Positions 1 through 64,000 of a stretch of DNA of 64,000 nucleotides are shown here, piece by piece (the stretch's first letter is position 1; every line of letters begins with the position of its first letter). This stretch comes from Pegea sp. RAD2-039. Taxonomy: Eukaryota; Chordata; Thaliacea; Salpida; Salpidae. Both the position numbers and the translations under genes were made by a program. The notes beneath the pieces were generated by a model. The model was given only the letters and a program-made list of their open reading frames with translations, was not told the DNA's origin and made no database searches. The stretch lies in the NCBI GenBank assembly GCA_034620365.1, contig JAQGEQ010000080.1, forward strand, positions 372,001-436,000. The letters run 5' to 3'.

Positions 1-1853
1 GCTGTAAAAAAAAACAAACCTAATACTTTTTTTATAATTTATGTTAACTTTATTCTCTGTCATAGCCTTGGCCCTATTTTAACTTAAGTATTGAATTTGC
101 TTAGAGAACTTTTCATTAAGTGGGGACCATAATTTATCTGAGATATGTACATTATCTAAAATCATTTTCTATAAATATTAAGAATCATTCTTTAAAATAT
201 TTAATAGATATACCATTAGTAAACTAATTTATAAATACTAAATTTTTGCTTTTTCAATTATTTCTAAAAATATACCAGAAGAACTCAAATTTATGACAAT
301 AGATAACACGCATGTTTGATAAAAATAAATAATCTAAAAGTAGGTAGTTTCAATAGCACCGTAATTTTGTTTGGTAAGAAATTAGTTTAATCCCTGTTCC
401 AGATAAAATAAAACAGATTTATTATTTAAAATGTTATTGTGCCTAATAACCTTGCCCTTTAAAAATTTTGAAAAATATATAGTATACCTTTGCCTTAAGC
501 TATAATAAAACAAAATTGTTAGTTTAATAAAATATAATATCGATTAATTTTTGAATTTTTTTTATTTCCCCTTATTTATTATAATACAAATTTTGATATA
601 ATATACATAAGGGTGCTTTTAAAGATCAAAAGATAAAAAAAAATCCCTTTTTATATTAAGTTAATTAAAGCGATTTGAGCCATACAATTATTGTTTTCTT
701 AAGTTATAAATTTTTGTTATAATTTATCCAACTCTTGTGACTTAAGGTCTTAAGATCAGTATATTAAATTTGGTTTTATTTCTTACAGTTCATATCCTTT
801 AAGTTTATGAAAGAAATAGTAGTTTATTTTAACTCTTAGATTTAGATATTAGATATATAAAGCTTGATCATTACTTATTCTATATTCTACCTTTGGTCTC
901 ACACGGTTTTAGTTTTTTAAAAAAACATACCATAGAGCAGTATATACTGAAAAAAATTATGCCTAAATTTTTAAACAGAGTAATACTGTTCTATTTAGCC
1001 TTTTCTAAACTCTAATTCTTGTCCTAGTAAAAATGTATTAAATAAACAGGTTGTATGTGATTATATCAAAGAGTGAAATTTATATAATTACTCTTTTTAA
1101 AAGTACAATTAAAATAATAGTTCTGTAATATTACTAAAAGTATAATTATACTCTAATTGATAAATGTTAAACAACAAACTATTTCAAAAATTAAAATAAA
1201 TAGAATGTTATTTATTAATTGTTAATAAATAGAGGTTTGTTATTCATGTATTTTAAATGCATAAGATCATCAAATGTCAAGTATAAAAATGCATTTGCCT
1301 TCAAATAAATGATACCAAAATGTATGGCAATCAAGAGGGACTTATTTTAATCAAACTTTATGGAATGTTCAGTGTCTTCCTGGTATTTTCATAGTCAAGG
1401 AGGACTATATTCATAGGCATCAGAAGATGACATTTAGTGTTTTTTGAGATTTACTTTTTAAAAAGTTTTGATTTTTTACACAGTAATACCTGGCAGCAAA
1501 ATATTTAACTTCTATCTAAAAATATTACTTATTAATTAATTAATTAATTAATTATTAATTAATATTTTTTAATGAGCTTCGTTTACTACCTCACAGAAAA
1601 TCACGATTAAATATTGATTTATAAACATATAATTTAGATATTTATGAAAGGTCATCTGTGTAAGTATGAGATTTAAAATTTGATTAATTGCTAGAATTTG
1701 ATAACATAGCTCTAGATTTTTTAATCAAATCCAAAAAAAACTTTTACGAACATTTTGTATCAACAATAATTTAAATTTTTAAAGTTTATTTTCTTAAAAA
1801 TAACTTGAAACCATTTAATAAGAAGATATACCACACTGCTCCTGTTACTTCAG
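1..1853. other. AT-rich intergenic, no gene seen
   Basis: No open frame or recognisable domain was found on either strand. The stretch holds an ATTA/TAAT simple repeat at about 1530-1565 and many A/T homopolymer runs. It ends at a pyrimidine-rich splice acceptor (AG at 1852-1853), 13 bases before the proposed start codon of the zinc-finger gene. Confidence 0.6.
1529..1565. repeat. ATTA/TAAT simple repeat
   Basis: About nine near-perfect tetranucleotide repeats with one slip in phase. It sits in intergenic DNA upstream of the zinc-finger gene and has no evident function. Confidence 0.8.
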
Positions 1854-1866
1854 AAATTAACGTGTC

Positions 1867-4800
1867 ATGGCTAGTTTTAATTGCAAAAATCTTTCAGTCA
1901 GCAGTTCAAAGGTAGGTTTTCATATTTTCTGAATAGGTTGTTACTGAACTTAACAATTCAATTATTGTAGCCATTTATTTTAGCTAGTGATTAAGAACTC
2001 TGTTTATGTACTTTTATGTAAAAAAGTTTTTCAATCTAATTTTAAGTTTTTCATTATACCTAATTAACTAAATCTAAAAAACTTGATTAAATATACTTTA
2101 AAAAATAAAATTTAGCTTATGAAATTGATGATTTGATAATGTATTTAAATATTTTATTTAATATTTGTCTTGCTTAAAACCTGTCTAAATCATTTGATAT
2201 GATCTTTAGACAATCTTAGAAAGCAGCCAAAGATATATTTACTGTTTAAAATATATAATACTTATTAATTTTGCTTAATTAGTATTATAAGTTTATAATT
2301 ACAATAAAATTTTACAGTTTTAATACAAAATGTAAAATAAAACACCTAAAGGCTGATCATAATTAATATTAAGTAAGATATTAAAATGGTAACTTTTAAT
2401 TTTACTTCATATTTATATTATTAGTAGATGCTTCATGCTTACTAAAAGTATATTTATTCATACTCTTAAATTTTCTTAAATACTTTAAGGGTAATAAATT
2501 TTAGAACTTGGCTGTATATATGTTCAAGAAAAGATTTTAAGACTCAAGTAGATATAAATATTTATATTTATATTACTATATATTATATGCATTTGCTTTT
2601 GTGAACTAAAAATATATGAAAACATACTTTTATAGTTATAGTCTGTTAAAGTTAATATGTCTCAAAATATTAATAAAATGTTGGAGCCAAATTTACCTGA
2701 AAGTAAAAGTGAACTCTTACAGCCTTTAGAAGTGGAAAGAAAAATGGATGATCATCGAAATATTGGATGTTTTGAGGAAACTTACGAAGATACATTTCCT
2801 TACTTCTCTTATGATCAATTGTCGCCTAGTAAGCTATTTGTAACATCAATATAGTTTTTCACACTTAATGGTTTTTTAATCATATACTTTTGAATCAATC
2901 AGTTAATATATATATTGTTTATATATATATTAACAAGACTTTTATTTTCAAAGAATTAACTCTAAAATTTCCCAGTAAAATGCTCTGAAAGATTTTCTTT
3001 AAGATTTTTCTTTGTAGTAATATCATCTATATAATAAAGCTATTACAGATAGAGGTAGATGGGAAACCATATTTATATAATAGAACTCTTGCCACGTTTG
3101 TCTAAAATGACTTAAATATTTTATCTTAACACTAACTTGTTATAGATGACTTTTTCTTTAATGCTGATGGAGGTCACGAAAGTTTCTCACAAAGTACTTT
3201 AATGGACAATCTAGAAGGAAAATTGCCATTTGATTGTCAAAATATAAAAAGCTTAGAACAAAAATCCCCTTGTAAAAGTGATGATTCTAAGCAATTACAG
3301 ACACAGCGGCATGAAACTAAGGAAGTAGAAAAATCTTTTACCATGGAAGCTTCCTCTGAGATTCCTAGATCTTTTGATAAAATTGTTCTAAGCTCCCAAC
3401 CCAAGGTTTGTTACGTAAATGATGCAGAACATCACAATGGAAACGTTAACTTACAACCGATAAATCAGTATCCAACTCAATTAAACCAGAATAAAAATCA
3501 GGTTTCAAACAACTTACAACCTGCTTTTGATCAAAATGGATCTAAGAGTTTAAAAACAAAGGTTGTTGAGCAATTTCGTAACAACGACCTGAAAACTGCT
3601 CAATGCATGACGCCATTTTGTGAACCGAAGAATGTTTTGTCGTTGGTGGAGTGTGTGGCTATTCGGCCACAGCAACAACCTGCTAAGATTAATGGAAATC
3701 TAAACAATAATATGTTTTCCATTGTTAGCCGATCAAAAACAGATTTTCAGACCATTTCCAGTAGTTGCAATTACATCGATATTGCTCAACGCACTTCTAT
3801 GATGAAAAAGGGAACTGTTCAACGGTTTGCTACTAACTCAGTCACAAGTGCTAGTTTCCAGCATAATCCAGATACTATCAACACTAAGAAAGTGCTCATA
3901 CCGTCTGTTCCTACAATTGGACTCAATAATGGAATAAATCGTAAAAGACGTGGTCGGCCTTCAGCCGCCATGGCGGTTAATCAGGCAAAAATGTCAATGC
4001 TTCAGGCTCAAACGACGAATGGTCTTCTGGTATGCTGTCAGTTTCAAGCAAATAGAGTATTCGTTTGCTCATTTTGCCCAGAAGTAAGTAAACTTTATTT
4101 TTTTTTGGCCGGTTTTTTATATAACAAGAATTGTTTTACAAGATTTTCAGCAGCCATGAGCTAATCAAGCAGCATGCATTATTATATCATCATCAACACC
4201 ATCCTTATAAATGCCTTGAATGTCAAGTAGGATTTCTTAACCGGTTCAATAATAATTGTTATCAGTACTTTGGTCACAACTGCAGAAACTCGGCACAACT
4301 TGAATGCAAAAGGTACTTTTTTTATACAAAAGTTTATGCAACAACGTTTTGTTATTAGTGCAGTTACTACTTTATGTAAACATTATTATATTAGTTACAT
4401 CTTATCATGAATAATATCTTTGCAGATGCCAGAGGTTTTTTCCATCTTGGAATTTACTTGCACAGCATGCAGCATACCATACTGACCAAGATCAAGAATA
4501 CGAAAGAGAGTTTCTCCACTTATGTAAGTCGTACAGGTGTCGAGAGTGTTTAACTCTCGGCACCTATAATGAACTGCAAGATGAAACAAGTGTAGAAAGC
4601 CAGCAAAATATATGGTGGGTAAAATAATATTTTGTAAAGAAAAACTATTATTTTGACATAAAGTAAACTGTCTTAAAATTGTTATAAATCAAGATATAAT
4701 TGCTTTCCTGACTTACGTAAATTTTGCAATAAATGACCAAAAATACTTTCTGAATGAAAACCTATTTTTGTTATGTTATTTAAACCAATTTGTTTTACAG

Positions 4801-5011
4801 TCAGCAAGAACCGGTTGCTTATATCGATCTCACCACGAGCGAGGTTGAACAGGTGGTAAAAACACCTGATGAAGAACTTACAAGCTATGTAAAGCCCCAA
4901 CAAGAAAATGTTGAGCCGTGTATACCAGCAATGGACTGTAATGAGCGCTCGCCTGTTGTCATTACTCACACGGGATTCCATCAAGATATTAACGACTTAT
5001 GGGACTTGTAG
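1867..5011 (+). CDS. C2H2 zinc-finger / AT-hook protein, six exons
   Basis: Exons read as 1867-1911, 2642-2828, 3146-4083, 4143-4312, 4426-4614 and 4801-5011. All junctions are GT-AG and the frame stays open for 579 aa. A basic AT-hook-like patch (RKRRGRP) lies near residue 343. A canonical finger follows near 384-404 (C-x2-C-x12-H-x4-H, beginning VCSFC) and another near 445-465 (C-x2-C-x12-H-x3-H, CKRC...HAAYH). Between them is a cysteine/histidine-rich stretch starting YKCLEC. An intron interrupts each canonical finger. The first 330 residues are polar and low in complexity and the C-terminus is acidic. The role is probably nuclear DNA or RNA binding; I cannot name an orthologue. The first 45-base exon is inferred from a strong AAG/gtaggt donor and an in-frame join; if wrong, the start is ATG 2657. 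A polyadenylation signal lies at 5187. Confidence 0.75.
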
Positions 5012-5186
5012 TCCATACTAGTTTTCCTTCTTCAGAAGAAACTATTCTGCCGCATTTAATCGCGTCTTAAATGTTTAGTAGTCACTATAAAGTATGTTCG
5101 TAAATGTGTAACTTAATGAGTTTTATTGTAATTATTATTGCGATTCACTACTATTTATTCTCAAATATACTCATAATCCTAAATGA

Positions 5187-5192
5187 AATAAA
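5187..5192 (+). terminator. AATAAA polyadenylation signal of zinc-finger gene
   Basis: A canonical hexamer about 175 bases after the stop codon, followed by a T/GT-rich stretch (TGTGTTGTTATATTTG), as expected of a cleavage/polyadenylation site. Confidence 0.6.
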
Positions 5193-7973
5193 AGATATTT
5201 TAAATATGTGTTGTTATATTTGAATTAAAGTTTATTTTCTGTGATAATTTGGTTGCAAGATTAATTAGAAGATAAATTAAAATAAATTATATGTGGCTTA
5301 CATAACTTTTACACTTATGCATAGATTAACTTTTGCAAGAAAACCCAAATAACAGTTAATAAGTTAGTGAAATGCTAACAAAAAATAAAGTTTTATAGCA
5401 TAATCCTTTGCAATCTGAATTAAGTGAAATAATAAAGTTTAATTTAAAAAGGACATCAAATTTAACGATTAAATGATTACGTTAGAGATTTGCGCTTACA
5501 AAAAGCTAGAGATATCTAAAATTTTGTATTTTTATAAGTCCAAAACAAGTAGTGAAGTATATTCTATATCTATACAATAAAAGTATGAAATTTTCCGGTT
5601 TTACATCAACATACGATTATCAGCAAAATCATTTTTATGTTTTTAAATGAAATTCATTATAATAGTAAGATAATTACATATAAAAAAGAAGTAATAACCG
5701 TATAAAACAAATATTTTAGTACTTTTTTCCATTTAAATCTAAAGAAAACAAGTTAAAACGTTTATTTTTTCAATTTAAAACTAATATACAAAGATTTATG
5801 TTTAGTTTATCATGTATCTGTTATTAGAAAATTCCACTTTTACTCTTCTGAAGGCGATAAAAGTTATTTAACTAACCAGTTTGATTGAACAATTCTTTTA
5901 TGAGTGTGATTAAGGCATTTTACCAAAATTTGAATTAAACCTTTGATATCAACTAATGAAAAAAAAGATAAATGTTTTTTAATATAAAGTAAGTATTTCA
6001 TTTTATAGTCAGTTTTAACAAATATGAGTTTTTATTCTTAAATCTGTAATGAAGTCTTGTATCAGTTTTTATTTTAAATAATTGTATAGAATTATAACAA
6101 AATAGATTACATAAATGTTTAATTTTTATGATTTGTTAATTTAGTAAATTTAGTAACACAAAAAATTAAGAAACACAACATATATTAATTTACTGTGATA
6201 TTTTATTATACCATATTTTTAAACTTAGTTTTTTATTACTAGTAGCAAAAAAAGTAATTAACTTTATATAAAACAATTATAAACTTCAGTAGGTTATATA
6301 ATTGCTTCTTGCTAATCTAAAAGTTATTGTTTTGCGTTTTAAAAAAACATTGTTTTTGTAAGATGTCAAATGCTTCATAGCTTATATAAATTTTAACAAC
6401 TCTTAAGAAGATTACAAATATTACAATATAATTGAAATAATTACTCTTGTTGGTTTATTAATGCAATGTAGGTATAGTTTTAAGATCACTGTGCAGCAAC
6501 TGCAATACGTTTACTGAATCCAAAAATCTAAATTATAAAAATTATGCAGAAAAATATAAGGTTTTTAATGTTGAAACAATTTTTAAAGATAATAACGACT
6601 ACTAAGTCACCATTAGTAGCATTAAATCTATTCTAACAATAACTTGATTATAAAAATATCAAACGAATTAAAAACATTTGATAATAATAATAACATCACT
6701 AAAAATTTATCTTTATTTTATGTACTTTTGAATTTCTGGCAGTTCCCAGTCAAAGCAAACCTTATTATTACTATTATTATTATTAGTGTGTATTTGTGAT
6801 GAAACCAATATAAGTTTTAAGTAGCTTGATTGCAAAAATTATTAGATTTTTATGATCTAGAAGGTAAATAGTGCTTATTAAACAGATATGAAAATTTATC
6901 ATTGCACTTTGTTATCTTTTCAAATTCAATTTGGCAATTCAAAATATTTTAACTAAATCATTGTAACCCATAAAAAATTAAACTCAAGACTTTTTATTTA
7001 AATAATTAATTTTAAAACAAATTTAGTGGCTTGCTACATACTGTTTTATTACTTGTTCAATTATGCAATTATTTAAGTCGAAAATGAAAACCAGATGTTT
7101 TAAATTGTAGAACCTTTCACAGTCAAAAATTATTAGTGATAAATACAATCAAGAAAACTAACTTAGAAAGATTTAATCATTATTAAAGTCTTATACAAAT
7201 CAAAGTCTACTTCAAAGGTGAACAAATGTAATCAGTTGAGATTTCAACAACCTTTTTAACTTTAACATAATCATAAAATTTTACATCAAACATAAATAGT
7301 TATATTGGAATCTTTTTTAAGGTTCCAAATCGTATGCTGCATGAAACGCTTATGTATTTTCTTCTATTATTTTCTATCAACAATTCTAATTCAAATTTTC
7401 AATAAAAGTTTGTGTTGATTTCGTTTAATTCCCTTTGCTAATTTTTTTTTCGTTCTGTCTATTTGATGAAACTATTTTTTTCACATTATTTTTTATAAAA
7501 TAAATAAAATATTTTTTTAACATAGATTATTATGAGATATTTTTGTTCTCATTATTTTTATTTCCTTTTATTCCCTTATTATAATATCACATGTTTGTTA
7601 ATATCGTAAGTTTATTTATACAAACATCATCTCAAACATTTTTTCGTTGATATACTGTAGCTGATATGACAAATTAACACATTTTATACTTGACAAACAA
7701 AAACTTTTACGTTTTAGAATATTTTTCTAACTTTTTAAGTTATGTAAACTGTTAATTTTAATGTTTGAAAAATATAAAGCAAAAATGACATTAACACTAA
7801 TCAGTTTATAGGGTAATAACCAATAGTAAATTTTAAAGTAAAACAATTTTGACTTTATTTTCACTTAGCAAACTTTAAATTCGACATTTTATTAAATACA
7901 GTGAGACAGATGCCTTGTTGTTTATTACTATTATTTGAAACTCTGTAAGTGTAGTTTTTGACGGGCTAGATAG

Positions 7974-8022
7974 ATGGTTAGCATGAAATTATCACGAAGT
8001 TTTCATCTTTCATGCTAACCAT
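7974..8022. repeat. Perfect inverted repeat / hairpin, 15-bp arms
   Basis: Arms 7974-7988 (ATGGTTAGCATGAAA) and 8008-8022 are exact reverse complements, separated by 19 bases. The transcript could fold into a stable hairpin. It is shorter than most animal pre-miRNAs and has no adjoining gene, so its role is unknown. Confidence 0.75.
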
Positions 8023-8148
8023 GAAATAAAAATTCCATTTTTCTCATCCTACTAATTCTTCTGTACTTTTATGTTGATTCATCTTTAGTATATTCATTTA
8101 TTGCTAATTATCAAACGCATAAATTTAGTAATTTTAATATTATAACTA

Positions 8149-8156
8149 TGACGTCA
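8149..8156. promoter_or_regulatory. Palindromic CRE (TGACGTCA) in a less AT-rich island
   Basis: A full consensus cAMP-response element, the site bound by CREB/ATF bZIP dimers. It sits in about 150 bases that are clearly richer in G+C than the surroundings. A good splice donor (CAA/gtgagt) follows at 8210. This could be a promoter plus a short leader exon of the downstream SKP1-like gene, but no direct link is visible. Confidence 0.3.
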
Positions 8157-10439
8157 CGACTACTGGTAACCGCTAGTTAGCAGTAGATGAACTACAACTT
8201 GAAATTCAAGTGAGTTTACTCTTGTTTGTTTCTTGCGCTTCACTAACTTCAATATTTGTCAGATATTAGAACCAATTAGTATTTGAAAACGCCCTAAGAA
8301 CTGTCAGTTTTTTTAATGATACCAAGTCCTTAGATTTCTAAATAAGGAGCTTTAAAGAAGGTATATACACTCCCAACATTTTTTTCCTAACAATAAGCTT
8401 TTGTGCAAAAAGGAAATGTTATTACTTGTTGTCAATGATCTTGAAGATAAAAATCGGAGATATACTTTTAACTTGAATGAGGTTCAAAAATTATTACAAA
8501 AATAAAATAAAGACGCTAGAATTAAAGCAAACATTTTTAGATATAAAATAATTTGATTGTCTTGTATAGTTCTGATCAAGCAAATTTAAGACAAAAAAAT
8601 AAAGTTATGGCAATAAACGATTATGTGATTTTTTATTTTGAAGTTATCACTTAGAAAAGTTAATTTGCGTCACCAAAAAAATTTGTTTAACTTAACTACT
8701 GTCAAGTACCTTGTTCACAAGATTTAGCTTGAAAGTAAATTATGCTTGACGGATAGTAGCGTTGGATGAAATGCTGATGGTTGGTATTTGATAAATGTAA
8801 AGACTTACCTTTAAAGTACCTCATAGCAGTCTGATTATGTATCATTGCATATGCAGTGAATATTTTATGACAAAAAATATTAGTTGTGATTTTCAAGTTT
8901 TATATAAAATATTGTAAGTGATTAAAAGTTGTAGTTTTCGTTTTATTTTCAAATTAATTTCTTTTAATTTGAAAAATTTTTTTTTAATTAGTTTTTGACC
9001 ATATTCCACTTTTTACAGGAGTTTTACGCTTCATTCTAAGAACTTGATGGCCACCTTTAAACCATTGCTAAGTATATTATACCAATTTCTATATTTTTAT
9101 TAATTCTTAAGATTGTAAAACCACATAGTTACTTATATATACAGTTTTCAGCAATTATCATTTTTCTACTTTGCACTATAAATATAATTAAGACATTCAA
9201 TTGATCATTTACCTTTCTAAGCAAAAACTAATCAGTAAGTCACAATATCGTCGCAAGATAACGTACTAAAAGAGAATTGCTTATGTGATTTTTATAACAA
9301 GAAAAGTTAAATGAAATAAGAAGAATAGAGATTCCCTTGTTATTGGTATTTTGTAAAAAGCTCATAGTTTCCTGATTGTAAAAGTAAAAACATTTCAGGT
9401 TTAATCTCAAAAAATATTAAATAAACTTCTTTGTTCACAATTATCCAAAAAACCTAATGGATAACTAAACCAATCCAAAATTTGTAAAGTACTTAAGCCC
9501 TTAGGCTGCGTTCAAACTACTTGTGTAGAGTAAAAATCGGTGAGAAAGTTTCGATAATGACCAGTAGTAAGAGATAGCAGTCTATATATGGTGGTAATCA
9601 TATTGATACATCAGTAAATGCATGAGAACCGAATAAATCAACTCTAAATTTAAAACAAATTTAACATTTCTGCGTTATCTTAAAATTTTATCGAGCTGTT
9701 GTTATTAGATATTATCATAACGTTTTCTGTTGTGAAATTTTCTGTTTAAGCTTATATTTAAAATGCTTGAATTAAGTATCTTAAAAAATCGATAAAAAAT
9801 TAAAAGTACTTTTAGTTTATTTCAAGAGATCAAAATATTGAGAAAATTATCTGTAAATCTAAAATTTATCATTTTAATTTTGAATTAACAACAAATCATG
9901 ATATTTACCCTTGCTAAGACATTTGTTCATTTTGTGTAAATAATTAAACTACATTTAATTTATCTTCTAGTAAATATTTTCGAAAATCACAAGCCTTATG
10001 TACTTTATCTGTTTGAATTTAATATTTTTTAACAAGGTTTGAAATAAAATTCTTTGAGTAAGTTTTCCTTTGTGCAACTTTAACCATTAGTTAGCAAACT
10101 GGATATCTTTAATTAAATCTATTACAGAATAAAATCTTAGTTTTGTATACTAGAATACTATTCTAAAAATGAAAATTTCGTAAATCACTATCTAGCAAGG
10201 ATCTCAGATCATATTTTGCAAGAGTTATTTTTCTAAGTTTAATAAACCTAAGGAAATACTAATTTAAGATTATACTTAATTGTAGATCAAAGAAAGCATG
10301 AATTGAATTTAATATAATTAGGCTAATTTATCGATTGTTTAATAGCAAAATAAAAAAAAATATAATTACGAGAAGAGTCAAATAAATATGTTGGCTTACT
10401 TGCGTAGGTTCAAATCTTTTTTGTCAAACACATGGCTAC

Positions 10440-10660
10440 ATTAAGACACGAGCTAAGAAATACAAGAAGTATCTTCTTTAAACATTGGTTAATAGTATCA
10501 CCGCATTGTGTTTGATTATGGCAAATCAAAGACCTTTGGATTAGGCAGAAAACCTACAATTGATTGACCAAGTATCATTCTCGCAGATCAATGCACCGTG
10601 TCTTTGCAGTAGTTTGGCTACTGTCCACTATAATCAAAACTCACTCAGAGGTAGGAAAAA
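10440..10660 (+). mobile_element. Possible DNA-transposon relic
   Basis: A less AT-rich patch whose conceptual translation includes FGLGRKPTI, reminiscent of the basic linker in Tc1/mariner transposases, followed by stops. No terminal repeats or target duplications were found. Weak. Confidence 0.12.
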
Positions 10661-12369
10661 CGTCAACTTAAATAATTAAAAAAATTATGAAGCTTTTTTG
10701 GAAAAATAATAGGAACAATCTGTTTTTATACTTTTTAAAAATATTTTTTTATTCGATTTACGAATTTTGTGAATTCTCTGTAAACTCACTTCTGTGTGAT
10801 TTCTTTTAATTCTAAATGAATACCAAATACTTTTAAAATTTCGTACAAATGCATATACTACCTCATGTTTTCTATGCAAAATTTATTTCTTGGGAAATAA
10901 AAGATCTTTTAAAGATTAGTTCTCTGATAGCAAATATTTAACTTATGGCGCCAGATAATATTATCTGATCAAACTTTTTTTTTACCAATTTTAGATGAAA
11001 AGATATCTAACCACCACATCGCTTTTTATTGCAAAACTTTTTATTCTAACAAACAGATTAAATAAGAAAACTATCTTTTAATAAGTTTTTATAGAAAAAT
11101 TTAATAACTCTTTTAAACATCTTCCTTTTTCACAAAATGATCATCTGCGAATATCTCACAGTCGCAATAAATATAGATTACCATGATAAAAAGTTTATAA
11201 TTTGGAAATAAACAATGCAATCCATCATAAATTTCAATGGATTTTTTGTCTTTCAGTAAAAAAATTCTAGTACAACATCTTTTTCATTGAAATCTTTTAA
11301 TTCAGAAAAAGAAAATAATGTAGTCAGTGATATTACTGTTAAGGTTTATTTAAGCTTAATTAATCAATTTTATGTATACAATTGTAATAAATGGATCTTA
11401 TTTTTCTCTTTTAATTGACTTACTAATAGTATTATATGTAATATAACAAAATATTTGTTTTTTAAGGATGTGTTCTAGTGAAATTTTTAAATTTGAATAC
11501 TATTTTAAAACTTATTTTATTTATGCAATAAAACTATCTAAAAATTACCTGTAAAAGCCATTTTGTGATGATATATGAGCATGGTACTATAAATTGCAAA
11601 ATGATACTTTATAAGAATTTACAACTTAATCAGTTATACTGCAGTAAATTTAAAGAATTTATTTAGAATATTAAACAAAAAATAAAATTGACGCAGACTT
11701 TAAAAGTTGTAAATAATATAGAGAGATGAACAAGAGTTTATATTTTGATGCATATTTGTATATGTATACAGCTACAGTAAGTAAGGCTACATTCTCCTTA
11801 CTGCTAGCACAAAAAAGGGAAAAAAAAGCAGACAGTCTGCATGCATGTAGTCATATTATTAAAACTCTGAGCTGTAGCAACAACACAGTCCATAGAGTTG
11901 TTTTTTTTTGTTACATTTTATTTTCAAGCTTCTTATAAAAAAACCTTAGGACTAATTATCTAGCCAACAGTTAAAGTATTTATGGAATAACTGCTCTAAG
12001 TATCGTTTTAAAATTATATTTAAATAATATAGATAAAAAATATTTTAAAAATAGTCAGCTCAACTGATTTATTTTAATACAAGTTTTTTTATGTTTCTAT
12101 CTCATATAATTAGACTTTTGGTTACTTTGAATAGTTATTTTGTCAAAAATATTATGCATGAAGTTATTGTTTTAAACAAACTATAGAAGTGTTTTGTATT
12201 ATGATACTATATTGTTATGAAATAACAATGGTCAGTTGCAATTATACTATACTTCATAAATTTCATATAATTTAAGTTATAAAACTTATCAATGCATAAT
12301 TTTGTAAGATTTGTATTAAATTAAACCAGACTCTTTTCTTTACTAGATTGATTTCACTATCAACAAAAT

Positions 12370-13487
12370 ATGCATAAAGTCAAATTGGTTAGTCATGATG
12401 GAAAAGCATTTGAGGTTGATATTCAAATTGTAGGGCAATTAAAAGCTCTTAAAAGTTGTTTAGAAGAGCTGGCTAGTCTAAAAGAGGATAAATTAGGAAT
12501 AAAATTGCCAAATATCAATGCTGATATTCTAGAAAAGGTAATCAAAATATTTTATCAGAGTATTTTTGAATTATAAATTGTAATTTACTAAACTTTTTTA
12601 TATTTGTATTGAATATTTTAATGATTGATGATATTGGGACAGATAACTGATTTTTTAGTATTTCCAAATGAAAAAAAAATTAAGTATTATGTATATTGGA
12701 TAATTTTCAAAGAAGAAATATAACTGTAATATTTTAAATCTGAATAACTAATAGAACAATCTGAAAATTGTTGTAAATACTAAAAGTTAAGATTTTGTTT
12801 TAAGATAGTTGATAATATTTACAAGTTTCTACTATAAATCTACAATTTTTCTTTTAATCATTCAAGCTTTAACTATAAACTTAAGCAGAATGTTGGTGGC
12901 AATACTTCTAAATAAAAGATAACCAAATGATTTTCCAAAACATTCAAATTCTTATGTTCTTTAACCTTTTTAAAAAGTTACACCTTTAAACAATATAAGA
13001 TAGTTTTTCATTTATGATGATGATCTATTCATCTTAAAGTCAAATTATTTTTTTAAAAAAGCTGTAACGAATAATTTTATATGCATTAGGTGATTCAATG
13101 GTGCACACAACATAGAAATGATGTACCAGTCGAAGTTGATGCTGATGACGATATTCCTCTTTGGGATAAGGAATTTTTAGAAGTTGAGATAAAAATTTTG
13201 TTCCAATTGATTTATGTGAGTTGACAGTTAAATTGTTTTTTAAGTTTAAAAGCTTTATATACAGTTGATTTAGTGTTTGTCATCGTAAACAGATTATTGA
13301 AATTTTCTAAAAAAAACTTTTACCTACTCAGGCAGCAACGTGCTTGGACATTAAAGGTTTATTGGATCTTACTTGTAAAACGTTTGTCAATATGATCATA
13401 GACAAACCTGAAGATGAAATTCTAAGAACTTTCAATATCCCTGAAAATTATATGGACATAGAACCGGCTAGTATATTAAACAACTAA
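12370..13487 (+). CDS. skp1-like: SKP1-like ubiquitin-ligase adaptor, three exons
   Basis: Exons 12370-12537, 13090-13215 and 13332-13487 encode 149 aa, all in phase 0 with GT-AG junctions. The protein aligns along its length with SKP1: an N-terminal BTB/POZ-like part (VKLVSHDGKAFEVD near residues 4-17; LPNINADILEKVIQWC near 46-61), then DDIPLWDKEFL and the C-terminal LDIKGLLDLTCKT and LRTFNIPE motifs. SKP1 bridges CUL1 to F-box proteins in SCF ligases. The usual acidic tail ending in a WCEE-type motif, which helps grip F-box proteins, is replaced by a short unrelated tail (MDIEPASILNN). This suggests a divergent SKP1-related paralogue rather than the housekeeping copy. The acidic loop in the middle is short. 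The start codon is fixed by an upstream in-frame stop; a splice acceptor lies 23 bases before it. Confidence 0.9.
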
Positions 13488-13652
13488 TTTGCTTTGTAAT
13501 ATACATTATGCATAAATAGATTATTGCTAGAGATAATAATTAAAAACTCAACTACAAAATTGTTCGTGACTTCAGCATACTTTGTGTCAAACCTTCACGT
13601 TTTTAGTACTATGTTAACTGAGGAATAACTTGTTTTTCTGCAAATATCAAAA

Positions 13653-13681
13653 CTTACAACTAAACTTCTTTTAGTTGTAAG
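13653..13681 (+). repeat. 12-bp-arm hairpin in SKP1-like 3'UTR
   Basis: CTTACAACTAAA and its exact reverse complement flank a 5-base loop, about 165 bases after the stop codon and before the AATAAA signal. It would form a hairpin in the mRNA 3'UTR. Its function is unknown. Confidence 0.7.
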
Positions 13682-13733
13682 CTTCTATCCTATTTTATAC
13701 ACTTCTGACACAACTTTTTCGGTTTCTGTTTTC

Positions 13734-13739
13734 AATAAA
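13734..13739 (+). terminator. AATAAA polyadenylation signal of SKP1-like gene
   Basis: A canonical hexamer about 245 bases after the stop codon, the first clear signal downstream. Confidence 0.5.
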
Positions 13740-16700
13740 ATTTTAGAATAATTGTAGAAAGTAGAAAATAGTGATTTTGTTTAAACTTACATTTCTTTGA
13801 TTGCTTATATCGATACTTTACCGTACCTGTTAGAGTTTTGATTGATTTTCAAGTGATGCAAAATCTTACTGCTTACTAGGTGTTACATAGTCAGTAATTA
13901 AGTACTAGTAATGTAGAAAACTATTTCTATGTTCCTTAACTACTTTCAACTGATGTTTGGATGATAGGAGAAGTATTTTTAGATCTGTTTTTAAAAGACA
14001 ACTGTATTTATATAATTAGCAAGTACAACTTTACGACGCGAGATGAAATAAATTAAAACTGACACACCAACTTTTTGTTTGTTTACATAAGTTAATACTA
14101 TTATACTTTATGTAATATTACTCATGGATAGATAACTTATCTAAATAAGTTGATCAGAAATAAAAATAATTTAGAAAATCAAGTGTACAGTTTTTTTGTT
14201 ACATAGCAAATAATTCAAGTGTTGGTTGTAAAATTGTTATTAATCTACTTCACAACTGGCTAGAGTTCTTAACACAGTTTTGGTGAAAGCTCTAGTTTTA
14301 CACTTTAAACTATTTGAGAGTGAAAATAGATCGTTAATCTTTTTCCAGCCGAAAATCCTATAATTGATTCTCAATAATTTATCAGTGATGACATTTTATA
14401 TTTTACTATCAAGTTGATGGTAGGTTAATTCCTTATTGATCTAAAAGTAAACATAAAGTTACAGAGGTGATTTTTAGTTAACAAAAAAGAATTAGTAATT
14501 TCCTTATTTTACTTTCACGTTTCGCTTTCCTAAATGATTTTTGTGGACCCTTTTCTTTTTGTCTAGTAAACCAGCCTAGGACTCAAGGAAGTTATATAGC
14601 TAAACCTCAAATTTAACCAGTTCTTTATTTCAGTATAACCAGTTTAACAATAGTTTGTCTAGATAAAACTTATTATTGAATATAATTATTTCTATTATCA
14701 TCAGTGCTATATAAAAGTAAGAACTTTTGAGAATCTTATGAATTGTCTAATTTTAAATTTCTTAAATTAAAGGCAATTTCAAAACATCAACAATTTTAAT
14801 AACAAATTGAGATGTTAAACTAAATGTTTAGCTGTAATTTCTAAAATGTAAACATAATTATTTTGTTTATCTTGAAAAAAAAATATATAAATGAATGTTT
14901 TTAATAAAAAGTTGATTAAAACAAATCTTATAAAGTAAAAATTGAAGGATGTTACGCATCACTAAACAAAATATTTATTAGAAGACAGAAAAATTACAAA
15001 TGAAAAAGTAGATTGGCAACTGTTTCCGAAAAAAACAGATCCTTAAATAATTTGTTTTGAACACATAGAATTCATTTTGTAATAATATTGATTAATTGAA
15101 AAATGATATATCTTTTCAATAATTTTATATTGAGGTTTGATTTTTGGTTAATATTGTCAATGAAAGTAATGAAGAGTAATTAAGGTTAATAATGATGTAG
15201 TCGTTTTATGTTATTAATTTAGCTTAATCTACATTAATTACATTAATTAAGCTACATCTATCAATCAAACTTGTAAAAGAAAAATACAACCATATTTTCC
15301 AATATTACATTATTATCATTAAAGTGCACATTTTGTTAGCTAACATTTTTGTAATCCTTGTAATTCTAGTAATGTCTTGTATGAAGTTAATTTTCTTGAT
15401 TTTTCTTCTAAAGTTATTTTAATAAATTCGTACAGTAAATATTCTAACAATTCATTTATAATTGTAATAAAATCATCTTTGATTTTGCATCTCACTAAAA
15501 CTAACATAGATTTCTAGTATTTTCTAAAGATTTTTATTTTGTAATTACAACCAATAGTTTTTAGTCAGATATTATAATAGCAAACTAATTCATGATTAAA
15601 TAGCTTGAAATTTAATTATGAAATTAAAACAAAATATCAAAAAAGATGATAAATTCACTTTTTGAAAATCTTTAGAGGTTTATACGAAAACCCTTTATAA
15701 AATAAATCAATGGCTAACAATGGTAGTCAGTAAATTCACAAAATATTTATAGAACTACTGAAATATTTAGAGCTACTGAAGTATCTATAGCTACTGAACA
15801 ACTTATTCTTATACATTATAAAAAGATATTAAGACTTTCAACAAAGGTCTTGAATGAAGTTTGATTACCACAATGATACTTGTATGCTGACTTGTGCCAT
15901 AATGCAGTTATTGATTTTGAAGAATAAAAAGTCCACAATTAAATTAACTAAAGTTATAGTTAGGATATTCTTTGCATAAAAGGATTGTTGAAAGTAGTTA
16001 AGCATGATATTTTAAAAAAGTAATGAGAATTTCTCTACTAAATTAGACAACTTTAAAATTTTCATACATATATTGTCACTGAATTAGATTAGTTTATTTA
16101 TGTAAAACGTTTGTCTATCTAATTTTCATTATGTCAACAATTTCTTAAAATATATTATAATTTAATTAATTGAATTCTAAATGTTTCTCCTATTAAAATA
16201 AAATGTATAACGTTTCCTTTAAAATAGCTAATAAATGTAATATTTGAAAAGTTTTAAACTTTTTAATAAAAATAACAAGAAAACTTCCGAAGTATGACTA
16301 ACCTTTAATTTAAAATGAAATTTATTTAATTTGAAATTGATTTTTAGCTTCTTATAGAATTTTATTTGACTTTATAGTGGAAATGTAAATAAAAATCATG
16401 TAAACACATATGACGACTCACTATATAATGCTATTTAATTTTTTGCAATATTTTGAAAGTAATAAAAAAAATCATCATAACATTTTAAAGTTTTTGTTTT
16501 TATTGCTTCAAAAGTTGTGTTATGTTTTAAAAATCAGGACCATTTGAATTAAATGATTTCTTGTAAAACTCTCCACAGTAAAAGCTGACATTTTAAATTT
16601 TATCATTGTACAATTTTAGAAAATTCATTTGTTTAAAGATATTATTTTCTAAACTAAAAGTATTAGTTATAACTTTTTAGTTCAAAATGTTTTGTTTTAG

Positions 16701-16964
16701 TTTCTCATCGATAATTCTGCCTTGGAAATTTCTAATTAAAATCTACAAAATGTTCTACTTTTGCTAAAATCACAAGTGTAATATATATAACTTCAACATT
16801 AAACTGATTCTAAAATAGATCAAATTCAAAACTTAGTTATAAAGTGTATTTTTAATTATAGCAAAAAAATTATTGCCAAGAGGAAAACACTTAACAACTT
16901 TTTTTATAGATTTACTGATGTTTCCTTTTATATGGAAGTATCTTTATCAGTTATTAGCACATAC
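13740..16964. other. AT-rich intergenic, no gene seen
   Basis: No coding exon was recognised. A short imperfect tandem repeat of about 18 bases (containing CTACTGAA) occurs three to four times at roughly 15745-15805. The right part should hold the 3'UTR of the minus-strand gene that ends at 16965. Confidence 0.55.
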
Positions 16965-18217
16965 CTAATATCTTCTTGAAAAACCTCTCAAAGACGATTT
17001 GGTAGAGTTCTGATCCTTCTTTGGAGATACTTTTTTATCAGATGCTTTACTTTTCTTAGTTGAGACAGTTCCAACTTTTACTTTCTTTTTTCTACTTGTA
17101 GTTGCCTTTCCAACATCGCTTACAGCATCCTTCTTGGAACCATTTTTTGAATCCTCATCCGTATCTTTTTTGACATCCTTATCAGAGTCCTATGTCAATT
17201 TAAAGTTTGAAATTAATTTTTGTAAAATTTACTTTTTTAAATATGATTCATTAAATGTCAAACAAAAATAGACACTTTCTTATTTAAATTTTGATTTTTA
17301 ACTTTTCAAGCTTAAATGCAAATCTAAATCACAACCATTTTTGCATAAAAATGAAATTCACTATAGCAGCTGTAAATAATGGGAGTAAAAATTGTATTAA
17401 TCAAGTGTTGCTATCAAAAATATAGAAATTTACAGCTTATGCTGAAAGATTTTTAGGTTTTTATAAATTTTTATTATTTTTATGGTCCATGTAACCCATA
17501 AACTTCAGCTTTCAAATTGTGAATGTTTATGTAATAAAAAATATAGATAAAAAATGTAATGAAGCTTATAACTCACAAACTTAAAAAAGTCGCTCATGCA
17601 GATATCTTCTGGCAATCCAGCCTAAATGAGAAAATTTATTTTTAATTTTGCAATAATCCTACGAGTTTGAAATCATAATAGAATCAAAATAGTTACCATT
17701 ATTGACTGAACGCTATTTGGGTAATGTTTTTCAATGTACTCAGCGACGTCATCCTGAAATTGTTATTCATTTTAATTATTTTTGTCAAACACTTAACATA
17801 TGTGTAAAAAATGAAATTAACAAAAATCTTTTAAAACAAATTTCATATAATTTTTTCATACTGTTTCATCCAAAAACTTTAAGAGGTCTTCATCCAAATC
17901 GCTAACTTCTTCCTGTAAATAAAGGATTAGTAATATTTTACCATTGAAGCGATAGATCCAAAAAAATGAAAAGATCAATTTATATTTAAAAAACTGTTCA
18001 AGCTTTTATGTTTATCTTAAGTTTACATATGCCTCCGTTCGCAGTCATTTCAATAAAAGAGTTACAAAAAATAAAAAGCCCTTTGAACAATTAGAAAAAA
18101 ACATTTAAAGAAATCTATAACATTTATTATTTCATATTATAGGTAAAGATATTTCTAGAAAATGATTGTTTAAATTATAATTACTTTGACATCTTTGTCA
18201 TTTTTGAATTCAGCCAT
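16965..18217 (-). CDS. Small acidic/lysine-rich protein, five exons
   Basis: Exons on the minus strand: 18217-18185, 17912-17862, 17753-17697, 17621-17577 and 17189-16965. All are phase 0 with GT-AG junctions and together encode 136 aa. The N-terminal 60 residues are acidic and probably helical (LDEDLLKFLDETDDVAEYIE near 16-35). The C-terminal 70 are dominated by lysine, serine and aspartate (SRKKKVKVG, KKSKASDKKVSPKK), resembling a disordered nuclear or chromatin-associated tail. I do not recognise the family; there is no SAP or DEK box that I can see. Very regular small phase-0 exons with open frames across four junctions make a real gene likely. An in-frame stop lies just upstream of the ATG, and a splice acceptor 37 bases upstream. 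Confidence 0.7.
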
Positions 18218-18254
18218 CTTGTCTTCACACTGTTGATTTGAAATTTATACTGAC

Positions 18255-19319
18255 CTGGAATATAAAAGTACCTGGAAAAACTATTTGGTAACTTTAATAA
18301 AGTTTAATGTACTTAGTACAATACTATCAAAGAAAAAGTCAAACAACTAAATTCTTAAAGCACAAAAAAATGAATTAATTTTAATTAAACTGATGATTTT
18401 GCTCAAGCTTTTTCCTGTTGTATATAAAAAAAGTTAATTGACATAAACTTACAGATAATGCTTTTATGTTAAACAAAAGCATTACTGTCATTATAGTATA
18501 GTTCTTTTTTTAAATAAAAGCATAAGGAAAAGCTTTGAATTACATCAACATTTAGTAAAATGAAATGCAATTGACAAAAGTTAAGAAAAATAAAAAGATA
18601 GATCTACCATAAAACATATCGTTTTCAGTTTTATACTTAAAAGTTATAATCTATTAGTTTTTTACCACTTAAAGTATTTGGTTAAATCAAACTACATAAT
18701 TTATTCTTTCAAAAATTGCAATAAAAATATGGACTATATTTAAGACTCAGCTATTGGTTTAACTAAAAAATGTAAAGGATTCTCCAATAAAGCTTTAAAA
18801 GGTAGAGAAGAGTATTTATTTTTTTTAACTTCAATAAAACTGACCTTCGCTTAAAAGCTAAATTCAAATAATAAAATCGAAACTAATCTGAACAGTTGGC
18901 TTTTAAAGAAAGTATTTGTTAATAGTTACCCAATATAAAGAAAGAAAAACTTATATTTATAATATGTATTGTTTGAAAAATCAACCTCTTCAATAACAAT
19001 AACAATAATAAAAGTAATAACAAAGGCTGCGTCGGCCAAGAACGGTCATGCTAGATGTGCCATGATGATGTTGAAAACCTTAAAACAGCAAAATACAGTG
19101 ATATGTAATAAAACCAACGAAGATTCTTACAAGAATATAAACTAACTAAAATAAAGTACTAAGTTATGTGTAATAGGAGAGCTATGTAGATCAGATTAAA
19201 CTTCTTATTAAACTAATTACCTTGAAAATATTGGGTTTGAAAGACATTTAAAGATAAACATTTTTAGTGACATGTAGAAACTTAAGTTTACGTCATTCAT
19301 TACTCAAAGTCTAAATTTT
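18255..19319. other. AT-rich intergenic, no gene seen
   Basis: No coding sequence was recognised. A 10-bp inverted repeat with a 9-base loop lies at 18456-18484 (TAATGCTTTT and its complement). A G+C-richer scrap at about 19025-19080 may be an old repeat. Confidence 0.5.
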
Positions 19320-19330
19320 CTCGTTTAGTA

Positions 19331-19908
19331 TGTACTTACCTACCACCCTCTAGATTTAATGATGAAGTTAAGGTTGTATTGAAGGTTCTGAAGAGTGCTA
19401 TGTATCCCGCGTAATATATTTTGGGAGATTTTAATTTTATTAAAATTGATTAGAGTAACTCAAATTTAGCATTTATGGAAAAATCGTTTAACTTGGATGG
19501 CGATAATACTAATTCGGCCATTCTACGTCATGCTTTTGTAAGCTTCCTCAATGTCAATAATCTATCTCAGATGGCTACTTTTCCGACTTAAGTTCGAGGT
19601 AATACGTTGGATTTTCTTATTACATCGAAACCCGAGAACATTACATGATCATTATTTGATTAAAAAGAACCATTTGCTCTGACATGCAATCACAACGTGA
19701 GGGAACTAAAGCTCCATCAAACTTTATTTATGAACGTTAAAACTTCAAGCAAAAAGAATTCTTACTGTGGAAATTATAATGACATAAACAAGTTTCTATC
19801 AGGTGTTGACTCGATTTCTGTTTTCAACTCTTCCGAAGACATCAATACTATTTACTCAAGGTCTACTAACATCGTTAGTGAGTCAATAAGAAAATTCATA
19901 CCTTTTTA
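19331..19908 (+). pseudogene. LINE endonuclease-domain remnant
   Basis: A conceptual translation with several stops keeps the APE-endonuclease signature LGDFN near 19424 and a downstream LDFLITSKPE, which matches the usual position of the conserved LDLVLT-type motif. The part from 19697 is open (70 aa) but only follows the endonuclease. It is broken by internal stops and cannot encode an active enzyme. Confidence 0.7.
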
Positions 19909-19924
19909 AAGAGTCAACAAAAAA

Positions 19925-20459
19925 CCACATTTACCGAAATATTTAGTCAAATGATGGAGCACCATCTGATATCTGATGTCCAGTATGACTTTGTGCAACG
20001 AAGATCTTCCCTAAACCAGCATCTCACTTTCTTTTTTGAGCTAACAGCCGTTGTGACATCACATATCTCTATTTTGCGAAAGTGTTTGATTCTGTTTCAC
20101 ACAACAAGCTCATCACTGCAGTGAAAACCATAAAAATCAACAGCTTTATCTTACAGTGGATTGAAGATAACGTATCAGGTAGAACCCAACAAACTTGCGT
20201 AGAAACATTCTTATCTACTTCTGATCAAATCACTAGTGGTGCTCTTCAGGGCTCTGTTCTGGGTCTCCTTCTCTTTTCAATTTTCATCGAAGACCTCATT
20301 AGAAAACTAGTAGCAGTAGATGATGTCAGCGTGTTTGTCTATACAGATGACATCAATCTATTATTTTGTAGTCCTTCAAAACTTCAAAATGCACTACACA
20401 CTGTAAGAAACTGGTCTACGAATAGGCTGAACTATAACTCCGAACTTATACAACTCTGA
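19925..20459 (+). pseudogene. LINE reverse-transcriptase remnant
   Basis: The frame from 20082 encodes 125 aa with RT blocks: FDSVSHNKLI, QITSGALQGSVLGLLLFSIF and a YTDD catalytic box (usually FADD or YADD). Before it, a frame-shifted segment (HHLISDVQYDFVQRRSSLNQ) corresponds to the RT block normally read as QYGF...S. A substantial N-terminal RT portion is missing, so this is a dead copy. Confidence 0.85.
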
Positions 20460-20944
20460 ATTTATAACTTTATATTGGAAGCCAGCTGCAAATTCCTTTA
20501 ACCAATACTCCATCAATAGATTTATAATTCAACAAGTATCTTTGGTCCTAGACCTGGGCATTACTCTGTCATCTGATTTTAAATGCCACAATTATGTTTT
20601 CAAATCATCAGAAAATCAATCAACTCGGTCAACATTATAATAAATATCTTTTATTTTAAGATCCATACCTCTTTATCAATCTTTCTAAATTATACGTACG
20701 TTAAATTTTTGTTTACAATACCAGTGCATAGATGTCTTATCAAGTAAGTGGTACCAAAAAAATATAATCTGTTCAGACAATATTTACAAGATTGTAATGC
20801 AGGAAACTTAATAATAGATACGATAGTTATAAACATCTTCTCAGCTTCTTAAATTTAGATCCTTCGGAAATTTGGCGGAAAAAACACGACTTATTTTTTA
20901 TTTTTTAAATTGTCCACAATTTAACTGAACTTAGATTTGATGAT

Positions 20945-21319
20945 TTGTTTTTGATTAGTATTTCCTTCAATTTATATCAATTCAGAGGGCGTACATTATA
21001 TCTAAATAATCCCATTTCACCTTGTAGGTTAATTAGAGCAGTTGTATTCTCATTCAGAACAATATGTACTTGGAACCAGCTGCCATCAGACATTATCATG
21101 TCAGAATCACTCATATTCTTCAAGCATAATTTGAAATGTTATATTTTTACCAACACTGCTATTTTTTACAATGTGAACTTTTCCTTTTTTTATAATATTA
21201 GTATTATATGTAATTGTTCACTGTTTTACTGCTTTGGGACTACTGTAATGCTATGTGTTACATCTTGTTCTTTCTATATTTTTAACTTAATAGATTTTAT
21301 TTGTCAGAATGTGTGTTAG
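20945..21319 (+). pseudogene. LINE ORF2 C-terminal remnant
   Basis: A 124-aa open frame begins inside the element and carries the C-terminal signature of CR1/Jockey-like ORF2 (RAVVFSFRTICTWNQLPSD, then FFKHNLK). The last third reads into 3'UTR. A second, more decayed copy of the same region lies at about 26.99-27.6 kb. Confidence 0.75.
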
Positions 21320-21360
21320 TCATCCTTCTTCGCGTTTTATTTAATAAATAAATAAATAAA

Positions 21361-21868
21361 AAAGTAAGAACACTTATTCATCAATAATATTAGGAATTTT
21401 GATATTGATATTTGATACTTTATAGCTTGTAATTAAAATTTGCTATGATTGGTCCAAGGTCAGTCTTTTTACTGAAATCTGGTTGATTTTTTCTGTACTT
21501 GCCACAAATCTATCATTTAAAAAACGTTTTGTAGAGTTTCAAAATTAAGAATTTTTGATTACGTTTGTCTTACTTTATCTTTCTATTTAGAACGTTTCTA
21601 TAAAGATTGTTGTAAGACATTTTTCAACTTGTAAAGTTTTGTGCTTTAACACCACTGTACAAACTCTAAAACAGTAAAAAATGGCAAATATTTATCTAAA
21701 TTTGTTTATTAAAATGAGCGAGTAAATGAAAAATAAATTCTTATTGTAGAAACTAAGAAATATTCTTGATTAAATTTGAAAATTAATAGATATGTGAACT
21801 AATAAATTGAAAAGCTACGTATAAAACAATCATATGATTGATTTAAAAATAGCTTTCTGATAGTTCCT
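21361..21868. other. Short intergenic segment between LINE and AMBRA1-like gene
   Basis: AT-rich. It would contain the short 3'UTR of the minus-strand AMBRA1-like gene. Nothing else was seen. Confidence 0.5.
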
Positions 21869-24800
21869 TTATTTTTGCGAGACATTTTCAAAATCCGCGA
21901 AATTTGGGACTCTGCAGATATGGATTTCTCCCAAGCTTGTTCCATAAACCAAACCTTCACCAGCTTCTAACCAATTAATTGTATTTGTTGTGACATAAGA
22001 CATCGTCAGTGGATTGTCTAAAGAGATTAAGTTTTAGTTATTATGTTTATTATTACCACTTTATTTACAACCTTGATCACTTTTAATTCGTTTTATAGTT
22101 TTCGCCTTCATCTTAGGCCCAAGATTTATGATAATAGCACGTTTCCTGTTAAAAATTGTTGGAAAAATAACCACAATTATTAATACTTTATTTCATTAAT
22201 TGTTTATAGCGTGAATAATACTAAACATAAGTCATTCAAGCGAAATAATGAGTTATTTTGAAATTTAAGATTTTAAAAAAAGAGTATTTACATAATTTAA
22301 CAAATACATGTTAAATGATAAAAGTGATTTTACTTGGATTTTTTAGAAATTCGCACCCCTACTGCTAAGAAGTTATCTTCTGGTGAGAACTGGACACAAA
22401 CGCCCAGTAATCTTGGCTTGATGCTAAATTTGAAAAACGGTTTAAGTGTTTTTTTTCCAAAAAATTTTATAACTGTGATATGAAAAAGTTTTTTTAAACT
22501 TGCAGTTTTTATATTATACAACAAAAAGACTTTGAATAAATTAATAATTGTTATTTGTAACAAAAAATTACCAGTATAAGACACGGCCTCTCTCGTGTTT
22601 CTTTAGTGAAACAACGATGACAGCATTTGTCATCTCATAGGTATTCCTTGAAGATGGAGATACAAAACAAGCAAGCTTATTTCCATCTTTCGAAATATCA
22701 ACACTTGATGCAAGTGTAAACCTACACTTTTGTACCACAACGTTATGGAAACGGCTAGAAAACAAATGTTTTCTTTTTAATTTAGCTAGAAAACATAATT
22801 AGAATGTATAACAAACTTGGTTATATCTGGTAATCCGTCATCACCATATTTCCATAGCTGCAGTACACATTCTCTACGATCTGAACCAACTCTAGCTGAT
22901 CTTGTCAGACTAAATCCTGGAATATATCCTCCACTGCTGTAAATAATAGAGCGGGATTTAGTTAGCTTAATTACTTAATATTCAACTGTACAACGTGCAA
23001 TATAGTACACATATGATAAAAATTCAATTTAAATATTACAGAAAATATTTTCAATTTAACTATTAAAGCTTACAGACAAGAAAAATTCTACTAAAAAATT
23101 TTTAAAAAGTTAACTAAAGCTTACTTTGGCATACTTGATCCTCCAGGTACAACGTGATCATCTGAAATTATAAAGATTAGTTTTAGCTAATTTTAAAGTT
23201 TCAAAAAAAATAATGTTTAGAATAAAAATTCATAGATTAGTTTAATATTCATCACCTTCTCCATCGGATTCAGAATCAATTATTCCCTCTTCTTCCTCTT
23301 TAACTAAGGTGATGTAAGCCCTGAACAAGCTTGTGTCCATTCTAGAGGTTGATACAAACCGATTTCTCGGTCTTTCAGCATCAGAATTTTTTTCTTTTGC
23401 TGGCAAGGCTTCTGTTGGATAAACGGTAAAAGCGTTGGAAGATCAAAAATTGTTAAGATGACCTGCTGCTTTATTTTGCGGTATTCTACATGCTGATCTA
23501 TTTTGCGGTATTCTACCTGCTGATCTATTTTGCGGCATCCTACCAGCTGCTCTATTTTGCGGTATCCTACATGCTGCTCTATCTTGTGGTATCCTACATG
23601 CTGCTCTACTTTGTGGTATCCTGTATGCTGCTCTTGAACCAGTATTTTCACAAAAGCCTTGTAAACCTATATATTTGTTATAAACAAAATTTTTAAAATC
23701 AAAAGATTATTTCGATGAGTTACCTCTAGGAATAGTTGGATCCCTCCAGACACTTCTTTGGTTCCCATTAGTTTCTTGAGTCTGAAAATCTTTCTCGTTA
23801 CATCTTCAACTTTTGAATGACTGTTTACTTACGCCAGATGTGGTTGCATTAATTTCTGGCTGTTGTGACATACTTCCAACGGAAAATACAGATTCTGGTA
23901 CATAGCCTGCTATTTAAGAATTGCAACAATATTTTTTTTTGTTTTTCCGACATAATACCTAACGATCTTCCTACTATCACAGGGGTTCCGTCAAAGGTTC
24001 GAAATCCATGTATTTCACGGGAATAATACCGTCTCACACCTTCATCCTGAGTAGAAACAAAACAATTGAGACCATTTACTTCTGTAGGCAATAAAGTGAA
24101 AACAAAACTTACAAAAAATCCAGCATTAGATCTTTCAGATGCTCTTAAGAGCTGCCGTTGTCTTCGTGGTAATCCTTAAAATTTTTCGAAAATAATTGAA
24201 TCATTTCAAATCATTTTCGTTATAATTTTTTCAAGAAATAATAAAACTTTATCTTACTGGTTGTTAGATCAGCTATGCCAATTCCAGTCAACAAATTTTC
24301 ACCGGAAGCATCAAATCTTGCCAGTAACACCTAGAAAAAATAAAGAAAATCATATAATATCTATCTCATTTTGCTTAAAATAAGATTCCTGTAAGGCAAG
24401 CAACCATTTAAATATACTTCACATACTTTCTTCAAAGGGTTTCTGGTGCTAATTCTAGCTAATGGAGCTAGAGAACTGCAATCCCAAAAATAAATAGAGT
24501 CATTTGATGCCACTAAAAGTGTCATTTCACATGGATGAAAAGACAATGATTCGATTTGGCATTCAGTTTTCCAAGACACACTAGTCCCTGATTTTAGCTT
24601 CCAAACTCGAACCTAAAAAAAATAGAAATAATTTTTAAGATCTTCTTTTGTAAGAGTCTTAGTAGTTATACCTCTCCAAGTCTGGTTCCAGTAGCCATGA
24701 TGTCCTCTAACGTTGGATGAAACACAACGCAGTTAACGTATGGAGTTTCACATGAATGGGAACGTTCAAGGAGTCCATTATCTAAACTACTTAACCTTAC

Positions 24801-25070
24801 TTTTTGGTCAGAGTGGCCACTTGCAATCAATCTTTTACGAAAGTTTATTGCGCTTGCTAAAATCGGCTCATATGAAAGTGGCCGTTCACTTTCAATATCA
24901 AAGCTAATTGTTGAGTCTTTAGTGCAATTGTGGGCACCTTTTAACTCTACAAACTCTCGCATACCACAGTTTGAATTGGACATTGTATCCAACCCTAATT
25001 CGCGTTTCTTCAAAGAAGCTATCAAATTAAAAGATGGGTTCATGTTGCTGTTTTCATTGAAGTTACTCAT
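21869..25070 (-). CDS. ambra1: AMBRA1-like WD40 protein, fifteen exons
   Basis: Minus-strand exons: 25070-24672, 24612-24427, 24330-24258, 24174-24113, 24046-23959, 23909-23833, 23781-23724, 23666-23463, 23411-23256, 23161-23125, 22936-22817, 22754-22572, 22423-22334, 22145-22072 and 22017-21869. They join with consistent phases to 651 aa. The N-terminal WD repeats (KRLIASGHSDQKVRL, CVVFHPTLEDIMATG, GEVRVWKL, SLSFHPCEM...IYFWD, LLARFDASGENLLTGI) follow AMBRA1 closely. C-terminal blocks (SSVDISKDGNKLACFV, VQFSPEDNFLAVGVR, GEGLVYGTSLGEIHICR) match its second half. AMBRA1 builds one propeller from two halves split by a disordered linker, receives substrates such as D-type cyclins for CUL4-DDB1, and regulates autophagy. 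This protein is about half the vertebrate length because the linker is short; the linker holds a 9-residue repeat. An upstream in-frame stop fixes the start. The stop codon lies inside AATAAA. Most introns are 49-96 bases. Confidence 0.88.
23463..23634 (-). repeat. 27-bp coding minisatellite in AMBRA1-like linker
   Basis: About 6.4 tandem copies of a 27-base unit encode a 9-residue repeat of the form RAACRIPQN on the minus strand. Variants are Y/C/G at position 4, I/M at 6 and S/D/N at 9. The array fills most of exon 8, in the region joining the two WD40 halves. Confidence 0.9.
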
Positions 25071-26141
25071 TTTTAAAAGAGTCTCAAGCTAGATTAAATC
25101 TTGGTATTAAAAGTTCTGCAAGAAGAAAAGTTTGAAAATTAATCAAAATATAATAAAAGTATCATATTTTTGAACAGAAATACTATTTTTGCTTATGTTT
25201 TAACTGAAGTCTACTATATATAAGATGTAATATATCTATAATAATATTGACATATAATATATATAATAATATTAACTAAAACTTTTATTTCTAAAAAATT
25301 TGATATTACTAATTCAATTTAAAGAAATTTTTTTAAAGTTTTTTATTTTAACCTATACATGTTATATATTTGCCCATAAACTCATCAAAGTTTTAGATAG
25401 ATATTTATATTTGTATTTATATTTATATATATAGATATTTGCTATTAGTTTAATTCATGGAATAAAAAAAAATCATAAAAACAGAATTGCTTTTAAATAA
25501 ACAATCATAAAAAACACAGAATAAATTTTTTAAATTAATGTATATAATTAGGATTTATGATATTAGTAAATGAAACAAAACTATTTCCTCTTTGGTGAAT
25601 AGAAAGAATAAGATTATATAACTGTAAACTGGTGAAAAGGTGAAAACAAAACTTTAATAAATTGATTTTTTAACAAAATACTACAACTAATTTAGTAATA
25701 TATAAACATTCAACTTAAATATATATATATAAATATAATTAATAAAATATAAACAGGTGGTAAAGAAATAGAATATTTTTTTCTATTTATTTCACATTTA
25801 ACAATACGACTTTGATATCAAATTCAAAACAACATGAGTGTAGTGAAGTATAAAATAAATTGAATCAGCCACATACACCAGCAACATCAATAAATCTTTA
25901 AATTAAAAGTTTTATAAGCTAATTGTTAAGTATCCATAACAGTATTTATCTTAGATAAAGCGGTATTGTTTTATTAATTTGATTATATTTTTAATTGAAT
26001 TTAAATTGATATATATTTGCATAATAAAACTAGTAAAACAAGATCTGAGACTAAAAATATTTTAAATAAATTATTATTACCATAAGGCTTGCAATAACTT
26101 CAAAATGCATTAAATAGTACCCTTAATAAACTTGTCTGTAG
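25071..26141. other. AMBRA1-like 5' leader and AT-rich intergenic
   Basis: A splice acceptor for the minus-strand leader lies at 25116-25117, 45 bases before the start codon. Beyond it there is low-complexity AT-rich DNA with TATATA and ATTTAT runs near 25395-25440 and 25715-25750. No coding exon was seen. Confidence 0.5.
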
Positions 26142-26166
26142 TTTTTAAACTACTTTAATCTTAATC

Positions 26167-29153
26167 ATGAGAAGCGCTACCAGTGAAAACTTGTCGAAAT
26201 GGAGCACTAGATTAAATGGGCATGATAACGTAAGATTCAAATTACAGCGTAAAATTGTTTAATTCGCCCATGAATTAAAAATTATAAAGTTAGTTTTAAA
26301 TTATGAGTATTAAAATAATCCTATTCTAGCATAAAAATAGCTTTTCAGTACACACTTTTTGGCCGTAAATTTTAATTTAATTTATATAATAAAATTATAA
26401 TTTTTAATTCAACAGAACATCATAAATTCCCTTCCATTAATATTAATAATTAACAAAGTGTCATGTGTAAACAGCTTATGAATTTAATTGTATTAATTGT
26501 AAGACTCAAATCTTTCATTGTGTTGGTTATTTAACCTGTTGTATTCGCTGACAAAGCACAAATAGGTAAACCTCACTTACCTTTAGGTTAATCAAATTTA
26601 ATTTTTCTGCGGTTCTTGGTTTTACTTTACTATGATTTTTTAAGCAACCAAAGCAGATATTAAAAAAAAAGTTTTTTTTAGGAAACAACGGAAACAATTT
26701 AATTATTTTTTTATAGAAAATTCAGCATTTTTAGTCTTATTATTTTAAAATGCACCACCATTTTCAAGAAAATGTATAGAATAAATGTTTTAAGAAAGCT
26801 TAAAAAACATATTTAAGCTCACTAAATGTGTTTAGACTGTAAATAAGTGAAATATAAATTTAAATGCATGTTGAAATTGGTTATAACAACTTTTAAAGAG
26901 AACTAATTTTCAAACATAACAATCAATAAAATTCGTTTTAAAGAAAAACAATTTTTTTAAGCAAACAACAGCGCATGGATACCATATTAAGTTGGTGATA
27001 TCAAAAAAAAATTATCTGTTCAGGCAAGTACGAGATTAGTATACAGAAAGCTTAATATTAAATGAAATAGATTTGAACGTCGTTTTACTTTTCATAATTT
27101 AGTTACTTTGCAAATTCGATGGATTAAACATGACTTAATTCTTATGTTTTAATTTATCCACAATTTAATTGACCTTCAGTTTGATGATTCTATTTGCATT
27201 AGTCCTTCCTCAAATTATGTCAACTCAGACAACACATATTATTTCTGAATAACCCCATATCACCTGGTTCGTTAATCAGATCAAATTTATTTATGCATGA
27301 TTAGTACTTGGAAGAAGCTGCCATCGGAGATTGCCATGTAAGAATTGATGCTGTTGTTTAAGCAGAATGTAAACCATTCGTATATTACCAACACTGCCGT
27401 TTTTAAGCTGTGATTTTTTTTTTATATTATTAACATTCTATGTAATTGTTCACTGTTATATGTTTTGAGGGCTACTGAAATGCCATTTGTTACATCTTTT
27501 CTTTCTACATTTCTAACTTAAAATAAATTTTTTTGTGAGAAGTTGTGTTAGTGGGAGGTGCTCTCTCACCACACCTTCCTTTGCATTTATTGAACGGAAA
27601 AATTAAAATCAGTTTTGATATATGAAAGTATCTCTAACAAGCATCATACCTAAAAAAAGTTCTTAAAAATGACGTCTTATAGCACTTAATTTCGATAGCC
27701 TTTTAATGCTGAAATAAATAAACAAAAAACGTTTGTAAGAAGTTATGGCTTGTATTTTGAAATAGAGATGATACATTTGCATTGTCTGTAAATGATTTCA
27801 GTCCTAATGATTCATTAAATCAGTGAGCAACATACTCAGATCAATTTAATTTTTTTTAAAAAAAAAAAGATGTTTTTTTATTTATGAAACTGAAAATGAT
27901 CATAACAAATAATAAAATTTAAACTAAATTTACTGAATACAATTTATAGATAGATTTTTATCCACTAATGTTTATGATTTGTACTATATCGAAAATATTA
28001 CTGTAAGTTAGTTGAATAAAACATGAATTTGATTAGTGCTAGTGCAATTGTTAATTTGCAAAGTATTTTACTATTTTATCATCGCTTTGTTAAAAAACTG
28101 TCATGTAAATAACATTCTTTTAGTTTAGGATCACTCTTTTTTGTCTAATAACTGTTATATATATAAATGTATGTTTTGTCATTTCTTATGGATACTAAAG
28201 CATTTTATAAGACATAATAGCTGACAAAAATAAGCAATTTGCTTAAAAATTCTAGTTAGAAATAGCAAAAAGCTGTATTAACTAAATTTATTTTTTAAAA
28301 GCTTAAGTTCCTTATAAACAACCTCTTGACTTTTAAACATGTACCAATTTTAACCAACTATACATAGAACCATTATAAATTGTTAATGAATTATGTTATA
28401 AGTTAATTATAAACATAATAAAACTTGAATATTTCTCACCAAATAAGTAAACCTTCCAATATACATATAAATATAAAAGTTTATCCCAAAAAATCGGTAA
28501 AATTTTTAAAAAATTAAATGGCTAAGAAACTAAATTCATGAATTAGCAAAACATTGATTTTGATGTATTTCTATAGGAGAAGTTGATCGATATCATGAAC
28601 TGAAACATTATAAGTAAGACTTTATACAATATTAGAAAATTTATCCTGAATTAAGTTAAGGTTTTCAGGAGTCAAATCTTTGAAAAATAACACTTGTTGA
28701 TAACTGCTGTTAAAATGTTTTATAGTTATAACTTTTAATATTTTTACAAAAGTTTCTAATCACATTACTACATAATTTACTAGATTCAAAATGATTTTAC
28801 ACAATATAATGCACTTGGTTTTTTATCTTTGTCTTATTCAGTATTTTAATCAAAAGAAAAAACAGATTTAAGCTTTATAATTTTCATTGAATTCTAATTG
28901 TCTTTGTTTTGATTTCATATAATTTTAACAGTTAAGTAATTTTAGGACAAAAATTATCTGCTGAATAATTACTTAACAAAAATTAAAAAAGCCTTTAGGT
29001 TTTACAAAACCAATCTTAAATATGTTTATTTAAAAAAGTATCTTGAAAAATAGAAAGATGAAAGGAATAATTAATAAAAATGTTTTTAAGAGTAAAGTCC
29101 ATGAAGCACCCTATGAAAACATGTTGTCTAGATGTTTTAGCCTCGTTAACTAA
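26167..29153 (+). CDS. Candidate two-exon microprotein gene (weak)
   Basis: ATG 26167 opens a 21-codon stretch (MRSATSENLSKW...) with markedly less AT-rich codons than its surroundings, ending at a GT donor (AAC/gtaaga, 26230). A splice acceptor lies 25 bases before the ATG. A compatible exon at 29091-29153 (preceded by TTTTTAAG) would add SKVHEAPYENMLSRCFSLVN and a stop, making 41 aa across a 2.86-kb intron that contains a LINE relic. Joining instead to the acceptor at 29767 gives a 32-aa product. There is no family match. It could be an orphan exon of another transcript or chance. Confidence 0.2.
26985..27605 (+). mobile_element. 5'-truncated LINE 3' end, related to the 19.3-21.4 kb element
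   Basis: About 600 bases are co-linear with roughly 20735-21340 of the first LINE. Shared landmarks include ATCTGTTCAG, TTATCCACAATTTAA, AATAACCCCAT, TACTTGGAA followed by CTGCCATC, and ATGTAATTGTTCACTG. It is more decayed in its coding part. It keeps a 3' end that the first copy has partly lost (27537-27600, with GGTGCTCTCTCACC). Confidence 0.85.
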
Positions 29154-29767
29154 GAAGATTAGTCAGCAACAAAATTTAATATTTTGATTTATTAGCAAAT
29201 TTTCATTCGTTGTGTACTTTTGTTTGCAATTTTTTAATGTTGTGTATCCAAATTATGTTCAAATTATTCTACAAACTTTTTAAACATTTTGTGTTTTCTT
29301 AGTTTAAAAGTTATGATTTGTTTATAAATCTAAACTATTATATTGATCTATCCTGTTTTTATATTTCTGTTGCAATAGATGTTTAAATGTTATATTCTTG
29401 AGATAGTAGTTATGCTGTTGTTGTGAATGATTTTTATTGCTTGTTTTAAAACTTGTTCATTATTAAAAATAAATCTTGAACTATATATTAATCCTTTTTC
29501 TTACAATAAAACCAATATTAATCACTACTGATAAAATTATTATAGAAAAAGTCGCTTTATAGTTACTTTTATCTTAATATATACATTAAAAAGTATAACT
29601 TTTAATACATCAGATATGTTTTTTGACTTCTATACAAAGCTATAAAGATATATTGAACGCATTTTATATAATTTTTAAGATTTTACATTTTAACTAAATG
29701 AAACTGAACTAATTTGTCATTTGTAGCGTTAAATAAAACAAATAATAACTTATTTTATATGTTTTAG
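27606..29767. other. AT-rich intergenic, no confident gene
   Basis: Nothing recognisable beyond the weak exon candidate at 29091-29153. It ends at the splice acceptor (AG 29766-29767) before the four-helix membrane protein gene. Confidence 0.5.
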
Positions 29768-29792
29768 AAAAAATCTCTTTCAAAGCTGAAAG

Positions 29793-30498
29793 ATGACAAA
29801 TGAATTTAGAGAAATAGTGAAACTTCAGCTTAGTAGCTTGGTGCTATTAGCTCTTCTAATTTTCCAATTTGTCCTTAGTCGATTTGCAATTAACAATTTA
29901 TCTGATGTATATGGTACGTTTCAATTGTTTTAAAATAAATCAAAAAGCACAAGTTTCAGTTGCAGTTTTAAAATAGGATTGAATTACTGATAACGTTTTT
30001 TGTAATGCTAAATTCGTTTTTTATTTTAGAAAAGCTGGCAGTAGAACAATTTAAAAGTGGATTAACTCTTATTCTATTCTGTTTGGTGTTTGGGAAAAAT
30101 GTGGAATTTAACTTATACATGTTTTCAAATCGTTCTAAGCTGCTGATTCAAAGAGTAATTAGTTTAAATACTCACTTTATTGCAGGTATGTTTAATAGTT
30201 ATTAAGTAAATAAATCACTAATGTAAAACAATTTTCAGCGGGTCTTATGCTTACGATTTCCACTGTTAATAGACCAGGCCAGCTTAAGGAGTTATCAAGC
30301 CACTTATTTCTTTTTTACGTTGGTTCATATATCGTTGGTTTTATACTGCTTTTGTATAGTATTGGGGTGCTTTTTGATATAATTCAGACAGTTTCTGATA
30401 GAAATTCTAAGGTTTTCTGTATGGAAACTAAATATAATCAATTTAGTATAAATAGAAATAGCAGTTATGATACTAGCTTACTTCCTATTCATGAATAA
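29793..30498 (+). CDS. Four-helix membrane protein, three exons
   Basis: Exons 29793-29913, 30030-30185 and 30239-30498 (introns of 116 and 53 bases) encode 178 aa. Hydrophobic stretches lie near residues 11-33, 51-62 (short), 83-101 and 113-140, suggesting a tetra-spanning membrane protein. The last 38 residues form a polar cytoplasm-like tail (SINRNSSYDTSLLPIHE at the end). The introns fall between helices. An in-frame TGA just before the ATG and a splice acceptor 25 bases upstream support this start. The stop codon lies within AATAAA (30494-30499). I cannot place it in a family; small MARVEL-like or TMEM proteins are possible but unproven. Confidence 0.75.
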
Positions 30499-30499
30499 A

Positions 30500-32149
30500 G
30501 TAATCAAAGCACTTTTCTATTTCTCTAAAATTAGGTTAAAATATAAATTTGAAATTTTTTTTGTTAATAACTGAAAATAAATTACTTATTACATGTGTAT
30601 ATAATAGCTTATGGAATAATAATATTAAGAATTATTTTAAAAGTTTTATATAACATTCGAAAATTTATATTTTCGTTTATTGTTTGCTTAATGTCTTAAA
30701 ATGAAAGTAAAATCAAAAAAGTTTAATAAAACAAAATATAGATATCTCTATGAGTTTAACTCTTTTTATAGTCACTACAATAACTCCCGAAAAAACGTTT
30801 AGGTATGAAAGCATAAGCAGTTTTGGTTGTAAAAAAGTAAATTTAGCTTTAATCCTTATTTACTTATTCGTAATTTGAAAGTACACAATATTTTGATTAG
30901 AACAAGTTTTTTTTGAACTTTGATCACCTGTGTGGTTTTTTACTTTATTTTTAGATATAGATTATAGCTTATTAGTTTGATTTGTTGTTCGTAATAGATC
31001 ATAAATTATAATCTCCAAAATAAGTGAACAAAAGCATTATTGATTCAACAATTAATATTTGATTTTAAACGAAATTAAAGTCTTCATAGTTTTTCTATTG
31101 TCGAAAAGAAATTAATGTTTCAATTAGCAACGATATGCCTTTTTCAAATTTCATTTTAATATCCTTTGTCACAGAATAGACTTCTTTATTAAAAAAGAGA
31201 AGTTAAAAACTGATAATGATTCGACTTAATTTTCAAAATTCAATCGTATAATTTAACAGAGCTGTTAAAAGCAAATACAAATAAAAGAATACATTAATTT
31301 TTGTTTTATAATTTCTACACAAACAAAAATTAAAAACTAACGATCATTCACATGTTTGTTTACTGATTTATGAGTTTATATAACAATTTTCAATGAAACT
31401 TTTGAAAAGTTAAACCGAAAGTAAAATTTTATTTCTTTTAGATTATTTTATCTTGAAATTTGATGATATATATACATTTAAACTAATAACAAAAAAGTAT
31501 CTTGAATCGCGTTTTTAATTTACAAAACAATTATTTTCTACAAAAACGATATTAAAACTCATTAAAACATTCAAGTTCTGTTATAGCTTATTAATAGTTT
31601 TATATCAAGGATTTTCTTTAAAACAAAACAACAAATTTAGAAATTATTTGTAGTACATCATAGTTCATCTATTTAATAATACTTACAAAACATTTTCGAG
31701 TATCTGATTAACGCAATAGATTTTCTGCTTTTACAAACATTTTCAAAATGAAATGTGAACTTCCATGTAGTTTGAAGACTAAATATTAAAAATATATTGT
31801 TCTATTATTCAAAAAAATTAGAACTTAGGCTTTGTAAGCATAAGATTTTATCAATCTGAAAGTTAATCTAAAGTTTATTTTTGGGAATTAGTGACAGTTT
31901 AAAAAAAATTTCATGTAATAATTGATTTACACTATAAAAAAATATAGTTTAGTTTGAAACTATCAAAACGCTTGTATAAAAAAACAACTTATGTCAAAGT
32001 ATTCGAACTTTAAATTCTAGATACGCTTTTCATTCTGTTTATAAAAATTTGACCGCTATTAAAAATTCTATCTTAGAGTTTAAAAATAATTAATGTGTTT
32101 GCAGTAACAATCTTGTAAAAAATTACATTCAAAAAGTAAACATACTTTA
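30500..32149. other. AT-rich intergenic left of the tandem array
   Basis: No gene or repeat was recognised. It is the left flank of the macrosatellite. Homology with the array becomes visible from about 32.15-32.3 kb. Confidence 0.5.
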
Positions 32150-34624
32150 GAAATACATGATAATTTATGAACATTCAATTTCAAGATGACTATGGTGAAA
32201 TAGTGAAATCAATTATGCAAATTAGATTGATTGACCTTAGTTTAATAAGACTAACCACATACTCATTAAAACCTCCCAGATGTATATAAAAATTAAACAA
32301 AAAAATTTTTTTGAAAATATTCAGGTGTCAAAAATAGCGCTATTTCTGAAAATTTTTATTTTAACATCTTATCTCGGACAACTTTTTTTGTATCATTTTA
32401 ACATTTTCATTTAAACTGTAAGATAAAATAAGATTAAACCAATTACCAATAATTAATGGTTAACTTAATGTAAACTAAACTGTAAACAAAATTATAGATT
32501 ATAGCAATTATATCCAGTCTTAATCACCTTGGTTTCATCATGTTTTTAATGCAACTTTTTAACATAATTCTGGAAAGGCTCTGGCGCACCTTGGCTTGAG
32601 TGTATATAAATTAAAGAAAGATAATACAAAGGTTCAAAAGTTTCCGAAATTTAAGTTATTTAACTCTGAGGTGATTATTCTCTTTAAAGTTGTTCATCAT
32701 CGAAGGAATTTGAACGAAGTTACATTTAGGATTTTAAAAGTTTATTTGGTGACATCAGCAAATAGGACCTTCTGAGCTTGATTCTCATTAATCAATATTT
32801 ATTTAAATGAGCCATCCTTTAAATTGGGTCTTCAATTTCCGACAGGTTCATTTTATTAAGAAAAAAATTCAAATCCTTAATCGCTTTAGAAGATTCTTAC
32901 TAAACATGAAAATAAATAAACATATTTATGAAGATTCTTATCTTAACAAATCTGTAAGAAGATCGGAAGAAACTAATTATAATAATAATAACCATAATAT
33001 TTATTACAATAGACAAAAGGGCATCATTTTCTTTTATAACTTTAAATAAAAATTTGTTAAACATTGCATGAACTTTACTCTTAAAAATTTATTTTATTGG
33101 TTTTAGCTAAGCATTCACCACATTCATTTGCTTTATTAGAGTCATTTTCCAATATGTTCTCATTAAACAAAAGAGTAAACGACTGGAAAAGTACTTAGAA
33201 ACTAAAACAATTTCAAATACTTGTAAGCCTCATTAAATTGAATTTGTATCTAGCCTTATTGAAAGAGACAAGTTCTTGCCCCGTTTTTTTTACTATACCC
33301 AGTTAACATTCAACAATAAAAGAGTTGTAAAGTTTTTCAAAAATAAGGATATAAAGTTTATAATTCCAATTTTAGATGCTTTACAAAATATCTATTTAGG
33401 CAAAAAATTCAAATTAAATTCTAATTAAAAAAGATGGTTAAATTTTTAAATACTTGATTCAAACTTCAAATTTACTATTGTACTGAAAAAAAGATTTTCT
33501 TTTTCAAAATTTCTTTGTTAACCGAAAAATAAATTACATTTTGTTGTATTATTATGTACATTTTGATCTAAATCTTCGAAAAACAATTCACCAAACTGAT
33601 TAAAAAGCCATAATTTACCACAAGTAACTTTGATTTGTTTTCAAAACACTCATGAAGATTTATTTTTACTTATTTAAAATTGTTTATTGATTTTTTTATT
33701 CTCAATTTATACTAATTTATTGTTAGATTGTAATTGTATATTTGTTTATCGAAAATCATGTTTTACTTGAAATTATTAAATAAATTTGTTTTATGTCTAG
33801 TTACCAGAAAACAATTTTTCCTATCAAATGATAATTTAAACAGATTTATTTATGTTGGTAAACATTAAAATATGCCTTAATTAATAAGTATAAATAGTTT
33901 AACTTAATACTTTAAGATTTTAGATATGCTCGATACATAAACCTATTAGAACAATTCAAAAAAATAAAAATTTAGTTATAGAGATATTTTGACAAAAATT
34001 ATTAATTTTTGAAGTTATTATTTATCTCATGAAGGAAAATTTATTTTTCATCCTTATGGCAATAAGACATATACTTTCACTAACTATTTCTTAGTAAATT
34101 TTTAACAAAATTATGAATTTTTTTTAATGGCTGTTGAAAAAAAACATTCATACTTTTGAATCATCTATATATTTTCCTAAACTTTAAAAATAGTTCTTAA
34201 TTTTTAATTGCTATTCATTTTCAAAGTTTTTATAACATCTTCTATTATTTTTCTAAGTATATAACTTTTTATTCAAAATGTTTATAGTGGAATGTTGTTT
34301 AGTCTTAGTTTAGTTTTTGTTTTGGAGCATTGGTAAATTTTGAAATTTTTCAAAAAAGATCTTTCAATTCTCCAATCAACATATATATTTGAAAAAGGAA
34401 TGTTATGAGGTACAAAATGTAAGTTCACTTTTGTTACTTTTTAGTTTAGTGTGAAATCATAACTAAAAAATCTTTTCAATGAAATTTTTTATGAAAACAA
34501 CAAGAAATAATTTATAAGTAATTAGATATTAGTCTAATATTATCTTCTGCATATCTGTAACAACTATTTGTAAAGCAATACCACCCCTTAAAGAAATTGA
34601 TTATTTAAAAAGTTTCTAATTGTT
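32150..34624. repeat. Array unit 0: partial, diverged left edge
   Basis: It aligns with the body of later units but is clearly diverged, and it lacks the roughly 620-base block found before the next marker in the central units. It shares sequence states with the right-edge unit (for example CAAAAAGCCATAATTTACCA at 55285) that the central units have lost. The left boundary is approximate. Confidence 0.8.
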
Positions 34625-37600
34625 CCAGTTTATTTATCATGAAATGTTCAGTAATTTCAATTGTTTTGTGGTCCAGATGTTGATATTTATAAATTGCTAC
34701 AAAATAAGAATGAAACTTTGGTTTGTTTGATGAATTACTACAAAAACGTAAGCAGTTTGCACTAAGATCAAATAATAACGTCATTTTTATAGGCAAATTT
34801 CCATTAAAAATTGAGGAAACAAGGATCACAAGATGAGTCCTCCAAAAAATAGTCTTCTACTAAATCTTGCAAGGCATTAAGAGAGCAAAACGTTTAAGGA
34901 GAAAACAAACTAAAACAAATTAAAGTTAAATTTGGAGAGAAAAATTTAGTTCATCATTAATCTACTCAGTTCTTCAGAAAGATTACAAACGTTTGGATGA
35001 TTAGGTATGAATTTTTATTATCAAATTTAAATTTATATCAGTTTATCATGCTATGTTTATTATGCTGAAGACTCAAATACTTACAGCAGATGCTGAGGGC
35101 TAACATTCTTCTAGCAGATGATGAGGACTCACTTACTTACAGAAGATTCTGAGGACTCACTTGCTTCTAGCAGATGTTGAGGACTCACTTGCTTACAGAA
35201 GATTCTGAGGACTCACTTGCTTCTAATAGATGCTCAGGACCCATATGCTTCTAGCAGATGCTAAGGAATCATTTTCTTCAAGTAGATGATGAGGATTTAC
35301 TTGCATCTAACATATGCTGATGAGTAACTTGTTTCTAACAGATGCTGAGGACTCACTTGAATTCAAGCAGAAGCTGAGATCTCACTTGCTTCTCGCAGAT
35401 TTTAAGGATTTACTTGCTGGTAGAAGTTGCTAAACACTCAGTTTTTTCAGCAGAACCTAGCGTCTCACTTGCTTCTAGCAGATGCTAACAACTTTCTAGC
35501 TTTTAGCAGATGGTAAGATCAAGTGAAGTATATCAAATGATAAATATCAAGTGATAAAGATTAGGTGGGGAAGATCAGAAGAAGAAGATCAAATGATAAA
35601 AATCAGCTGATTGGTAGTTAAATATTGTCTTATATGTGGCATTTTTGTTTTTGTATTTCAATAAATCGTTTGCAGCTGAAAGCTTTTCACAAAATTGTTT
35701 AATACTGCTGGAGACAATCCAATTTTATATTTACAAAATTTTTATTAATTAATTTCGGTGATAAGTCCTATTACTGATTATTTCATGTTGTTTTCATCAG
35801 TCGTAAAATTTCTCTAAAGTTTTAAATTAATTTGAAATCTTACAAACCAATTACTAATAAAGGTTTGTTGATTTATGATGAATTAAATAAATGAATATAA
35901 TCAGCACATTCCAAATTAGTTTGCAATCTATAATAGTTTCGTCTTTGGATAAATAAAGATATTTTCGTTTGAAGAAGAATACAAATACAGAGATTATCTC
36001 AAATACACCATGTGTTATTTGTTTAATTATACTAATAAAACTTTTGTGAGTTAAGATTACTTGCAATTCTAACCTCGTTCCATAAACATTTTCGAAAGGA
36101 GTTTTGTATTCCCTTTTAATTCTGAAACAAACTATACCAATCGAGATTTAAAGGTTTTTGAAGTCGTGCTTTGTACTATTAGCATATCTGTCAAATTAAA
36201 ATCAAGATGAGAATTGTTTTCAAAAATGACATTAGTTTTATATAAATGTTTTTTTAATAAATGAAGCATACGAGAAACAAACTAATGTTAAGTTTGAAAA
36301 GGGGCAAATACCTTATCTTATTTTAAGATAAAATTTATATAAAAAGTAAACGAAACTTTAGAAGTTTACATGTTTTTGAGCAGTAAAGGTAACTCTGATA
36401 AAATATAGATATCGAAATTACAAATTAGAATGATCGAATTCAATTTAAAAAGAAATTTCTGTAATAAACCTTTAAATGTTTAAAAAAAATGCATAAAGTT
36501 TTAAAAAACTTCTACTTCTCAAAAAAGCGCTATTTTCAAAATTTTTATCTTTTTACACAACAACTTCTCTCACACAACCTCTTTTGTCAGTATTCTGTTG
36601 ATAAAAAATTGTTAAACAATTAATGATTGAAGGAAAATTAAAATAAAAAAAGATTAAAAATATTAAATAAATCTAATAAAGTAGGATAGAATTTTCTAGC
36701 ATATTTGTTAACAATAGTAACCTTAAAACCACTCTTATTCAACTTGGCAGTTTCTGGTTTTTTCAAGCAACTCTATAACTAATCTCTTATGAAGCTATTT
36801 CTACATTTTAGATTAGTCTAAATATGAACAAATTAGTTGGTTTAGTCAAAGCAGTTAATGTAGAGGATTAAACATTCCGAAATTCATTTCTAAATACACA
36901 GTAATTCTATATATTTTTTTTTGTATTATCTAAGCAAACATCACAATCTATATCTGTAATGGCGTCGATTTTAAATGTTTTTTATCCAAAGAAATAGTAA
37001 ACGATCAAAATATATTCAAATGCTTCTAAGCCTTCCTAAATTGAATTTATATCCAACCTTTTTCAAATGGACAAGTTCACGGCAGATTTTGTACAATACT
37101 CAATTAACATTTAACAAAAAAAGAGTTTTACAGTTTTTCTAAAATCAGGATACAAAGCTTATAATTCCATTTTATATGCTTTAGATAAGATTTATTTAAG
37201 CATGATATCCAAAATGAAATCCTAATTAATAAGATGATTAAATTTTTAGATACTTGATAAAACCTTTAAATGTAATGTTGTAATGAGAGGAAAAGAAGTT
37301 TTTTTTTCAAATTTTCTTTTATAACTGAAAACTTTAATTTTGTTATATTATTATGTAGATTTTGATCTAAATCTTCAAAAAACATTACCCCAAACTGTTC
37401 AAAACCATAATTTACCAGGATAAACTTGGACTTATTTTCAAAACACTCATGGAAATTTATTTTTACTTTGCTGAACTTGTTTATTTTATTTTATCTTTTA
37501 AATTTTTGAATATTTATTTACTGTTAGATTTTCAATATTTATTTAACCAAATTCATGTCTTATAGAAGTTAGTTAAACATTTTGTTTTATGTCTAGTTAA

Positions 37601-38993
37601 CAGAAAACAATTTTTGTAATCAAATGATAATCTAAACAATTTTATTTATGTTGTCAAACATTAAAAAATGGCTTAATTAATAAATAAAAATTGTTTAACT
37701 TAATACTTTAAGATTTAAAATATGCTTGATCAATAAATTTATTAGAATAGTTCAAACCAAATAGAATTTAGTTATTTAGATATTTTTATAAAAATTTATT
37801 AACTTTTGAAATTATTATTTATCTTCATAATGAAAAGTTTATCTTTCATTATTATGGCAATATAACATATGTTTTCACTAACTATTTTTTATTATTTTTG
37901 CAACAAAATTACGAATTCTTTTTACTGGCTGTTGAAAAAAATATCATACTCTGGAAGCATTAAGTTATTTTCCTAAAATAAAAAAAAAATTTTAATTTTG
38001 AATTACAAATTAATTGAAATTTTTATTAACATCTCTTGTTTGTTTTTAGTATATAACTTTTTATTTAAAGTATTTATAGTTGAACCTTGGTAAATTTTGA
38101 TATTTTTCAAAAAACATCTTTCTATTCTCCTTTCATCAAAATCTCTTTGAATAGAGGAATGTTATGAGGTACAAAAAGTAAGTTCACCTGTGTTTCTTTT
38201 TAGGTTAGTGTGAATTCATAACTTAAAGTTATAATTTTTCATGAAAACAATAGGAACTAATTTAAAAGTAATTAATTATTAGTCTAATATTTTATTTCTG
38301 TACAAAATAAGTGTAAACACTAATAACTTAAATAAATTACAAAAGTACTATTTAAAAATCTATTTCAAAAAAAACATAAGATAAGCTTTTGATATTTTGC
38401 TTACTAGGGTGTGATGGTTTTAACTTCTGTAGACTAAAGTTCATTGAATAGAAGATTTAGACCGTACCGTATTTATCAAGATAAAATTATCATTAATCAA
38501 CTAAAGCTTAACAGAAAAAATATGCATTGCAACAAGAATTCATATTGGTATTTTGTTTACAAGATCTCAAATTTCTATAAATTGTCTTTTTATTTAGATA
38601 CCCAAAATGATGATTGTATTTTTAGTTCAGACTAGCTACAAGAATCTAAAAATTTCTGTAAGTATTGAAAAACTTTGATATTTCTTAGGTTAGTTACATA
38701 CTAATAAAACTTAATTAACCTATTTTAGTTTCTTTTATCTTTTAAAAGTTTAATTGAAGTGCTTATATATCTACTAACTTGTAAATTTGAAAAAATTAAA
38801 ATATTCATTAATTGTAAGTCAGAACCAAACCACTTTTAACAATATCTATAACTAACAAACTTCTGTAAGTTTATTAAAATTGTTAATATTTTTATATTAA
38901 GCAAATTAAATCTTTTCAATGCTCCTAAACTACAATCTGTAAAGTAGTAGCACCTCTTGAAGAAATAAATTATTTATAATATTTTCATTTGTA
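34625..38993. repeat. Array unit 1
   Basis: A 4369-base unit with 28-bp minisatellite (about 35084-35515), 14-bp minisatellite (about 35517-35612), body, and the 620-base block containing the 63-codon frame at 38444-38635 (initiation would be TTG; first ATG at codon 27). Confidence 0.9.
35084..35515. repeat. 28-bp minisatellite (type example, unit 1)
   Basis: About 15 copies of a 28-base unit, typically TTCTAGCAGATGCTGAGG followed by ACTCACTTGC, with alternate variants such as TTACAGAAGATTCTGAGG. Equivalent arrays occur near 39.45, 43.81, 48.18, 48.96, 53.27 and 56.10 kb. The length is not a multiple of three, so it is not a protein repeat. Confidence 0.9.
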
Positions 38994-41900
38994 CCAGTTT
39001 ATTTATCATGAAATGTTCAGCAATGTAAATTGTTTTGTGGTCCAGATGTTCATATTTATAAATTGCAACAAAATAAGAATGAAACTTTGGTTTGTTTGAT
39101 GAATTACTACAAAAACGTAAGCAGTTTTCACTAAGATCAAATAATAACGTCATTTTTATAGGCAAATTTCTATTGAAAATTGAGGAAACAAGGATCACAA
39201 GATGAATCTTCCAAAAAATACTCATCTACTAAATCTTACAAGGCATTAAAAGAGCAAAACGTTTCAGGAGAAAACAAACTAAAACAAATTAAAGTTAAAT
39301 TTGGAGAGAAAAATTTAGTTCATCATTAATCTACTCAGTTCTTCAGAAAGATTACAAACGTTTGGATGATTAGGTATGAATTTTTAATTTCAAATTTAAA
39401 TTTATATCAGTTTATCATGCTATGTTTATTATGCTGAAGACTCAATTACTTACAGCAGATGCTGAGGGCTAACATTCTTCTAGCAGATGATGAGGACTCA
39501 CTTACTTACAGAAGATTCTGAGGACTCACTTGCTTCTAGCAGATGTTGAGGACTCACTTGCTTACAGAAGATTCTGAGGACTCACTTGCTTCTAGAAGAC
39601 ACTCAGGACCCATATGCTTCTAGCAGATGCTAAGGAATCATTTTCTTCAAGTAGATGATGAGGATTTACTTGCATCTAACATATGCTGACGAGTAACTTG
39701 TTTCTAACAGATGCTGAGGACTCACTTGAATTCAAGCAGAAGATGAGATCTCACTTGCTTCTCGCAGATTTTAAGGATTTACTTGCTGCTAGAAATTGCT
39801 AAACACTCAGTTTTTCCAGCAGAACCTAACGTCTCACTTGCTTCTAGCAGATGCTAACAACTTTCTTGCTTTTAGCAGATGGTAAGATCAAGTGAAGTAT
39901 ATCAAATGATAAATATCAAGTGATAAAGATTAGGTGGGGAAGATCAGAAGAAGAAGATCAAATGATAAAAATCAGCTGATTGGTAGTTAAATATTGTCTT
40001 ATATGTGGCATTTTTGTTTTTGTATTTCAATAAATCGTTTGCAGCTGAAAGCTTTTCACAAAATTGTTTAATACTGCTGGAGACAATCCAATTTTATATT
40101 TACAAAATTTCTATTAAATGATTTCTGTTAGTAGTCCCATTACTGATTATTTCATGTTGTTTTCATCAGTCGTAAAATTTCTCTAAAGTTTTAAATTAAT
40201 TTGAAATCTTACAAACCAATTACTAATAAAGGTTTGTTGATTTATGATGAATTAAATAAATGAATATAATCAGCACATTCCAAATTAGTTTGCAATCTAT
40301 AATAGTTTCGTCTTTGGATAACTAAAGATATTTTCGTTTGAAGAAGAATACAAATACAGAGATTATCTCAAATACACCATGTGTTATTTGTTTAATTATA
40401 CTAATAAAACTTTTGTGAGTTAAGATTACTTGCAATTCTAACCTCGTTCCATAAACATTTTCGAAAGGAGTTTTGTAGTCCCTTTTAATTCTGAAACAAA
40501 CTATACCAATCGAGATTTAAAGGTTTTTGAAGTCGTGCTTTGTACTATTAGCATATCTGTCAAATTAAAATCAAGATGAGAATTGTTTTCAAAAATGACA
40601 TTAGTTTTATATAAATGTTTTTTTCATAAATGAAGCATACGAGAAACAAACTAATGTTAAGTTTGAAAAGGGGCAAATACCTTATCTTATTTTAAGATAA
40701 AATTTATATAAAAAGTAAACAAGACTTTAGAAGTTTACATGTTTTTGAGCAGTAAAGGTAACTCTGATAAAATATAGATATCGAAATTACAAGTTAGAAT
40801 GATCGAATTCAATTTAAAAAGAAATTCATATAATAAACCTTTAAATGCTTAAAAAAAATGCATAAAGTTTTAAAAAACTTCTACTTCTCAAAAAAGCGCT
40901 ATTTTCAAAATTTTTATCTTTTTACACAACAACTTCTCTCACACAACCTATTTGTCAGTATTCTGTTGATAAAAAATTGTTAAACAATTAATGATTGAAG
41001 GAAAACTAAAATAAAATAAGATTAAAAATATTAAATAAATCTAATAAAGTAGGATAGAATTTTGTAGCATATTTGTTAACAATAGTAACCTTAAAACCAC
41101 TCTTATTCAACTTGGCAGTTTCTGGTTTTTTCAAGCAACTCTATAACTAATCTCTTATGAGGCTATTTCTACATTTTAGATTAGTCTAAATATGAACAAA
41201 TTAGTTGGTTTAGTCAAAGCAGTTAATGTAGAGGATTAAACATTCCGAAATTCATTTCTAAATACACAGTAATTCTATATTTTTTTTTTGTATTATCTAA
41301 GCAAACATCACAATCTATATCTGTAATGGCGTCGATTTTAAATGGTTTTTTATCCAAAGAAATAGTAAACGATCAAAATATATTCAAATGCTTCTAAGCC
41401 TTCCTAAATTGAATTTATATCCAACCTTTTTCAAATGGACAAGTTCACGGCAGATTTTGTACAATACTCAATTAACATTTAACAAAAAAAGAGTTTTATA
41501 GTTTTTCTAAAATCAGGATACAAAGTTTATAATTCCATTTTAGATGCCGTAGATAATATTTATTTAGGCATGATATCCAAACAAAATTCTAATTAATAAG
41601 ATGATTAAATTTTTAAATACTTGATAAAACCTTTAAATGTAATGTTGTAATGAGAGGAAAAGAATTTTTTCAAATTTTCTTTTATAACCGAAAACTTTAA
41701 TTTTATAATATTATTATGTAGATTTTGATCTAAATCTTCAAAAAACAATTCCCCAAACTGTTCAAAAACCATAATTTACCATGAGAAACTTGGACTTATT
41801 TTCAAAACACTCATGGAAATTTGTTTTTACTTTGCTGAACTTGTTTATTTTATTTTATCTTTTAAATTTTTGAATATTTATTTATTGTTAAATTTTCAAT

Positions 41901-43356
41901 ATTTATTTAACCAAATTCATGTCCTATAGAAGTTAGTTAAACATTTTGTTTTATGTCTAGTTAACAGAAAACAATTTTTGTAATCAAATGATAATTTAAA
42001 CAATTTTATTTATGTTGTCAAACATTAAAAAATGGCTTAATTAATAAATAAAAATTGTTTAAATTAATACTTTAAGATTTAAAATATGCTTGATCAATAA
42101 ATTTGTTAGAATAGTTCAAACCAAATAGAATTTAGTTATTTAGATATTTTTATAAAAATTTATTAATTTTTGAAATTATTATTTATCTTCATAATGAAAA
42201 GTTTATCTTTCATTATTATGGCAATATAACATATGTTTTCACTAACTATTTTTTATTATTTTTGCAACAAAATTACGAATTCTTTTTACTGGCTGTTGAA
42301 TAAAATATCATACTTTGGAAGCAGAAGTTATTTTCCTAAACTTAGAAAAAATTTTAAATTTGGGAATTACAAATTAATTGAAATTTCTATTAACATCTCT
42401 TGTTTGTTTTTAGTATATAACTTTTTATTTAAAGTATTTATAGTTGAACCTTGGTAAATTTTGATATTTTTCAAAAAACATCTTTCTATTCTCCTTTCAT
42501 CAAAATCTCTTTGAATAGAGGAATGTTATGAGGTACAAAAAGTAAGTTCACTGATGTTTCTTTTTAGGTTAGTGTGAAACCATAACTTAAAATTCTAATT
42601 TTTCATGAAAACAATAGGAACTAATTTAAAAGTAATTAATTATTAGTCTAATATTTTCTTTTCTGTATAAAATAAGTGTAAACACTAATAACTTAAAGAA
42701 ATTACAAAATTACTATATAAAAATATATTTAAAAAAAAATAGGATAAGCTTTTGATAATTTGCTTACTAGGGTGTGATGGTTTTAACTTCTGTAGACTAA
42801 AGTTCATTGAATAGAAGATTTAGACCATACCGTATTTATCTAGATAAAATTATCATTAATCAACTAAAGCTTAACAGAAAAAATATGCATTACAACAAGA
42901 ATTCATATTGGTATTTTGTTTACAAGATCTCAATATTCATTAAAATGTCTTTTTATTTAGATACCCAAAATGATGATTGTATTTTTAGTTCAGACTAGCT
43001 ATAAGAATCTAAAAATTTCTGTAAGTATTGAAAAACTTTGATATTTCTTAGGTTAGTTACATACTAATAAAACTTAATTAACCTATTTTAGTTTCTTTTA
43101 TCTTTTAAAAGTTTAATTGAAGTGCTTATATATCTACTAACTTGTAAATTTGAAAAAATTAAAATATTCATTTATTGTAAGTCAGAACCAAACCACTTTT
43201 AACAATATCTATAACTAACAAACTTCTGTAAGTTTATTAAAATTGTTAATATTTTTATATTAAGCAAATTAAATCTTTTCAATGCTCCTAAACTACAATC
43301 TGTAAAGTAGTAGCACCTCTTGAAGAAATAAATTATTTATAAATTTTTCATTTGTA
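38994..43356. repeat. Array unit 2
   Basis: A 4363-base unit, very close to units 1 and 3. Minisatellites lie at about 39450-39885 and 39885-39985. The 63-codon frame is at 42807-42998. On the minus strand an 83-codon frame (39225-38974) begins with ATG, but neighbouring units carry it with altered starts. Confidence 0.9.
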
Positions 43357-46300
43357 CCAGTTTATTTATCATGAAATGTTCAGCAATGTAAATTGTTTTG
43401 TGGTCCAGATGTTCATATTTATAAATTGCAACAAAATAAGAATGAAACTTTGGTTTGTTTGATGAATTACTACAAAAACGTAAGCAGTTTGCACTAAGAT
43501 CAAATAATAACGTCATTTTTATAGGCAAATTTCCATTGAAAATTGAGGAAACAAGGATCACAAGATGAGTTCTACAAAAAATAGTCTTCTACTAAATCTT
43601 ACAAGGCATTAAGAGAGCAAAACGTTTAAGGAGAAAACAAACTAAAACAAATTAAAGATAAATTTGGCGAGAAAAATTTAGTTGATCATTAATCTGCTCA
43701 GTTCTTCAGAAAGATTACAAACGTTTGGATGATTAGGTATGAATTTTTAATTTCAAATTTAAATTTATATCAGTTTATCATGCTATGTTTATTATGCTGA
43801 AGACTCAAATACTTACAGCAGATGCTGAGGGCTAACATTCTTCTAGCAGATGATGAGGACTCACTTACTTACAGAAGATTCTGAGGACTCACTTGCTTCT
43901 AGCAGATGTTGAGGACTCACTTGCTTACAGAAGATTCTGAGGACTCACTTGCTTCTAATAGATGCTCAGGACCCATATGCTTCTAGCAGATGCTAAGGAA
44001 TCATTTTCTTCAAGTAGATGATGAGGATTTACTTGCATCTAACATATGCTGACGAGTAACTTGTTTCTAACAGATGCTGAGGACTCACTTGAATTCAAGC
44101 AGAAGCTGAGATCTCACTTGCTTCTCGCAGATTTTAAGGATTTACTTGCTGGTAGAAGTTGCTAAACACTCAGTTTTTTCCAGCAGAACCTAGCGTCTCA
44201 CTTGCTTCTAGCAGATGCTAACAACTTTCTTGCTTTTAGCAGATGGTAAGATCAAGTGAAGTATATCAAATGATAAATATCAAGTGATAAAGATTAGGTG
44301 GGGAAGATCAGAAGAAGAAGATCAAATGATAAAAATCAGCTGATTGGTAGTTAAATATTGTCTTATATGTGGCATTTTTGTTTTTGTATTTCAATAAATC
44401 GTTTGCAGCTGAAAGCTTTTCACAAAATTGTTTAATACTGCTGGAGACAATCCAATTTTATATTTACAAAATTTCTATTAAATGATTTCTGTTAGTAGTC
44501 CCATTACTGATTATTTCATGTTGTTTTCATCAGTCGTAAAATTTCTCTAAAGTTTTAAATTAATTTGAAATCTTACAAACCAATTACTAATAAAGGTTTG
44601 TTGAATTATGATGAATTAAATAAATGAATATAATCAGCACATTCCAAATTAGTTTGCAATCTATAATAGTTTCGTCTTTGGATAACTAAAGATATTTTCG
44701 TTTGAAGAAGAATACAAATACAGAGATTATCTCAAATACACCATGTGTTGTTTGTTTAATTATACTAATAAAACTTTTGTGAGCTAAGATTACTTGCAAT
44801 TCTAACCTCGTTCCATAAACATTTTCGAAGGGAGTTTTGTAGTCCCTTTAAATTGTGAAACAAACTATACCAATTGAGCTTTAAATGTTTTTGAAGTCGT
44901 GCTTTGTACTATTAGCATATCTGTCAAATTAAAATCAAGATGAGAATTGTTTTCAAAAATGACATTAGTTTTATATAAATGTTTTTTTAATAAATGAAGC
45001 ATACGAGAAACAAACTAATGTTAAGTTTGAAAAGGGGCAAATACCTTATCTTATTTTAAGATAAAATTTATATAAAAAGTAAACAAGACTTTAGAAGTTT
45101 ACATGTTTTTGAGCAGTAAAGGTAACTCTGATAAAATATAGATATCGAAATTACAAGTTAGAATGATCGAATTCAATTTAAAAAGAAATTCATATAATAA
45201 ACCTTTATATGCTTAAAAAAAATGCATAAAGTTTTAAAAAACTTCTACTTCTCAAAAAAGCGCTATTTTCAAAATTTTTATCTTTTTACACAACAACTTC
45301 TCTCACACAACCTATTTGTCAGTATTCTGTTGATAAAAAATTGTTAAACAATTAATGATTGAAGGAAAACTAAAATAAAAACAGATTAAAAATATTAAAT
45401 AAATCTAATAAAGTAGGATAGAATTTTGTAGCATATTTGTTAACAATAGTAACCTTAAAACCACTCTTATTCAACTTGGCAGTTTCTGGTCTTTTCAAGC
45501 AACTCTATAACTAATCTCTTATGAGGCTATTTCTACATTTTAGATTAGTCTAAATATGAACAAATTAGTTGGTTTAGTCAAAGCAGTTAATGTAGAGGAT
45601 TAAACATTCCGAAATTCATTTCTAAATACACAGTAATTCTATATATTTTTTTTTGTATTATCTAAGCAAACATCACAATCTATATCTGTAATGGCGTCGA
45701 TTTTAAATGTTTTTTATCCAAAGAAATAGTAAACGATCAAAATATATTCAAATGCTTCTAAGCCTTCCTAAATTGAATTTATATCCAACCTTTTTCAAAT
45801 GGACAAGTTCACGGCAGATTTTTTACAATACTCAATTAACATTTAACAAAAAAAGAGTTTTATAGTTTTTCTAAAATCAGGATACAAAGTTTATAATTCC
45901 ATTTTAGATGCCGTAGATAATATTTATTTAGGCATGATATCCAAACAAAATTCTAATTAATAAGATGATTAAATTTTTAAATACTTGATAAAACCTTTAA
46001 ATGTAATGTTGTAATGAGAGGAAAAGAATTTTTTTCAAATTTTCTTTTATAACCGAAAACTTTAATTTTATAATATTATTATGTAGATTTTGATCTAAAT
46101 CTTCAAAAAACATTACCCCAAACTGTTCAAAAACCATAATTTACCAGGAGAAACTTGGACTTATTTTCAAAACACTCATGGAAATTTATTTTTACTTTGC
46201 TGAACTTGTTTATTTTATTTTTTCTTTTAAATTTTTGAAAATTTATTTATTGTTAGATTTTCAATATTTATTTAACCAAATTCATGTCTTATAAAAGTTA

Positions 46301-47713
46301 GTTAAACATTTTGTTTTATGTCTAGTTAACAGAAAACAATTTTTGTAATCAAATGATAATTTAAACAATTTTATTTATGTTGTCAAACATTAAAAAATGG
46401 CTTAATTAATAAATAAAAATTGTTTAACTTAATACTTTAAGATTTAAAATATGCTTGATCAATAAATTTATTAGAATAGTTCAAACCAAATAGAATTTAG
46501 TTATTTAGATATTTTTATAAAAATTTATTAATTTTTGAAATTATTATTTATCTTCATAATGAAAAGTTTATCTTTCATTATTATGGCAATATAACATATG
46601 TTTTCACTAACTATTTTTTATTATTTTGCAACAAAATTATGAATTCTTTTTACTGGATGTTGAAAAAAATATCATACTTTGGAAGCATTAAGTTATTTTC
46701 CTAAACTTAAAAAAAATTTGAATTACAAATTATATTAAAATTTTTATTAACATCTCTTGTTTGTTTTTAGTATATAACTTTTTATTTAAAGTATTTATAG
46801 TTGAACCTTGGTAAATTTTGATATTTTTCAAAAAACATCTTTCTATTCTCCTTTCATCAAAATCTCTTTGAATAGAGGAATGTTATGAGGTACAAAAAGT
46901 AAGTTCACCTGTGTTTCTTTTTAGGTTAGTGTGAATTCATAACTTAAAATTCTAATTTTTCATGAAAACAATAGGAACTAATTTAAAAGTAATTAATTAT
47001 TAGTCTAATATTTTATTTCTGTACAAAATAAGTATAAACACTAATAACTTAAAGAAATTACAAAAGTACTATTTAAAAATCTATTTCAAAAAAAACATAA
47101 GATAAGCTTTTGATAATTTGCTTACTAGGGTGTGATGGTTTTAACTTCTGTAGACTAAAGTTCATTGAATAGAAGATTTAGACCGTACTGTATTTATCAA
47201 GATAATATTATCATTAATCAACTAAAGCTTAACAGAAAAAATATGCATTACAACAAGAATTCATATTGGTATTTTGTTTACAAAATCTCAAATTTCATTA
47301 AATTCTCTTTTTATTTAGATACCCAAAATGATGATTGTATTTTTAGTTCAGACTAGCTACAAGAATCTAAAAATTTCTGTAAGTATTGAAAAACTTTGAT
47401 ATTTTTTAGGTTAGTTACATACTAATAAAACTTAATTAACTTATTTTAGTTTCTTTTATCTTTTAAAAGTTTAATTGAAGTGCTTATTTATCTACCAACT
47501 TGTAAATTTGAAAAAATTAAAATATTCATTCATTGTAAGTCAGAACCAAACCACTTTAAACAATATCTATAACTAACAAACTTCTGTAAATTTATTAATA
47601 TTGTTATTATTTTTATATTAGGCAAATCAAATCTTTTCAATGCAATTAAACTACCATTGTAAAGTAGTAGCACCTCTTGAAGAAATAAATTATTTATAAA
47701 GTTTTTATTTGTA
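43357..47713. repeat. Array unit 3
   Basis: A 4357-base unit with the same order of parts. Minisatellites lie at about 43813-44345 and the 63-codon frame at 47165-47356. It differs from unit 2 mostly by scattered substitutions and one- or two-base indels in A/T runs. Confidence 0.9.
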
Positions 47714-50700
47714 CCAGTTTATTTATCATGAAATGTTCAGCAATGTAAATGGTTTTATTGGTTCAGATGTCATAATTTATAAATTGCTACAAAATTAGAA
47801 TGAAACGTTTGTTTGTTTGAGTAATTAAAACAAAAACGTAAGCAATTTTCACTAGGACCAAATAAATACTAATATCATTTTTATAGACAAATTTTCATTG
47901 AGAATTTAGGAACGAAAGATCAGATGATGAGTCTTCTAAAAAATGGTCAACTACTTAATCTTACAAGGTATTAAAAGAGCAAAATGTTTGAGGAGAAAAC
48001 AAACTAAAACAAAGGAAAGTTAAATTTGGAGAGAAAAATTTAGTTCATCAATAATCTATTCAATTCTTCAGAGAGATTACAAACGTTTGGATGATTAGGT
48101 ATGAATTTTGATTTCAAATTTAAATTTATGTCAGTTTATCATGCTATGTTTATTATGTTGAATTTATTATGTTTATTATGTTACTCAATTGCTTGCAGCA
48201 GATGATGAGGACTCACTTTTTTCTAGCTGATGCTGAGGACTTACTTGCTTCTACCATATTCTGAGGACTCACTTACTTTTAGCAGAACCTAACAACTTTG
48301 TTGCTTTTAGCAGATGCTAAGATCAGGTGAAGTAGATCAAATTATTAATATCAAGTAATAAAGATTACGTGATGAAAATAGAAATCGATATATAAAGATC
48401 AGGTGATGAAGATCGAGTGGAAAAGATCAGGTGATAATGGTTAGATGATGAAAATCAAATGATCAAAATGATCTGATGAACATAAGATTAGTCGTAAATG
48501 TTGTCTTGTTTATGGCATTTTTGTTTTTGCATATTGACAAATCGTTTGTAGCTGAACACTTTTAGATGAATTGCTAAAAAATAAGAATGAAACTTTGGTT
48601 TGTTTGATGAATTACTACAAAATCGTAAGCAGTTTTCACTAAGATCAAATAATAACATCATTTTTATAGGCAAATTTCCATGGAAAAAGGAGGAAACAAG
48701 GATCCCAAGATGAATCTTCCAAAAAATGGCCAGCTACTAAATATTACAAGGCATTAAAAGAGCAAAACGTTTGAAGAGAAAACAAATTAAAACAAATGAA
48801 AGTTAAATTTGGCGAGAAAAATTTAGTTCATCAATAATCTCTTCAATTCTTCTGAGAGATTATAAAATTTTGAATGATTAGGTACGAATTTTTTATTTCA
48901 ATTTTATGTTTATATGAGTTTATCATGCTATGTTTATTATGCTGAAGACTCAATTACTTACAGCAGATGCTGAGGGCTCACATTCTTCTAGCAGATGATG
49001 AGGACTCACTTACTTACAGAAGATTCTGAAGACTCACTTGCTTCTAGCAGATGTTGAGGACTTACTTGCTTACAGAAGATTCTGAGAACTCACTTGCTTT
49101 TAAAAGATGCTCAGGACCCATATACTTCTAGCAGATGCTAAGGAATCATTTTCTTCAAGTAGATGATGAGGATTTACTTGCATCTAACATATGCTGACGA
49201 GTAACTTGTTTCTAACAGATACTAAGGACTCACTTGAATTCAAGCAGAAGCTGAGGTCTCACTTGCTTCTCGCAGATTTTAAGCATTTACTTGCTTCTAG
49301 AAGTTGCTGAACACTCAGTTTTTCCAGCAGAACCTAACGTCTCACTTGCTTCTAGCAGATGCTAACAACTTTCTTGCTTTTAGCATATGGTAAGATAAAA
49401 TGAACTATATCAAATGATAAATATCAAGTGATAAAGATTAGGTGGGGAAGATCAGAAGAAGAAGATCAAATGATAAAAATCAGCTGATTGGTAGTTAATT
49501 ATTGTCTTATATGTGGCATTTTTGTTTTTGTATTTCAATAAATCGTTTGCAGCTGAAAGCTTTTCACAAAATTGTTTAATACTGCTGGAGACAATCCAAT
49601 TTTATATTTACAAAATTTCTATTAAATGATTTCTGTTAGTAGTCCCATTACTGATTATTTCATGTTGTTTTCATCAATCGTAAAATTTCTCTAAAGTTTT
49701 AAATTGATTTGAAGTCTTACAAACCAATTACTAATAAAGGTTTGTTGAATTATGATGAATTAAATAAATGAATATAATCAGCGCATTCCAAAATAGTTTG
49801 CAATCTATAAAAATTTCGTCTTTGGATAAATAAAGATATTCTCTTTCGAAGAAGAATACAAATACAGATATTATCTCAAATACACCATGTGTGGTGTGTT
49901 TAATTATACTAATATAACTTTTGTGAGTTAAGATTACTTGCAATTCTAACCTCGTTCCATAAACATTTTCGAAGGGAGTTTTGTAGTCCCTTTAAATTGT
50001 GAAACAAACTATACCAATTGAGCTTTAAATGTTTTTGAAGTCGTGCTTTGTACTGTTAGCATATCTTTCGATTTAAATTAAAGAGGAGAATTGTTTTCAA
50101 AAATGACATTAGTTTTATATAAATGTTTTTTTAATAATTGAAGCATACGAGAAACAAACTAATGTAAAGTTTAAAAAGGGGCAAATACCTTATCTTATTT
50201 TAAGATAAAATTTATATAAAAAGTAAACAAGACTTTAGAAGTTTACATGTTTTTGAACACTTAGGGTAACTCTGATAAAATATAGATATCGAAATTACAA
50301 GTTAGAATGATCGAAATCAATTTAATAAGAAATTCATATAATAAACCTTTAAATTTTTAAAAAAATGAATTAAGTTTTAAAAAACTTCTACTTCTCAAAA
50401 AAGCGCTATTTTCAAAATTTTTATCTTTTTACACAACAACTTCTCTCAAACAACCTCTTTTGTCAGTATTCTGTTGATAAAAAATTTCTAAACAATTAAT
50501 GATTTAATGCAAATTAAATTAAAATAAGATTAAAAATATTAAATAAATCTAATAAAGTAGGATAGAATTTTCTAGCATATTTGTTAACAATAGTAACCTT
50601 AAAACCAATCTTATTCAACTTGGCAGTTTCTGGTCTTTTCAAGCAACTCTATAACTAATCTCTTATGAAGCTCTTTCTACATTTTAGATTGGTCTAAATA

Positions 50701-52867
50701 TGAACAAATTAGTTGGTTTAGTCAAAGCAGTTAATGTAGAGGTTTAAACTTTCCGAAATTCATTTCTAAATACACAGTAATTCTATATATTTTTTTTTGT
50801 ATTATCTAAGCAAACATCACAATCTATATCTGTAATGGCGTCGATTTTAAATGTTTTTTATCCAAAGAAATAGTAAACGATCAAAATATATTCAAATGCT
50901 TCTAAGCCTTCCTAAATTGAATTTATATCCAACCTTTTTCAAATGGACAAGTTCACGGCAGATTTTTTACAATACTCAATTAACATTTAACAAAAAAAGA
51001 GTTTTATAGTTTTTCTAAAATCAGGATACAAAGTTTATAATTCCATTTTAGATGCCGTAGATAATATTTATTTAGGCATGATATCCAAACAAAATTCTAA
51101 TTAATAAGATGATTAACTTTTTAAATACTTGATAAAACCTTTAAATGGAATGTTGTAATGAGAGGAAAAGAATTTTTTTCAAATTTTCTTTTATAACCGA
51201 AAACTTTAATTTTATAATATTATTATGTAGATTTTGATCTAAATCTTCAAAAAACATTACCCCAAACTGTTCAAAAACCATAATTTACCATGAGAAACTT
51301 GGACTTATTTTCAAAACACTCATGGAAATTTATTTTTACTTTGCTGAACTTGTTTATTTTATTTTTTCTTTTAAATTTTTGAAAATTTATTTATTGTTAG
51401 ATTTTCAATATTTATTTAACCAAATTCATGTCTTATAGAAGTTAGTTAAACATTTTGTTTTATGTCTAGTTAACAGAAAACAATTTTTGTAATCAAATGA
51501 TAATTTAAACAATTTTATTTATGTTGTCAAACATTAAAAAATGGCTTAATTAATAAATAAAAATTGTTTAACTTAATACTTTAAGATTTAAAATATGCTT
51601 GATCAATAAATTTATTAGAATAGTTCAAACCAAATAGAATTTAGTTATTTAGATATTTTTATAAAAATTTATTAATTTTTGAAATTATTATTTATCTTCA
51701 TAATGAAAAGTTTATCTTTCATTATTATGGCAATATAACATATGTTTTCACTAACTATTTTTTATTATTTTTGCAACAAAATTATGAATTCTTTTTATTG
51801 GTTGTTGAAAAATAAATTCATACTTTAGAAGTAGAAGTTATTTTCCTAAACATAAAAAAAATTTTAAATTTTGAATTACAAATTAATTGAAATTTTTATT
51901 AACATCTCTTGTTTGTTTTTAGTATATAACTTTTTATTTAAAGTATTTATAGTTGAACCTTGGTAAATTTTGATATTTTTCAAAAAACATCTTTCTATTC
52001 TCCTTTCATCAAAATATCTTTGAATAAAGGAATGTTATGAGGTACAAAAAGTAAGTTCACTGATGTTTCTTTTTAGGTTAGTGTGAATTCATAACTTAAA
52101 ATTCTAATTTTTCATGAAAACAATAGGAACTAAATTAAAAGTAATTAATTATTAGTCTAATATTTTCTTTTCTGTATAAAATAAGTGTAAACACTAATAA
52201 CTTAAAGAAATTACAAAAGTACTATATAAAAATATATTTAAAAAAAAATATAGGATAAGCTTTTGATAATTTGCTTACTAGGGTGTGATGGTTTTAACTT
52301 CTGTAGACTAAAGTTCATTGAATAGAAGATTTAGACCGTACCGTATTTATCAAGATAAAATTATCATTAATCAACTAAAGCTTAACAGAAAAAATATGCA
52401 TTACAACAAGAATTCATATTGGTATTTTGTTTACAAGATCTCAAATTTCTATAAATTGTCTTTTTATTTAGATACCCAAAATGATGATTGTATTTTTAGT
52501 TCAGACTAGCTACAAGAATATAAAAATTTCTGTAAGTATTGAAAAACTTTGATATTTTTTAGGTTAGTTACATACTAATAAAACATAATTAACCTATTTT
52601 AGTTTCTTTTATCTTTTAAAAGTTTAATTGAAGTGCTTATTTATCTACCAACTTGTAAATTTGTAAAAATTAAAATATTCATTCATTGTAAGTCAGAACC
52701 AAACCACTTTAAACAATATCTATAACTAACAAACTTCTGTAAATTTATTAAAATTGTTATTAATTTTATATTAGGCAAATCAAATCTTTTCAATGCAATT
52801 AAACTACCATCTGTAAAGTAGTAGCACCTCTTGAAGAAATAAATTATTTATAATGTTCTCATTTGTA
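47714..52867. repeat. Array unit 4, with extra 787-bp internal duplication
   Basis: This unit is 5154 bases long because the segment from the CCAGTTT marker through the minisatellites occurs twice, offset by 787 bases (AATTGCT anchor at 47782 and 48569). The first copy has a short 28-bp array (about 48180-48310) and a longer 14-bp array (about 48310-48480). The second resembles those of units 1-3. The 63-codon frame is at 52318-52509. Confidence 0.88.
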
Positions 52868-55800
52868 CCAGTTTATTTATCATGAAATGTTCAGCAATGT
52901 AAATTGTTTTGTGGTCCAGATGTTGATATTTATAAATTGCTACAAAATAAGAATGAAACTTTGGTTTGTTTGATGAATTACTACAAAAACGTAATCAGTT
53001 TTCACTAAGATCAAATAATAAAGTCATTTTTATAGGCAAATTTCCATTGAAAGTTGAGGAAACAAGGATCACAAGATGAGTCCTCCAAAAAATAATCTTC
53101 TACTAAATCTTACAAGGCATTAAGAGAGCAAAACGTTTAAGGAGAAAACAAATTATAACAAATGAAATTCTGCAGAGAGATTACAAGCTGTAGGAAGATT
53201 AGGTACGAATTGTTGATTTCAAATTGTAGTTTAAATCAGTTTATCATGCTATGTTTATTATGCTGAGGAGTTAACTAAATCTAGCAGATCCTGAGTACTC
53301 ACTTGCTTCTAGCAAATTCTGAGTACTCAGTTGCTTCTGGCAGATGCTCAGGACTCATTTGGTTGTAGCTGATGCTTAGGACTTACCTGCTTCTACCGTA
53401 TTCTGAGGACTTACTTGCTTCTTGCAGAATCTAACGACTTTCTTTCTTTTAGCAGATGCTAAGATCAAATGAAGTAGATCAAATGATGAATATCAAGTAA
53501 TAAAGTTTACATGACAAAGATCACATGAAGAAGATCGAGAAATGAAGATCAGGTGATGAAGATCGACTGGAAAACATCAGGTAATGAATATAAAGTTCCG
53601 TTAATGAAGCTCAGATGAAGATAATCTGATGATGAAAATCAGCTGATGAAGATCACATTAGTAGTTAAATGCTGTCTTGTATGTGACTTTTTGGTTCTTG
53701 CATTTGGACCAATTGTTTGTAGCTGAATGCTTTTCAGAGAATTTTCTAATATTGTTGGAGACTTTCCATTTTTATACCAAAAATTTCTCCTAAAAGATTT
53801 TAGTTGTTATTTTGATTACTGATTATTTCATCATGTTTTCATAAATCATAAAATTTTGCTAAAGTTTCACTTCGAATTGAAATCTTACAAACCTATTACT
53901 AATAGAGATTGGTTGAATTTTGATATATTAAATAAATGATTATAATTAGCACAATCCACATTAGTTTGATATCTATAATAATTTCGTTTTCGGAGATCTT
54001 AAGAGATTTTTTTTTCGAAGAAGAATGCAAATATAGATATTATCGCAAATTCACCATGTGTTATGTGTTTAATTATGCTAATAAAACTTTTGTGAGTTGA
54101 GATTACCTACAATTCTAACCTCGTTCAATAAATATTTTCGTAAGTAGTTTTGTAATCCCTCTTAGTTTTGAAACAAACTATACCAATTGAGCTTTAAATG
54201 TTTTTGAAGTCGTGGTTTGTACTCTTAGCATATCTCTTAATTGAATCTTATGATGAGAATTGTTTTCAAAAATGACTTTAGTTTTTTATAAATGTTTATG
54301 TGATAATTGAAGCATACGAGAAACAAACTAATGTAAAGTTTGAAAGTAGCAAATACTTCTTCTTTTTTAAGATAAGATTTTAATAAGAAGTAATAGAGAA
54401 TTTAGAAATTTATAAGTTTTTGATCACTTAAGGTAACTGTGATAAATTAGAAATAGAAAATACAAATTAAAATGATCGAAATCAATTTGATAAGGCATTT
54501 ATACAATAAACTTTTAAATGTGTGAAAAACAATAAATAAAATTTGAGAAAATTTCCACTTCTAAAATAAAGCGCTATTTTCAAAATTATTATCTTTTTTA
54601 ACAACAACTTTTCACAGACAACCTCTTTTGTCAGTATTCTGTTGAAAAAAAATTATCAATCAATTAATGATTCAATGGAAACTGAAATAAAATAAGATTA
54701 AAAATAATAAATCAATATAATCAAGTAGGCTGGAATTTTGGAGCATACTTGTTAACAATATTAACATTATAACCACTTTTTCTCAACTTGGTTGTTTCTT
54801 GTCTTTTTAAACAACTTTATAACTAGTCTCTTATGAAACTCTGTATACTTTTAAGGTTGGTATAAATATTAATAAATTAGTTGATTTAGTCAAAGCAGTA
54901 AATGTAGCTACTTCATACCTTAAAACCTTGTAGGTACTTATTGGACCTTATTCAAATACACAAGTTCTCGGCAAATTTTTTTACAATACTCAGTCAACAT
55001 TCTACAATAAAAGAGTTTTAAAGCTTTTGTCAAAACAGGATATACATTTTTATTTTTCCATTGTAGATGCTATGCATAATATTTGTTTGGGAAAAAATTT
55101 ATAGGTTTCTAATGAAAAAGATGTTTAAATTTCTAATTAATCGATTCAACCTTGAAATGTACTGCAATATTGAGAGAAAAATATTTTTTGTTGTCAAATT
55201 TTCTTTGTTAAAAATAATTTCAATTTTGTTTCATTATTATTTACATTTTTATCTAAATCTTCAAAAAACAATTACCCAAACCGATCAAAAAGCCATAATT
55301 TACCACAAGTGACTTTGACTTGTTTTCAAAACATTCATGGAAATTTATTTTTAGTTAACTGAATTTGTTTATTGATTTTTATTTTTAAATTTATAATATT
55401 AAGTTATATTTAGATCTTCAATATTTATTTATCGAATTTCTTGTTTTAATTGAAGATAGCTAATAATTTTGTTTTATGTGTAGTTACCAGAAAACAATTT
55501 TTCTGATAAAATGATAATTTAAACAATTTATTTATGTTTGTGAACATTAAAATATGCCTTAATAAATAAGTAAAAATTGTTTAACTTGATACTTTAAGAT
55601 TTAAAATATTCTTGATCAATAAATTTTTTAGAATAATTCAAAACAATTAAAATTTAGTTATACAGATTTCTTGGAAAAATTATCAACTTTTGAAGTTATT
55701 ATTCATCTTCTTAATGAAAAGTTTATTTTTCATCATTATGGCAATATAACATATGTTTTCACTAACTATTTTTTATTATTTCTCTAACAAAATTATAAAT

Positions 55801-56096
55801 TTTTTTTATTAGCTTTTGAAAACAAACATTCATGATTTTGAAGTATTAAGATATTTTCCTAAACTTTAAAAAAAGTTTTAAGTTTAGAATTACAATTTTT
55901 GTTGAAGAATTTATTAACATCTTTTTTTATTTTTTTTAGTATATAACTTTTTAGTCAAAGTATTGATAGTTCAATCTGGTAAATTTTGAATTTTTTTATA
56001 GAAGATCTTTCTATTCAACTATCATCAGAATATTGTTGAAAAAAGGAATGTTATGAAGTATAAAATATAAGTTCACTGTTGTTTCTTTTTAGGTTA
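52868..56096. repeat. Array unit 5: diverged
   Basis: It aligns to the other units with many substitutions and indels. It has a shortened 28-bp minisatellite (about 53265-53460) and an expanded 14-bp one (about 53460-53670). It lacks the block with the 63-codon frame and runs straight into minisatellite sequence of the next partial copy near 56097. Confidence 0.82.
53460..53670. repeat. 14-bp minisatellite (longest, unit 5)
   Basis: About 15 imperfect copies of a unit near AGATCAAATGATGA. Shorter versions follow the 28-bp arrays in units 1-4 and a similar long one is in unit 6. The unit is exactly half the neighbouring minisatellite period, but the two share no obvious sequence. Confidence 0.8.
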
Positions 56097-57440
56097 GTTA
56101 CAGATGTTGAGTACTCAGTTGCTTCTAGCAGATGCTAGGGAACTATGTTTCCTAGTAGATGAAGAGGATTCACTTGTTTCTAACATATGCTGACGAGTAA
56201 CTTGCTTCTAGCAGAATCTAACGACTTTCTTGCTTTTAGCAGATGGTAAGATTAAATGAAGTTGATCAAATGATTTATATCAAGTAATAAAGATTACGTG
56301 ATGAAGATCACATGAAGAAAATCGAAATATGAAGATCAGGCGATGAAAACCAAATGATGAAGATCAGGTAATAAATATAAAGTTCAGGCGACGAAGGTCA
56401 GATGAAGAAACTCAAATGATGAAAACCATCTGATGAAGATCTAATTAATAGTTAAATATTGTGTTATATGTGGCATTTTTGTTCTTGCATTTTGAGAAAT
56501 TGTTGGTAGCTGAACGCCTTTCACAAACTTGTCTAATATTGTTCGAGACTTTCCATTTTTTTCTGAGAATTTTCTCTTAAAGGATTTTTGTTGTCATTAC
56601 TATAACTGATTATTTCATGATGTTTTCATCAACCATAAAGTTTCGCTAAAGTTTTAAATCGAATTGAAATCTTACAAACCTGTTACTAATAGAGATTTTT
56701 TGAATTACGATGTATTAAATAAATGATTATCATGAGCACATTTAAAATTACTTTGTAGTCCATTAAAATTTCCTCTTTGGAATATTAAGAGATTTACTTC
56801 CAATTCTAACCTCGTTAAATAACGATTTTCAAAAAGAGTTTTGTAGTCCCTCATAATTTTGAAACTAACTATACCCATCGAGCTTTAAATGTTTTTGAAA
56901 TCGTGCTTCGTACTGTTAGCATACCTTACAATTTAACCTAAAGATGAAAATTGTTTTAAAAATGACTATAGTACTTTATAAATGTTTATGTAATAATTGA
57001 AGCATACGAGAAAAAATCTAATGTAAAGTTTGAAAGTACTTGTCCTGCTTGGTGGCGAAGCGGTTACTACACCTAGCTACAATCTAGCTAGGAAGTACCG
57101 GGTTCGACCCCAGGTGGAGACATATAAAACTCCTGAGAAAAACCATAAAAAACTCCTGAGAATGTGTTTTAGTGAGATGTGCTCTCTTTAGGCATTCATA
57201 TATATAAAAAATAAAATAAAAAAAGTAGCAAATACTTTTTTAAGATAAAGTTAAAATAAAAAGTTAAAGGGACTTTAGAAGCTTACAACTTTTGGTCACT
57301 TAAGTAACTGTAATAAAATATAAAAATGGAAAATACAAATTAGAATGATCGAAATCAATTTAATAAGATATTTATACAATAAAGCTTTAAATGTGTAAAA
57401 AAATGCATAATGTTTGAGAAAACATCCACTTCAAAAATTT
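56097..57440. repeat. Array unit 6: partial right edge
   Basis: It begins within the 28-bp minisatellite, followed by 14-bp repeats (about 56250-56440) and the first part of the unit body. It is interrupted by a SINE at 57039-57221 and fades out soon after 57.42 kb. Confidence 0.8.
57039..57221 (+). mobile_element. tRNA-derived SINE with LINE-like 3' tail
   Basis: The head is tRNA-like: an A box (TGGCGAAGCGG at 57053), an anticodon-arm-like hairpin (CCTAGCT/AGCTAGG) and a consensus B box (GGTTCGACCCC at 57101), the internal RNA polymerase III promoter. A duplicated AAAACTCCTGAGA motif follows, then a stretch (57158-57187) resembling the LINE 3' end at 27537-27566, and an A-rich tail. A six-base repeat AAAGTA flanks it (57033-57038 and 57222-57227). 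Confidence 0.88.
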
Positions 57441-58640
57441 AGGAAAGCTGTACAATCTTGTTTTGTAATTTGAATTTTGGAATTGGTTCATCTGTTTAAA
57501 CTTTGGGATGCTCACACTCTTGGAAGATCGAAAGTTCCTAGATTTAAGCTTGTGGTTATACAGTTGATGTTATAGTAAATAAAACCGCTTTCACCATTGA
57601 AGAAGTTCTGTTAAGTTTTTCATATTGGTCAAAGATTTTTTGGTCACGTCAGAATATGAGAATTTCTCTTTTCTTTATTTCTCTTTTCTTATGAAGTCAA
57701 ACTTTTAATTCAGCTCCTTAATTTATTGAAAATATAATTACTCCGTTTAATAAAATAAGATACTTTATTTCATTAGATAAATGTGCGCTTACCATAGAGG
57801 AAATTGAATTCAGATTTTACTTTTTTCAGTTTTCAACGTTTGAATATTTTCTGAGAGTGTTTCTAGCTACTAAACAGTAAGTTTAAGTAAACCAGTGAAA
57901 TTAAAGCTTCAAGGTATAAAAAATCACTTTCTTAAAAATTAACTATTCAGTATGATTTTAATTGCTTTCTTATTAGCTCATTTTTATAGAAAAAATTTAA
58001 ATTACGATTATGAAAACTATTTTTTCCTGGAAGAAAAGAACAAAGAAATATTATTTTAGCTATATATAAATAATCATTGAAAATAAGCTGAAATTAGGAG
58101 TATAAAAGAATTTTCTTTTTAACTTAACAAATACATAACGATTTAGTAATAAGGAACTACTTAAGAAATCTAATGAAGATAACGTACACCTGAAAGGAGC
58201 TTAAATACTACTTGTGGATGAAACAATTTTTACAATGAATGACTCAGATTGAATAGTTGCTATATTGATAATAAATTAAAAATTTAAAACAAATCAGTGT
58301 CGGTATACTAAGTATAAGTGGCATAAAACAAAACATTTCAAAATATTAAAAATATCATTTGATTTATTGTTAATAGAAATTAATTTTTAAAAATCAATGG
58401 TAAATTTATAATAAAAGACTATAATTAATTGTTAACAAACATTAAGTAAGTTGAAACTCATGATTTATTACTTCTAAATAAACTTTTCATGCTAGGCAAT
58501 GTGTAGAATAAATTGAAACATTGGAAGTAGTCTTATATGAAAAATATATTTTAATGTCAAGAGATAGTTAGAACAAAATTATAACAAAAAAGTTTATAAA
58601 TTTAGATTCTAGTTCCAGGATTTTTTATTTTTACTTTGTT
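57441..58640. other. AT-rich intergenic right of the array
   Basis: A moderately complex patch at about 57470-57660 has no open frame or family match. The rest is low-complexity AT-rich DNA. The right end contains two AATAAA signals on the minus strand for the 169-aa gene (plus-strand TTTATT near 58625 and 58640). Confidence 0.5.
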
Positions 58641-58656
58641 TTTATTTGATTGAAAC

Positions 58657-59166
58657 TTAACTTCGTTGATTAGGGATCAAAAAAGATTCTGGTTGCTGCA
58701 TGAGGTGACCTACAGCTAAAAATAGGTTAGTAATTTCTTGCTTAAAATGATAAAAAGGATAAGCTGGTACATTTGGTGCTACTAACTTTTCATAAAAGAA
58801 TTTAGAAGTCAGTAGACTGATCTTATATTCTTCTCCCACCAGACTAACTGTCACAACATCAAAAAACTCAAAAGATCTTGAGCTGTTAGTACCACAGATT
58901 GAGAGGGTAATTTCTTGAAGCTTTGTTTGACTAATTATATCAACAGAGAAAAACAGAATATCTCCACGTGGCTTTGGAAAGTCATGCAGGAAATGTATTA
59001 TTTCTCTTTTAGTTTTCAGCTCAAATCTATTTTTTTCATCTCGTATTTCCCATACGCAGCTAATAGGGTTAAAAATCTCAATACATCTCGCTGGATTCAT
59101 TTTCATTCGAAAATAAAACTCTGGAATGCACTTAAAAAAGTTATTTGCCAGTCTGATTTCATTCAT
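58657..59166 (-). CDS. Unrecognised 169-aa protein, intronless
   Basis: A single uninterrupted frame of 169 codons is long for DNA this AT-rich, where stops are frequent, and codon use is clearly richer in G+C than the flanks. The protein begins MNEIRLANNFFKC and ends ESFLIPNQRS. It is mixed charged and aromatic with no signal peptide, membrane segment or motif I know. A splice acceptor (CTTTTCAG) lies 23 bases before the ATG, and AATAAA lies about ten bases after the stop, so the transcript would be compact. The family is unknown; it may be a fast-evolving or lineage-specific gene. Confidence 0.65.
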   Translation of the reverse strand: MNEIRLANNFFKCIPEFYFRMKMNPARCIEIFNPISCVWEIRDEKNRFELKTKREIIHFLHDFPKPRGDILFFSVDIISQTKLQEITLSICGTNSSRSFEFFDVVTVSLVGEEYKISLLTSKFFYEKLVAPNVPAYPFYHFKQEITNLFLAVGHLMQQPESFLIPNQRS

Positions 59167-59189
59167 GATTCTATGTTATTACAAGAAAG

Positions 59190-60950
59190 CTGAAAAGGTA
59201 ATATATGGTTATGAAATGTGCCACAGACTTGTATAGCAGAACATGTAATACATCTTTGTTTAAATATTAAATTTGTTTATAAGCAATGAGAGATTAGATA
59301 TAAAATTTAGTTTATTATTTAGCATAAAAAATATATATTATATTTGAAATATACTATCTAAAAGTTTTAAAGCCAAATGAATGTCAATCAATTTAAGACT
59401 TTAGACAAAATTTATAAAACAAATTATGAAATAATAATTGCAACAAATATTTTTTATTTAGCAAATAGAAAATAGAGTGACAATCTAAAACTGCTTTGTT
59501 TAGAAGTTGAAAAATAGACCTAAGTATAGTAAATTAGTTTTTCTTTTAGACAAATATATAAAATGCTATTTATATTAGAAGTTTAAAATTAAAAAAATAT
59601 TTTTTAGACAATGATTTAATAGAATATTACGATGTTTACTACTAAATGATTTTATCATTTTATTCTAATATTTAGTCTAAGACAGATAAATATTTAAAAA
59701 TACCAAGCTAAATATATAAAGTTAACTATCTTTTCTTAAACATCCTATAATATATTAAATAAAACAAAGCATCTTCTACAGTTCTTAGTAAATAATTTTC
59801 AACTTAATTATAAATAGTAGCCAATCAATATTAAAATAATAATCCTCAATCTTAATCATTTTCACTCTTTTTATTTAGTTGAAGTTAAATAATACTTGAA
59901 AATATAGACACATTTTTTCTAATTATAAAAAGACAATAATTTTTTTTAATAATTAGAAAAATGTCTAATACAACATTAAATTAAAAAAAAATAATTGAAA
60001 ATACTAATTTCATCATTCACTTACCAGTAAACTATCATAGAACATAACAAACAAGCATAGCAAAAGTAAAAAAGAGAGTCTACCATAAAAAAATTACTTG
60101 ACTAGGAATTAAGTTATATATAAAATTCAATAAGGATGTAATATACATTAGAATAAATTTTTTTTATTCTCTCATTCGTCACATTTTTGATAATAATTAA
60201 AAAAAAATTGTAGATAATGATAATTATTAATAATATTAATAAAAAACGAAGCAAAATTGTTTTTTCAAGATTCATGGATAATTTCAGAAATGTTTTTTCA
60301 AGTGTTTACTTGTAGACATTGCAGTCACGAAGTTATTAGATTAACTATGTTTGATGAAAAATTATTATATCTTGCAATTAGATCATACTGCTTTTTGAGA
60401 GCAAAAAAGTCTTATATAAATTTCTAATATTCTATATTTTTTTTCATCAATTAAACTTAACTGAAGTCTAATTTCAAAACAAAAACAAGCTTTGCGATTC
60501 TATATTATAGATAAAAGTTTTTTTCATTTCACTTATCTTTAAAAATCATTTCGCATTTAAAATCTCATTTCTAAAGAAGTAAGGCCTTATGTAATATAGA
60601 TAGTAATCAAAATTTGATATTTGTAGTAAAGAATTTTACAGGAGTACATAAAATTAATAGGTTTATTTGTAAAACCAAAAGTAGTTTGCTGTATTCTGTG
60701 TAGGTAAGTACTTGCATTTACTTCTAGTTTCGACATTAGTTGTAGTACGTTTTTACAACAATTTTAATAAACTATTATAAATATTTTTATGTCTACAAAA
60801 TAGTTTATCATTATATTGACAGATACACATACATCAGGCTATTTACATATACTTTATTTAACAATTTTAATATTTTAGAAACCATTTTTGGAACACCCAC
60901 ATTTAGAGATAGAACTATGCTTAAAAAAAAATATTGTGACTGTTAGGAAG
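59190..60950. other. AT-rich intergenic, no gene seen
   Basis: No coding sequence was seen. An imperfect inverted repeat (59906-59925 with 59950-59966; arms around TTTTTCTAATTA) and runs of A/T were noted. Confidence 0.5.
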
Positions 60951-60959
60951 CTAGAATTC

Positions 60960-61138
60960 CAGGAATCCTAGTGTAACAGTAGTTTTACTACAGCTTAGAG
61001 AAAAAAAACTCTTCTTGATAAGAGTTAAGAGTCATCCTATATTTGACGACAAGCTGGCATTCAAAGCCACGTGTAGAAGGCACAATGAGTTAGCTAAGCT
61101 CTTAAATATATCACTTCGCCACCTATCTTTATCAATAA
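60960..61138 (-). mobile_element. Possible decayed tRNA-derived SINE, minus strand
   Basis: Read on the minus strand, it starts with GGTGGCGAAG, identical to the first ten bases of the A-box region in the SINE at 57051. After about 55 bases a degenerate B box (GGCTTTGAATGCC) follows. Its 3' part is not clearly alike. The spacing fits a tRNA head, but the element is eroded and no target duplications were found. Confidence 0.4.
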
Positions 61139-61149
61139 AAAAGTAAAAC

Positions 61150-62670
61150 TCTTATATAAATCTGTATTATTCTTTTTTTAAAGTAAGTATGCTAAAGAAA
61201 TTATAGTTATCTCAAAAAAAGTCTATTTATAATTTTCTAAATAATTTTTTTAAACTATTTACTGTTTAAGACAACAGTCGAAAATATAAAACTGTTTTGA
61301 ATTGATATTAATAGAATTGTATATGTTTACAAATAATTCACAAATTTAATATGTTTACGTTAAACAAAAGTTTGCAACTTCATTAAGATTTATATTATTT
61401 TTGAAGTTTATAAAAGTTTTATTTTTCATTCTCCACAATATACTGAAATCTCCTACAAATTTGTTGCTTAAGTTTAGTTTTTAGTCGCAATTATTGAGTT
61501 GTTCATATCACTTCTCAGTATGTTGAAGCCGGTCCAGACGTACAAGAACAACTCAACCATAACGTTCGAGCTTAATCCTTTGCTCATCTCGAAGCAATCA
61601 AATTACAGTGGCAGTGTTTACTGAACATCTAAAAAAATATATTCAATGCTACTTAGTTTGAGGTTAAATATACCACATAACAATATAAATATGTAATAAT
61701 GTACCATAAGATACCAAATCTTTATCGAAAATATAGAACTTTAAACGATGCCTACAAATAATGATTGATTTAATCATTCTTAATGTAATTAACAAGAACT
61801 TTTAACTGACGTTTGTGTTGTGCCCGGAGTACTTACAAAGAAGCTATTTATAACTCTGTTAACCCCTCTTTATTAATCTTATCTATTTATTTGAAAACGA
61901 TTGCAGTTTTATATCTCTACATGACTAAATGTTTCAAGTGTATTTATTTAAACTTTTTCACAGAATTTTGTTATATAAAAAAAATAATTCTACGAAATAA
62001 TCCTCATAAGAGTAGTGTAATCATTCAGCAAACAAAAATTTACTGAAACAGAAAAAAATTTCTTAAATTCGTACAAGTATTTGTTTAATTATTTCTAAAT
62101 ATTTTCCATTTAGGTGATTAATATGTAAATAAATGGCAAAAAATTATTATGTTTTAAAATTTTATAATCCTCCAAAGATTTTTCAACAACAAAATGACTT
62201 TGAATATCAATTAGACAAGATTTTATATTTTAACAACAATGTTTTACTTTTTTATCTATTTCAATGATCTATAAACTAAATAAACGTTTTATTGTATATT
62301 TAAAAAAGAGTGTTTATATAGGAATAAGAATTGAAGTCAACGTTTAAATCAAGATCTATATTTTCTAACAATATTTAAAACTAAAATTTACAAAGCCTAT
62401 ACAATTGTTTTATAAAAATGTGATTTAGTTTTTATTCTACTGCATATTAAAATTGTTCATAAATTTATAGTTTAAGCTGCCTTCTTGGTTAAACAACCTT
62501 TTTTGATATACAACAAATATAAATGGAATCATAAAAAAACACGCAAAGTTGTTAGTCTTTTGTAAAGCATTTATTCATCAAAAAGATTACGATCCATAAA
62601 AACATTAGTGCAATAATAGAGTGACTTGTGAAAAGAATTTGGTATTTATCTATTTTTCTATTTATATAGA
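61150..62670. other. AT-rich intergenic with one less AT-rich island
   Basis: The segment at about 61500-61620 is distinctly richer in G+C (contains GAAGCCGGTCCAGACGTACA) but has no sustained frame on either strand. It may be an old repeat or non-coding exon. A 77-codon frame at 61813-62046 is leucine/isoleucine/lysine-rich and looks like chance. Confidence 0.45.
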
Positions 62671-62685
62671 TATATATTTTATTAT

Positions 62686-63018
62686 TTAATTTTGAAATAG
62701 AGAAAGATCAATTTCACAGTCGTCGTGTGGAAGAACTCGCTCATCATAGTAACTAGGGAGCATTATCTCGTTAAAAGAGACATATTCCTCTAGTCCATGA
62801 AGTGGTTCATCGGGATCACCAGTTGGGAACGCATGTGTTATGCGTATCATTATTTTTTTTTCTTTTGTTGTTACAGTTTCTATAGAGACTAAACAGTCAC
62901 TATAATAACTTTGAATCTCGTAATCGGAGATTAAGGCTGCTTCGTGCCAAACCAATGCTGGTTGGTTATTGACAATACGCAAGACCTTAAATTTAAGGAA
63001 TAATGGCTGTTGATTCAT
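62686..63018 (-). CDS. Unrecognised 110-aa protein, intronless
   Basis: A 110-codon uninterrupted frame with balanced amino-acid composition and codons less AT-rich than the flanks. It begins MNQQPLFLKFKVLRIV and ends in an acidic tail (HDDCEIDLSLFQN). Alternating hydrophobic/polar segments (CLVSIETVTTKEKKIMIRI) suggest a small beta-rich soluble domain. There is no signal peptide, membrane helix or known motif. A strong acceptor (CTTTTTTTCAG) lies 48 bases upstream of the ATG. An AATAAA is within about ten bases of the stop. I do not recognise the family. Confidence 0.65.
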   Translation of the reverse strand: MNQQPLFLKFKVLRIVNNQPALVWHEAALISDYEIQSYYSDCLVSIETVTTKEKKIMIRITHAFPTGDPDEPLHGLEEYVSFNEIMLPSYYDERVLPHDDCEIDLSLFQN

Positions 63019-63066
63019 CTTTTATTATAATTGATAGGCTAATAATTAAATTTACAAATTTGGTTC

Positions 63067-64000
63067 CTGAAAAAAAGTATAGAAATGTCAGATCATCAGC
63101 AATATTTATTTTGTGCAAAACGTAAATATCTATAAAACAAGCTCGCATAAATTGATAAACATCTTTATATTAGCTGCTAGTAACAAAAAAAATCGATTAC
63201 TTAAAATAACAATCAACAGTCTTAACCTATCCTAGATTGATGCTTTTATATCTAGATCAAGATAATCAAATACAACTCGGTAACTAAAATGGCTTCTGAA
63301 AACTATATAGTGTTTCTAATTACTAATATCGAAAAATTATACATTTTTCGCTATTTTTTAAAAAATTAAGTTAAAAACATACTAAAACCTTGAATATTAG
63401 TTAATAATCTAAATTTTGTAAGATATATATTAAGTGAAAGAATTAATATGAATAAATATATAGTTGTTTGAATAATTCTAAAACTAGTGCAAATAAAAGT
63501 TAGTCTTTAAATTATTCTGTTCGAAAAAAAGCTCATTATATGGTTTTTATCAACACTTTGTGAAACAAAAACAGTTTGCTAACTAAAAACAAAGGTTAGT
63601 AATTGGACATGCTAATTTTCATTTGATGTTTACTGGATTTTACTTAAAAACTGGTAATACGCATATATCTTGAAATTTAGTTTCCAGATTTTTCACAGTG
63701 ATACGGAATGTGACAGTGATGTAGAAGGCAGTGTTGTAGAATTAAGTTTTGCTTAACTTTGTCCATCCTTGAGAGAAATTTAGAACAATAATATATTTCA
63801 AATATTTTCAGATGAAAATGTTCAAGTTTTATTAGGCTTACATTTGAAAATTTTCTTTTACCGTGTAATAAAATCAAATTATAGAAATAATTAAAACTAA
63901 ATGTATACAGCCTTAATTTTGCACTCTAAAATAAATTTGTTATACAAATGCCTAGTCTGAAACAAGGGAATCCTTAGTATGGCATATTTTGGCTTACAGC
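63067..64000. other. AT-rich sequence, no gene seen
   Basis: No coding exon or repeat could be supported. A 66-codon minus-strand frame at 63677-63877 lacks any supporting signal. Confidence 0.45.

Follow-up and report, generated by a model that had tools for sequence, protein, structure and literature searches.

The window, by which we mean the whole 64,000-nucleotide stretch of Pegea sp. RAD2-039 DNA analysed here, corresponds to positions 372001-436000 of contig C74 (483,145 bp) in a 105.7-Mb assembly of 387 contigs, has a G+C content of 25.5% and contains no N. Between ~31,600 and 57,437 it holds a head-to-tail array of ~4.36-kb units, ~26 kb as assembled, which is bounded by other DNA on both sides within the contig. 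Self-comparison of the window, proposed as a check in an earlier sequence-only reading of this DNA, gave offset peaks at 4364, 5144, 4369, 9508, 4363 and 8732, confirming the multi-kilobase head-to-tail repetition, and the array edges that this reading had placed at 32150 and 57440 were right to within ~550 bp and 3 bp, respectively.

To set unit boundaries, one unit was searched by BLAST through the window, and pieces of >150 bp were kept. The successive lengths (start to start or end) are 4369, 4363, 4362, 783, 4321, 2903 and 1337 bp, and are uneven because a 783-bp remnant interrupts the series. All copies lie on the forward strand. Four are full units: U1 (35000-39368; 4369 bp), U2 (39369-43731; 4363 bp), U3 (43732-48093; 4362 bp) and U4 (48877-53197; 4321 bp, with a 45-bp deletion near its end), and their pairwise identities range from 95.39 to 97.36%. 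The remnant (48094-48876), formed of an old head and a younger tail, lies between U3 and U4. To the right follow an old shortened unit, U5 (53198-56098; ~82% identical to the core), which lacks the last ~1.16 kb of the unit, and an old truncated edge copy, U6 (56101-57437; ~81%). At the left lies the oldest copy, U0 (31601-34541), collinear with unit positions ~951-3292, and after it, with ~636 bp of the unit missing in between, a younger unit tail (34559-34999; unit positions 3929-4369; 93% to U1). Of the five full or near-full units reported at first, four are indeed full, the fifth is the shortened U5, and the remnant had gone unmentioned; the order of 28-bp minisatellite, 14-bp minisatellite, AT-rich body and block with a small frame was borne out. 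Chance is ruled out for the unit matches (E = 0 in an assembly search with the unit body).

The copy number, and whether each copy is real, depend on one assembly of one individual, and a false duplication during assembly would be the corresponding alternative. We give it next to no credence, since core copies show 2.6-4.6% divergence from one another and carry distinct indels, edge copies differ by 17-40%, and other DNA lies on both flanks inside the 483-kb contig.

Age of the copies and exchange between them

The copies fall into three tiers of identity, ~60-64%, ~78-83% and 95.4-97.4%, with the youngest in the middle of the array. At the left edge, identity is ~78-80% over 33204-34541 and fades to 60-64% at about 31561/31601-32568; this outermost stretch, to 32568, is 62-64% identical to U1 and 60-63% to U5, and collinear with the unit. 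A blastn search with U1 returned three collinear left pieces (E 5e-29, 5e-23 and 4e-16), and nhmmer detected 32126-32650 (E 4.7e-16) and, weakly, the outermost 31611-31776 (E 0.0014). As background, the next left match to U1 had an E value of 1e-6 and the strongest one past the right end of the array 2e-7, while with U5 as query one non-collinear match reached 4e-10. Judged by these scores, noise from AT-rich DNA is not negligible, yet the collinear left pieces are well above it.

The right edge is 81-83% identical. Old copies are about as far from one another (U0-U5, 80.3%; U5-U6, 81.6%) as from the core (U0-U1, 79.3%; U1-U6, 80.6%; U1-U5, 82.5% and 81.6% in two segments), from which we infer that one lineage of an older array was later amplified again to give the core. 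The earlier suggestion of an amplification-prone segment fits this history, in which the core multiplied recently among older copies. The remnant is likewise composite, with best pieces of its head (48094-48563) 73-78% identical to the six other heads compared and its tail (48566-48876) 85.5-90.4% identical to five other tails, and its junction of old head and younger tail resembles that of the left edge.

Within the four core units there are 55 sites at which two units stand against two, and these support three conflicting groupings (28, 18 and 9 sites). They fall into 19 runs compared with 34.3 expected, and none of 5000 shuffles gave a count as low; this mosaic of shared variants points to exchange or conversion between copies. 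U3 has 32 of its 46 private variants at positions 4032-4261, and its tail is 83.7-88.5% identical to five other tails, compared with 88.0-96.5% in the ten pairs without it.

Coding and RNA content of the units

The longest stop-to-stop frames in U1-U4 are 97, 83, 67 and 86 aa, respectively, with shuffle means of 78-81 aa, and of 200 dinucleotide shuffles, 30, 85, 157 and 57 matched or exceeded these lengths; in U2 alone, 13 frames reach at least 48 aa. An intact or decayed tandem gene family, in which each unit once carried a small gene, could be read from the 83-aa minus-strand frame, which U0, U1 and U2 keep open and the remnant retains in part, and from the 97-aa frame of U1, which runs to 86 aa in U4. 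However, the first is broken in U3 and U4, and its variable columns are spread over codon positions 1, 2 and 3 as 20, 24 and 18, each of 83, with no bias to third positions and no codon-phase constraint. The second is cut to 64 aa in U2 and 53 aa in U3, and in U5 and U6 it is either missing or changed. Pfam returned no family for the three stop-free unit frames scanned, although a decayed element protein could escape such a scan. A small coding gene was rejected on these grounds (chance lengths, no phase constraint, no Pfam family), and with no conserved, phase-constrained frame among the copies we regard a tandem protein-gene array as highly improbable. Reading under the ciliate code was also tried and set aside: table 6 gave 77 frames of at least 180 aa, on both strands and overlapping, which by eye is as expected in AT-rich DNA. 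A search for a nematode spliced-leader word gave 0 matches. Splice-like borders were seen by eye near unit position 4155-4369.

An Rfam cmscan of the window found no known family at its gathering score. The earlier suggestion of a multicopy non-coding RNA locus has no support. A permissive cmscan of U2 gave two C/D snoRNA matches, at 22.8 and 16.4 bits compared with gathering scores of 60 and 45. A promoter scan of U2 gave 27 sites where 30.2 were expected; its model is bacterial and uninformative for a eukaryote.

Old-copy divergence is spread along the unit, and no sharply protected block was seen. In two of six pairwise comparisons its scatter exceeds the binomial expectation (U1-U5, p=0.008; U0-U5, p=0.019; both uncorrected); the excess may come from alignment at indels, or it could conceal weak constraint. 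These results bear on another reading, that selection keeps the array as a set of tandem non-coding RNA genes or as a putative chromatin-organising array of the DXZ4 type. The single locus, fixed internal order and homogeneous core would suit it, and mouse Dxz4, in the available part of its description, has units about as long with a tandem repeat inside (PMC3491370). We nevertheless consider it improbable, given the spread of divergence without a sharply protected block, the lack of any Rfam family at gathering score and the U2 snoRNA matches far below threshold. A specific version, reasoned by analogy, has a putative transcribed and copy-number-variable non-coding macrosatellite with a DXZ4-like chromatin role outside mammals, whose frozen minisatellites would be clusters of protein-binding sites; we hold this to be very unlikely.

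Unit body and nested minisatellites

When the 3.8-kb minisatellite-free body was searched against the assembly (8 candidates, all scored), 13 of the 14 matches lay at the array and the other was a 41-bp match on contig C77. Within the limits of this search the body is found at the array locus alone, and therefore the unit cannot be called a dispersed element in this assembly. The whole-assembly search that had been recommended thus turned up no other body locus apart from the 41-bp match, and the earlier label of regional macrosatellite fits multi-kilobase units at one locus. The statement that no family matches the array stands for the unit body and fails for the minisatellites, whose two families also form arrays at other genomic sites. 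The absence of a recognisable transposon or gene in the unit was upheld as far as tested; U6 nonetheless bears a dispersed SINE-like insert of ~184 bp (57041-57224, forward strand). In the search with this insert, for which the best 40 of 759 first-look candidates were scored, 35 of 62 matches were its copies on other contigs, 84-90% identical, and it is abundant genome-wide. It carries what we take to be a tRNA-like B-box word, and ARAGORN found no tRNA anywhere in the window, the insert included.

In U1 the 28-bp minisatellite (35062-35512, forward strand) has 16.1 copies with a 70% match to consensus, and the 14-bp minisatellite (35532-35605, forward strand) has 5.3 copies. TRF gave these same copy numbers in each of U1-U4, and so among full units minisatellite copy number did not change while the whole unit multiplied. 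Between units the 28-bp block is in register at 95.6-99.3% identity. Within a unit the 28-mers are on average 49-57% alike when taken at fixed 28-bp steps, an underestimate owing to small indels (TRF: 69-71% to consensus), and the best pair in each unit is 89-96% alike. Because the 28-mers are unlike within units while the block is alike between them, their decay largely preceded amplification of the unit; as some 28-mers remain 89-96% alike, the minisatellite is not uniformly old. TRF found fewer copies of the 28-bp repeat in the remnant (4.9), U5 (6.5) and U6 (2.6), where the block was probably a site of loss.

Elsewhere in the genome, the 28-bp family forms homogeneous arrays, five of which were sampled on contigs C216, C192 (three) and C197, with 85.8, 45.9, 40.9, 35.6 and 47.7 copies at 90-95%. 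Arrays of the 14-bp family occur at seven loci picked for that repeat (L040-L046) and, by assembly search, on further contigs. A search with the unit including its minisatellites gave at least 335 matches, and among the matches listed all were in the minisatellite part. Both nested minisatellites are local fossils of dispersed families. Within the sequence examined, no 14-bp array (TRF score of at least 80) lay directly beside any of the five sampled 28-bp arrays.

Of the five 28-bp arrays sampled, four have a common flank of up to ~195 bp, always on the same side, where the fifth array reaches the contig end; the conserved stretches of this flank lie at L035:6726-6896, L036:5818-6012, L037:4042-4232 and 6513-6603, and L038:5390-5465. 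The 28-bp array with its flank looks as if it were one dispersed element. This flank, together with the dispersal of both minisatellite families, is what would favour a transposon-derived array, for example one built by tandem insertions of a non-autonomous element with minisatellites. Against this, the unit body is not dispersed, a 260-bp flank piece of one outside array gave no convincing match beside the arrays of the window, and among the best 25 of 57 pairs of inverted arms in U2 the longest (47 and 41 nt) are internal and 70-71% complementary; we consider such an origin exceedingly unlikely.

Two side observations concern these repeats. One copy of the conserved flank, in L037, has no array beside it. 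In L035-L038 and L040-L047, minisatellites with diverse unit lengths (11-36 bp) reuse the words GTTGCTAG, GATGAAGATCA and TGACGTCATCA, which occur twice in all in the arbitrary 10-kb samples L048 and L049 (contigs C1 and C8); the sample is biased, as the remaining loci were either picked for matches to the 28-bp or 14-bp repeat or come from the same contig.

Origin of the array and other features of the region

The array is very probably a single-site, locus-specific and near-neutral macrosatellite of non-coding DNA that evolves by unequal exchange. The array is genuine and unexceptional in kind, and nothing in it indicates a gene, a transposon or a function. Unequal exchange and conversion are the general model for the concerted evolution of tandem DNA. 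Here, ~4.4 kb of AT-rich intergenic DNA, already holding two decayed minisatellites, would have been duplicated head to tail one or more times, after which unequal crossing-over and gene conversion would have acted between units. Such exchange would renew the central units and keep the core alike, while edge units would drift and gain deletions and insertions. The nested minisatellites would be passengers, and the array would be selectively neutral or nearly so. Assembled with flanking DNA at either end, the array is a compact example of ageing in tandem DNA: its edges are old, its core is re-amplified, and the relative timing of two nested levels of repetition can be read from it. Models of concerted evolution can draw on it, but it raises no new question alone.

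Macrosatellites are described, in the available portions of two sources, as tandem arrays of several-kilobase units at one or two places, with variable copy number and a length that can reach hundreds of kilobases (PMC3491370, PMC3018141). The present array has several-kilobase units head to tail in a single place, within the limits of our search. At ~26 kb it is small for a macrosatellite but near the ~35 kb given for mouse Dxz4; these sources give hundreds of kilobases as a possible length and not as a requirement, and copies may have been collapsed in the assembly. In the accessible part of its description, mouse Dxz4 consists of about seven units, each 3.8-5.7 kb long and containing a tandem repeat, and it includes a monomer that is >5% divergent (PMC3491370). 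Mouse Dxz4 and primate DXZ4 share with the array their single-locus head-to-tail units and internal tandem repeat, while the unit here is AT-rich and one mouse Dxz4 monomer is 53.4% GC (same source and part). Of the systems compared, mouse Dxz4 is the closest in form, and the likeness drawn here is one of form. The human macrosatellites RS447, D4Z4, SST1, TAF11-Like and ZAV also have several-kilobase tandem units at one or two locations; as far as the part consulted goes, their copy number differs between people and many are larger than this array (PMC3018141). The rotifer satellites rotiSat1 and rotiSat2 of Brachionus asplanchnoidis are tandem DNA too, in an animal whose genome is small and has a low-variability part that peaks near 25% GC, although in the part of the source available their monomers are 154 and 143 bp and their arrays reach up to a few megabases, unlike the 4.36-kb units at one place found here (PMC8447722). 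Text searches of the literature, in which the array sequence was not used as a query, found no publication on the array.

More striking than the array itself is the abundance of a 14-bp palindrome, TGATGACGTCATCA: the 105.7-Mb assembly has 1,972 copies of it and 0 of its reversed control. The expected number is about 0.17 from base composition or 0.08 from a second-order model, the latter built on the 84 kb of the window plus L048 and L049, where the count of TGACGTCATCA is 0. Among the matches listed, all were on contig C1. Examples lie at L035:54, 1002, 1237, 2646, 9450, 9562 and 9876, L036:805 and 1501, L040:4091 and 4375, and L047:1354, 2042 and 9362. Flanks of 25 bp on both sides were unlike at 14 sampled sites in L035-L049. 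The word includes TGACGTCA, which we take to be a CRE/ATF site, and a literature search for the palindrome gave no match. L035 holds a possible Ig-like gene (C2-set match in Pfam, below cut-off), and some of the palindrome sites fall within or close to its exon-like DNA.

To the left of the array, the window contains a reverse-transcriptase fragment at 20040-20456 (Pfam RVT_1, E 1.7e-13), and this fragment and related DNA, over 19296-21320 and 26970-27594, are shared with L039, L041, L042 and L044 at 67-81%. On the minus strand, an open frame of 120 aa with recurring QHVGYHKIE-like words encloses a 27-bp tandem repeat at 23464-23634 (6.3 copies, 88%). Two weak hints suggest a ciliated or flagellated eukaryote, probably an animal: TTAGGG arrays were seen on four contigs, and a frame of L048 has a match to the sperm-tail repeat (SHIPPO).
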